DNA of 64,000 nt from Liolophura sinensis (Eukaryota > Mollusca > Polyplacophora > Chitonida > Chitonidae), in contig NC_088304.1 of assembly GCF_032854445.1 (NCBI RefSeq), forward strand, positions 34,450,551 through 34,514,550, in the 5' to 3' direction. Numbering within the stretch: position 1 is the first letter of the stretch; each line of letters begins with the position of its first letter. The notes beneath the pieces were generated by a model. It made no database searches. It worked only from the letters and a program-made list of their open reading frames with translations, and was not told where the DNA came from. The position numbers and the translations under genes are program-made. Below are positions 1 through 64,000 of this stretch, piece after piece.

Positions 1-917
1 ACTTTATTTAATGAGGGCGATTACAGAGCCGGCGAGGGAATTGCACACAGTACTAATTGTGTACTTTTCTCTAGAGCCAGGCGCGTTTGAAGCAATTTGA
101 AAGTGGTACGGCCATCGGTCGACTAGCCCAGCACAAAAGACGAGGGTCAAGGGGCCGCCTACTCCAGAAGCTTTGGATTGCCAGACAGCTGGAGAAACCA
201 TGAAATCTTTTACACAGTTGTTATCCTTACATAAATCGGTTGTAGTTTTTTGTGCTTAACAGTCTACAGTGTACATTTGTGTCACTGTGTATGAGCCTTC
301 ATTTTGTTGGTCGTCAATGAAGTGGTTCGAGTTTACTTTTGTTTTATATATATATTTTTTCACTTTTTAACGTATTTATTAAACAAAAGTGGAATGGCCA
401 TGGCCGCCATTGAGAATACATCGGCTTTTACGACAATTAACTATAATTGCATTCTGAAGGGCAAAGTTCCCATGACACAAAAGGTACATGTTCTTTTCAT
501 CTATTGATATCAAATTGTAGACAGCTATCATAACTTGGCTTCACAACCGGAACGTTCGTCAAGGCAGACATATGTCTGTGAGAGACCTTATAAAGATTCT
601 CCATTTCGGTGTGGAGGAGGTGAGCAAATATCACCGTTAATTAATTGGTTGATGTTTGTGACGTCTGATGACACTCCAGCGCGTGAGGCTGGCCTAAGTT
701 CGAGTTCTTCATCCAGGATGGGATTTTAGCAGACGGTCGATAGACGGCTGGTCATGTGACATCAAAACGTTTATAAGTCCTCCTTAAATGTATGTATATA
801 TGTACGCTTGGCGTTTTGCCTCGTACTTTTTAGTCATATTACAATGAGGAAGCATTAGATGCTCCTCGTATGAATCTATATAAACAACATTGATGTTGTT
901 TAGAAGTTTTCAGATTT
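1..917. other. Gene-free left edge
   Basis: No open frame here resembles a protein family, and codon structure is absent. The stretch contains one copy of a dispersed repeat (512-775, listed separately). The first 30 bases vaguely resemble the 3' end of the LINE at 6.4 kb (a 'ctttatttaatgagg' block), so the window may open inside another decayed LINE tail, but the similarity is too short to call. Confidence 0.5.
512..775 (+). repeat. Dispersed repeat, copy 1 (pair of 5929-6190)
   Basis: This segment and 5929-6190 align over about 260 bases. Shared blocks include 'tgtgagagaccttataaaga', 'gttaattaattggttgatg', 'tctgatgacactcca' and the 'cttcatcc' to 'gacgatcgatag' end. The copies differ by many substitutions and small indels, so they are old dispersed copies and not a recent tandem duplication. 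No coding capacity, tRNA-like head or terminal inverted repeats were seen, so the class is unknown. Confidence 0.75.
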
Positions 918-1662
918 TGGACCGTATGGAAATACGGGGTGATATTGGACAGTGTGGAAGTAGGGGGTGATATCGGCCAGTATGTAAGTTGGATATGATT
1001 TCGGGCGGTATGTAAGTGTGCGAATAATTTCGGACGGTATATATGTTGCGGATGACTTCGGGCGGTATGTAAGTTGGGGATGATTTTGGGCGGTATGTAA
1101 GTTGGGGATGATTTTGGGCGGTATGTAAGTTGGGGATGACTTCGGACGGTATGTAAGTTGGGGATGATTTTGGGCGGTATGTAAGTTGGGGATGATTTCG
1201 GGCGGTATGTAAGTTGGGGATAATTTCGGTCGGTATGTAAGTTGGGGATAATTTCGGACGGTATGTAAGTTGGGGATAATTTCGGGCGGTATGTAAGTTG
1301 GGGATGATTTCGGGCGGTATGTAAGTTAGGGATAATTTCGGGCGGTATGTAAGTTGGGGATGACTTCGGGCGGTATGTAAGTTGGGGATGATTTCGGGCG
1401 GTATGTAAGTTGGGGATGATTTCGGGCGGTATGTAAGTTGGGGATAATTTTGGACGGTATGTAAGTTGGGGATGATTTCGGGCGGTATGTAAGTTGGGGA
1501 TAATTTTGGACGGTATGTAAGTTGGGGATGACTTCGGGCGGTATGTAAGTTGGGGATGATTTCGGGCGGTATGTAAGTTAGGGATAATTTCGGGCGGTAT
1601 GTAAGTTGGGGATGATTTCGGGCGGTATGTAAGTTGGGGATGATTTCGGGCGGTATGTAAGT
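918..1662 (+). repeat. 28-bp minisatellite, about 26 copies
   Basis: Tandem array of a 28-base unit whose core reads 'cgggcggtatgtaagttggg' followed by 'gatgattt'. The first three or four units are degenerate and the rest are highly similar, differing mainly at 'gatgattt/gataattt/gatgactt' and 'gggcgg/ggacgg'. Three units equal 84 bases, so a minus-strand frame stays open for 258 codons with a 28-residue period. That frame is a by-product of the repeat and not a gene. Every well-preserved unit carries the string 'tatgtaagt', which matches a 5' splice donor. Confidence 0.95.
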
Positions 1663-2696
1663 CACGGTTTCTTCAGCCCTCATCAACCGATGTGTCCAAC
1701 TCTATGGTTGCCATCTCCTTATAACTTTGTTTACTTATCCTTTGAATTAATTCTCTCAAAAGTTTATGAAGCCCTTAATATGATCTGCTGTTGATGAACA
1801 TTTAACACTTTAGTGAGCTACCACTTTCCCATTGGTTATAAAATTCATCTAAATAGATGAAGTTATAAGATGATCTTTTTTCCAGTGTACCAAGAAACTG
1901 TCATCCATAATACATGTGAAAGCAGTAAACAGCAGTTCTTTCGAACAACTCCTCATGGCTGCAAAACACACCTTAAAATCATTTGTCTCCGTATTAGAAA
2001 AGCTTCGAAAAGCAAAACTATTGTTTTCCTTCCGTGTATATATTGAGCAATATGCTAGATATAATAATTTCTCACTCGGCGTCCGAGCAACTCAATCTCA
2101 AATCGCGATAGTCTACAACACCTCATGACTGCACAACATCCTAGTTGTGGAAAAGTGAAAGTAAAGCTTCACTACTTGGAAACTTACTTGCTGATGGCTC
2201 ACTTTTTGAGAGATATGTACAAGTTACACTAGTTGACTGAGCCAATAGGCTAAAACCGTAGACAACAATGGATCCATTTAAGTATGCTTTCCATAAGCTT
2301 CTGCATGCGAATAATTTTTTCCTGCGACCGTAACACATTTTTCTTTTCACACAATGGAGTACCCAAAATATTCAGAGCTGAAAAGTCGAGGAAATTCAAG
2401 GAATTAGCAACGTTTTTCCTTAGAGTGCTAATCCTGATCGACAGGCTGGGTACCCAGCTTAGCTACATTCTTTATCGCTTTTAACGTTACTTTATCAGCT
2501 TCAACTCGAGTATGTTCATGACCGACATCATGGCCCTCCTGGTTAAGGTTATTGATGAAAACAAGCAACATTTACTCTAACCTGTACCACCTTGTCTACG
2601 TGTTGAGCACAATCGTCTGAAAGCTGCATCCAGAATGACAATTGTGACTTACTGCAAAATTTCAAAATTGGAACAAGAATACCTTATGGCTATATG
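1663..2696. other. Gene-free stretch
   Basis: A+T-rich non-coding sequence. Open frames are below 70 codons and none resembles a known protein. No repeat structure was recognised. Confidence 0.5.
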
Positions 2697-2937
2697 AATT
2701 TATTTACTTACATGACTGACTCAAGAATGTATACAACGGCAGCCAGCATTACGGTGGGAAGAAACCAGGCATACCCCTGGAAGACCACAACCATCCGTAG
2801 TATGCAGGCTGACCTCCTCACGTATACGACCGGGGAGGAAGCTGATATGACCTGAACTTGAACTCCCAGTGACCTTTTGTGAAAGGCTCCTGGTATATAG
2901 TACCGCGCCAGAACGTTAACCACTTGGCCAATGAGGA
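2697..2937 (-). mobile_element. SINE-A copy (tRNA-derived), diverged
   Basis: Read on the minus strand, it starts with a tRNA-like head with an A-box-like 'ggccaagtggttaacg' and a B-box-like 'gagttcaagttc'. It continues through the family body ('cctccccggtcg', 'ggatggttgtggt', 'cctggtttcttcccaccgta', 'atgctggctgccgt') and ends in an (A/T)-rich 'gtaaataaatt' tail. The same body is present at 23243, 41576 and 55646. Divergence is high and no clear target-site duplication was seen. Confidence 0.75.
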
Positions 2938-5050
2938 CCGGATGCATACATTTTCTGACAGACAGTTAATTTATAGTTCTTGTCGGAAGGGACTTCGTCT
3001 TATCAAAATGATTTTACTCAAATGTGGAATAATTGCAGTGCAGCTCATCATTTACATTTAGAAAATGTTTTGTCGTAGAATTGAAGAAATGTGCCTAAGA
3101 TATAGGCATTATTTACATGCATAGCGTAAGATAGATTGTTGTACAGAAAACGGTCAATATCTGTAAATACAGATCATAAGTTGTTCATTCGCGTTTTGCA
3201 TTTCCATTGGGAAATCTTCGTGGCGAGTTCACAGAGACTGGCGCAATAAAACTTGATCCTGGTGTGAGATTTGAGATCACTTGTGATCCGTGCGAAAGAG
3301 ATCTGGATATTTCATCGACCATTTCACTAATTTACACAGATAAACCGCACACAAAGGCATAAGGCTTGATGGACTTTATCCTGGTTTCTGTAGGGGACAG
3401 AGGAGTTTCGAGTTCGAATCTTTTTGTCGTTGAAGGTAAAAACAGTTCTCCTGAATCATGTGAATTGTGACAAATGTTAGACAATATTTGTAGACATTAA
3501 TTTACCCGTCACCTGCCTCACTGTGTTCTCAAGGTACAAACGACACGTCTTTCTTTCGAAATTTCTGAAATTTACAAACGTTCAGGTTCTCAACTTTCAC
3601 CGTCGCTTGTCTGCTCTAAATAACTTTTTGCGACACTGTTTGCGGACAGCCATGTTATAGTAAATGTGATCCTGCCTTAGTTGCTTAATATGTTTGACAG
3701 GTCACATGATACAGTTGGACTTTTTTACCTTTAGCGATTAAAAAGTTCGAACGCGAAACTTTCCTATCAGAGCCTTTGCTCGGCCTTACTATCCGTGGAG
3801 TCTTGCTAGGGACAGGCTGTCGACGACCCAGTGTTACCGTTTGCGCAGTGTTAACCTGGACGAAGACCATTGGTCTTCCAATGATATGTGTACATCATAA
3901 ATCGGAAAGATATTAAGTAACATGCCAAAGTTCAATGGTTTACGCCTAGCAGTCTGTTTTCTGTTTATTGTTTAACTGCAATATTCTTGATTACAAGACC
4001 TTCAGCAACAATTAAACAATTTATTAAATAATGCTTCTGTATTGATTTTTCTCGCTTAATAATAAAGCTGTGCGTTCTGTGTAAATTTCAAATGGACTTA
4101 CACTGGGCAGTGTGTGTGTAAATGGTCATTGATGTGTAAATGCACGCGAAAACAGAGCTGTAAGATGTGTCCGTGTTGACAGGTATGATAGTAAACGGTG
4201 AACCGTATAGACATGTAAGATAGTAAACTGTGAACCAACAATTTCATTTTGTCACAGACCAAGAAGACTGAAGATTTGGACATATGGTTATAGATTTTGT
4301 TTAAAATACAACAGAGTTGTTTTTGTTTAAGATACAACCAATTAGATGAAATATCAGGAAAGATTTAGTGACATGATTAAATTCTGTGCTGCTTTAATCA
4401 CATACGCCGCCTGACAGTCTGAATTATAACTCGTAGCCAATTATACATAGCTCCGCATTATTAAGCCTTTCGATTTCCTCCTCGAGAACGGTACAACTGT
4501 CATGAATTATTGGTTTAGAGACAGAAAGTAATGTTTTATTCAACCACGACTTCCACCTCACCTTCCCCACCTCATCCCAGCATTAACAGATAACTCCCTC
4601 TCTAATGTAGCCTGCGTGGAAGTCCAAATGTTTGTGCTTCCATAATAAACACCCTTGTGCAGCATTACCAAAGACGCCATGAATCTGCCAGCTGTTAACG
4701 TTAGGTATCCACAAACTGCAATATTATAAAAGAAAAACAGGATTTTTTCTCCGCATCACGTAATCCGTAATTAGCCCTTATGGCGATTTATTGTCCTGCT
4801 TGATCTACAAGCAAAATTGTCTCCGAAAATCACTCATACCGTGGAAATTCCTTTTCGTTTTTGTTTCTCTGATCTACTGTCAGCTTCCCGGATGTGGATA
4901 TTTGTTTAACATCTGTAAATGCACCTGCTAATCTTTGTGTTGATATGACATCACTAAAAACTATGGATATAAATATAACCAAATAAAGCCTTAAGGAAAC
5001 TTCCTAATCTCGTGATAGACCCGACAGAAGATTTTATACGATGCTCTATA
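2938..5050. other. Gene-free stretch
   Basis: No convincing exon on either strand. An imperfect direct repeat of about 30 bases occurs around 4160-4240 ('gataGTAAAC.GTGAACC' motif twice). Otherwise this is unremarkable A+T-rich sequence. Confidence 0.5.
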
Positions 5051-5293
5051 CACTAAAAAAATTAATCCGTTAATTTTAACACAAAGTCTGTTGCCAGTGA
5101 TGCTAGAATATATTCTATTATTATAAGACAATTCTGTCATATTCAACATAAGGCTCAGATAGAACCTTTACGAGGAACTGGTAGAATACAGGTGTTATAT
5201 TTAACGGAATAATCTACTGCAATTAAGAATACATTCTAGCATCACTCAGAGAACAGACTTTCAGTTAAAATTAACGGATTAACTTTTTGAGTG
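5051..5293. mobile_element. Palindromic MITE, copy 1
   Basis: The element reads from 'cactaaaaaaattaatccg' to 'cggattaactttttgagtg', so its ends are inverted repeats. The inverted arms extend inward through 'ttaattttaac', 'agtctgtt' and 'gatgctagaat', giving a near-palindromic 243-bp element without coding capacity. It is flanked on both sides by TA, the target duplication typical of Tc1/mariner-type elements. A second copy lies at 63155-63414. Confidence 0.85.
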
Positions 5294-6374
5294 TAGTGTA
5301 ACAATAAATACTAAACAATCAGACCTGAATTAAAAGTTATAAATCTAACTGTCTCTCCAAATGCATCTGAGAAAAGTTACTGAATGAAAATCTAGCATCA
5401 AATAACGCATATCAAAGGGGACAAGGTGAGTTAATAAATACATGTATAGTACAGTTATGGCGTAATGCACAAATGTATCTGTCATGTAGGATAGTATTTT
5501 CACGGGTTTGGTCAATTGTTTCAAGAGAATGACGCCTTGGCTCGCTTAGCCAATCAGCCCTTTTACCACAGATAGTGTAATAACTACAATCTCTGTAGTA
5601 GCTAATCAGACCCATGAAAGACGGACGAGGAGATTTCGTTCTTCCGGGCGGACTGTGTCGTGGTTGTGTTCTTGCCTCTCGGTAGTGTGCGGCTCATAAA
5701 AATTAACAATGTCCCGGGTTTGCAGTTCGCTCCGACATTGGCGAAGAGAACGTAACTACACTATCGATCGTAAAAAGCAATTTTTTATGAGTAGCCTACG
5801 GCTGTGGAGCACTTTCTTCCACCTTTTTTTTTAACTTTCTCAGCACAATTTATTGTTATTTGTACTGGCAGTTCCAATGGCATCAAAAGATACACGCTCT
5901 TCTCTCCCATTACCGTCAAATTATCCTCAAACTGTAGACAGCTTATCACGACTTCACTGCACAACCGGAATATCTGTCATGGCAAGAGAGACCTTATCTG
6001 TGAGAGACCTTATAAAGATTCCCCATTCAAGTGTGGAGTAGGTAAGCAAATATCATCGTTAATTAATTGGTTGATGTGTGTGATGTCTGATGACACTCCA
6101 ACGCGTGCGGCTGACAGGAAGTACGAATTCTTCATCCGAGATGAGATTTTAGGCTAGCAGACGATCGATAGAGCTCAGGTCACGTGTCACTATACTGCCA
6201 TGGCTCTCCGAATAATGATTATAAACACCTTCCCAGAGGTCATGACTTTCACGATTCGCTTTTAGAATATTTCTGCATGTAAAATACACTGTTGCTATAA
6301 TTAATGACCCCTGACGCAGAAGATGTACGCCTTCATTGTTTGGATCATACGGCTCCCTCTCCACATAACTTGAC
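5294..6374. other. Gene-free stretch with one dispersed repeat
   Basis: No host gene was seen. It contains the second copy of the 260-bp dispersed repeat (5929-6190). The remainder shows no recognisable coding exon or repeat. Confidence 0.5.
5929..6190 (+). repeat. Dispersed repeat, copy 2 (pair of 512-775)
   Basis: Same family and orientation as 512-775, sharing 'tgtgagagaccttataaaga', 'gttaattaattggttgatg' and 'tctgatgacactccaacgcg'. A 117-codon open frame overlapping this copy (5804-6157) is not conserved in the other copy, which argues against coding. Confidence 0.75.
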
Positions 6375-9300
6375 CCCCGTTTTGTGAGTGTAATGTAATG
6401 CAATGTAATGCTTTATTTGTTTAATGAGGATTCCCCACAGCCCAATGACCACTCGGGGGTCTCCTCGACAACATATAACATATGTACAGGACAAAACAAG
6501 GAATTGGTTACAAACACAAATAAAAAGAAATGATACCGATAGATAACAGACCGAATAAACCATACACATATGTATGTAATATATGCAACAACAAAAGTAT
6601 TTACACTACAAAAGAATGAAACATACCATATGTAATAAAATGAGGCTATAATGCAAGGACATAATGACTACTTACTGAAATAATATTTATCATTTAATAT
6701 AAGAAGAAATTTCAATGCTACCCATCGATTTAAAATCTCTTTGATTCTGCAATAAATTTATGCACAGTTTTTAGGACAATTTTGTTTTCATCAGGTTTTA
6801 GTTCATCGGATCCAAATAATACTATATTACAAATATATTTTGAACACAAAGGAATAAATATTGTGTAGTTTACGCCTGGAGACATTGTGGATGTAATTTG
6901 TTCGAGCATATGTTTCTTTGAGTGGCATATTTGGGGCATTCAAAGAAATAATGAAGTGCATTTTCACATAAATGATTACAATTCGGGCACGCCCGAACTT
7001 TGCTTCAATTATACTTAAAAAGATCGGCATTTAGAGCGCTAAAACTCGTTCTCATTCGGTATTGAATAACAGAGTGGTAGGAAACGAACATTTTGTACAG
7101 TCCAGTGAGTTCTTTATTTTTCTTGAAAAACAGAAATTGCTTTATTATTCTAATTGAGGCATTGCGGGTATGAGACGGTAAAATGTTCCAATCTTTGGCA
7201 GTTTGGGGGAAGAAAGAGGAGGAAAATAAATGAATGCGAGTTTTAAAAAGTCGAACATTGTCCCCGTTTCGAAGGTTGTATGTGTTTGTATCAGTGGTAT
7301 TTCTGCCGTCTAATATCCTTTTTAGATAAGGCCGAGAAAGTCCATTTACAATTTTTCGGAAGAGTAGAATTCTATGGCATCGACGTCGATTATGTAAAGA
7401 TTCCCATTTGAGTTCATTTAATAAACTATTGTATGACGTCTGACGTAATCCTCCAGTACATAGTAATATCGCGTGTAGAAAGAAAGTGCTTTATGTCCTG
7501 TTTGATTTCTTTACTACAGCTCGAATGTGTTCGTCCCACTTACCATTATATAGCAGAATGACGCTGGGGTGTTTGTGGGACCGAACGCTCCTTACATTAA
7601 CACCGTTTAAATACAAATTAGGATCACAAGGGTTACATTTTAAAGATATAAGCAAGTAAACAGTTTTAAGAGCGTTAGAGTTAACAACCCATTGACTTGC
7701 CCATTTTGACAAACGATCAAGATCTCGATTTAGTTCAGCCTCCGAGTCACTCAAACTATTGATCCCTTACAATAGTGACGTGTCGTCGGCAAAAATGTTA
7801 ATATCACTTTTTTGTTTGTAATAATATCATTTACAAATATTAAGTAAAGTAATGGACCTAGTACAGAACCCTGAGGTAGTCCACAGGAAATAGGTATGGC
7901 ATCTGATTCTGATCCATTAATACAGACCTTGATTTTTCTATCAGTCTCACCACGATATGGCGGAAATATTGCCGATGTGGCGTTAAGCCATATTCATTCA
8001 TTCATTCATTCAATCAGTCAGATAGTCATTCAGCCAAGAAAGTAATGGATCTCCAATACCAAAATGCTCCAACTTAAACAGAAGACCTTTATGCCAAACT
8101 TTATCAAATGCTTTACTCACATCAAGAAAGATCATACACATTTCATTTCCCTTGTCAAAGCTTTGATATATTTTATGTACTATCTTCAGTAACTGATATA
8201 TGGTAGAGTCCCCTTGTTTGAATCCAGAGTTGTTCGGTATTAGAAGATCGTTACTGATACAATACTCATACAGGTGTTTATATACAACTTTCTCCAATAC
8301 CTTAGAAAGCGAAGGTTGTAGAGATACTGGTCGATAGTCATGTCTATCCCCTTTCTTAAATACTGGAATAACACGACAGACTTTCCATGAAGTGGGCTAT
8401 ACCCCAGAGTGTAAAGAAAAATTAAATAGTTTAGTTAGAGATGGAGCAATACTTTCAGCACTATGTTTGAGTATAAAGTTACTTATACCATCACAACCAG
8501 ACGCTTTTCTTGTACTTAGGTTTTTAGGTAAATAAGTCACCTCCTTCTCACAGGTTTGCATGCAAAGAAGTCCTGAGTTGGTAAGGTGTGTAAGAGGGGG
8601 TAAATCAGGTACTGTTTGCGGTAGAATTGAATGGGGGGCAAATAAACTGCAGAATTCATAGGCTTTGTCGTTGTTGTTCGACACGTTTTTACCATTAAGA
8701 TTAAGAGGAGGGATTGTGGGCTTTGCTTTTGGGCCTAATAAAGATTTCATCACTGACCAGTACGTTTTTTTTATCTAGTTGAGGGTCAAATAATTGAAGT
8801 TTTAAATTTGCGGAATAACGCAGTATTGCATTAGGTTTGAACTTTTTAAAGCATCTTTTTCTGATCCGTAGTTTAAAACGAACATCACTCGTCAGCCAGG
8901 GTTTGTCACGAGGGCGAATTGTGACAGTTTTGTTTGGTATACATTCGTTACAACATGATAGGAATAATTTATTCCAAACATAAACTTTGTCATTAATGTC
9001 AGCAAGGATTTCATCTATTACATCCCATGGCGTAATAGATAGAAGATGACATAAATCTACTAAGTCGGCACATTTGTAGTCCCAAACATGCCTTTTGCAA
9101 GTCTTAGGTCTGTCACATCGGGTGATTTGTAATGTACAATAGGCAGTACAGTGGTGAAGATTGGGAAGTGGTGCCGCCACACCATAGTCGTCAATATGTT
9201 CAATACTGCCAGTAATGATTAGGTCTAATATATAACCACTTTCGTCGGTATACCCAGTGGGTTCATCGATAAGTTGAAAGAGGTTGTTTCCCGTGATCAA

Positions 9301-9880
9301 GTCATACAAACTCAGTTTTAGTTCACTCTTGACGTGGAAGTCGTGCCATTTGATACATTTGTCATTGAAATCTCCCAAAATTAATAGTACGTCTGGATTT
9401 TCTGTTAAAACAGATGTGATAGAATCATGTAAGTTATTAATGAAAACCTCCCGTTCATTAGCAGATTGATTGGGCGGGCAATTACAGACAGCAATAAAAA
9501 CATGTTTTTCATGACAATCCACATTGACCCACACCGTTTCGTTTTCATTTTCCAAATCATTTCGTCGAGTTACATTAAGACATGTTTTACAGTAATTAGC
9601 TACTCCTCCTCCATGCTTATTCCTATTTTTTCTTTCTACAAAATACCCATGAATATTCATTAATTCGTCTGAAATTTCACAACTTAGCCAGGTTTCACTA
9701 ACACAGATAAAGTCATAGTCATATCTGCGAGGTGGAACAGTTGATATCTCATCTACTTTGAAGTACGAGGAAAGCTGGTCATAGCCTTGAGCAAGTAAAC
9801 TCCTTGAGTTAATGTGACAACACGACAAGTTATTCCGATGGGAAGGCCCTGGGTTACTGTGTACATCACCTCATTTCAGC
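6375..9880 (-). mobile_element. Non-LTR retrotransposon (CR1/L2/jockey-like LINE), decayed
   Basis: Minus-strand remains of a LINE second ORF, read in order. Near 9870 there is an 'NPGPS' leader motif. An endonuclease/exonuclease/phosphatase domain follows (9830-8760), with 'CHINSRSL', 'SETWL', a Gly-Gly-Gly site, 'LILGDFN' and a terminal 'LHHC' where Asp-His is usual. Next is the 'LSTRKASGCDGI' region (about 8500-8450), then reverse transcriptase motif A 'FLDVSKAFDKVW' (about 8150-8100), motif B 'LPQGSVLGPLLY' (about 7880-7850) and motif C 'FADD' (7783-7794). The C-terminal region (about 7430-6900) ends in a Cys/His cluster of the form CPNC...C...H..F..C. The 3' end near 6380-6415 has repeated 'ATTAC/ATTGC' units. 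Frameshifts, in-frame stops and an inserted SINE fragment make it inactive. No ORF1 was found. Confidence 0.95.
7947..8012 (-). mobile_element. SINE-B 3'-end fragment inserted in the LINE
   Basis: A 66-bp block that ends in (ATTC)n and carries 'gatgtggcgttaagcc' is flanked on both sides by the 7-base direct repeat ATCAGTC (7940-7946 and 8013-8019). It interrupts the reverse transcriptase reading frame between the 'SWLNDYLTD' segment and the 'KVCINGSES' segment, which are adjacent in intact elements. The 'gttaagcc' plus tetranucleotide tail resembles the tail of the SINE-B copy at 18990-19330. This is read as a 5'-truncated SINE (or LINE 3' end) insertion with a target-site duplication. Confidence 0.8.
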
Positions 9881-12800
9881 AAAAGGATCACATATACAAT
9901 AAGCGAGTAGTACAATTAGACAGGACACTTAAAGCACATAGTGCCAGAATACCAGAGTAAGAAGTTAATACAATGAAGATAGATTTCATATCAGCAAATA
10001 ATTTTAAATACTTAAGAAGGTGTTGATATTGTTTAAAATATAAAAAACTGAACCAGGCCCCAATAGCCATCCTATACTGGCTTAAGTTATCCATGGTAGG
10101 TACACATTGAACTTTTCCAGACATAAAAGCACATGCTCGATAATTTTTCCAACATGAACATACAAAACGGGAAGTGCAAACGAATACATTTGGTAATATT
10201 CACAAATAAATCTTCCTTACAAATATTTTTATAAGCAGTAGAAATTTAACCATAACAAGAACATAATATTCAGTAAGTAGAGAAAAGGAAAATTGTGATA
10301 TTTACACTGAGACATGGAAATTTGTTATCAAGCATCGCTGTGAAATCCTTCATGAATGATTTGTTTAGGAAAAGATACAGAAAAATAGAGATATAGTATA
10401 GAATGCAATCGCGATCAGTGCTGACGAGATTAATCAAATAAACATATTGAAAAAAAAACACGAAAAACACAAAAACGTGTCATCGCATGACAAAAGGGAT
10501 ACTGTCCAATTACTCTACGACTGCGTCTGTATGCCAAGTCCATGCGACTTAATTACTGGGCGGACAAAAACGCGTGGCGATAAACAGTAGGTATACGACA
10601 CAGCTTTGGTGACGGGGGTGAAAATAGGCTTCATTTAGAACGGTTATAAAATATACCCGTATTAAACGCAGGTCTGAAGTACATTTTAAAAGCATGTCTG
10701 TAGTACATTTTAAAAGCAGGTCTGTAGTACATTTTAAAAGCAGGTCTGTCCTCATTTTGTTTATGTCACAGTCAGTAAAGCATGCAGCCACGGATTGCCA
10801 CACAAGTCAAAAACTAAAGGCTCTGTGTAAGAGTAAGTGTTTGAATACTGAGATAAATTATATCAAAAAGATAAAATGAAATAAATCCCAGGCTACCATT
10901 CCGACACATGCCTGATTAGGCGCACCAGTGAAATATAAACCTTCAATATACTTGTGAATTGATAGAGGTGAAATCGAATAAAGACTAACGTTTTGTGATT
11001 GTATTACAGCTGGACCCTGCCAGTCTTATACAGATTGCTGAATGACGAATAATTCGCCAAAACCCTGACAGATACAAGCTCCTTTGAACAGTTTAACATT
11101 TACTGCTTTGTTTTTAGAAAGCCTCCACTGACGAATGACGTCTTTTCTTAGTAATACCATCGTAACAGCCTTTTCGTTTCACTCAACCGAACAGCCGAAA
11201 TAAAAAAAAAATGAAGAAATTCTTGCAACGTTCTCCGATTTTCCTATTACATGTTAACACACATCGATCGCTTGTGTATCCAGCATGCCCACATTCCCCA
11301 CGCCGCTTTTAATGTTAAACTGTTGAATCTTTTGAGCCTAAAACGGAACGATATACTCCTGTTAAAGGTGCTTAATCGAAACAGACCAGATTTACAATAA
11401 AACTGATCACCTCGCCCGCATGTATACGACATGGTTAAATCAGGGTCTTTGGATAATCCCAGGTAATCCTGCCTGTACACAAAAAAAATATGTCCATGCT
11501 TTAAATTCTATAACTAGGCTACTGACAACACCCGTCTACTCAATGACTTTTTTTTTCCAATTTGGGCCTTGTCGTGTTTAGTCACGAACACATTTAGAAT
11601 GATAAATTGCATACTGGTATTTCCATTATGTCGGCAACAATACAACACTGATGTAAATTTATCCGCACACACAGTTGTTTAAATAATATACAAGGCAATA
11701 CTAATATACCCATATCCAAAGTGATCTTATGCAAATCTGGAATATATGTACCGTGGCACATTTAAAAAGCATTTGAAAAGATATTGCCATTAAACCTAAA
11801 AACTATGTCATAGATAACTGCGTCATAAATTTCTATAACACAATCGATATCTTTAAAAACTGTAATCAGAAATATCTCCTTTAGTGATTTGAATTTCCAC
11901 TGGGAAATCTTGCAAAGATTCTCCCAATAAAACCTAATTTGGAATGACATTTGAAATCGCATGAGTGAAACGTGGATATTTGGGAAAGCTATTATTCCCC
12001 TTAACAATACACTATGTTGTATCTTGTACGGAGGAAAATCTGTGTGTAAGGTTTTGTATTAGGAACCTCAACCCCACTCTATGATTCTTAATGTGTTGGA
12101 TTATTTGATTCTTGTGATAGTGTTCTATCGTTGTTTTCAACAATATTTCAAAGATCAGCAATTTACTCCGAGCTCTACTGTTTTCTCTAACAATAACATG
12201 GCCGCCCTCATATATGTAAATGCAGCTGAATAATTCTTTATAATTCTTTTCACCAGTTAAATAAAATATTTAAACACTACATTTAAATCAGGACAACAGA
12301 CACAAGAGTGCATCAATCCGAACGACAGTAACACAAAAAAGGTATTTAAAGTAAAATATATAGTTGCAGCAATGACAAGGGACTTTGTTCATGATGTTTT
12401 ATGATATCAAATAAATGGTGTTGTTTCATTGACCTAATTCGGCAATCTTTCTTTCTTGAGACCGATGCCTCAATCTCTTGGTCATAGGAATTTATCATCA
12501 AAAATCGTCAAAACTCGACACTTGACAGCGCGGCCCAACCCCCACTGTATGTTTACGCGACTTCCTTTTCTGTACAGAGCTACTTGAAATCTTGCCGTAA
12601 GTGACCATTCCGCGAATAGTATTTATAAATTTCGAAAGGCTTTGTGTTGACTTGGGATTTGGTCTGGATCACTATAACCTTGTGAGTAAGTCTGAAAAAG
12701 TTCGGGATCACAAAAAGAGATGAATTACCGAACAATTTTCGCTTCTGCTATTTCCGTTACCTCGTGCTGGCAAAATCGGTTTTATTTAAACGAGACTGGG

Positions 12801-14864
12801 AATCGTTTTATTTCCTTCGTATCGTCAAAGGTAATGGCACTTCATCTGCACATCGGCTTTTGTGTAGGAGTGAACATTATCGATTACGTGGTTAAATTTG
12901 ATCGCGTTTATCCTCTTTACTCCACGATGACCTGCCACGTGACATTTAGAATACTAGTCCTTTAATGGATCTATTGTAAAATACGACCAGCCATAGGCCT
13001 CCAATAATTCAGTAGGGTGGACCCGGAATTATGCATGGATTTCTTAGGCATCTTTAAAACTTGGATGCTAAATACAGCGAGGCTCTTCATTTCTATGGCC
13101 ATTTGTATGCTGTTTGTTCTCTGACTGCCAGAAAGACTCCAGTGACATGTGTCGCTTAGGGAATGGACTTTGCTGCCTGTCTTCCGGTCTGACAGCAAGT
13201 CTTCAGACAGACATCTGGAGTGCGTCTTTTGTCGGCTGTTAACCTTCATTACGAAATGTTCAGCTGACGGAAGCAGAGCACGGCTCCGAACGTTCCGGTC
13301 AGTCTCGTAGTTTAATGACAAGTATCTACCTGGTACAGATTGTCACGTATCTTCCTAATCGGTCTGATGGGCAATCCAGACAGTCTGATACTGGTTATAC
13401 GCTTCAAGGTTCGTCCCAATTCGACATTTCAGAAAAATAATTGGCTCCGTAATAAGACCCTGAGAAGTATAAATATAGTTCGGTCCAGAAATAATCCTAC
13501 AGAGGAACGGTCCGTCAAATATTCTTAGAGTAGAGTAATCATATTGCCTCTATGCCATCTTTTCATCTGGCACTCGAGCCTCCAATGATTTCAACCAACC
13601 CACCAACGATTTATTATGGTTGCAAACAGCTTCATTTTTCGATCACAAACTGGGTCGACATGTTTTCAGTTGACAACTTATGGTTTCTCGGTATTCCTTT
13701 ATACTCTAATTTTGTAACCTCTCTCTGGCCAAGTGGTCAAATAGCTCCTGCTAGGAGTCCATGTGCCGCGCTGATTCGGCTGTGGCTTGAAGTCAGAAGT
13801 TGTCAGGCATCTGTCGATCCAAGTGCGGTGATGTCGTATTTACATTTATAAGTTTTCTTAGTACAACTTAATCCACTCAAAAAAAAAAGAAACACTGGAT
13901 AAATTTATTGGATTATTGTGCCAAATGTTTACCGGTCGATGAAATGAGTCGATGGTTACGTTTATTTTCCGTATTCTCTGATGTTTGACATAAAGTGGAG
14001 TGCTTTATGGCAAGGAGAAAAGGAACAAGGCAAGACGCAACCCCTACAGAGAACGAAAGCTAGATTGAATGTCCTATAATATATATCTGCCATTCCTTGC
14101 GGACTTTTCTAATCATTACCATAACAAATGAAATGAAATCAATCAAATGTTTTGAAAGACAGGCAGATTATTATTCATGAAAACCAGTCCGGCTTTTTGG
14201 TTTAGGATAAAGAGCAATGTTTCTTGATTGTAATCGTAACTGTAGTCGCGGAAGATTCCACGGCGTCTTCTATGGAATACACAACATTCAAAGCAATTCC
14301 TGTCTGCAACGATTGTAAATGGATCCATGTATCTCCGCTGATTTCGCTTGACTGGGAAAACCGACCAGCATTTCTACCTCAAGCGATTCGGTGTGACGGT
14401 GACCGGAAAGGGGCACCCCATGCAATGATGGATCGATGGGACCATTGGGGTCGCTAGTACAGTTTGCCTATCACTAGGACATTATGTCTTTCAGCAGCAC
14501 ATACATTTGCCAATAAAACAGTGTTATGATCAACGTCTGAGCTATATTTAAATAAGCAGCATAAAAACTACAGCTTAAAGAGTAAATACAGAGCAACGAT
14601 GACAATATGATGCTTGTCAAATGATACCCGGCCGCTTGTCAATTTCCTCCAGATAAGTTTTTTTTACAACTGTTCATGTACTTGCTTCAATATACTAGCA
14701 GGTTACACGCCTCCTAGAATCATGGCTGAACTAAAATTATGCAAAAATATACACCGACGTTAATTGCAATGTATCAGACGTCACTGGTCAAGAATTACTC
14801 AAAATGCTGTGTTGTCATCACATTTTATACACAGTTAGCTGTAAACAATCCACGAAAACCAAGC
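9881..14864. other. Long gene-free stretch
   Basis: No exon with recognisable homology on either strand. The longest open frame (12971-13321, minus, 116 codons) has no recognisable domain and no convincing splice context. A 24-base unit ('gcaggtctgtagtacatttt' plus 'aaaa') is repeated about three times at 10669-10750. At 13871 a 'ccactcaaaaaaaa' block resembles a transposon end, but no partner end was found. Confidence 0.5.
10669..10750 (+). repeat. 24-bp tandem repeat, about 3 copies
   Basis: The unit 'gcaggtctgtagtacatttt' followed by 'aaaa' occurs three times with few mismatches and a partial fourth. 24 is a multiple of three, so short frames stay open on both strands. Those frames are not genes. 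Confidence 0.85.
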
Positions 14865-14975
14865 CTCGGGATACTTAGTCTTCTCGGGATACTTATGCTT
14901 CTCGGGGATACTTAGTCTTCTCGGGATACTTAGTCTTCTCGGGGATACTTAGTCTTCTCGGGAATATTTAGTCTT
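14865..14975 (+). repeat. 18/19-bp tandem repeat, about 6 copies
   Basis: Six copies of 'ctcgggatacttagtctt', some with one extra G ('ctcggggatactt') and the last degenerate ('ctcgggaatatttagtctt'). The alternation of 18- and 19-base units suggests expansion by slippage or unequal exchange. Confidence 0.9.
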
Positions 14976-17900
14976 CCAGCAGACTTATTTAAGTGTTAGT
15001 TACAATGCAAAATAATCCATTTCTCATAACCCGATTACGTAATATTTGTGTGCGTTGACATAAAAATAACAGGGTACACCTCACAAACTCATCAACGATT
15101 TCAGGTGGGAGATGCCATACATTTCTCTAAACCTGTCATTAAACAGGGATTGAACTATATGACGAACAACCCAGAGCCGCACAAAATAACATAAAAACCA
15201 TTAGGTGCATAGGTGGACCAAGTTTCTGTACAAATGATCACGAAACTACGCTAAATACCAGAAACACAGTGTGGCAAAAACATGTAGTCTATCAGCCTCA
15301 TGCTTGTAAAAGCAAGTGCATTAACTTGTGGACAATACAAGGAAATGAATCTGTTCCTCACAACTGATTTCCCCTCGCCTGGTGAAGAGATTTGCACGTT
15401 ACGGCGGTGGAATTTGTTAATTTCAATAAAAGGAGCAAAGATGATTATAAGGTTAGTCTCTCTTATGAGAATCATTAACTTCGATGACGAGAGACGGCAT
15501 GTTGTGTTTTGTGAGCAATATTGAGTAGAGCTTCCAAACTTAAACTCGACAAAGCAACTGAAGCCTGGTTTAAAGAAACACTGATCCATGATTATCAAAT
15601 GGACTATTCATGAAACACAAGTGTACTTTTCCAAAACTTCTGGGGTAATTTACACCTTTGGTTGTTTGATTTGGGTCTAATCTAGCCTCCAACATTGTCT
15701 CGTCATATCACGACGATGTGTTCATGTAGTGCTGCCTCACTGCAACGCCACGCCGAAGCCGCCAGAAAACCTTCCTGGCAAACCTCCTGAGAAACCTTCG
15801 GAAACCACCCCCGACAAACTTCCTGGCAAACCTACCGACAGAATTAATGACAAACCTTTAGATAAACCTGGCAAACTTCTGGAGAAATCTTCTGACAAAC
15901 TTACTGGAAGAGTTCCTTCCAAACTTGCTGAGAATCTTTGTGACAAACGTCCTGACAAACTTCCTGACAAACGGCCTGACAAACGACCTGACAAACCTCC
16001 TGACAAACCCCTGACAAACCTCCTGACATATCAAGCCGCAGATTAGCCCCTGGGATGTGGATTTACGCCAGAGCCTATTAGATTACTTGGGCGCATCCTC
16101 CTTTAAATCATTTAAGGTCGTACATATATACCACATGTAAAGGAAATAGAATCCAGTTAAACCAAAACAGATAAACTGAGTATAGATACGGAACCGAAAT
16201 GACTACTATAAACATTATACTTTGAAAAGGAGTTAAATCGATGGCTGATTGCAGGTTGACTTGCTCGATTAATTACAAGAGTTAATGACTGATCAAAGAT
16301 TTCCTGACGAACCAATTTTTATATTCAGGGTCTAATCACGAACTGGTTGATTTTCACAGACCCTTGGGGATAGCCCCAAATCATTTCACCGGTGAATAAC
16401 GGTCTGGGTTCTTCTGAACCATTCTAGGAGACGATGAAACATGACCAACTGTACGCACTCGTCATTACAGTGTGAGACTTTAGGAGTCGTGTTGTCCATC
16501 CGTCACCACATTAAGCGACTGTCTGTCTGAACACTGGAGGTCAGACCGGAAGACAGTCCAACCAACTCTACCCTCCAGAGACTTATTAGATCCAAGACCA
16601 CTCCTACAACCAGGGCAAACTGAACGAAAGTGGCGATAACTTTGATACAGCCTTGAAAACCTCCGTGATATTTACCACATTGGTTATAAAGATGTCCACG
16701 AAATCCACGCATAATTTTCGGTCCACTCTTCCCAAGTGACGGTTTATAGACTGTCCTATCCTTCACCTCTGTTGAAGTATCCTAAGGGTCAAGTAATATT
16801 TTAGCCGCGACGAGGAGGTCAAACACGATCAGACTTACCACGTAATATACTCGATGCTGTTCGCTCTCAAACAAAAGCTAACTTGTCGACGGAATGACAA
16901 CGGCCACATCATCGGCATGCAAGTATTATCACCATTGACTTTGGTGATAAAAAGATTCCAGTCAGTCTCGTTTCAATAAAAACCAACCATGTCAACGTGA
17001 GGTAACACGGGAAGCTTCCGCGTTTTGTCTTTTTTAGATCATGACTTCCTTCAGATCTTCCTCATGGGTTATGGTGACAAAACGTGATCTCCAGTTACAG
17101 AAAGCTTTTATGTAATACACTGCGAAGAATTGTGACTTTTGGCAAGATTTCCAGTGGTTATATACAGAACACTAAATCATATAACAAATTGTGGTAGGCT
17201 TCTGTACATATATTCCCTTCTACTGCGAGGTAACTATCCCCTCCTTCTAACTGACGTATATATTTTTATATCGGTAGTCCGGTATCTGAAACCTTGTTAC
17301 CTCCCCTGTTCCAACAACATGTCAAACAGGTCATGACTCTGGATTATGAGATCACAGAGTTAAATGATGGTGCAGGTGGTTCGGCTTTGCAATTTATTAG
17401 AAAGTAAGCGAAGTGTTCAAATCATAGCTTAGACCGTAAAACCGGTAACACAATATCCACAGTCAAATTCCCAAAGGCCAGTTTCATAAATAAAATAAAT
17501 TACATATAACATCACATTTACAATTTGGAGGGTTTATTTCGGATAGGTGAACAATATCTTACGCGAAATATTTAATGGGTTCAGATGGTTTGGATGAGGT
17601 TCTGGAAGGGGAAATAAAGGCTCAGGATATGCTCTGGGACAAGCACACAAATCGAGTTGGCTCCATTTTTCAGGAACTTGGTGGGTTACGAGGGTTAACC
17701 TCGCATAATATATGGAAACAATACGTGGCACAGTTTAGGGTTAGGTGTTGAACACTGATCAAGGAAGAAAACATCATGGATTTACAGAGGATATGGCTAC
17801 TTTATGTGGTGACGTGTTCACAAAAAGAACGAATTCTTATTGTCAAGGAATTCAGAAAAACAAAAGACGAAGAGAACAGCAGCCAGTGTCTCGCTAAAAA

Positions 17901-18989
17901 TTTTATCGCACGCATGGAATCGATTCTGTGGTGATCTAAGCAATACAAGAGTGTCTTTCCTCCATTAATGACCGTTCCGGGCCGGAACGCCTTGACAGTA
18001 GAGGGGAAACACCACACGGGTTAGGATTTCCTTCAACCGTTCACGGCTCTGCCTGGCTAAAGTGTGATGGAAGATTAAATGGGACTCACTCACGAACAAA
18101 GCCGAAAAGAAATGTGTCTATCACACGACAAGGTTGACGAGGGAGACTTCTCTGATAACGATAAAACATTGAGATTGCACACCTTGAAGGAATGAATGCA
18201 GAGAACTGGAGTGAAACATTCATCCTCGATGGAAAACTCGTGAAGGGATTAGAAATGTCACGTACCATAAGTTAAGATGGAAGATCGTGTGAAACGCTAT
18301 TGTCATCACCACCGAGACTTCCATGCATCATGCTGGAAAACCGATCACTACACGCCATGAACAGATACATGGAATCTTTGGTATGACATTTACATTCCTC
18401 TCCGATTTTTCACCACATCTTGCTCGATATCAACGATGGCTTTTATACAGTGTACGCATACGTCAACTTTACAGTCGGTACGATTTTTTGAACGAACCAA
18501 AGCAGGCAGCTGGAGGTAACCTGACCAAATATCTGATCTCCACGTTATTCTATGTCTATATAGGCTGTTTATTAGGCCTAAACGACAAGACAGCACCTGA
18601 CTAAAACATTTCAGTGGAAAGCAAGATAGTAAATCTTTCTAAAAAGTATCATACTTTATTATTTTAGTGATATTTCACCGAACAACATGTAGCGCTGCAC
18701 AAATGGCCGGTGTGAATCGAGACAGCCATCTTAAGAATTTTATCCAATCAAACATGAAGCTATCAGATTGTGCGGCCTAAGCTGTGACGTAGCCTTTACC
18801 CATTCACTCGATGACGTGACATATCATAGCACAGGACTACTACATAAGACATCTTTTGGATGTCGTTTACAACGATTTATTTACCTGTACAGCCGAAGAG
18901 TCATATTTCACAGTGTTTTGGGGCGGGTCTATATCATTCACATACCACAACGTAAAATCAGTTGATTTACGAGCCGTCAGTATAATATT
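14976..18989. other. Gene-free stretch
   Basis: Apart from the 12-bp array at 15760-16030 no structured feature was seen. Open frames up to 115 codons (15251-15598, minus) show no recognisable domain. Confidence 0.5.
15760..16030 (+). repeat. 12-bp tandem repeat (cctgacaaactt type)
   Basis: An imperfect array of a 12-base unit of the form 'cctgacaaac-tt/gt/cg'. It is nearly perfect at the right end (15940-16025) and diverged to the left. Because 12 is a multiple of three, both strands stay open (a Pro/Asp/Lys-rich 105-codon frame on plus, a Ser/Gly/Leu-rich 89-codon frame on minus). The compositional bias comes from the repeat, and no start or splice context supports a gene. Confidence 0.85.
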
Positions 18990-19330
18990 CAGCGACGGTA
19001 TCACAAATTATGCAGGATCAATCCTGGTTCGAGTCACACCTAAGGCTTTAAAAGAGGAAGTTGTAACTTCCTCGCTTGGCGTTCAGCATGAAGGGGATAG
19101 CGCAACGACTGATTGACCCGTATCAGTATAATGGCTCGGGCGGGGCAGCTTACATGCCTTCGGTAAGTCGTCTGAGTGAAGCAGCACTAGATAAAAGAGC
19201 GGTGGAAATCCGTCCTGCGACAAGGAGGCACATTACATACACCATAAGGATTCCTTCGTCGTCATATGACGATCTGAAAAATTGTTGAGAACGACGTTAA
19301 ACCCCAAGCACTCACTCACTCACTCACGCA
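18990..19330 (+). mobile_element. SINE-B copy with (CACT)n tail
   Basis: Starts with a tRNA-like 'cctggttcgagtcacacc' B-box region. It continues with the family body ('gcttggcgttcagca', 'gtatcagtataatgg', 'ccttcgtcgtcatatgacga', 'ctgaaaaattgttgagaacg') and ends with 'acgttaaaccccaagcactc' and (CACT)n. The same body is present at 22165-22475 (minus), 59425-59720 and 60965-61330. This tail type is common in mollusc genomes as I know them, which is part of the taxon inference. Confidence 0.8.
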
Positions 19331-22164
19331 CCAATTATGTCAGACAGCAGCATACCGTTTCGGCCCAAGCCGCATACATCTCCCCAACAGACCGTAGTTC
19401 TACTTGGACACGTTGCTCAAATTATACAAATACATTATTTGTCGTTCATGTCAGCGTTTAGTCTTATGAAATTCAGAAGACGGCATCTCATCGGACAGTG
19501 GTTAAAATTAATGAAATCTTATATTTTTTATCTGAATTTATTACAACTGAAAAATTTAAATTTTGCCCTTAGTTTTTCTTGCATACAAGGGATATCTTTT
19601 TCTGTTTTCTTTTATAAAATATAGTAAAATTATTGAAACGCCGTGTTCAAGCCGGGATGCTTTCTCTGACGTCCGCGAAAAGTAGGTCAGTACCGCTCTC
19701 ATCTTAGAAGCCACCACTACATAACGGAATCATAAAATCCAGCTCCTGTCGTATGCCAAGATCAGCCTCAGTAGTGCTTAGATTTATTCCATTTGTGTCA
19801 GAATTGAGCATGAATCTAATTGTACAACAATCCTATTGTAATTTTATAAACATTTAATACGGGTCAGAATTACCGGTACCAGCACAACCCCTCCGGAGGC
19901 TACGACCTGAACCAGACTGTAAACTGTATAAATGATGTAGTAGACCTACTTTCTGAACAGCTCAAGGAGTGGAAAAAATATCTTTCCATTATGTCCAATT
20001 TCCGAGAAAGCTATTTATCACTTTGTTCTTCATGGACGAAGTCCACAACTTCAATCTGCCATAGGCTGCTGCTTAGACTATTATACGGGAAATGCCTTCG
20101 ACGTTAGAGATATATGTATAGATATATATATATATACATACATGAGGTATTTTCTGCTGGTCATATTGGAGAATTAAAGGGATGCCTCTATAACCTTTTC
20201 CGTTGTCCGCAAAATATCTTACAATTTCATTTTTGCCGATATTATTTACAGTTTTGTACAAAATTGTGGCTAGAGAAGGCTGGATGTAGGCGGTCAAACA
20301 TTGGTATACCTGCCGTTGACCAAAATTCACCTTCCCATGCCAATAACCTTAATAAGACCAATTCCCTATCAACAACTAGTTAAACATCAAACATCAAACA
20401 AGTTATTAATACATGTACATTTAGTGTGTATATAATACTGGTATAATGCTACAAACTAGAAGGCACTCTGAGAGTGCAAACTTCCGAACTAATGAACTGT
20501 TTAAAATCTCACATTACATACAAAGGAAGAATACTCTGCATTTCAGCGCTATCTGTCGACGATTTAAATATCGCATAAAATTTCTTGGAACTGGATCGCC
20601 AGCAAAAAATGTAACGGATTGGTTCTTGTGCCACAAAATCAATTTTCATCAGAATCCTGTCTAAAACTTTTCCCGTTAAAAGTTTACAAATTTTTTATCC
20701 GGACCACCATAAAAGTAGAATGTTTCGCTGAAGGCCAAAGTTTGCACCAAAGTTTTAGAGACAGGGAGACAAAATAACACAGAGCAAGCCCCACCCCTTC
20801 CACCAGCTCCGACAAGGTGAATCTCGTCACCCTAACATTGTTTTACCCTCTGGTTGAGTTTACTGGGCGGGAGGCAAGAATGCGCGGTATCGCTGCTCAT
20901 AGTTGCTTCTGTGAGGGCATTTGCGGACTGACACCAAGAAAAAATCATGTTAAAACTAATCATTTTTCCTAAAAAAAGGAATGGTAAAGGAAAAAAGTGG
21001 GCATACATTACTGTATGACGAATCAGCGACGAGTGTGGATATGTTTGCTTTTTAGTTTTGGCGTTCTTTAATCTAACGGATTTCGTTTCAGTAGACTGGA
21101 TTAAACATAAAAGAGGATGTCAACATGTCGGATCACCAAAGTTGTAACAATAGCACTGATAAATCTCTGCTCCAACCGCTATCTGATTGATGAGACTTGT
21201 GTCGTTGCGCGAGTTACCACCCGTATCCAGTCAACCAGTTCGTAATGGCGGCGAGCTCGCGAGTAAGGCGTCAATCGAAAGCTCGTCAGCCTGTGAATTT
21301 ATAACGCTCGATCGAAAAAAACAAAAACATTGGCAGAAAAGACACGATTATATGTAGATTCAGTGACGTGATCATTATCCATCTATAACTTAGGACAGGC
21401 GTGATTTTCACACCGGCGACATGCAGTGTTTTGCCGAGCGCGATGAATTGTCTGGGCGTGCTGGACTTGAATGCGTACTCCCAGAAACGCCAGGATGGCT
21501 GCTTGCAGGTCATGATCACATCAAGGATGAATCGGGGACCATTATGTTTCGTTTCAATCGGTCAATAGCATACCCCATCAACTGGCTAGCTGTGGGGGAA
21601 TTAAGGAGGCCAGGTCTAAACCAATGAGGTCACTGGCTGCGTCTTATCACATTTGTAATACACATCTTGTACAGTGTACACTTTGATCTGCTTAATATTT
21701 CATCTTTCATGTTACATCTTTCAGCGCGCGCCCCTCTGGTGCTCGCTTTACATCACTGTCAGCACTAGCAAATTTTGTACACAAATCTTAGGACACTAGG
21801 TTCATAATGAGACGAGAAGTGACGTCAGAAAATACAAATCTGTCTCAATCTTTCCCTCCCTTTGTATGAAGTATGCACAAAATAATTACAACGGACACCT
21901 GTAAGAATTTTATTGATGAAGTCTGATCTGCGCCAGAACACCAGTGCTGAGGCTAAGCCTAAACAAACCTTCGCTTCATAGGTCAAGAATTTCTTTAGTG
22001 ATGACGGTGATGTAAATTGAGCGTACATTGAAAGCGGCAAAGGGCTGTAAGTGGTATGTGCAACGAAATCAAGCTTAAATCCGTCGGATGGGTTATAAAT
22101 AAATTAATATATCACCTGGCTGGTGAGTGAACTACAGAAAGGAGGTAAGCTTAAAGGATTAAAC
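19331..22164. other. Gene-free stretch
   Basis: A+T-rich non-coding sequence with a short (TA)n run near 20115-20140. No open frame above 90 codons and no recognisable domain. Confidence 0.5.
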
Positions 22165-22475
22165 AAAAGGAATGAATGCTTGGGCTTTAACGTCGTCCTT
22201 CACCATTTTTCAGTCATATGACGACAAGGAGTTATGTGTATATTCATATACTGTCTTCTTGTGGCAGGGTGAGGCCATTCCGCCTCACCCTGCTGTCGCC
22301 ACTGAAGTATCATGCCGAAGACACCAGACATGACACCCCAACTAGTCTCATTATACTGACACCGGGCCAACCAGTCCTCTTTCTTTGCTCTAGCCTTATA
22401 CTGACACCGGGCCAACCAATCCTCTTTCTTTGCTCTAGCCGCTCAGTGTTGAACGCCAAGCAAAGCAACGACAAG
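22165..22475 (-). mobile_element. SINE-B copy with internal 45-bp duplication
   Basis: Minus-strand copy of the same family as 18990-19330. On the plus strand it begins with the inverted tail ('aatgcttgggctttaacgtc'), followed by 'cagtcatatgacgacaagga' and the body. A segment of about 45 bases ('ttatactgacaccgggccaa' through 'ctttgctctagcc') is present twice in tandem at about 22352-22441 with one mismatch. Near 22260-22290 a 'ggcagggtgaggccatt' block and its inverted partner form a hairpin. Confidence 0.85.
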
Positions 22476-23242
22476 TACCATTTTTAAAGTCTTTGGTATG
22501 ATCTGACCCAGCTTTAATCCAGAGTCCCAATTTTAAAAAGCTTATATGGGATGTATCTAGACACAGAACACAGTTCAGTAACTTGACACGAGGAGGGATT
22601 TTAACGGTTACGTGTGACCTCTTGCCATCACAGTGCTGTGGTTTTACTTCTTCTATATTCCACTGATATAGTGCGCATATCTGTCACATGTGGCAAAAGT
22701 TCGTCAATGACATGCTAAATCTCCGTGGTTTACCCTGGGCACTCTGGTTCAACCCGTTAAACTGACTGTCATCGTATGAATAAAAACTACGGTGAAAAAC
22801 AACTAAATAATTTTTTTAAAAAATGAATACAGGAAAGCTGAATAAAAACTGATACTGTTCAGTGGAGGAAGAGTGCTTGAGGTATCTCACTCATTTGTGT
22901 CACCTGACTGACTGAAAACAGTTGATCATCAACGTCGAAAAAGCACTTTTTAATCGTTTATAATCAACAGACGCCGACGACAACCACAAAAGCGAGTGAA
23001 TACATAAATTCCCTGCCTAAGGCTCGGATTGAACCTGTTCCCCATGTCAACCCTGGTTGGAGTCACACACTTCACCACTCAAGGGCGTAGAATATAATTA
23101 TGATCCTGCTCATCTGACAGTGTATGACGAAGTAAGACCAGAACACGCGTATCTACAGTTACTCAGGTCTATGGATATTCGCTCTGTGGCAACTGGAGAT
23201 CCAGATAATGGGATTATCATACCAGGTGTAACTTAAACACCT
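22476..23242. other. Gene-free stretch
   Basis: No exon was recognised. Around 23005-23090 the block 'aaattccctgcctaaggctc' followed by 'ggttggagtcacac' resembles pieces near 32112 and 19020, so it is probably another decayed SINE, but its limits cannot be set. Confidence 0.45.
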
Positions 23243-23487
23243 GGTTTATTTACTCGATTGGTGTTTCAGGCCTTTTTAAATATTTCATTTACACGACGGC
23301 ATTCACGAGTCCAGCAATATGGTGGGAAGAAACTGGGAGAGGAAACCCACAAACTTCTGCATGTTGCTGGGAGACTTTCACCCGTACTACTGGAGAGGAA
23401 ACTAGAACGAGCTGGACTCACAGCGACCGCACTAGTGAGAGGTTGCTCAGTCACTGTGATGCGCTAGCACGCTAACCACTAGGCTCT
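23243..23487 (-). mobile_element. SINE-A copy
   Basis: Minus-strand copy. On the plus strand it runs from the tail 'tttatttactcgattggtgt' through 'cagcaatatggtgggaagaa', 'tgttgctgggagactttcac' and 'gagctggactcacagcgacc' to the inverted tRNA-like head 'gcgctagcacgctaaccact'. The head complements 'ttagcgtgctagcgc' in the copies at 41576 and 55646. Confidence 0.8.
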
Positions 23488-23865
23488 AAACATATGCCTT
23501 AAAAGATAGCCCAGTGATGAGGCAATTTGCCCACAGCAACAACTGGTTTGAAAGACATGATATTACGGCAGCAAATGCAAGAGCATTTCCATGCACCCGC
23601 AGGATGTGGTTCAAAACATGGGCATTTATATGACCAGTGAAGACTCGCCCACTGGGCCACTAGTCAGACAGACGAACTACATAGAACACAACTAAATGGG
23701 CTGATTCTTCAATTTCTTCTTTTTAGAAAAAACAGAAATGATTGAACTTAAACGTTTAACTCATTACATCTAGATAGTTCAGAGCTCCACGCTGTAGCAC
23801 ATTTATAAATAGATTTTAATTGTTATTAGAATAATTTAAACAGCGAATAATGATAAATAACTTAT

Positions 23866-24700
23866 TCATGGTCTGGTCCCAAAAGCATTAGATCTAAGAA
23901 TGTAGTATATATGTTCACAAGCTGCACGAGAATCCCCTTGAGACAGCAGATCTTCCAAATAATGCAGTCTTTCCAGGCTCGGCACTTCGTGAGTCAGAAG
24001 AAACCTTAGGCAATCATCTGCCAGTGTGGAGTAATTGTGAATTACCGCAAAATGGTAAAGGTCGCTCAGAGTAGACATGTTCAAGTATTCTTGCTTCGCT
24101 TTTGTGGCCAAGTATCTCTCCAGAGTAAGTAGAAGATATCTATCCGCCAGAGACATGACGTCTAGGAAACTATACAAGGGGAACTCAGCCTCAATGACAC
24201 GTTTAACTAAGCCACAGTCCGGGCCACAGCCATGAAAAAAATGCATCAAGAACTGGAAAGCGTCCGCGGACACTTCATGTATGGTTATTTCGGACTGTCT
24301 GGACTCGGAGTAGTCTCCCTTGAGCATGGCTTGAAACACGGGACATACGCCCACTAGCACTGCTCGGCTTCCAGAGCATTTCGTGTCTCCTTCCAACACG
24401 AATGTCAAGTCGTGAAAGGCAGACACAGCTGCGTAGACACAGTCCGGACAACTGGGAGGCTTCACAGAGAGCCCAGCATCCGTGGCGAACGACAGGGACA
24501 GGGCTTTAGCAGTTTCGTCCGTAGGAAATGGAAATTTGCGTTCTGGTAGCTTTAGCTTGACATCCGAGTTGTGACACAAGAAATGTAATCCTTGTACTGC
24601 AACATGCTGCATTTCAGAGTAAGAATCGGTCTTGAACAAATCCAGAAGTTGACGCAATGCCCCATCATCAAAGAGAGTCTTCTGCTGTGACGGCTTGCTT
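23866..24700 (-). CDS. ARMC5: ARMC5 last exon: BTB domain
   Basis: The acceptor is 'gtgtttacag' ending at 24701. The exon opens in phase 2, joining to give 'RSKPSQQKTLFDDGALRQLL', which continues the ARM-like segment. From about 24450 to 24150 the BTB fold is visible: 'AFHDLTFVLEG', a 'VCPVFQAMLKGDYSES' helix, 'ITIHEVSADAFQFLMHFFHG'. A C-terminal helical BACK-like region follows ('LADRYLLLTLERYLA', 'LSDLYHFAVIHNYSTLADDC'). A TTTAAT (ATTAAA on the gene strand) at 23815-23820 could be the polyadenylation signal, which would give a very short 3' UTR. Confidence 0.93.
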
Positions 24701-27700
24701 CTGTAAACACAATTAACACGATTTGTTAAATTAGCAGGTTGACTTGATGACTGTTTCGATGTATATGCTTATATTCAAATCCATGCATTTGCTTTACTGG
24801 CACAATATTCAATTGTTGTTTGACGCCATACTGGCTGTCAGTCTTATGGGTGCAGGAAACCAGAGTACCCGTTGTAAACCACCGACCTTTGGGAAGCAAG
24901 AGGCGAACTTTCACAAAAGTGATGTAAATGTCCACACCATCTTGACTGGAAACAAGTGGTCTTTAACGAGCATTGTACTGTGCAAATATCCCCACAAGCA
25001 GTGAGAGAGGTGAATGTACAGGGGGACAAATCATGTCCAGCTAATCAGGAAGCGCGAGAGGAATCATGTTTCAGGCCGGGCATCCTGTCTTACAAGTAGC
25101 GCAAGGCAGGGCAGGTTAAAATTTGGAGGGTGATCAAACAAATTTGAGAATATCACCAATGTCTGCAAAAATCCTGTTCTTGGATAGCTGAGAAACTTTA
25201 AAAAAATGCAGATATCATGTTGTTGTTGTTGTTGTCCGACAACAAAGGAAACAGTTATAAGTAAACAAATCGAAGAAAAATTAATAAGGCACTGAGCATT
25301 TCAAGTATTTGGTACGTGTATTACCACACTATAGAAAGAACTACATACATGTAATTTAACAGCTTCTGTAATTTTTGCACAAAGATACAGCCTCAGACTT
25401 ACCTGCAGAGAAATGGTAAACAAATCACACATCTTGTCTTCTGAGCTTCTGGTTTTCTTTTCAGCACATGAGCCACTGTCCCTCTTCCATACTGTGACTC
25501 CACGACAAAACTTAGGTCCTGCATCAAGGTTGCACCAAGGGCAGATGCGCTTAAACATACCGGATCGGGTGTGTCTTCTGGCTCGGAAACACTGCTTTTT
25601 CTGCGCCCTTGTCTTCCATCCTGAGAATTCCTTGCAGACTTAGCAGTGACAGTCTCGTTCATCTGCCCAGAGTCATCAATGTCACCTCCACACAGCTTAT
25701 CGCGAACATACACTGGCGCCAGCACATCTAACAAGGGTTCCAGACAGTGTGGATTATTGAACAGTCGCCTCAGTATTCGACCCGCTCTAGAACAAGGCTT
25801 TTCTGACAAAGAGATATAATCCAGCAATCCACACAAACATTCCTCTGACACCAGAAATTTGCTTGGGTCAGGCATTTGTGACACCCTTGATAAAAATATC
25901 AGAATATTTTCTTCGGTGACCTTACAGATCGATGACTTCTGTTTTCGCACGCTTTTCCCGGACGAACTTTTTACTTCTTTCCTGTTAGAATTGCACGTTC
26001 CCTCCTTGAGATTTGAAGATGAAAATATTTCAGCATTTTTCGAAAGCCCGCTTTTGAACTCCTCTAAACTTCTGTTCAAGTTTCTTTTGGTATTACAGTT
26101 GCCCGTTTCCAGTCTATTCCGGGTCACTCCTGAGAATGAAGGTTGGTCCCTGCATGCTGGAGTATCTTTGGAATGTTCTGTGAGATTGATTGCGGCTGCC
26201 GAACTTGTTGACTGTATCTCCTCAGAGCTTCCCTCTTCTGAAGAATACTCCCAGGCCTTTCCACCATCATCCCCAGCAGCAGCGATTTGTTCTTTTGTGT
26301 CCGACAAAAGCGAAGGACTTGAGCACCGCTGAGGAGAGCCAAGGGGACTGCTGACAGATGTCCCCAGGGGTGAGGACACTGGGGTCAGGTAAGCCTGGTA
26401 TAAAGGGCTGTATTGAGGGGAGTAGTCAGGGGAGTAGCATGATGTTACGCTGAGGGGACTGTAGGTGTCTGGATAAGACGAAGACGGAGACGGGGCCAGG
26501 CCCAGCCTATCTGGAGAGGATGATCTTGAATGGAGGCTTTCTGGAGTAAAACTCTGCTTGCATTTTACACTGGATTTGAAATTGTCCAGACTCCATTTGC
26601 TGTACTGAGCTTCGTATGTAGGGCTATCTATGCTGTACACGTGCTGATGTCTAGATGGGCTTTTCTGTGTGCTGCCTTCCGCTCCTGGAGTTTTTACTGG
26701 TGTTCTTGACGCAGAATCATCTGCTGCCTTTTCCTCCGCCGGCTTGAATACTTCATCATTTCCAGATCCTACAAAGAGTTTGTCCTGATTCTCATTCATC
26801 TTCTCTGTAAACACCCACTTTCTGGTCTCCTTATCAGAAAAATCAAAGATGGTGCCACTGTCCTCTGTTTCAACTTTCCTCCTCTTTCCAGGAGCTTTAA
26901 TACTGTCTGGTGACTGCACGCCTCTCTTCATTACAACGCTGTCCTGAGCTCTGGCTTCTATGCTGTCCCTCAATGCCACATTTTGGGTAGAAGAAAAGGC
27001 TGCACTTGACTGAAAGTGTTCCAAAAGAGTTCCTATGAGGCCTAGCGAGAGTAGATGAATTAAACTGGGGTCATCATAGATGAAGCAAACAAAAGCGCTG
27101 ACAATTCGACCATGTAATACCGCTAAGCTATCATCCCGCAAAGCCTTGAGCAGAACATCCAAGATTCCTAGCTCCCGGATGCGTACTCTGTTCACTGCTT
27201 CCCTGCAGAACAAACAGAGTGCATTCAACAGTGGAACTTTATTGTTGCCTTTGGTATCGTCTTTGAATAGTGACAAAAACAATGTGATCCCTCCAGCATT
27301 CCCTACAGATGGACGGGCATTTGCCTGCTCAGTCAGGTTCATCAAGATTTTCAACGAAAAACTGTATTGTTTTGAAGTGGGGTCCTTTTCTTGCACAAGC
27401 TCGACCAACCTGCTCATGGCTCCAGCATTTTGGACTTGTTTGGCACATTCTATTGAGCACCTAACAAACAAACAAAAAGGGACAACAATTTTAGGCTGAA
27501 TTTGCTTCCTCAAATTCATCAAAACCTAAGTCCTAATCTGTGACTTTAACATACTAAATCTGAAAGTTTAATTCCACGTTTTTGGCACTCTTTAGTTAAC
27601 AAGCAAAATAGTCCGGTCACCCTATAATGTATAAATTAGTGCAGATATATTTCAAAGTTTAAACACGACCGTTAAGCCACAAGGATAAAATGTAAGCTCT

Positions 27701-30700
27701 GCTTAGATGACTCGTGCGTTGAATACTACATGCTCATTCCTGTCACAGGGACAAGATTGTGAACTTGTTCGGTTGACTAACTTTTTAGTCACATTTCACT
27801 GACATATGATACACTAGTCAAGCTGACAGCCTCAATGTATTGTACAATTCAGCCTAGCAGAAGTGTAGATGGGACTGAAGTTATTCCAGATAATTCACTT
27901 CTTGAACAGTACACTTTAGTGACAAGGCTAAATGGTAAAGTAGTTTCACTTCTTGCACAGTACATTTTAATTACAAGGCTAAATGGTAAGGTAGTTTCAC
28001 ATCTTGAACAGTACACTTTAGTGGCAAGGCTAAATGGTAAGGTAGTTTCACTTCTTGCACAGTACATTTTAATTACAAGGCTAAATGGTATGGCAGTTTC
28101 ACTTCTTGAACAGTACACTTTAGTGACAAGGCTAAATGGTAAGGTAGTTTCACATCTTGAACAGTACACTTTAGTGACAAGGCTAAATGGTAAGGTAGTT
28201 TCACTTCTTGAACAGTACACTTTAGTGACAAGGCTAAATGGTAAAGTAGTTTCACTTCTTGCACAGTACATTTTAATTACAAGGCTAAATGGTAAGGTAG
28301 TTTCACATCTTGAACAGTACACTTTAGTGACAAGGGTAAATGGTAAAGTAGTTTCACTTCTTGAACAGTACACTTTAGTGACAAGGCTAAATGGTAAGGC
28401 AGTTTCACTTCTTGAACAGTACATTTTAGTGACAAGGCTAAATGGTAAAACAGTTTCACTTCTTGAACAGTACACTTTAGTGGCAAGGCTAAATGGTAAG
28501 GTAGTTTCACACCTTGAACAGTACACTTTAGTGACAAGGCTAAATGGTAAGGTAGTTTCACATCTTGAACAGTACACTTTAGTGGCAAGGCTAAATGGTA
28601 AAGTAGTTTCACTTCTTGCACAGTACATTTTAATTACAAGGCTAAATGGTAAGGTAGTTTCACATCTTGAACAGTACACTTTAGTGGCAAGGCTAAATGG
28701 TAAGGTAGTTTCACTTCTTGCACAGTACATTTTAATTACAAGGCTAAATGGTATGGCAGTTTCACTTCTTGAACAGTACACTTTAGTGACAAGGCTAAAT
28801 GGTAAGGTAGTTTCACATCTTGAACAGTACACTTTAGTGACAAGGCTAAATGGTAAGGTAGTTTCACTTCTTGAACAGTACACTTTAGTGACAAGGCTAA
28901 ATGGTAAAGCAGTTTCACTTCTTGCACAGTACATTTTAATTACAAGGCTAAATGGTAAGGTAGTTTCACATCTTGAACAGTACACTTTAGTGACAAGGGT
29001 AAATGGTAAAGTAGTTTCACTTCTTGAACAGTACACTTTAGTGACAAGGCTAAATGGTAAGGCAGTTTCACTTCTTGAACAGTACATTTTAGTGACAAGG
29101 CTAAATGGTAAAACAGTTTCACTTCTTGAACAGTACACTTTAGTGGCAAGGCTAAATGGTAAGGTAGTTTCACTTCTTGCACAGTACATTTTAATTACAA
29201 GGCTAAATGGTATGGCAGTTTCACTTCTTGAACAGTACACTTTAGTGACAAGGCTAAATGGTAAGGTAGTTTCACTTCTTGAACAGTACACTTTAGTGAC
29301 AAGGCTAAATGGTAAGGTAGTTTCACATCTTGAACAGTACACTTTAGTGACAAGGCTAAATGGTAAGGCAGTTTCACTTCTTGAACAGTACACTTTAGTG
29401 ACAAGGCTAAATGGTAAGGCAGTTTCACTTCTTGAACAGTACATTTTAGTGACAAGGCTAAATGGTAAAACAGTTTCACTTCTTGAACAGTACACTTTAG
29501 TGGCAAGGCTAAATGGTAAGGTAGTTTCACTTCTTGCACAGTACATTTTAATTACAAGGCTAAATGGTATGGCAGTTTCACTTCTTGAACAGTACACTTT
29601 AGTGACAAGGCTAAATGGTAAGGTAGTTTCACTTCTTGAACAGTACACTTTAGTGACAAGGCTAAATGGTAAGGTAGTTTCACATCTTGAACAGTACACT
29701 TTAGTGACAAGGCTAAATGGTAAGGCAGTTTCACTTCTTGAACAGTACACTTTAGTGACAAGGCTAAATGGTAAGGTAGTTTCACACCTTGAACAGTACA
29801 CTTTAGTGACAAGGCTAAATGGTAAGGTAGTTTCACTTCTTGAACAGTACACTTTAGTGACAAGGCTAAATGGTAAAGTAGTGTCACTTCTTGCACAGTA
29901 CATTTTAATTACAAGGCTAAATGGTAAGGTAGTTTCACATCTTGAACAGTACACTTTAGTGACAAGGGTAAATGGTAAAGTAGTTTCACTTCTTGAACAG
30001 TACACTTTAGTGACAAGGCTAAATGGTAAGGCAGTTTCACTTCTTGAACAGTACATTTTAGTGACAAGGCTAAATGGTAAGGCAGTTTCACTTCTTGAAC
30101 AGTACATTTTAGTGACAAGGCTAAATGGTAAGGCAGTTTCACTTCTTGAACAGTATATTTAGTGACAAGAATGAGGTGTAAACTTGTTTATGTAATTCAT
30201 TTTTGGGGGAAATTAAATTTAAGGACAGCGAGTAAACAAGTTGAGCCTCGTCTCCGTGACAAGGATAGAGGCAAATTTAGTTCTGCTGACTTATTTATTT
30301 ATAGCACTAGCCTGGTCAACTAACTTGCTGGACAGCACATTTTAGTGAGCAGGACAAATAAGGTTTAAGGTAGTAGATCCATTTCTTCAGCAGTATGTAG
30401 GAACTAAGACAGATGTTAAAGGATATCTGAAAAGGAACTTTAACACAAAGATTCTAGTTTCAACGGAAATGAAAAAACGTATGCCAATAAACTTTTTTCA
30501 CAAATTTTCGTTTTCAATGTGTATTTTTTATTTCTTGATTACTTCATACATACATGTATTTTCTTTCAATGGTCAGAAATTATTGGAAATTATATCAACA
30601 GTGAACTTACCAGTATAGCAAAACCAGCTCACTTCTTCCCAACATAGTTGTTTTGACAGCTACATTGTACATGTATCCCCACTGACGTCAAAACACCGAG

Positions 30701-33700
30701 GTACATTAATTTCTGGATAAACCAGTGGGGCAAGACTTTATTATCATAAACTGCATACTGAGAAATACAAACCAAACATTTCATGCGTCCTTTAACTCAC
30801 TTGTTGGAGAGTTCTGAGAGAGCCCTCAGGCCACAGTCCATCAGAGCCTCATCTTCCTCCTTCACCAGGCAGGCCACAGGGAACAGTCCTCCCTCCTCCA
30901 CTAACTTCTTACGGTGCTTCTCGGAATGACCTAACAGTCTGAAAACAAGATTTTCAAAAATTGTATTTATTTTCTTATTTCATTTGATTGTTGTTTAAAG
31001 CCCCATTCACACAATTTTCACTTATTCGACAATGGTTTTTCATTTTATAGATGAAGGACATGAGAATGCCTGGATTAAACCACCGTCTTTTGGCGAGTTA
31101 CTTGTCCACTTCAGTTACAGATATGCAACCCAAAGTTGTGCAAGATGAATGGTATTCAATAAATACTAGACTGGGTAATCAGCCACACATCATCATCGGC
31201 CGCTACTTATTATCAAGACCCAGGAAGCAGCAGGGTATACATAAATTGTGATTTGACATTTTCGCCAAAGTAAAGACTTCTATTCTCGTATATCATGAGG
31301 CACATTTTACTTTCTTTAGGAGAAGTCCTTGGTGATTAAAGCATTGAACACTTCAGCAATAACCCAGAATTTTGAAGAAGGTTTTGTCTTGAAACTACAT
31401 GTCTGAGGGCTAATACAGTTGAAAGTGTGACAAAGATGAACTTAAAGGATGCTTGAAAAGGAACTCCAATATGGAGATTACAGTTTTACGAATTATAAAG
31501 AAATTTAGGTCAAAAAAGGAAACAAAAGATTTTATTTCTGAGTAACAATTTACACATGTATCTATTAATAGCTCGCCTATTTCCTGAATATTTTCTGTCA
31601 GTGGTCAGAAATATCATCATTGATAAACTTACTAGACATACAGGCCCAGCTTATAGAGCCCTAGTTGGACTTTCTCTCACCTCAATGCTCTACAGCATGT
31701 CTTCTTGTATTCTTTGTCCTCAGTAGTCTTCATGAAGCTTACAACCAGCTGAGTGGCTTGGGTAGCCATGATGAGGTCAGAGGTCGCCGAGTCCAGGGCC
31801 AGATTGGCCAGACTTCTACAGATCCTGTTTTTGACTGATCCAGCCCCTGTCTCCTCAAAGATTTCCACTGCATGAACAAAAGCAGTTTGCTGCCATTAAT
31901 ATGTATACCGTTGTTCAATGACTGATTAGCATATTCCAACGAGTGACCTTGAAAACAAAGTATGAAGTAAAGGTGAAGATGGAAAAGAACTTTATTTACT
32001 TGATTAATGTTAAACGCCATGCTTACGAATTTTATCACTTATATAATAACGGTGAGTTCTGTGCTCTTATTGTAAGCATGTTCCCACAAGCAATGAGAGA
32101 GGGAAAATGTTTAAATTCCCTGCCCCAGACTGGTTTTTAACTGGTTTTCAAAAAGATACATGTAAAGTCAAACAGGTTCCATATGAAGTGGCTGTCAAAG
32201 CACTGAAAACTTCCAATTCACTTTCCAATATAGCCAACATAAACATGCGAATGTGCAACAAGCAAGGGGAGTTAACTCTGTCCATGAATTTCAAACACCT
32301 GTAAGTGCTACACACTTTAACACTGGTACAAAATAGCTTGTGTTAAATACAAGATCAATCATATAATATTAAATAATGTTTCTTGAACAATTGTTCGTAG
32401 ATGCTGAACATTCTAGATGAATACTAATTTGATTGTATCACAAACTACGTGTACACGCAGATGCTTTGAACAAGCTGATGTCATTACCAGGTGTATTACA
32501 AATCATAACAGTATACTATCAATACTGAGGATCTTCAGATGTAATAAAACATCTCATGAATTGATTTAGTACTACAAGGATTTATTTATTTATTTATTTG
32601 ATTGGCGTTTTACGCCGTACTCAACAACATTTCACTTATTCAACGTTGGCCACCATGATGGTGGGAGGAAACCGAGAATACTAGAATAAAGAGAAAAGCC
32701 AAAATATGCCCATACCAAGTGTAAAAATGCTGCCCGTCACTGCGACTACCTGAAAACAAACAAAGGCAAATGTTTTAAATAGTACTTGCTGTACTACAGT
32801 ATTGTCAGCAAGTCAACAGAAATGTTCATAATCAACATGCTTGTGGCGGCTGCAGTATTTACTGAGACTAAATCCATTTATAATAACATCACAAAGGAGC
32901 TCAGAACTCTTGCCTGTGGAGCATGTTATCGGAGCCTTTTACTACCCACAGTGATTTGTCCAGGCTGCACAGATTGTCCAAAGCTGAGAGACCTGAGATC
33001 ACACTCGGTCATGCCTCAGACTTCAAAAAATGCTATTAGTAGCTGACTTGCTTGGCAGTCAGCCTTGGGAGGTCAGAGCAAGAAAATGGGACTGGTTAGT
33101 TTGGTGTCAGTGTAATGTGACCGGGGTGTCATGTCTGGTGTTTTTGGCATCATACTTCACTGGCAGCATTCCCCTAGGTTGATGGACTCCAGACTGTAAC
33201 CCACAATGCAATGAATTCATATATTACCATAGTGAAAGCAAAGCACATCTAAGAGCCTATCAGAGCCTTAGGCTGAACCGACTGTTTCATGCACCGCACT
33301 CACACACAACAATAAACAATGGCAAAATTAGAACACAGTTAACATAATTTTGATATGGTCTTAATCTGCCAGTCCACTGACTTAAATGTGACCAGCAAAA
33401 TGTATGTATGTATGTACATGTATGTTTGAGGTTTAACGTCACACTTTACAGTTTTTCAGCCATATGACAACCAGGAGTGACCAGCAGTGAACCCAGCACT
33501 CAATATACCGAATCAGCGTTTCAGGGGTCTTCTAAGTTCAAGCAAGTGTCGGCAAGATAAGGTGTGGAATCTTGCCAACAGTGTAGCTAGAAGACGTGGT
33601 TTTACGGTAGCTGCTTATGGTGACATTGAGACCATAGGCCCATGTATGCAAACTGAGTAACGATTACTGTACAATGACGCTTTTCAGCCGCTGCAGTTCG

Positions 33701-35531
33701 GGAAAGCCCCAATCTGTCTTTTGTCACATCCAAACTTGTGCAAAATGTTGAGATTCCTGAAATACTGATTTGGCTTAACATGATGGCTTGTTAAGTTACC
33801 CCTACCCTCCAAAAATCACCATCTGCTAGAGGTGTTAGATTATGGGGTGAGGACAGATGGGCATGTGGGGTGTTGGGCTAAACCTCTACCACTACCCTGC
33901 CTACCCACATTACCCCCTCCCCCTTTTTCACCAGGACAGGAAATGTTCACCTGTCAATCAAGTGGATTATATAGGGGTATAAAATCCTAAACAATGGACC
34001 ACTCAATGACCTAACCAAGCTGCACGAGGCCAGTGATCATGATCACAATGTCACGTATTACTGACATCTGGGTCATGTGGTGCACCTTCCAAACACCCAG
34101 GCCTTGCTGACCCAAAGCTTCAAACTTTTCTACCCAAACTATTAAATTGGTTTCTACATTTCCAAACTTTGAATGCATAATTTTGAAGACGTATGTGTAG
34201 ACTTATACTAGCCACAGGGCATATATCGCCACATTTTTCTCATTATATTAAGGAGTAAAGTGCATGAGGAGATGTAAATTCCCCACTAATATTATTATTA
34301 TTATAAAAGTGAAACATATTTGGAATGAGTCTGCACTTCACTAAGATAATAGGCCTGTATATTTCATTTGTTCAAAGTAACCTATTTAACACTGATCAAT
34401 ATTATAACTCATTTCAGACATGCAAACAAACACACAGACAAATGAATGGACACATATTCTACCCCGCTGTTAGTTGAAGGCCGTGTGCAAAAATACACAT
34501 TAAAAAGAGATGACCTTTCAAACAAATCAGAGTGTGTCACGCAACACACTGGCGGGTACATTTACCTCCCCGACTAATATCATTTCATACTGTTTATGTC
34601 TACAAATAAAAGAATTTGAGTTTATTTTACTTGTTAGATTTGCTTGTGATTTATTTAAAGGTGAACTATCTGAATTTCCTTCAGTGACTAAAGTGTTATT
34701 TAGCACAGTTTATGCATATGGCTTTAGTTTATGCATTTTTTCACAGTTTACACTCACGTCACGCCGTTAAAAAAGAAACATTTGTATTAAGCTGTTCTAA
34801 TCTGAAAAGTAAACTTTCACATTACTATGTCATGCAACCACAAGACATGGCGCTATGAATAAAAGAAAATCATTGTCATTGTCCAGGTCCATGTCGTTCT
34901 CAAGTAGATTGTCTATTATTGACTGACATGCTACCATCTCTAGTGCATCCACAGCAAATGGACTATTATTGATGTTGTTATTTGTTAGATAATACTGGAC
35001 ACGTTTTATTCACTGGTGGTTCTGCGCAAGTGCTTCCAATTCTACTTGTGTTTAACGCAAATCCAATCGAACGCACTCAAGACGTTTAAACCCTTAAACA
35101 ACAGACGACATTCTATCAGTGACAGTGAGGGCGACATAAAACATAGCCTACATGACGCATTTATCGAGTCGCAAACAACTAGAGACATGGAGAATGTGAC
35201 TGTCTTTATAGCACACATTTTTGTGAGAAGATATACAGTACATGCATATACTAGACTATACAGTGATATTTACAGCTTTTCGGGCAGCCTTTTCCATACA
35301 CATGTTACTGAGTATGCTCAGAAGTAGGTCCAGTCTAGCCGTGTCTGTCACTTCAGAGGTCCGTGCCAGACGAAACAGCTCCGCCATGAAGCCCAAGCGA
35401 CACAGCTTCTCCGTGCTGCCCTTCTCTTTGAGCAGTTTAGAGCGAATGACACCCAGTGCATTGTTCACTTCTGATTGAGATTTGTGTCTCAAACAAGATA
35501 AAATACTTCGATATTTATCGTCCTTTGACAT
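23866..35531 (-). CDS. ARMC5: ARMC5: armadillo repeat-containing protein 5, BTB adaptor
   Basis: Spliced gene, coding order 35531-35274 (start ATG at 35531), 31867-31681, 30938-30801, 27460-25403 and 24700-23866 (TGA). Splice sites are GT-AG, and phases from the second to the last recognised exon join exactly. The N-terminal half has armadillo repeats ('NRICRSLANLALD' type, then 'LCLFCREAVNRVRIRELG'). A long Ser/Pro-rich linker follows, then an ARM-like segment ('FLSRVSQMPDPSKF', 'GTVAHVLKRKPE', 'ICLPFLCR') with close counterparts in vertebrate ARMC5, and a C-terminal BTB domain. In mammals ARMC5 is a CUL3 ubiquitin-ligase adaptor that controls RNA polymerase II RPB1, and its loss causes adrenal hyperplasia. 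The protein is about 1,170 residues, longer than human (about 935), mainly through the linker. The summed exon length is 3n+2, so one exon of 3n+1 bases is missing between the first two exons; the donor at 35273 is therefore the least certain site. Confidence 0.94.
25403..27460 (-). CDS. ARMC5: ARMC5 large exon: ARM repeats and Ser/Pro-rich linker
   Basis: 2,058-base exon bounded by acceptor 'tgtttgttag' and donor 'ctgcag|gtaagt'. It starts with ARM repeats (about 27460-26980). Basic and acidic low-complexity sequence follows, including 'APGKRRKVETED', a possible nuclear localisation signal near 26890. A dense cluster of Ser-Pro and Tyr-Ser-Pro steps lies at about 26500-26340 ('SCYSPDYSPQYSPLYQAYL'). 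The exon ends with an ARM-like block homologous to the second half of vertebrate ARMC5. Confidence 0.93.
27461..30800 (-). other. ARMC5 intron carrying the 51-bp minisatellite
   Basis: Lies between the 138-base exon 30801-30938 (donor 'aacaa|gtgagt') and the large exon. Two thirds of its 3,340 bases is a single tandem array (27893-30160). Just right of the array, around 30315-30375, sequence such as 'ggacagcacattttagtgag' followed by 'caggacaaataagg' resembles diverged single units and may be the unamplified progenitor. Confidence 0.9.
27893..30160 (+). repeat. 51-bp minisatellite, 44 copies with higher-order structure
   Basis: The unit starts 'cttcttgaacagtacacttt' and ends 'ggtaaggtagtttca'; 44 full copies and one partial can be counted. 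Variant sites are linked: 'gcacagtacattttaattac' versus 'gaacagtacactttagtgac', 'cttctt' versus 'catctt', and 'aaggta', 'aaagta', 'aaggca', 'atggca' and 'aaaaca'. Units 2-11 recur as units 15-24 (shift 13 units, 663 bp) and units 24-29 recur as 31-36 (shift 7 units, 357 bp), which shows segmental duplications inside the array. 51 is 3 x 17, so frames without stops persist for over 750 codons on both strands. Its intronic position and opposite-strand openness argue against coding. Confidence 0.95.
30801..30938 (-). CDS. ARMC5: ARMC5 exon (138 nt), armadillo repeat
   Basis: Too short to stand out as an open frame, but clear from splice sites ('cttgttttcag' acceptor, 'aacaa|gtgagt' donor) and from translation in the phase set by its neighbours: 'RLLGHSEKHRKKLVEEGGLF', then 'VACLVKEEDEALMDCGLRAL', then 'SELSN'. 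This is a typical ARM helix 2/3 pattern. It joins in phase 2 on both sides. Confidence 0.92.
31681..31867 (-). CDS. ARMC5: ARMC5 exon (187 nt), armadillo repeat
   Basis: The acceptor is 'ttgttcatgcag' and the donor 'gcattgag|gtgaga'. The translation runs from 'EIFEETGAGSVKNRICRSLA' through 'NLALDSATSDLIMATQA' to 'KKTCCRAL'. It enters in phase 1 and leaves in phase 2. Human ARMC5 has the same ARM repeat at this point ('NRTARALGNLAME' in place of 'NRICRSLANLALD'). Confidence 0.92.
32578..32690 (-). mobile_element. SINE-A fragment
   Basis: The plus strand starts with (TTTA)n, then 'tgattggcgttttacgccgt', 'actcaacaacatttcactta' and 'caccatgatggtgggaggaa'. This is the inverted 3' half of the SINE-A family ('ggcgtaaaacaccaatcaaa' in the plus orientation). 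Confidence 0.8.
32955..33230 (+). mobile_element. SINE-B copy, decayed
   Basis: Shares the family path: 'gagagacctgagatcacact', 'tcaaaaaatgctattagtag', 'actggttagtttggtgtcag', 'tgtcatgtctggtgtttttg', 'catacttcactggcagca'. The right end has lost the usual 'gttaaacccc' tail. Confidence 0.65.
33428..33500 (-). mobile_element. SINE-B 3'-end fragment
   Basis: The plus strand reads (TATG)n, then 'gaggtttaacgtcacacttt', 'acagtttttcagccatatga' and 'caaccagga'. This is the inverted family end ('tcatatgac...gacgttaaacccc'). Confidence 0.7.
35274..35531 (-). CDS. ARMC5: ARMC5 first coding exon
   Basis: The ATG at 35531 opens 'MSKDDKYRSILSCLRHKSQS'. The exon runs through 'EKLCRLGFMAELFRLAR' and 'LDLLLSILSNMCMEKAARKA', matching the first ARM-type helices of ARMC5 (human 'LDLALSILADCC'). 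I place the donor at 35273 ('aaagct|gtaaat'); a donor at 35258 or inside 'atgt|gtatgg' is possible. The sequence just upstream ('agcagtag|atg') could also be an acceptor, so a non-coding 5' exon is possible. Confidence 0.85.
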
Positions 35532-36939
35532 CTACTGCTTCCGATCTTCTTTCCACGTGAGAACCGACAATCGTCTGTCGACACCTTGTTCCTAGCGCCC
35601 CATACTATCCCGTCATGACCAACTGGGTAGTGGTGAACATTTGCACACGACACTGAGTAAGCGGGAGGGACCATTTAGTATCTATGCGGGGAATGAATTT
35701 CACAAAAGTTTTGTAAATCAAAAATTTATTATTTTTTTATATATGTATTTTATAGATAATTACTACTTTATTGGTAATCGACAGATATACAGTTAAAATG
35801 CATAAGTTGAAACGAAAACATTCTTGTAACTGTCCATACTATAATTACACCTTATAAATGGAACTCGTAAAACTCCTTCCCGCCCGTATCAAGACGGTCC
35901 AAAACTCTGAACTCATTAGTTTTTTCGTTTATTACGTCACAATTATCGATGTACGTTGGTTATAAAACATATATGAAGTACACACGCACTGCAGTGTCAC
36001 AGGAGAAAGCGATGCGTTTTAGATGTACATGTAATTCCTGAAGTGTATCTGGTGGTGGACTGTTGGTGTCATTAGGCCTATTTTGTAATTTTGAAATTCA
36101 TAAGTCAAGTGTTACCAAAAATTTTTAACTTGCACTATTGCAAGCAAACGCGACGTGACAGCAGTGGTGTCAGGCCCTGGAACCAGGATATGTGTTCGTT
36201 CATACGGCATTCAAAGACGTTATTCATACATATCACAGTCAAGTAAGATACATATTTATGTATTTCCATCTGACCATACATGTATCTATCCAAGCATTTT
36301 ATGAAACATCATTGAAGGAGATCATCATACAAATGTCATGACGTTTAGAAATGTACCGAGAGATTAGAGCCCACCTCCACAAGGCATATAACTACTAGAC
36401 AAATGCAAATGTGAACACATGCTGGAGAAAAAAGCTGCCACAGCCTTACAGGTGGAGTCGCGATTGACAAAACAGTTCTGACCGTTTTGCAAGCTTCTGT
36501 GCTGTACCATACACTGAGTATTCATGAAGTATTTATTTATTTATTTATTTATTTATTTATCTATTTATTTGATTGGTGTTTTACGTCACCTCAAGAATAT
36601 TTCACTTATATACGACGACGACACTTTATCCATGAAGTACCGTAATAAGCGTTATAAGAAGTTCTTTGATCGTCCAGATGAGCTTGGACTGGATCACTCG
36701 GACTAAGAACTGGATTACGATAGTCCCTTAACCCCCCCCCCACCCCACTCCCCTCCACGCTTCACCCTTACCCCAGGCAAATTTGCACTCATGTCACCCC
36801 CTCTCCACCCGCTCACATATCTTGATATGTCGTCCCCTGCACCACCGCCCTTGACGGGATAATGACTGCTCCCTGAAATGCATTAATAAAACACCACGTG
36901 ACCTTTTTTCCTCTTCATTCTCAGAGAAGACGCGTGAAG
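35532..36939. promoter_or_regulatory. Shared intergenic region between divergent ARMC5 and FET genes
   Basis: The two start codons face away from each other across 1,408 bases, so both promoters should lie here. No TATA box or known element can be assigned with confidence. The stretch holds a decayed inverted SINE-A fragment (36528-36612) and a C-rich run (36733-36760). Just before the FET start codon 'ttcctcttcattctcag' looks like a 3' splice site, which leaves open a 5' UTR intron. Confidence 0.5.
36528..36612 (-). mobile_element. SINE-A fragment
   Basis: (TTTA)n followed by 'tttgattggtgttttacgtc' and 'acctcaagaatatttcactt', the inverted SINE-A 3' end, located in the intergenic region between the two divergent genes. 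Confidence 0.8.
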
Positions 36940-39900
36940 ATGTCGGATCGTAAGTATTCAATTGTTCGTTATATCCCAGCTTGATCGCTGTTTAATCGTT
37001 ATGGAAAATACGCACAGAACACCGTTTATGCTTTTGTGAATGTTATGTGTCGTGTACTGATGTCCAAACGGTGATTGTGCGGGATATGTCTGGTCTAAAT
37101 CAGGCCTGACAAAGAGGTAGCCATATTAGAAATTTTTCAGGCTTGTTCGGCCATTAACTTTATCCGCCATGTTGCTTACTTTCTGATGAGTGATATTCTT
37201 GACAAAAGTACAGTTTAGTTGTTCGATCGTAAAGATCCTCACATGGATCTTTGTGGCAGCAGTAATATCACTGCTTGACGCAGAAGAAGTATTTGTCCCA
37301 TTCGTACGTCTTGTACGTCACCAAATCCTCTTACCGGGTGTACGGCATGTGCGCGGGTAAGAATATTTCATTAAGAGATTTATGTCTGATTATTTTGAGT
37401 TTTATCCCACAAAGTAAACATGTGGCGTTTACTAGTTACCCACTGAAAAGAAAATGTCATTATTTATCAAATGTATTTCCGTAAATAGGCCAAATTGTAC
37501 ATTTTGCATGCCCACTTACAATTAACATTGTGTTATCATTTTATTTTCAGAATATAGTGGTTATACCGCAGGGGCAGTTGGGGCCCAACCCAGGTAATGC
37601 TGCTCCTTTGTTTTGTGACCTGCTTGACATTGATTTACTCTTCAGAATTGTTTTATTGGCTTGAAAATTTACAAAATTTGCTACACTAATGAAATGAATA
37701 AAATCAAAATGCTAAATGCATGTGCTGATGTAGCAACATTGCTTCAAAATGGTTACCATCAGTAGATTTGGTAGGCCAAAGCCTTCATTTTATGATTTCA
37801 TTGTTAACAGCAACTCTTTCAAATCCTGAGTTGTAATCTATAAATAGTATGCATTATGTTGAAAATAACAAAAGCCTAGGAATGTCTACAATGAGGCCGG
37901 TTATAATTTCATTCAGGTAATGTTCTTTATGATAGGATTTTATGCTTGTGTAATTGAATGTAATGCATTTTTCTTTTCAGCTACAACTATTCAGGTTACA
38001 GTAGTACGGAAAGCAGTGGGTACACCCAACCTGCCAGCTATGCTCAACAGGTACAACATTTGGAATATTTAGGATTTGTAACTAATCTTGGTCAGATTAG
38101 AGTGGGTTTAAAGTGGGTGTTGTGAAGTGAGGTCGCTGTCCATTGTTAGCTATTGATTATCTTCTCAGATGCTTGCTTAGAGATGTTCTTAAATTAGATG
38201 TCCTATCATCTGCCATGTGATGTAAACATCAAACATTGTAAAGTTTCATTTAAATCTGCATAATAGAGGAAGTTATTTGTTCTGCAGAAGTTTTATCACT
38301 CGTTAACCTATACAGTCTAAGGCAAGGATATTTCTAAATGTTATATTGATATTTCTTCATGGTGTAAAATTTTGTTTGTAGCCTGCAGCAGGTACAGCAG
38401 CTTATGGCCAGAATTACAGTTATGGACAGACAGGCTACACCCAGGCAGCCCCGCAGGCAACGCAGCAGACTTCTTATGACCAAACTTCATATGCTCAGAC
38501 AGGTAGGGGACACTGGCAGAGTGTGGCTGGGATTTTACAACATTCGCCAATTCTGTATTCATGTTAGTCTCCTCCAATAAAAGAAAGTCTGTGATTTGAT
38601 AAAATTAAGAGGTGTTGGTATTTTTTTCAAATCTGATAAGTGAACTGAAGTTAATGTGTGTATAGATATATATACAGGGTTAGATCCAGGAATTTTGGGC
38701 CGTGTCAAGTTCTTTTTTGAAATAAAGAAAGCCAGTAGGTCTAGAAAAAAAATTCTTTTGAGAAGATTTAATTTCATTTTACACCACTGTTCTTTTGATA
38801 GACAATGTCATGCCCTAGATCTAACACTGATATGTATATTTAATTTTGTTGCTCTGAAGCAGCCTGTTCAGACACATGAACCAGAAAGGCAGGGGGTGTA
38901 GTTTGAGGGTTTAGATCACTTGGCGAGTCCAGCAATTTCCTGGCCAGACTCTGGAGATGTAGCTACCATTTTCTTACTTACCTTCTCACTTATTTTCTAC
39001 AGCCCCCTCCACTCAGCAAGCTTACGGACAGTACGGCCAACAAAGTTACTCTCAGCAGCCAAGTGACAACTCGGGCTACGGCCAGACGGCTTCTTATTCT
39101 CAACCAGGTAGCCGTCCTCGGGAACTAATCCTCTTGTTTGTGAAATCTCTGCATCAAGGAATTCATTCACTCACAGGAGTGTATCCATCTCCAGTGGTTC
39201 TGTGCCTAACAGCAGCTTGTGCAGAGAAAACTAGTTAATATGTAGTGCAAAAGTGGAAATCTTGTGTAACCTTCTGCTCTATCTCATTACCAAAAAATTT
39301 TTTTTCTGCTGTTCTGTGAAATCTGGGATTTGCAAAAGGGAAATACATCGTAATGGAAAATGTTTACTTTCGTAAATTGCTGGTGTCTCTTTATACATGT
39401 AAATGCATAAAGAAAAATTTTTATTACAATTTCGAAGGTAGATGAAAAACTTGCCATTTTGATGTTTTTCTCCATGTAAATCCCAGATATAAAATGAAGG
39501 CATTTTTGAAACTGTGTAAAACTGCTGAAGTAGGAAATAACAAGCATTGCAGCAGAGATGGATGAAACACGCATTCATCTGCAAAGAGCCTGTGGACTGG
39601 AACGTTCGTGCTCAGCCTACCAGCAGAAATAGATGTGTGTTCCCTGGAATTCTGCACTGAGACCACACAGGGACTCCAGAGAGTGTTGAAGGAATCTTGG
39701 GCAGTTTGGACAGGGTGTAATTCTACAAATGTTTGTTGTGATTGACAGGTTATGGTCAGACTGCTGCGCAGACCACGAGCAGTTCGTACGGCCAACAGAG
39801 CTACGGACAGCAGTCTCAGCCTCAGCAGAGCAGTTACACCAGTCCTCCACAGCAACAGTCTCAAAGCTACGGGGCCCAGCAGCAACAGAGCTACGGGGGG

Positions 39901-40550
39901 CAGTCACAGGGGGGCTACGACAGCAGCAGTTACGGCAGTGACCAGTCCAGTGGATACGGAGGTGAGCTTGCAATTGTATCATAGCGTTACACTGGTATTG
40001 AAATCAGCGGCCTCATTTGGATTTATTGTCCCGTTTTATGTTATTCTCATGACAAGTGGAGAGTCTCGCGGACGTTGTAAACATGGCCTGTTCTAAGCAA
40101 GAAAGACAAGGTTATGCCATCATTATAACAGGTGGATAACCGTTAAGAAATGTGCATTTCTGATCCACCGTCATAATGAATTGCGTTTTCAGGCAATAAA
40201 ATTTATCAACCATAGTATGTCTGGGTCAAAATGTGTGATATCTTAAATGCAAAGGTGATGAACTTGACAAACAAGATTATCCAATAAGATTAATTGTTTG
40301 GGAATATCTCAGATTACATGTAGTCTGTGTGATACAGCATGGCACTGTGCAATCTACAACAATCATTTATGTCTGAAAATATATGAATATCTGCATCTTA
40401 GTGATTTAAACTGTGGGAAAGATGGAAATTTTCCGATTTTTATTTCTTTTATTTCACTTGCTTGTAATGGTTGTTTGCCTTTGTTTCAGGTCGCTATGGT
40501 AGCGGAGGTAGTAGCGGGGGACCAGGGGGTGGTGGTGGCAGTAGTTATGG
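36940..40550 (+). CDS. FUS: FET gene exons 1-7: prion-like QGSY and Gly-rich region
   Basis: The start is ATG-TCG-GAT with only 10 coding bases in exon 1, as in vertebrate FET genes with short first exons. The translation begins '[17 protein letters not shown]' and continues with spaced Tyr in SYGQ-like steps ('[20 protein letters not shown]', '[20 protein letters not shown]'). These are the tyrosines that drive phase separation in FET proteins. Exon 7 (40490-40550) is Gly/Ser only ('[20 protein letters not shown]') and ends in phase 2. Confidence 0.95.
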
Positions 40551-43500
40551 GTGAGTCTATTATTTGATTACGTGGGATACTGGGTGGAATCACCATGATT
40601 ATACTCAATATGTCAACCTCTAAGCAAGAAAGACAAGGTTATACCTATTTTAAACAAGTGATGGTGTGAACATGTGTATATGGAGTGGGGGCAAAACAAT
40701 GTTTTGGTTTTAGACAAGCACGAAAAGAAAATAGGATGCAAGTGCATCAGGGTTAAAAGAAAGTGGAAAAGCCTGTATTTATGGCTGAAATGGTGTCAGA
40801 CAACATTACAAGGTGGTTGTTAACAGAATGTAAGAAGGCGTAAACTGTGGATCACCTGGTTTTGATATTTTTTTTTCTTTTGGATAAAAATGTATTGTTC
40901 GTATAACCCCATATTGTGTGTTTTCTGAGTACTTTTCTCACAGGTTACAGTGTTATCATCTACTCTTCATACATTTATTTGCAAAGATTTAAAATTTAGC
41001 ACTTATGGTGAAAAGTTTAAAAAACCAAAACGAAAAGAGAAAAAAAAAAGGGATCAAGTGTGTATTTGAAGAGATAGCCTCAAATGTTAGCTCTGAGGAA
41101 GGTGTATTGGTTGGTTTTAGTCCTGTTGGAAATATGCTATTGCATATAGGTGTATACAGTGGCTCTGGTTGGTGAACAGCTCTTATGGTTTGAGCAGCTT
41201 TATGCTTTAGTTATTTAGGACATTCAAGTATGTTTTTTCACTCCTGGTTGTGTATTATTATCTAGTTGTGAATGAGGAATACTGGTGTCTTAGCTGATCA
41301 GAAAATGTTTGTTACATACACTAAACTGCTGAAATAGAGGTGTCATATTAAATTATTAAATTTAGCAGTTATGAAGATCCCCACATAATGGGGAAACAAT
41401 ACCGTTGTGATTTCGTTTTTGTTACTGATTTCCATAGTGCCTTCTGGATGTCGACTAAGGAAGGAAAATTCAGGCGTATAATTGGCTGTCAATGAGGAAT
41501 GGAGTAAATCTTGGAGTTATCTTACCTTTGACAACACCCAGATGGCACTGTGCCTGTCTTGGTCATTGCCCATAATGGGGCCTCTGTTGGTTAGCGTGCT
41601 AGCGCAGCGTAATGACCCAGAAAACTCTCGCTAATGCAGTTGCTGTGAGTTCAAGTCCAGCTCATGCTGGCTTCCTCTCCAGCTGTACATGGGAAGGTCT
41701 GCCAGCATCCTGCAGATGGTCGTGTGCTTCCGCGGGCTCTGCCCACTTTGCTCTCACCATTCTGCTGGCCACTGTCATATAAGTGAAATATTCTTGTATG
41801 GCATAAAACACCAATCAAATAAATATTGCCCATAACTGAGTATTTACTATTGTTTCCCTTTTGTTTCATTACAGTATTGTTATATTCTGTTGGTTTCCTT
41901 TGTCCATATAACTGAAAGCTGTATACATGTATGAAGTGAAACATTCATGAGTAGCTCTGTATTAAACCTCAGTTAAATAAGTCTATCCAGAGGTGGCCAG
42001 CAGTGGACCTGGTTTATTGTTTTCCTTGTTCAACCCATAACCCAGGAAAATGAAAGGATTGGCTGGTTTGTTTGACAAGTGTGAATGTGACCATGCAGAA
42101 GCTTGAAGTCCGTACAGCACAAGTTCACAACGCAGAGATAATGTTTAGTGGAGCAGAATATCTGTAAACAAAAACTGGAAGGTGCTATAAAAGCTGAGTG
42201 CTATGCTCCAAGCCTGTTAGAAATTGACTCCTGATTGGTTTTGATGGATTGTTATATGCAAGACTGCCGTTAAACGACTTAGTGCTATGAGAAGATGTAA
42301 AAGAAGCCGAGAATACATGTAAATGTGAAAGTACATGCATATTTTTATATCTCGTGGAGACTATGTAGATCATTGCATGGAGTGGTTAGCTATGTAATTA
42401 GAATGCTTATGGTCATAATTTGTTCTTTTGTGTTTCTTTTCTTTTTTTTTATGCTTCTCTGAGCAGAAAGGCAGTAAAGTAAAACATTTGCTGTCAGCAT
42501 TTAATCTATTTATATCAAGCTTGTTTGGACAGGGAGCAATGTCTGTGACTTGTGTGTATATTTTTAAGATAAAAAGATCTGGACTGCAAAAGGAGTGATT
42601 TGGTCAGCATGATACAGAAATTGTAGATCATAGATTGAATGATCAGTTCACCCGCCTTGTTTTATGGATGGGTTGTATTTTTGGGAGGAGATGTGCCATC
42701 GACATGCCAACAAGACAAATGTTGTATAGTTTGTGGGTTTTGCCATTGTAGACTGTTAGCACGCCATGTGCAAATACAGTATACAGTGTTCAAAAGGTTA
42801 AGGTAATAGTGTTTGCTGATGGCTTTATACCATTTTTGTTCAGGTCTTAGTATTGAAAGGTTTTGGTATTTTTCTTCCTGCTCACATATTAAGAAGGGGT
42901 GAAGTGAAAAGGTTAATCCAGCTCTATTACAGGTGTTCAAATTACAACTACTGCGTGGAAACGGGAATAGGGTTCTGTGGAAAATTAAAGCTGCTGTAAA
43001 AGGTGTTGGTATGAAGAAGTGATTAATTGCTCACACATGTGGGTTGATAAGTGTTGCCAGGGGCCACTTTCATGAAACCTTGGAAATCAGTTTTTTCGTA
43101 ACTTTTCTCGTGAACGACTTCACCTTGGCGCTATAACTTGGACAATGTGTTTTATGAAAAAAGTTGCGAAAAATGTGACTAAGGATATTTAATGAAGGTG
43201 GGCCCACGGTTATATAATGCCTGCTTTAATAGCAGGCGAGCAGAAAAGTTTTTTCATCACCTATGGATTTGAAATGTTCAAGAATCACAGTGGGCATGAC
43301 TCAATCAAAAAGTGGGCTAAACTCCTTAAGACATGGTGATCTAAGATATGTGTTCAATGTATTGAAATGTTTGCTGTGGAGTGTATCCTTAACACTGATC
43401 AATGATCATGCTACATGCTCAAGGTGTGATTAAACTGGTCATCGTCAACAAGAAAGACCAGATACCTGTGTCACAAAGCCCACATAGCATTGAGTGCACT

Positions 43501-46500
43501 TAACTTCCAAGGCCACCAGTACTGTAGGTATTATGTCGCGTGGTAATTATGTGATCTTAGCACTATGTGCCCTTTGTGAACCGGGTCTCAGTATTTACAA
43601 TGTATTAATGTGTCAACAAACAAGGTGTCTACATCTTAGTATTGAAGGTGTTCTGTGTGTGTTATTTATGTTTACATATGCCAGTACTGGTATAATAACA
43701 CATTGGTTTATTAGATGTTGTGTGTTGTGGCAAGTGCCCAGCCTTGTGTGTGAGTTAGACCCAACCAGAGCCACTGAAGGGCATTAACACGATATATTGG
43801 CCAGGTTTTCTTGACAACGTTAGACTGTCTAGCCTTCTATTGTTGATACAGTTCGGTATGGTTGCAAAGCAGAAGAATGCAAAATTGGTATATAATATGT
43901 ATGATGTGTAACAATTGATGACCAGCAAAAAGTGTGATCGCCAAACGAGGTGTTGAGATGGCGAGACGACAGAAGACCAGTGAAGACTGGCATTCTGAGC
44001 GTACAGTCAGCTCGCGCACGGTGGCCACGCCCACCGTCAGCGGCTGCCTGTACTCATCAGATTTTGTGTAATTTCAGCGGAGGACGCGGTGGAGGTTACA
44101 ACAAAGGTGGTAAGTGGTAGTAGGGTCCACAGCCTCTACTTTACATTGTTTCTAATCTGTCAGTCTGCAAATAAGTGTTAATATTGGTATATATGTTAGT
44201 CAGTATTGTGGTCATTATGCCGACATGGTTCAGGTTACATTAACTGGTCAGTTTGGTGTTCACAATTACATGTATGTGTCTAACAGGCACAGTTATTCTA
44301 ATAACGGTTTATCAAGGTGGTCAGCAAAATTATGAGGGTGATAATGTCGTGGCTTGATCCGAACATAGATCCATTCGGTTGTCCATGACACAATGATGTA
44401 ATGTGTACATGAAGGGTTATAAAAATGTGCAGAAGCACTAATAGGTTTTACGAACAAGTGCAAATTATTTAGTCACTTTATGATGTATTGAAACACTAGA
44501 TTGGTGTCCATCAGAGCGAGTAAAAAGCTGATCTCGGGGATGTGGTGTAAGGATTACAACTCTGAAGCATTGTATGTGCTCAAAGAGTAGGTGGGGGGGG
44601 GGGGAAATGTGACAACTAAGTGTTTGAACGGTTTAACGAGGAAGTGTCTGGTGTACAGAATCTAAAGGTCTCATGTCAGGTTGATCTATGGCATTTGATA
44701 TGTTGCTTTATGGGAAGGTTACAATCGAGATTTTACAACACGAAGGTGCGTTATGAAGCATGGTAATGAGGTGAATGTATTGTACATGTGTACGAGTTGA
44801 TATTCACATGCAGACCTTAACATTAGAGACAGAGGGGAAGAAAGGTTATTGTGCCCAGTGTTTTGGGCTAGACAGCTCTCTAGAGAGGGAAACAAATCTG
44901 CGTTCTACCTACTAGAACAACACTACCAAATATGATTATCCATGATCAATGGCCAGACTTGGAGTTGTTACTCCAGTAGGTAAAGAACACAGCTATTCAG
45001 TTTCATCTTCTACCAGATTTTCTTCCCTTTGTAGAGGTCCTGACACTGTGTGTTGAAACAAATCAATTTATCTGCAAAAAGATGTGCATTTGAAAGTTGC
45101 ACAGGTTTGAAGATTAGGCTTGGCTTTATAGTGTATAATTGCACCTTTATGCAGTGTGTGTGTTGCAAGAAGAACAATATTGTGTTCATACTCCTTACAG
45201 CACATGCGCTGCTCTCCATGTTCACTTTACATCTCTGCCACCACTCAGAGATTTTGTAAAGAAATCTTAAACAAGGTAAAAGGGGTCACAGTGATGAAGC
45301 AGAAAATGGTGTCAGAAATAACAAAGGCACTATTTTCACCTTTGCTTCTATTAACACTTGACATGCACACATTCATTTCTTCTAAATCATGCACAACGTT
45401 AATTTATTCCACTGAACTCCTGAAACCGTTTTATTGACGAATACTGATTAACTAGGCTTGTGAGAGGATATTAGTGATGAGGCTAAGCCTCGCAACAAGC
45501 CTACTTGGAATCGCACAGGTCAAACTTGTCAAGTGGTGGCAGTGGTGAAAAGCGAGTGGACATGCGCTGTAAGCAGTATGTATGGTGTTAACAGGATGGC
45601 TGTAGTCCAAGCCTTGATGGTAGCAAATCTGCAAAGTGAAACTTGTGGTCATAGCGCCTGAAATGTTCCAAGTCCTTGTAAAGCTACACATTGTCACCTG
45701 TTTGTTTATGTAATCCACTTAACTTACCTGTATTTGAATTTATTTACAGGTAACAGTTCCTATGGCGCAGGAGGTTAGTGCATTCTTGATTTCATTATGT
45801 CTTACTCAATTTATGTACAGTGAGTAAATACTCCAGGCTGTCTGTAAAAGCCTTTTGTTTGGCATAACCTAACGTGGAAAAATGAATATGGGATTGTATG
45901 AATGACAGTTTGTTTCATAAGGCTGATGAAAAGACAGATGTTTAATGAAATTACCACGGAGAGGAAAACAAATTTACATCAAAATCCCAATAGAAAACAG
46001 TGCGGTTGTGCCTAACAAATCGTTTCAATGATGGCTTAATGTGCTGTGGATGTAGATAGTGCTGCTTGTACAGCTGATCTGAAGGTCTTGCGAACCCAAA
46101 CCGTGTAAACATGTTCCTTCTTTGCTTCATTGTGACTGTGTTGAGAGGACCCTATTCACAGAAATATTTTTTTAGAAATTTAGATCAAGTATATGTAACT
46201 TGGCAAACAGGATGATTTGTTGCTTTTCACGATAAATCTCAATTCCTGTTTGAATAGTAAAACTTTTTACTTGTCTGCAGTAATCTGGCAATCTGAAATT
46301 ATTGGTTGTTTGAGGCAATGTGGCCATTTCTTTTCCGTTTGGGTGCTAAAAGTGCCATTTTTTGGGGGTTTTTTTTGAAGTGTTATTGCTTTGCTAATGT
46401 GAATTAGCATATGGTCATCTTGTTAAGACAAGCGCTATTTTAATCAAGTTACCACATGTACTACAGCGTGCTACCAGGACATTTATTATTACTAAGCTAT

Positions 46501-49500
46501 TGTTGCCTTTTTCGTTTCCTCTCGCTGTTTTTGACAAATCAGTACCAGTCTGTTGTAGTATACTCCTGGTCACTCTCTGAAGGCTTGGGTCATTAGCTTT
46601 GGGAGATGATGTATTTGAAATAAGTGTAATTCAATTCAACCTTTTTCTATGGTGGTATTTCCGTAGAATCAAGAACATTTTAAGGCTTGGCCTTCCATCA
46701 GGCTGTTGTGCCTATTTAAGGGGATTAAATGCAAAGTAGAGGAGCTAGATAATCCTAAATGGTAACAAGTTTCTAGCAGATCACTACCTCCGGTGCTAGC
46801 TTAGAAATTTACAGAACCAGATTATATGGCTTCCAGTTTTGCCTGACCTATCCCAAAGCAAGAAGTGAACCATCATAAAGTCAGAAGTCCCTTTTTTCAA
46901 ACCATTTTGGCTTTATTCTGGCTAAAGCTGTCTGATTAAACAAACCATGTTAAAGGAGAAGAAAACTTAAAAACATGACACTATAGGCTGAAAAGAGAAC
47001 ATTTTTTCCTACCTGGTGTTGCCTGCTGCATAATTTTGTGATTTTCCTCGCCTGTGTCCAACATTCTGCTTTCCCAATCGTCAAGCAGAAAACAAACTGT
47101 ACTGTTCACTGCTTTCTGTGAAGAAGAGTTCTAGCGGAAATATACATACTACACTTCAGTGGTTTCCGACGGCAATTCTCCTCCTAACACAGAAGACTTC
47201 AGGACTAGTTCTTAGGCAAAATGGAGTTGCCCACAGCAGATTTTGGCGCTGACTTTATTTATAATTTATCAACTTGAGGTACAGATTAGAATTTGTTTTG
47301 TGACATGCACCGGCGAGGAAATACATCCCCTTTAAATGGTATTTGATTGATATTTATATTTTCTTCTCCTTTAAACCATGTGTGGGCTTTGTTCTGTATC
47401 AGCCTTCACAAGATTTTGTTTTCTGCGAACAGGAGAAGCCAAGCAAACCAGTTTACAGTAATATTTCCAGTGGCCATTTTCATTTTTACATAGGAAAAGG
47501 TTGAAGTGTTAAGGAAGAAAATAGGCCAAGCTTTGTCTTGTCTCTGGGTACAGACCTGATTAATGTTACAATGTATTGGTGAGGTTCTTGATAAAATGTT
47601 CTAGTTGCCACCCTCGTGCTGCCAATGTCCCCTGCCTCTTTGTCATCCGTGTAAACCATGCACACTCCTGCTCTGATAGATTCACTCAGGCTGAGCAGTC
47701 TTCATAAGGCCAACTTATGAAGACTTGAGCAGCAATTCCATCCTTCAACGCCCAGCTGATAATGATTAACATGTTAACTGTGAAGTTAGCCTTGTTCAGG
47801 TGTTCCTATGGTTCCCCTGTGCTCACTAGATGCATTAAATACCACTTTACCCACCTAGAGAGATCACAGTATATGCGTTTAGACAACCTACTGCGAGGTA
47901 CCGTCACAAGCGGTGCTTTGCCCGCAGCAGATTTACAGTAAGACTTCCATCTATCTTAATTACTTCAGCTTGTCAGGTTTGTCAGGTATCTTGTGGATGG
48001 AGGGTGGTCACTTCAAGCACCTTCTTTGCTCCACACATAAACCACACAGCTGTCAAATGGCTAAAAAAAATTTTGCTGTTGAATCACTGTTACTGGTTGC
48101 TGATTAAAAGTTACTACCATTGAAACTCAACCTAGTCCATGAAATTGAGTTTTGCAAGAAAATGATGTTATAACAGGATGGTTTTGTTGCTCCAGTTGTG
48201 TTCTTGCCTAAATATATAGTCCAGCATTTTGTCATTCTGTAAAGTACTGGCCATGCAATCGCAGGAGTGTGCAGCCCCCCTTTTTCTTTAGAGCTTCTGT
48301 GTTCTGTCTAGATTGCAGCGTGTGTCACTTGTCTGTAACTAGCTCCTTTATAGTGCAGCTGGGTAACCCTGTGTCACTGACTCCTCTTTTTCTGTACAAC
48401 CACTCGTAGAACAAATGGAGACACAGGTGGACACTATATTCGTGTCCGGGCTCCCTGACACCGTCAATGAAGAGGACCTGAAAAAACACTTCGGCAGTAT
48501 TGGCATCATTAAGGTACCTTTATACATTCCATTTCCTTCATTCATTCATCCATCCATTTCCTGTTAACAACGTCAGCATTAGGTAATATGAATTCAAACG
48601 ATAAAAGACATGCAGACAAATATAAATAAGTTAAAATTCTTTTTAAAGATCTACTTTTAACTTTATTGCTCTTAAGAAATACCTAGTAAGTCTTATGGCA
48701 TTGGGCTTCAGTAGTGCATCCTTTGCAATCTACCAGATCGTGAGTAAAACCTACATTTCGTGTACCAAGATGTCGCATAAGTGCCAAATATACATGTAAA
48801 CCGTTGTCATCGCTGTATACAAGTCCTTAGGACCCTTTGAGAAGATATAATGTTGTTGATGTAAACTCTAATGTAATGCTGGGCTCCTGCTCGTGCCTCG
48901 ACACAGATGGACAAGAAGACCATGTCCCCTAAAATCTGGATCTACAAAGATAAAATGACAAACCGGCCGAAGGGGGAGGCAACTGTGACGTTTGATGATC
49001 CGGAGACTGCCAGCGCAGCCATCAAGTGGTTTAATGGTTTGTACTCCATGTGCCTGACTCACAAGTTTTCCTTCTTCACTAGCCTCTGCTCTATCATATC
49101 TCTCTACTTTGCCTCGTGACTTCTTCACATTGCTGGCTTCGAGTGTTCCTTCTGCTTCCTCTTTTGTGTGGTGGTTCTTTGTGTTTGATCTTGTCTACCT
49201 ACCGAGTGTGTTGTATTGATCGTGCTGTGGGCTTGGATCACAGTGCAAACCCCTGTAAAATGGACACAATAACTGCAGAAATAAAAATTTGAATGTACCT
49301 TTTTGTTGAAGTAAATAAGTCCTTGAACATTTCACTTCATGTAGCGATGTTTTGTTTTGGAATGGCACTTAATTTAAGTGCAGCAGAACAGTGTATTCCT
49401 TTTTTGCATTTACTTAAGATGCCTTAATGTATGTGCACTGGACAAATATCATCCTGGACTGTATTATTCGTCTTCCGGAAAATCGCCGCGTCTCCACTTC

Positions 49501-52500
49501 TGTTTTTCTGTGATCCAAGTTCCATGTTACTTTTGTCACTTTTCTCTCCCATCCAACCCACACCTTTCTCCCCAGTAGATTTGTTACTTGTTTAGGTTCC
49601 ATTGTGGCTTGTGCTCCAGGGTGGCAAACTTGTGATATGCTTGTAGTTGGTGGGGCGGGGGGGTGTTATTGACGGTTAGGTTTCTTTCCAGGCTTATCAG
49701 TTGTGGTTTTGGAAGAATGGGGTGAGTGGAAACTACCATTTATAATGGCTCCACCATACAAAGCTGTGCTACATGTAGCCTAAGTTGGCTGTAATACTTC
49801 AACAATATGTGCGCTCCCTTTTTTTTTACCTTGTCGTCCTGGTAGTTACAATCATTGCAGTTGTGGATAGAAACTTGGTCCATGGAATTGTCTTGGTGAA
49901 ACATTTCAGAACAGGCCAGACGGCAAGGCCTCAAATCATTTAGGCCACATGTTTTGCAACGACTCCAAAAAATTCATGTTATCAAGTATTCATTAGATAG
50001 ATGAATGGAATAGACAGGTATTATTGAATATAGCCGACACCGAGTTACAAGTTTCCACAAAACGAGACTGATCAAAATCATAGATGTAATTATTTGCTGC
50101 GCGTGTCCACAAAGCTGCACGTCTTGTCAACAAACCAAGACTACCTGTTAGATCTTCCAGGCGAACAGCTGTTGTGAGTACAACATACACAGTCCACTGC
50201 TCTTCTTGTAATGTTTATACTTCACTCAGGGTTTCCAACCCTGATCCTACATCCAAAGCATTATGCCAGGTGTGAATTATAAAATCAAACCTCATTCATC
50301 ATCACACATGTAATCTTAACTCTGCTGTTTCCAGGTCAGCCTTTCTTGGGAGGTCCCGTTGTGAATGTGGAGTTGGCCCAGAGGAAAGCCTCTTCCTTCT
50401 CAATGAGGGGAGGACGAGGTGGACGAGGAGGTGAGTAATCAGAAGTTAAGCAGGTGACCATTATACCTGGTCAGGGCTATCAAATCTAAACTCTCTAACA
50501 TGCGAAAACCTACACTGTCTGATCTGATTTTTGGAAAACAGAGAGTATTTGACGTTTGAGACTGTTATTGAAGAAGACAGTCAGGTTCTTGAAGGGGCTG
50601 CTTTGAGAGCAGGCTACCCAGGTGCTTGGCAAGGGAGATAATTTACTTTGGTTTCCTCCACCCATAAACCAAATCAATGTAATGCAGGGAACAAAATTTG
50701 CATGTGTATTGTGTCCAGGAATCGCCACCATGCATTCATAATTTACAGTCGAAAACTGGGATCTTCGTAATAAAGACACGACAAACTTAAATGGAAATAG
50801 GGATTGAGCAGGGTGGAATTAGTTGATTTTACTTGGCCTGTGGGTGTTTTCCTACTGAAAGCTCCTGTGGAAATTTTGCTATTGGCCAGCTGTGTTTTAT
50901 GGTATGTTAATGATGCCAGTGTATATGATTTACAGGCGGACGTGGTGGAGGACGTGGTGGATTTGATGGAGATCGTGGCCGAGGAGGCGGCGGTGGTGGA
51001 GGAGGAGGTAGGTTTCAGTAACAATGTTACCCATATTTCTCATCCTTTTCACATTTGAAAGAGTGACTTTCAGTGCAATTTATGTACACTTTTGATTTTC
51101 GAAACAAAGCTTTTGGTTGGTTTGCCCAGTTTCAGGGGTTTACATGAAGTATAAGGTTATCAGTCTGCTCAGAATAAACATCAATTAACATTTTGGAAAT
51201 ATACAAAAAGGTTGGATTAGGTACCTGTTTCTTGGTTTTATTTTAGATTATATCTTTGAGTTACTGCAATTTGCTCAGAATTGTTTGATACGTTGTGACA
51301 TGCATTAGTACCTTAGGATCAGTTGGGTTTCCCTTTCACATAAACTGAATTGCCACTATGTAAATAGGGTAAGTTTGACAAGGCCTACTACGTAAACACC
51401 AACCAAATGTATGTAGCAAATGCTCATGGTTTCCCCCAGAAGGAAAATATTGATTTGTGTCTTGCACCTTGTTTTACTTTCAGTATTGATGTGTAGACAT
51501 GCTGAAGAACACTTTCTGCAACATACATTAGCATATGCGATCATTGATAAATTATTTTCTTTTATTTATAGGTGGTCAACCAAGACAAGGTGACTGGATC
51601 TGTCCACAAGAGTAAGTTTTTCTTCTGTTGTTCTGTGAAATCTTGTGTAACTATTAACAAAACTTTGTAATGAGCCCACTTTATGAATAAAGACTGAAGT
51701 TCAATAAAATTTAACACTAATCGTTGTACTTTTGTAGTGTTCCTTTGCTAATATTATCAGACTCATGTACCTAGACTGTTTTAGCTTTGACAAGCTCATT
51801 CGGCTGGCCACGTTTTTAAAATCCGATTTTCCTCCCAGTATAATGCTGGCCCCCTTTGTACAAGCGATATATTCCTGGCTATTGCATAAAACACCAATCA
51901 ACTAAATAAATTTAGCCCATTATCATCTAACATGGGCCTTTCACTTTACTGAAAAGGGCCAGAGTGCAAAATGACCTTGACTCCTTGGGAGTTGACCGGA
52001 ATTGACAGTTGTTTCTATGGTGTTCAGAAGTTATACAGTTTGCGTGATGTATTTACAGGAGCTGTGCTAACACCAACTTTGGCTGGAGAAATGAGTGTAA
52101 CCGGTGTCGTACCCCTAGGCCAGATGGAGAGGGCGGATTTGACGATGATGGTAAGATAATGTTGATACTAATGGACGAATGCGAAGGAAACTACATTCTT
52201 TACACTGATTATGAAGTAAAACCCCAGTATCTTTACAGAATTTGTCAGAGTAACCACCCGGCTGTATGAACTGTGTAACAGAAGGGTGAGCATTTCCTTG
52301 AAGTTGTGATTTACTGGTCATCTTAATGCCATCAGTTAAGTGCAAAATTGAATTGGAAGTGAAAATTGTAGATGTGTTAATTATGGCTATACTATAGCCA
52401 TATATACTATACAGGCAAAATTAAAACTGCACTATCAAGATAGAAGGCTTGGAAATTAGAGACCTTACAATGTTAGCTTAAAACTTGTCCCGAGTGTTGT

Positions 52501-53290
52501 CTGAGGTTTGATGTCTTCGCTTGCACTTGCATCTGTTTAACAAAATCTGTTGTTTGAAAACTTTTTGCAGGTGGTCGGCGAGGTCGGGGCCGTGGACGTG
52601 GCTTTGGTGGTGGCCGTGGAGGATTTGGTGACCGTGGTGGCCGGGGAGGCAGAGGTGGATTCGGAGGAGGCCGTGGTGGTTTTGGTGACCGTGGAGGTCG
52701 TGGTGGGTTCCGTGGAGGCCCCAGAGGAGGGTACGGTGACCGTGGGGATAGAGGCCGTGGAGGGTAGGTTTAGTCATTACTCAAAGTACATATTGAGAAT
52801 TTACTTTGGGTTTTACAGGATGGGATTTGTTGTAAAGTATGGGTGTATGTTTTTTTATCATAAAAGAAAATTATTGCTCAGAAAATTACCTGGAGATGGA
52901 TGTAGTGTTAAGATGAAATTGTGTAAGTTACCTGATCATAACGTGTAGCTCATGATGGAGTTAGTGATGACATCGGGAACGAACCCCTTTACAAGTAATG
53001 AACCGGTCAAGATTAACCTTTATTTCATCTGGAAAATGGTATAAGAGTAAATGTCGAAATATTTCTTTTAAAATGGACTGAGTTTTGTGCTCTCAAGGTT
53101 TGGTAGAGCCAGTTGTCCGCGAAATTCAATAGAACTCTGTGGATTCCACCTTTGATTGTGATTGCTGTCATTTAAATGAAATTCTTCAGCACTGCGTTAA
53201 ACATCAATATGACTTCATGAATTTAACCTTTGATTCTGATTTCCTTTCAGCCGTGACGACAGAGGCGATAGGAGACCAAGACCGTACTGA
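36940..53290 (+). CDS. FUS: FET-family RNA-binding protein (FUS/EWSR1/TAF15, cabeza)
   Basis: Seventeen coding exons join in phase to 1,446 nt (481 residues plus stop): 36940-36949, 37551-37593, 37981-38050, 38382-38502, 39003-39107, 39749-39961, 40490-40550, 44078-44109, 45750-45773, 48410-48513, 48907-49036, 50335-50430, 50936-51007, 51572-51611, 52059-52150, 52571-52763 and 53251-53290, all GT-AG. Residues 1-187 are a Gln/Gly/Ser/Tyr prion-like region, 188-226 Gly-rich, about 230-320 the RRM, 325-360 RGG, 362-396 a RanBP2 zinc finger, 400-469 RGG, and the end 'GDRRPRPY' is a PY-NLS. FET proteins bind RNA, act in transcription and splicing, and phase-separate through the QGSY region. Invertebrates usually have one such gene, so the FUS symbol stands for the whole family; human FUS is 526 residues. 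Confidence 0.96.
41576..41824 (+). mobile_element. SINE-A copy with 11-bp target-site duplication
   Basis: The tRNA-like head ('ttggttagcgtgctagcgc', B box 'gagttcaagtcc') is followed by the family body ('atgctggcttcctctccagc', 'gggaaggtctgccagcatcc', 'tgcagatggtcgtgtgcttc', 'gtgaaatattcttgtatggc') and the tail 'caccaatcaaataaat'. It is bounded by ATTGCCCATAA at 41565-41575 and 41825-41835, a target-site duplication that dates it as a discrete insertion in FET intron 7. Confidence 0.92.
43069..43206. mobile_element. Small palindromic element (MITE-like)
   Basis: The left end 'ggggccactttcatgaaacc' and the inverted right end (reading 'gggcccaccttcattaaat') are similar, and inner 'gtaacttttctcgtgaacga' and 'ttttatgaaaaaagttgcg' are partly complementary. 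No coding capacity and no clear target duplication. The class is uncertain. Confidence 0.5.
44078..45773 (+). CDS. FUS: FET gene exons 8 and 9 (32 nt and 24 nt micro-exons)
   Basis: Exon 8 (44078-44109) codes the RGG-like '[10 protein letters not shown]' and exon 9 (45750-45773) 'GNSSYGAG'. Both have good splice sites ('atttcag', 'gtaagt'; 'tatttacag', 'gttagt') and the phases fit (2 to 1, 1 to 1). Joining exon 7 directly to exon 9 gives GGG-TAA, an immediate stop. Human FUS has a similar Gly/Arg/Tyr segment ('GGGGYNRSSGG') before its RRM. Confidence 0.9.
48410..50430 (+). CDS. FUS: FET gene exons 10-12: RRM and first RGG
   Basis: Exon 10 contains RNP2-type 'TIFVSGLPD' and the first helix '[16 protein letters not shown]'. 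Exon 11 begins '[20 protein letters not shown]' and has the RNP1-equivalent '[19 protein letters not shown]', where, as in other FET proteins, the aromatic RNP1 residues are replaced (GEATVTF). Exon 12 ends the RRM ('[13 protein letters not shown]') and starts RGG repeats ('MRGGRGGRG'). The loop with Lys residues between helix 1 and strand 2 is the FET-type KK loop. Confidence 0.95.
50936..52150 (+). CDS. FUS: FET gene exons 13-15: RGG and RanBP2-type zinc finger
   Basis: Exon 13 codes '[18 protein letters not shown]'. Exons 14-15 join to '[20 protein letters not shown]' followed by 'CNRCRTPRP', a RanBP2 zinc finger with Cys-x4-Cys-x10-Cys-x2-Cys, the Trp of the GDW motif and the 'NxxFxWRxECNxC' signature that binds GGU-type single-stranded RNA. 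An acidic 'FDDD' follows. Confidence 0.95.
51780..51910 (+). mobile_element. SINE-A fragment in FET intron 14
   Basis: Carries 'tttcctcccagtataatgct', 'gcgatatattcctggctatt' and the tail 'cataaaacaccaatcaacta' then 'aataaat', corresponding to the 3' half of SINE-A. The head is missing. Confidence 0.75.
52571..53290 (+). CDS. FUS: FET gene exons 16-17: C-terminal RGG and PY-NLS
   Basis: Exon 16 codes a Gly/Arg/Phe-rich region ('[20 protein letters not shown]' type). Its repeats at the DNA level (ggtgaccgtgg-type blocks) suggest local duplication. Exon 17 codes '[12 protein letters not shown]' and TGA. The basic stretch followed by a C-terminal Pro-Tyr is the Transportin-1 binding PY-NLS at the same place as in human FUS, where it is the hot spot for ALS mutations. 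Confidence 0.95.
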
Positions 53291-53522
53291 GAAAAACAAA
53301 GTTTTACTCTTTTAAACTCCTAGAGTGTTTTCTTTATTTTATTTCCTGGCCATGTTTCCGATTCCTATAAAATGGATCAAAACATTTGGGTGGAAATCCA
53401 TGTGACTATTCAAATATATGTTAATGTCTTCAAACTCGTCATCACAATCACTGTTCATTTCATTCACCCATTTGTCAATTCATTGCCTCATTTGGCGAAA
53501 ACATTGTGACGTGTTTTCTTGT

Positions 53523-53528
53523 AATAAA
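53523..53528 (+). terminator. Polyadenylation signal AATAAA of the FET gene
   Basis: Canonical AATAAA 233 bases after the FET stop codon. T/G-rich sequence ('agttggttccttgttttgta') follows within 30 bases, the usual downstream element. This suggests a 3' UTR of about 250 bases. Confidence 0.7.
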
Positions 53529-53540
53529 ATGTCAGAAATT

Positions 53541-54389
53541 ATACGAAGTTGGTTCCTTGTTTTGTATTGTAGGTTATTTGTCGGCCCAGACTCGCCCATT
53601 ATAGGTTGTGATTATAGGTTATACACGAGTGCATTGATTTTCATTACTGTGTATGTAGTAAATCTGTCAAGTTCAACCTCAAAAGAGTGTGTCACCTGTC
53701 TTTCGCATGGTACCAACCCATGCAGTTTGCACTTTATCTAAAATACATAGAGATCATCATCACACTGTGCTTATCTGCATCGTCGTATCTGCTAGAGTCT
53801 GCCAGAGAACGAGAGCAGATGTGACGATGCAGGTCTGCACGGTATAATGATAATCTATTTATCATATACCTTCTATTGACACTACTTTGGGGGGCATAAA
53901 ATCCAGATATCTCTTCAGACCACTTTGCTTAGCGTATAGTGTCTGGCAGTGCACAGGCCGTCGTTACGCTCACAAACTATTACGCACATGGATTTCGTTC
54001 TAGATATAGCATATTTCAAAATAGTTGACCACCGCACAAGACACAAAACATTGGGTAAAAAAAAAATGAAAATAAACAAAGAAAATATGAGAAAACAAAG
54101 ACTCGGAAAAACGGTGGAAATATTATTTATACATCAAGTAAGTATAGCTGGCTTTTCGAAACACACATGCTATCTGAATGCAAGAACTGTAACGTTTATA
54201 TAAACATCATCTCAAACCTGACAAGTGGCATTTTGAAATTGAGTATGGCAGCTGTAAAGTGCGGTAAAAAAAATCCGGTCAATCACCAATTTTAGAAGTG
54301 AAGAAGTGATTTAATTACATGTGGATGACTGAAATTTCTATAAATTTGCTGAAGTCTCTGTGAGTTCTTGAAAGACTTTGTCAACAAAG
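53541..54389. other. Gene-free stretch after the FET gene
   Basis: No recognisable exon. Its right end joins the tyrosine recombinase remnant on the minus strand. The small plus-strand open frames contain no known domain. Confidence 0.5.
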
Positions 54390-55066
54390 TTAATGGACAG
54401 CTGATCTGTGGCAGAAATTGAGGTGGAACGTGCAATTTGAGAAGGATGCACCCTGGAAAATACCGGCAGTTGTACACGTTGTAGTGGCATGGTTTACACT
54501 GTGTGTGAAATTCTGTGAAACAAACAGATCATTCTGTACTGTAGAAGATGATGGCACAGCTGCATCAATTTCTGTGGATGTACTGGGTTGGGGAGGAAGA
54601 GTTACGCTCGCAGCGGAAGGCTGTGTGACTGGTGCATTTGAAATGATGTGGCTCATCTTTTCCTGCAAACCATGAGAAAAAAAACAGCCTAATTATTTAT
54701 ACTTGCAACATTTTTGTGGCCAGTGAGTTGCATAATAGTCGTGGGAGCTACGCCAGCATGAAGGAGACGGTTACATGTTGTTTTGCGGGCACTGTGGTTT
54801 GTAAAACGACCAGGTAAATTCGATCATTTTGCCATGGTTTTCATAATTGATTTTAGGGTGTGCTCTCCCATTGGTTGGCATTTGTACCATACATTACTGC
54901 AAGCTTTTCTTTTGTAATTGATGCCGAGGTGAAATGGACTGTCGGCTGTTGACATTTTTGGTGGCCTATGGTTCTTGTAGACTTTGTACGCCTCTACAGG
55001 GCAGTCATATAGTTTGACATCGATAGCTATCAGCGTTGCGGAATGTAATTTGACGCCAAAAATCAC
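54390..55066 (-). pseudogene. Crypton-like tyrosine recombinase (DUF3504/ZMYM-type), broken
   Basis: Minus strand. 55066-54824 reads 'CPVEAYKVYKNHRP', 'DSPFHLGIN' and 'WYKCQPMGEHTLKSIMKTMA', typical of the C-terminal recombinase domain shared by Cryptons, ZMYM2/3/4 and KIAA1958. The same frame then has a stop (at 54826-54824) and continues with the catalytic 'NHSARKT' and 'MQLTGHKNVASINN', that is the HxxR and GHxN motifs. The expected catalytic Tyr codon is TAG, after which the frame shifts. The other frame (54668-54390) continues with 'LQEKMSHIISNA', a Ser/Thr-rich linker and the family's usual C-terminal 'FQGASFSNCTFHLNF'. At least one nonsense codon and one frameshift show it is inactive. 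No upstream exon was found. Confidence 0.85.
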
Positions 55067-55631
55067 GAAGCAGACGACACAAAAAAATGACGAAAATATC
55101 TGATTATAACCTTTTTGCCCTTAATGTTGACATGTAGACAGTGCAGAAAAAATTTTATTAGTTTTTCTGGGTCTTAAATTTAGGGAGAATAAATCGCATG
55201 TTCGTGTAAATAGGTCAGCACTGCATGGAAATCCCCGTCAAGGACCGCAGGGCTTTCCCAGGGAAAGGTCACTCGGTGCGAAAGTAGTTCCGCGCGTGCA
55301 AAATGTTCAGAGGATGGTGATACGAAAAAATATCAGGGGGCGGGTAACACGCATAGGTATATGATAAATAATAATTAAAAAAAAAGTGAAGCAAGACAAC
55401 CATTTTTTCAGCTGTGCTTGCTGGAAGTTTAGCATTTTGTTGCTTTGGTAAACTCCATACGGGTGGCTAGTAACACTGGGGGAAAGATTTCAGTTCTATC
55501 CAAAAAGGACAAAATTCAGATCTATTTTAGCCAGAAGTGCAGGTATTTATAGTGTATCCACATCCTAAACTGTCTGGGTGGCAGTATTACCCAATCAGTG
55601 TTCCTTCACTCTTCAGTTTGGAGGCAAATCT
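55067..55631. other. Gene-free stretch upstream of the recombinase remnant
   Basis: No continuation of the recombinase frame can be read here, so the element is 5' truncated or its other exons have decayed. Otherwise unstructured. Confidence 0.5.
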
Positions 55632-55645
55632 TGAACCCCATTGTC

Positions 55646-55907
55646 GGGGCCTCCGTGGCTCAGTTGGTTAGCGCGCTAGCATAGCGTAATGACCCGGGAG
55701 TCTCTCATCAATGCGGTCGCTGTGAGTTCAAGTCCAGCTCATGCTGGCTTCCTCTCCGGCCGCATGTGGGAAGGTCTGTCAGCAACCTGCAGATGGTCGT
55801 GGGTTTCTTCCGGGCTGTGCCCGGTTTCCACCCATCATAAGGCTGGCCGCCGTCGTATGAGTGAAATATTCTTGAGTACGGCGTAAAACACCAATCAAAT
55901 AAATAAA
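55646..55907 (+). mobile_element. Full-length SINE-A with 14-bp target-site duplication
   Basis: The best preserved copy in the window. The tRNA-related head has A box 'tggctcagttggttagcgc' and B box 'gagttcaagtcc'. It is followed by 'ctcatgctggcttcctctcc', 'gggaaggtctgtcagcaacc', 'tgcagatggtcgtgggtttc', 'gctggccgccgtcgtatgag', 'gtgaaatattcttgagtacg' and 'gcgtaaaacaccaatcaaat', ending in (AAAT)n. The 14-base TGAACCCCATTGTC occurs directly on both sides (55632-55645 and 55908-55921). Confidence 0.95.
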
Positions 55908-55921
55908 TGAACCCCATTGTC

Positions 55922-58900
55922 TGAAATGTGCTTGTGTAACCTAAAAGCCTTGATCTCGCTGTAAACCAATAATTAGTGAATAATCCAATTCTCGAGTTTA
56001 ACTGTAGCATTGTGGTCCGTGAAAACACACGGGATCGGAGTACGAATCCAACCTTGGACAGAATTTGACAGTAAGCGGTTGACCACGCCCGTTTGGCCTG
56101 TGCGCCTTCAAATGTTCAGACCACTTGTATTCTGCCAATATGGTGCATTAGCTTTTTGTCATTCACGTGGGAAAGTTTGTTGGTAAGGTTTCCTCCACCA
56201 ATACAAATGCGAGCGTATGTAAGTGAAAAAGTCTCGTATTTCACGTATTATGTACGTTTTATCAGGGGTGAATCCTGACGCAATATGTGAATGTTTTCGT
56301 CAGTTTTTCCAGTAGCCATCAAGACACGTCCTTTCGTATGTCCATTTTACATACCGCAAGCACCCCGTCAATCAACCATGTGCTTCCAGCCTCGACCTGT
56401 TTAACGAGCAATTCATGGCATCATGTTTTTAGCTCGCCTGTACGAAGTGTCGGGTTTTTTTTTTCATAGCTCCTGTATAATGGCCACCCATCCATTGATT
56501 GAAGGTTAAGTTTTTTGGTTTAACTCTCTAGTCTGATATGGTGTGTAAATGCATATTGTTACGACCCAAACTGTCTGTATTATAAAGAGATGGCTTGTTC
56601 GAAATACACGACAGTTTAGCCGCACAAAAAAGTAACCAAAACCAGCAGATTTTATTTTTCAACAATTTATTAGGTTTAACAAGAACAGATAACAAGACTT
56701 TTATAAATACTAAAGTACTTAAGTTTAACAAGAAAGGATAGCAGTACCTATACAAATACTAAAGTAGTTACATGTACAACACTGTCAAGTCCAAACGGAC
56801 GCATATACTCCACAATGCTTAAAAATTGCACAGAGGCAATGTTCATAAGAGGGAAAATCCACAGTATAACTGAGTGTATGACGAATATACACAAAATTCC
56901 ACAGACAAGTCCGTCTACTAATAAGCACTGTGTACACAAGAGCACAAATTAAATATACAAGTTCAGACTGAACAAGTGCTCAGTGGAGATATGATATAAC
57001 AAAGCCAGAGGCTATAAAAACACCAAAATTCAGCACAAAAGGCCTACTAAAGTTACACACAGCGAAAGCATCCAAAACTCTCAATAACTCTCCTTTCTCC
57101 TCTTTGACCTGCTTTCATAGGTCTTATATAGACTGGTGGAATTGTCTAGAATAAGAAAATTCTTGAACACTTGTTGTAAACAAACAGGCCCCGAAATGAG
57201 CGTATTCTGGAACACTCTAAGGCAGAGGCAGACTGCTGGCCCTGAACTCAGCATATGTAAACAGTGGCAAGCTAAATTTAGAGGCTGACGGCAGTTGTGC
57301 ACATAACAATATTCAGATGGACGGCTAACTTTTTTTTTTTTTTTTAGGTCGTGTATATTGGGCTATCATACATGGATTAAAGATTAGACTTTCTTTTGCT
57401 CCATTGTCTAAAGTATGGTGTGTAAATGCACATTCTCAGATGGCTTTTTTTAGCTCCTGTATAATGGCAGTCATACGTGAATCTCCAGCATTCAGCGACA
57501 GAAAGTTATGTTTTGTTTGTGTACGTCTACAAAGGGGCCTATTAATGGAAGGTTGAACTGTTATATTGGTTTTAGTCACCTAGGCTAGGTGAACGTTTTT
57601 TAATGATTTTAACTGATAGACTTTCAGTTCAAAAATTTACCAGTTATGTAAACTTCAATTTGTTTTCTGTAGTAACATTCTCTAGAAATTAAGCCTCTAT
57701 GCAGGGCAATTTCTTGTGTACAGGGTTTCTCGGACTATAGCTTTGAGATTTATGGACTTGGCCAGATTTACCATTTTTGTAACCCAGAAAAGTTTTATGT
57801 GGGGCTAAATTTTTTATGCACATGCCTACATCCATCAGGAGAACAAGAAGGGTATCGGGTCTCACTAGTGATTTTACCAGATTTGTCACCATTTTCCTGT
57901 TTTGCGGACACACATTCACATTGACTTCATTCTGTTCTCCTGTAAACAGGGATTTTTACAGGCTTTTCTTTTAGGGCTACAGTTTCTTATGCAATCACTT
58001 ATCCAGATAAGCCTATTGTCTCTCTAGCTACTTCACCAGACCTGTAGGGTGTAAGAATTTATTTTGTTGTATACCAGTTTATCTGGTATGCACAGTATCT
58101 GTAGGAAGCTTTCCACATCTGTACTAGGAGCCTGTGACACTGGCCGATGTATGGGCCTTCCTATACTGTGACGGAATGTTTAATATGTCCACGCAGACAG
58201 TAACTGTTCTCAGTTGAGTATTTGCTTAGTCAGTCAGAGGGCTGTTGTGGCCACCCATAGAGCACGGATAGCCAGTCACAGGAAGCGATTTGTGACTTGG
58301 TACTCGAAAACCCCACAGCGAAGTTTCTATTACTACCATAGCTCAACGTTTGCTCAGCTATTCACAGCGTTGGAATTGTTCACGGATTGCCGCATGCAGT
58401 TCACAATTTGCACATTAAAAACCACGGCCTCAGTTTTGTGCATGAACTCCCCACAATGATATCTTTACAACTTTTATCTTTATTCTGTTTCCATTGTCTA
58501 GTTGACTGCTATAGCAGACGAGCTGGTGGGATTCTCTGAATGCCTTGTTTTAAATGGAGTGCGCGCTAGTGTTGGTTTGGTGTCATCAAAATTTTGCCGA
58601 ACCTAACCTCAGAGCAAGACTATATCTTCGACGCCATCCGATATCTTCGGGGGAATACACGGATGACGGTGCGCCGATTGCCAGTGACAATACCGTCTTG
58701 AAACATGGAGAAAACCGTATTCGTCCAAACCATGAGAGACGGTGGCCACGATACACATGTAAAGCTATTTCGGAAATACAGCGTTAGACAGAATTGTTCT
58801 GTGAATGCATTAATTAAAACCCTACAGTATGCCACGGTTTGCGTGCATGTATATACACACTCAGGACTAAAGTACTCATTATTCCGCTGGCTCCGGTTTC

Positions 58901-59069
58901 CCTTTTCAATTAGGCTGCCCTGACTGAAAGCATATACAGCTATATCGAGTATTTAACTGCAAAGTAATTTTCGGCTGTGAAGGATTTGTTCCGAACATAC
59001 CGCGGCACAGCGGCAGGGCATGGACTGGAGTACTGTGATCGGTAGATGTATCAGTACCCAGCCACCACA
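55922..59069. other. Gene-free stretch with diverged duplicated blocks
   Basis: No exon was recognised. Blocks 'agctcctgtataatggc' and 'tatggtgtgtaaatgca' occur at 56467/56539 and again at 57453/57416 in different order, and 56660-56770 contains an imperfect 50-base tandem repeat ('gtttaacaagaa...aatactaaagta' twice). These look like pieces of an unrecognised dispersed repeat. A T-run lies at 57330-57347. Confidence 0.45.
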
Positions 59070-59160
59070 AGGTTTATTTATTTGTTTGATTGGTATTTTA
59101 CACCGTACTCAAGAATATTTCCCCTTATAGGAGGGCGGCCATGCAGCGTTATTGTGGGGT
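59070..59160 (-). mobile_element. SINE-A fragment
   Basis: The plus strand starts 'tttatttatttgtttgattg', then 'gtattttacaccgtactcaa' and 'gaatatttccccttatagga', which is the inverted SINE-A 3' end. Confidence 0.8.
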
Positions 59161-59424
59161 AGACATTGCTTATGTATGTCCGTGTGACAGTCATCAGGTC
59201 ATACAAGTAATAGAAACGCACCATATGTTTATCGAGGGTTACCGCCTAGTCCAAGGATTGTCCTCTGCCTATGCTTTCTGTATGTCTGTACCGACAACTT
59301 GGAGGGTTGAACACTCTGGGCTGTACATGAGTTTTCTTCTGTTGCATAATTACAATTACTGTATTGCGGGAGCCAGTGAATAGACCATGCCCTCATAAGA
59401 TGAGGGAGTGGCCATCTTCGTTGG

Positions 59425-59720
59425 TCCAATGGTGTCAAAACCCGTGTCGCTCATACCAAAGAGAATACATGTTGCTGCATTCGCTTGACCCTCAGGGCCC
59501 TCAGTGCCCGCAGGGCAAGGAGACAAGACTGCTTTGCATAGCCCGGTGTCAGTATAAAGTGTGGCTGGGTGGGTGTCATATCTGGTGTCTTCGGCAGAAC
59601 TCGCCAATCCACACGAAAACAAAGTATATGTACATACACGTTAACTTAATTCCTCGTCGTCATATGAATGGAAAATTGATACGTTGTTAAACTCAAAGCA
59701 TACACATACACATACTTCAC
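59425..59720 (+). mobile_element. SINE-B copy
   Basis: Head region 'tgtcgctcataccaaagaga', body 'tagcccggtgtcagtataaa', 'gtgtcatatctggtgtcttc' and 'ttcctcgtcgtcatatgaat', then the decayed tail 'gttgttaaactcaaagcata' and (CACATA)n. Matches the 60965 and 22165 copies. Confidence 0.75.
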
Positions 59721-59796
59721 TGCGGGGAGCGATTAAGACCATCCGTCACATAAACTTGGGTTCAAACCCGAGAACAAGTTTACCAAACTCTTCAAC

Positions 59797-59848
59797 ACTT
59801 GCGTTGGGTCATTTATTTGCGTTGGGTCATTTATTTGCGTTGGGTGTG
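59797..59848 (+). repeat. 20-bp tandem repeat, 2.5 copies
   Basis: 'ttgcgttgggtcatttattt' is repeated with no mismatch and then partly a third time. A short slippage product with no gene context. Confidence 0.8.
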
Positions 59849-60569
59849 TTTAACATAAGAGATCGTGTAAGTTATCTGAACGCATAGGGTTCATTGACAC
59901 CGTCATATCTTTTAACGCACTTTAGACGTTTACGTTTGTTTAAAAGCAGTGCTCAGATGATGAAGAACGTATTTGTCAAGGTGAAGAACATGGAGTCGCC
60001 GTGTTTTACCTCATCAATGTTTAGGCACAGACAGTGCCTCCAATAACCACGTTTATAACCACGAAAACTATTTGATGAGTTCAGCCATTTTTCAAATGAA
60101 AATGGATTCTTCTTTATGTCATATTTAAGATTATTTCACTGATTTGACATATACGGCATTTCTACAGGCGAAGGAAACAAAGCTGAGTCCACTAGACGGA
60201 CCGCGCATCTCCAGATACTAGAGAAGTATAAAGACCAAAAGCTGTATAGTGGAGCCAACGATAGCTGGTGATAGTTGGATTTGAACACGCGCTCCTCTGG
60301 TTCTCCGACAAGTGACAGGAGGTTGTGCTGCCTGCATAGAGCAGTGGGCCAGCGCCCTTGGTGATCTCACAGGACAACCTATATAGATGCACTACGCGAT
60401 AACAAAGCCTTATTCTTACATGTTGTCCAGTTTGGCACCATCCTCATTAATACATAGAAGTGCAAACTTCAACAATATATTTGGAAGTCAGTTCTATGAA
60501 AGTGAAACCGGGGCCTTGCGCAGAACAATGATTCAGGAAGCTCCCGACATAAAGCTGTCCGCGGTCGTA

Positions 60570-60770
60570 ATCGTGAAATATTCTTGTGTACGGCGTAAAC
60601 CACCAATCTCCTCTCTGGCCGTACGTGAGAAGGTCTGACAGCAGCCTGCGGATGGTCGTGGGTTTCCGCCGGGTTCTGCCTGGTTTCCTCCCACCATAAT
60701 GCTGGCCGCCGTCGTAAAGGTGAAACATTCTTGCGTAAAACATCAATCAAATAAATAAATAAATGAACCA
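60570..60770 (+). mobile_element. SINE-A fragments, nested or rearranged
   Basis: A first SINE-A 3' piece ('gtgaaatattcttgtgtacg', 'gcgtaaaccaccaatc') runs straight into a second, longer one ('tctctggccgtacgtgagaa', 'gcggatggtcgtgggtttcc', 'ctcccaccataatgctggcc') that ends in 'caatcaaataaataaataaa'. The junction suggests that one copy inserted into the tail of another. Confidence 0.8.
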
Positions 60771-60964
60771 CCAATCAAAAAATTAAATACATAAATACGT
60801 GCATAACTGTTGTGTTATATGTAATTAATAGACATGCTTTTTTGTCTTTGATGGAGATGTGGGACAAAGTTTTGCGTGAATACCAAGTCCCTACAGACGT
60901 ACAACAATACATATTCTCTTCTGACTCGAATACCATAGGCATATGTTGTTATAATACCGAATTT

Positions 60965-61330
60965 GGACCGCTTGGGTGGCCTGATGGTTATAGTGTCTGC
61001 CTCGAAGTCGAGAGACCTGGGATCGAGGTCGAGAGACCCAGGATCAGAGACCATCAAAAATGGTAGTTACTGCTGCCTCGTTTGACTCTCAGCACTGAGA
61101 GTTTAGAGCATGGAAACAGGAATGGTTGGCCCGGTGTGAGTATAATGTGACTGAGTGGGGTGTCATGTCCGGTGTCTTCGGCATGACACTTCAGTGGGGT
61201 CTGCACTTCGGCGGCATGCTCCTGTCACAAGAAGAAACAGTATGCATACACCTTATGTCCCCAAGCATACATACACACGTACACTCCGTATGTATAACTG
61301 ATATATGTGTATTAAAGACTATAATACACT
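60965..61330 (+). mobile_element. SINE-B copy with tRNA-like head
   Basis: The head 'tgggtggcctgatggttata' and 'gacctgggatcgaggtcgag' carry A-box- and B-box-like sequences, the latter doubled. The body follows: 'aaaaatggtagttactgctg', 'atggttggcccggtgtgagt', 'tgtcatgtccggtgtcttcg', 'gcatgacacttcagtgggg', then 'agtatgcatacaccttatgt'. This copy supports a tRNA origin for SINE-B. Confidence 0.75.
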
Positions 61331-62045
61331 TTGGTCGCCAGAACCACCATCATAATAACATGATGCCTCCTAAAATGTATTTATCTATTTACCTGACTGA
61401 TGACTTTTTCTTTCCATTTATATATACATACGACGTCAGCCAGGTTTATGGGGGCATAAATCCGCAGTGTCCGTTGTGAACGCCTCAGCGAATGTATCAG
61501 CAACACATCCACACCCTCGTCCCGTAGAAATACAGGTGCATGTATTACACCGGGTAAAATTATGCTGTTACAATAATGATACGTATACAACATACGTGCG
61601 AGTGTATTGATCATGATACCGGCATTGTGTGGCAAGTGTGATACGGGATGGAGAATATGTGTGTACACGTGTTGCTATATAACATATGATATGTACACAT
61701 GATGTTGTTGCTTATGTTGCCACATAAACACACACACGTTGCCTTACATTCCTGCACAAAACTGTTGCCACACAGCCCTCAAACAGATTACCTCACAACA
61801 TGCTGTCAATGAATTACACATATGATAAACACAAGTAATATGCTTTTCGTGTTCAGAAACATGTTACACTCTGTATAAGAGACACGTCCACTTACAGCCT
61901 TCCTGTGGATGTTATACGCCTATCATGTAGATGGGAAACAGCCCGAAATCTGATCTAGAACGTCACAATTGTGCCTTCGGCCTGGTGCAAGCGAGCGCAG
62001 TGTATACTTGGATGATTGTGAGTCTTCTGGTCTAATAACGAAAAC
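61331..62045. other. Gene-free stretch downstream of the dynein light chain gene
   Basis: Probably includes the 3' UTR of the minus-strand gene ending at 62046. No clear AATAAA (TTTATT on plus) was seen close to the stop. No other feature was seen. Confidence 0.5.
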
Positions 62046-63464
62046 TTATTCAAAATACACCCCATGAACATACGCTGTGGCTATCAGTGACGGGTTCTTG
62101 AACGTGTAGCAGGCAAAATTGTCCGTTTCGGCGTTCCATATACTGCGGCTGGTGACGTGAATACCTTGACCTTTGTTCTCCATAATGATGACGTTACACA
62201 CAAGTTTGAAGCGTGGGAAATTCAAACTCTTAATCCTGTCCTTAATTTCTCCTGAGAGGTCTTTGGCGATCTCTTTGCAGTTCTCGGAGTACGTGACGTC
62301 CGTCAGGCGGAACTGTAGCTGACGTTTTATCATGTTCTCTACGGTTACCGGTAAGAACTTGCCGTCTTCGCGCGGTTCCATACGGAAGGTGTTCTCCAGA
62401 TTGTACTGACGGCTTGCAGTGGCCCGACGCCTCTGCTGAGTGAAGCGCTTCCATGTACGCGTTGCGTGCACCACCTGGAACACGCTGAAGTTGGTGCCGC
62501 TTTTGGCGGAAGGACTTCCCAAGGGAATGCCCCCAGGGGGCCCATCGCTGGTGGAAACTCGGAGAAGTCTTTTGGACAAACCACCGCTCTCAGCTGTACC
62601 CTGAAAACAGACGGGAAAAAGGTATTTTGTGGAATACTATTCTGAAATGTTAACAGTACTGTGTAGAGGTATTAGCGGATGATGGCGACTCTTATAACGA
62701 TGGTGACAACAAACAGTAATAATGGAGATGACACGGTAAAAAGGCAATAATGATGAGGATGGCGATGATGATGGTGGTGGTGATGAAGAAGAGGACGACG
62801 GCAATGACAGTGTTGGCGATGATGATGGCGATATAGTGATGCTCCTGATGATGCCAAAAGTGATGACAACAATGGTGACGGTGGCGATGACAATGATGAC
62901 AGACACGATTATGAGGATGAACGCAAAGACACAGGATTATTCGGTTGTGAATCACTGTTCAGTTATGGATGTTTCGGCAACCAAAACATCAACACAATCA
63001 ACTGTACATGTATGCAGAGCAGTGTTTTTCCTCTTTTCTTTTTAACATAACTTTCATAAGTAACTGCGACTGGTTTTCATGAAAAATACATATACCCATC
63101 TTCTGAAATTGGACAGAGCAAAGCTAGGGATAACCACAGTGGAACAACGGCGTTCACCCAAAAAATTAAATCTGTTAATTTTAACAGACAGTCTGTTGTT
63201 TGAGTGATGCTAGAATATATTCTGTTATGGTAACATAATATTCTGCCATATTCACCATAATATCCTGCTAGTTTAATAGAATCGATCAGTTGAATTAATA
63301 GAATATGTGTGTAATATTCAACAGAACAACCTGCTGCAATAGAAGAATACATTCTGTAGCATCACTCAAACAGCAGACTTCCTGTTAAAATTGACAGATT
63401 AGCTTTTTAGAGTGTATGTGAAATTTAATCTTACCTTTGACCTCTTTTTCTTGTCCATGACCAT
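62046..63464 (-). CDS. Tctex1-domain dynein light chain (DYNLT family)
   Basis: Two coding exons: 63464-63435 (ATG, 'MVMDKKKRSK', donor 'tcaaag|gtaaga') and 62600-62046 (acceptor 'gtctgttttcag', ends TAA). They join in phase 0 to a 194-residue protein. The N-terminal 75 residues are basic and Ser/Gly-rich. From residue 80 the Tctex1 fold is clear: 'NTFRMEP', 'FLPVTVENMIKRQL', 'CKEIAKDLSGEIKDRIKSLN', 'PRFKLVCNVII', 'SRSIWNAETDNFACYTFKNP' and the terminal 'ATAYVHGVYFE'. Vertebrate DYNLT5 (TCTEX1D1) and DYNLT4 share the long N terminus, 'NTYR' start and 'YVFRN...VYAVYLE' end, so it belongs with this group and not with classical DYNLT1/3. The family works in cytoplasmic or axonemal dynein. Which paralogue it is cannot be settled here. 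Either of two nearby ATGs (63464, 63458) could start it. Confidence 0.92.
62670..62930 (+). repeat. GAT/GAC-rich simple sequence in the dynein light chain intron
   Basis: Imperfect (GATGATGGN) and (GATGACAA) trinucleotide-based low complexity. It creates overlapping His/Ser/Ile-rich open frames on the minus strand. These lie in the intron (62601-63434) and have no splice or family support. Confidence 0.85.
63155..63414. mobile_element. Palindromic MITE, copy 2
   Basis: Aligns with 5051-5293 over its whole length: 'aattaaatctgttaatttta', 'gtgatgctagaatatattct', 'agaatacattctgtagcatc', 'ctgttaaaattgacagatta', end 'ctttttagagtg'. The ends are inverted repeats of each other. The right flank is TA and the left flank TT, so the original TA duplication may have mutated. 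It sits in the intron of the dynein light chain gene. Confidence 0.85.
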
Positions 63465-64000
63465 AGATTGCAATATTCACTCAGTATAAACCTCTTACGA
63501 TATATACTTAATGTACGACTACAATATAGCAGAACTTGTACAAAATATCCAAATCTTTACCAAGAAAATGGATTCGCACTTTTGAACTGCAATGCAGTAT
63601 AGGCAATGCTTTCCTACAATCTGAGATCCGTCGGGTTTGCTGGTTGAATACCGTGTTAAGAAAATATGCCTGTAGTTATATAGTGTGAATTGTGAAGAAA
63701 AGGTTGAACTGTGGTTGCCAACCGCCAGTTTACAGGCATCAACATATGAAAGTCGTGACAAAAGTAACCTTTATACTCTGTTTTCAAAACATGCATTATC
63801 GGTACACAATCAGTGGTATTGTGACACTCCCTAGAGGACGTTTACAAAACCTAAAAGCGATATAATTATTTTCAAATTTGCAACTTTCGATCTCATTTAT
63901 TGACTCTCTATGGGTGCTCTGTTGTCAGAAGTATTTTGTTCCGCTTGAGTGATAGTTTTTCAAATGTATGGCTCTACTGTGAGAGGTAAGTAACGGTTAT
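63465..64000. other. Region upstream of the dynein light chain gene
   Basis: Expected to contain its 5' UTR and promoter. No motif was recognised with confidence and no further exon of any gene was seen. Confidence 0.5.

Follow-up and report, generated by a model that had tools for sequence, protein, structure and literature searches.

The 64,000-nt stretch of Liolophura sinensis DNA analysed here (the window) carries a FET-family gene. Spliced at GT-AG sites, the + strand gives between positions 36940 and 53290 a single open frame that spans 17 exons and encodes 481 aa, and in translation the predicted protein has a SYGQ-type N terminus, RGG stretches and a C-terminal RRPRPY. It matches the Pfam domains RRM_1 (8.9e-12) and Zn_ribbon_RanBP (1.6e-06), and the solved-structure chains that match it best in a phmmer search are those of human TAF15 (6.9e-48) and FUS (9.7e-46), with human EWS also matched. 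FET proteins are marked by a SYGQ-rich N terminus, an RRM, a RanBP2-type zinc finger, RGG regions and a C-terminal PY; by all five marks the predicted 481-aa protein is a member of the family. A scan of 36900-53600 for known structured RNAs gave two family matches, whose scores (21.5 against a gathering threshold of 43, and 20.8 against 55) are so far under threshold that we take both as chance. The parts of the gene discussed below are the following.

36940..53290, + strand: FET-family gene from start to stop codon (17 coding exons, 481 aa)
40490..40550, + strand: exon 7 (61 nt, phase 1 to 2, final bases TATGG)
40551..44077, + strand: intron 7 (3,527 nt, with a SINE-like repeat copy inside)
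43253..43843, + strand: GU-rich stretch upstream of exon 8, with the 500-nt GTG and TGT peaks
44078..44109, + strand: exon 8 (32 nt, phase 2 to 1), encoding (G)-10 residues-(G); candidate essential exon
44110..45749, + strand: intron 8 (1,640 nt)
44110..44809, + strand: GGU cluster right after the exon 8 donor (26 GGT and 0 ACC in 700 nt)
45750..45773, + strand: exon 9 (24 nt, in frame, phase 1 to 1, first bases GTAAC)
48410..48513, + strand: exon 10, which carries the start of the RRM

Several other features of the window are worth recording. An ARMC5-like gene on the - strand (23866-27522; Pfam ARM_ARMC5 1.2e-44, BTB 1.8e-10), with a possible N-terminal exon at about 35160-35540 of the same strand that was read by eye, forms a head-to-head pair with the FET gene. 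In the human genome, FUS and ARMC5 both lie in 16p11.2, so this linkage may be very old. Farther away, the - strand carries a Tctex-1 family gene, probably a dynein light chain (62046-62579; 2e-27), and an endonuclease domain of the type found in LINE-type retroelements (8701-9828; Exo_endo_phos_2 9.9e-09). A long repetitive stretch at 27835-30162 has open reading frames on both strands (775 aa and 752 aa), and there is a further repetitive open reading frame at 910-1686. A dispersed SINE-like repeat occurs both inside the FET introns and outside the gene, with copies at 41582-41825 (intron 7), 55659-55905, 60609-60757, 23247-23478 and elsewhere.

Within the FET gene, the first-pass annotation had singled out exon 8 as a tiny exon whose skipping, like the retention of either flanking intron, would bring an immediate stop. 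The exon coordinates and sizes, the intron lengths of 3,527 and 1,640 nt and the phases all proved correct on re-splicing. Joining exon 7 to exon 9 does give GGG-TAA, because exon 9 opens with GTAAC, and keeping intron 7 gives GGG-TGA at once. Retained intron 8 likewise runs into an in-frame TAG (GGT-AAG-TGG-TAG), although its placement after four codons was off by one: with the split codon counted, TAG is itself the fourth codon. The stop made by skipping lies 1 codon past the junction, with 747 nt still to go to the last exon junction, so the RNA that lacks exon 8 is a predicted target of nonsense-mediated decay (NMD). By its structure, exon 8 is a candidate essential exon, on whose skipping the frame of the FET gene is lost just before the RRM. 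Since exons 8 and 9 are predicted from DNA alone, one might suspect an artefact of the gene model, with one of the two exons unused or the frame bridged by another exon. A scan of 40551-48409 was restricted to exons 12-159 nt long, taken one at a time, that satisfy fixed criteria for donor and pyrimidine content; within these limits, three stop-free candidates restore the frame between exons 7 and 10, of which exon 8 alone is Gly-rich. Exon 8 is also the top match to human FUS exon 7 (see below), and we consider an artefact highly improbable.

The stop codons themselves were taken in the first-pass annotation as a sign of a feedback switch. However, such outcomes are generic across this gene. 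Ten of the 15 internal exons are non-triplet, and for eight of these ten, skipping creates a stop that precedes the last exon junction by more than 55 nt. Retention leads to a stop within 43 codons in every one of the 16 introns and to a stop in the first codon in five of them, including all four phase-2 introns; by simple arithmetic, a phase-2 exon followed by GTAA, GTGA or GTAG has a first-codon stop. Exon 8 stands out solely by how early its skip stop comes, after 1 codon as against 8 to 232 codons for the other nine non-triplet exons. We therefore rejected the stops as evidence for a switch, the same outcomes being common across the exons and introns of the gene. The frequency of non-triplet exons and of introns with a first-codon stop (10 of 15 and 5 of 16) instead favours the closest rival of a feedback account, namely that exon 8 is an ordinary constitutive microexon, inherited from the ancestral FET gene and always included, and that neither the stops nor the GGU-rich flank has a regulatory role. 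We would give this explanation a little under an even chance.

The splice sites also bear on this question. Ranked with a donor matrix, not MaxEntScan, the donor of exon 8 is third and that of exon 7 seventh among 16, so neither is weak, and good donors are what a constitutive microexon would be expected to have. At the acceptor of exon 8, pyrimidines make up 60% and an AG lies just 15 nt upstream; at that of exon 9, pyrimidines make up 65%, and the AG-free zone of 64 nt is the second widest of 16 with several others close. In human FUS, according to PMC12285722, a weak upstream donor is combined with a weak downstream acceptor. That arrangement is not reproduced at the exon 7 donor and the exon 9 acceptor, and neither of the donors of exons 7 and 8 shows the weakness seen in human FUS.

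A link to the regulated human exon comes from exon 8 itself. An antisense oligonucleotide over the intron 6/exon 7 junction indicates that human FUS exon 7 starts with CGGAAGTGAC (PMC3814325, in the portion available). According to this published junction oligonucleotide, the human exon begins with CGGA after GG, in phase 2, which is also how exon 8 begins. For the other end, primers for a FUS-ERG fusion, in which FUS contributes exons 1-7, read GTGGTGGCTTCAATAAATTTGGTG followed by GC and partner sequence (PMC2481291), and another primer indicates that FUS also runs on as GGTGGC (PMC7507938). Together, these primers place the end of human exon 7 after GGT, GGTG, GGTGG or GGTGGC, that is, at 34 to 37 nt, and 36 nt is out because skipping of the exon is reported as a frameshift, which leaves 34, 35 or 37 nt (PMC3814325, same portion). 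In the human exon rebuilt in this way, one base between oligonucleotide and primer was inferred from a FUS Arg codon. We take the human exon to be 35 nt long and to end with GGTG in phase 1; given that assumed length, the last four bases, GGTG, are common to both exons, and the alignment, with one gap of 3 nt that keeps the frame, shows identity at 23 of 32 positions. Among the 471 in-phase 32-nt windows of the coding sequence, exon 8 ranks first against the human exon with a score of 32, the runner-up windows scoring 29. Three protein alignments are informative here. In the alignment with the FUS RRM construct 6snj_A, GGYNK-GG stands opposite GGFNKFGG, and in that with TAF15 the same stretch stands opposite GGFKNFGG, whereas in full-length FUS (5yvg_X) GGYNKGG is displaced by several residues and does not stand opposite GGFNKFGG. 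On this comparison, exon 8 is probably the orthologue of human FUS exon 7; we put it no higher because the human 3' phase is assumed and one alignment disagrees. It should be kept in mind that conservation of the exon may merely mirror the slow change of gene structure.

If exon 8 were regulated by FET protein, binding motifs might be expected nearby. According to PMC3814325, FUS motifs comprise GGU, GGUG and GUGGU, and CLIP of FUS gives its strongest signal within 100 nt downstream of cassette exons. Five motifs were tallied over the 16 introns of the gene. After masking of two SINE-like copies, GGT occurs 102 times in the 4,918 nt of introns 7 and 8 combined (20.7 per kb) and 108 times in the 9,641 nt of the other introns (11.2 per kb), an excess with a binomial p of 1e-5 if clustering is ignored. 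No such excess is seen for ACC, the control for the opposite strand (38 occurrences in introns 7 and 8 versus 99 elsewhere, p 0.15). At all six window sizes between 200 and 1000 nt, the intronic window richest in GGT begins within 44116-44206, and the start of intron 8 ranks first in a set of 1,980 windows, each 500 nt long and taken from either strand, that leaves out the FET exons and two minisatellite zones and keeps the exons of other genes. The GGT peak was reached in 7 of 300 dinucleotide shuffles of introns of at least 500 nt in one scan and in 3 of 200 in another, while the GTG and TGT peaks upstream of exon 8 were each equalled in 3 of 200 such shuffles. Two other origins of the cluster were considered and discarded: none of the five tandem-repeat rows falls inside it, as a minisatellite would require, and its 26 GGT are split 9, 8 and 9 over the three frames (hand count), which does not suggest a decayed coding repeat.

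The GGU signal also has features that point the other way. With dinucleotide content fixed, GGT over the whole intron reaches a z of only 0.8 for intron 7 and of 2.1 for intron 8. GUGGU in intron 7 is under expectation (3 versus 7.0), and intron 13 has about the same GGT density as intron 7 (19.5 versus 19.2 per kb). Introns 7 and 8 show a regional G-over-C strand skew, which can account for part of the GGU excess, and several other trinucleotides peak locally too, 8 of 64 being at p <=0.05 in the shuffle scan, GGG, AAA and AGA included. Both observations are in keeping with a constitutive microexon; what speaks against it is that the GGU peak lies directly after the very exon that best matches a regulated human exon. 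Overall, we regard the GGU signal as moderate and suggestive. The likeness to vertebrate FUS that the first-pass annotation had drawn is thus partly supported: it holds for the exon start, the phase, the encoded motif and the GGU cluster, but not for the stop codons as evidence, and the analogy is stronger than a reading of the sequence by itself could tell.

The unit under control might also be the preceding exon rather than exon 8. A 27-nt element with 26 of 27 bases identical occurs at 40092-40118 in intron 6 and at 40619-40645 in intron 7, starting at intron positions 131 and 69, respectively, with little likeness outside the element. These near-identical copies flank exon 7, a 61-nt exon whose loss shifts the frame, and could control its inclusion; moreover, a 22-nt core has no further match in the window at up to 3 mismatches and none in 100 shuffles. 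Yet the element could also be a fragment of a repeat that is common elsewhere in the genome, or a recent short duplication, and no fold is common to both copies. Shuffled sequences fold as well as the intron 6 copy in 8 of 200 cases and as well as the intron 7 copy in 183 of 200, and the fold z is -1.60 and 1.20, respectively, for core pieces and -1.40 and 0.31 for longer ones; these unlike values rule out a shared hairpin. A role as a pairing site was likewise rejected, the best duplex in the gene having -20.3 kcal/mol compared with a mean of -20.9 for 20 shuffled elements. The element may be regulatory, a small duplication or a rare repeat fragment, and control of exon 7 through it seems improbable to us.

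How might a feedback through exon 8 operate? When abundant, FET protein would bind the GGU-rich RNA around exon 8 and might slow the recognition of this tiny exon. The exon could then be skipped, with an immediate stop and predicted NMD of the transcript, or introns 7 and 8 could both be kept and the RNA would stay in the nucleus; either outcome would lower the amount of FET protein made. A working feedback switch of this kind, ancient or evolved in parallel, is plausible. Regulated feedback acting through exon 8 is nevertheless a tentative proposal, to which we give somewhat less than an even chance, and the account as a whole, in which exon 8 and FUS exon 7 are orthologous and FET-driven skipping or detention of exon 8 lowers FET protein, we hold equally tentatively. 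Intron 7 tolerates a SINE-like insertion, and we counted this against regulation.

The mechanism of FUS autoregulation in vertebrates is itself disputed, which counts against regulation of exon 8. FUS is reported to drive skipping of its own exon 7 followed by NMD (PMC3814325). In PMC7337901, by contrast, introns 6 and 7 are retained and no exon 7 skipping is detected, with the retained RNA exclusively nuclear and cycloheximide without effect. In PMC12285722, cells that lack FUS protein show no change in retention. Finally, in PMC6547761, the FUS essential exon shows a shift of -0.16 with a q of 0.8 and is listed only once the threshold is relaxed. Detention without skipping, in which the block from intron 7 through exon 8 to intron 8 is spliced late, the RNA is nuclear and NMD has no role, would accord with the mammalian retention of introns 6 and 7 without detected skipping (PMC7337901) and with its mutually dependent character (PMC12285722). 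The mammalian splice-site pattern is, however, not clearly seen in the chiton gene, where the exon 7 donor is seventh of 16 and the exon 9 acceptor has 65% pyrimidines. Detention without skipping is a narrower form of the feedback account, so our estimates for the two overlap, and it appears fairly unlikely to us.

As for age, one may speculate that the feedback acting on FUS exon 7 predates the protostome/deuterostome split, so that an essential microexon in a fixed frame and a FET-bound GGU array would have limited the dose of this aggregation-prone protein since early bilaterians, before FUS, EWSR1 and TAF15 separated. We consider this doubtful. The specific match between the two exons opens the age of the FUS feedback to a direct test. 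Among the matches listed from the open-licence literature, there was none whose title or opening abstract lines deal with regulation of an invertebrate FET exon or with a counterpart of exon 8. A scan of viral sequences gave no relative. The prokaryote scan returned a sole locus (L001, 9980-10336) in a Parachlamydiales metagenome-assembled genome, encoding a short RRM protein with a Gly-rich tail; by appearance, it is an ordinary bacterial RRM protein and not a FET gene. The control of FUS dose has a link to ALS, and the mechanisms published for mammals conflict. If a species this distant keeps both the essential exon and the GGU array, it would show which cis-elements are old, which of skipping and intron detention came first, and if an invertebrate FET gene may serve as a simple feedback model. 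Human FUS exon 7 is itself reported to help cells limit FUS levels (PMC3814325).

Compared with known systems, exon 8 is closest to exon 7 of human and mouse FUS. Both are microexons shortly upstream of the RRM, are entered in phase 2, start with CGGA, code for a GG(F/Y)NK motif, shift the frame when skipped and adjoin GGU-containing RNA; if the assumed length of 35 nt holds, they also share the GGTG end and the exit in phase 1. They differ in that exon 8 has 32 nt and is separated from the RRM exon by one more exon, of 24 nt, and in that the donors flanking the exon 8 region are not weak. Unproductive splicing of SR genes (PMC4379411) offers a parallel as a form of regulation that occurs across animals and is partly conserved and partly of independent origin; it relies mostly on poison exons, whereas the FET gene has a candidate essential exon. 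The class to which exon 8 would belong is already known, namely the essential exons of autoregulated RNA-binding protein genes as used in PMC6547761, which likewise break the frame and lead to predicted NMD on skipping, and by its structure exon 8 is a candidate member.
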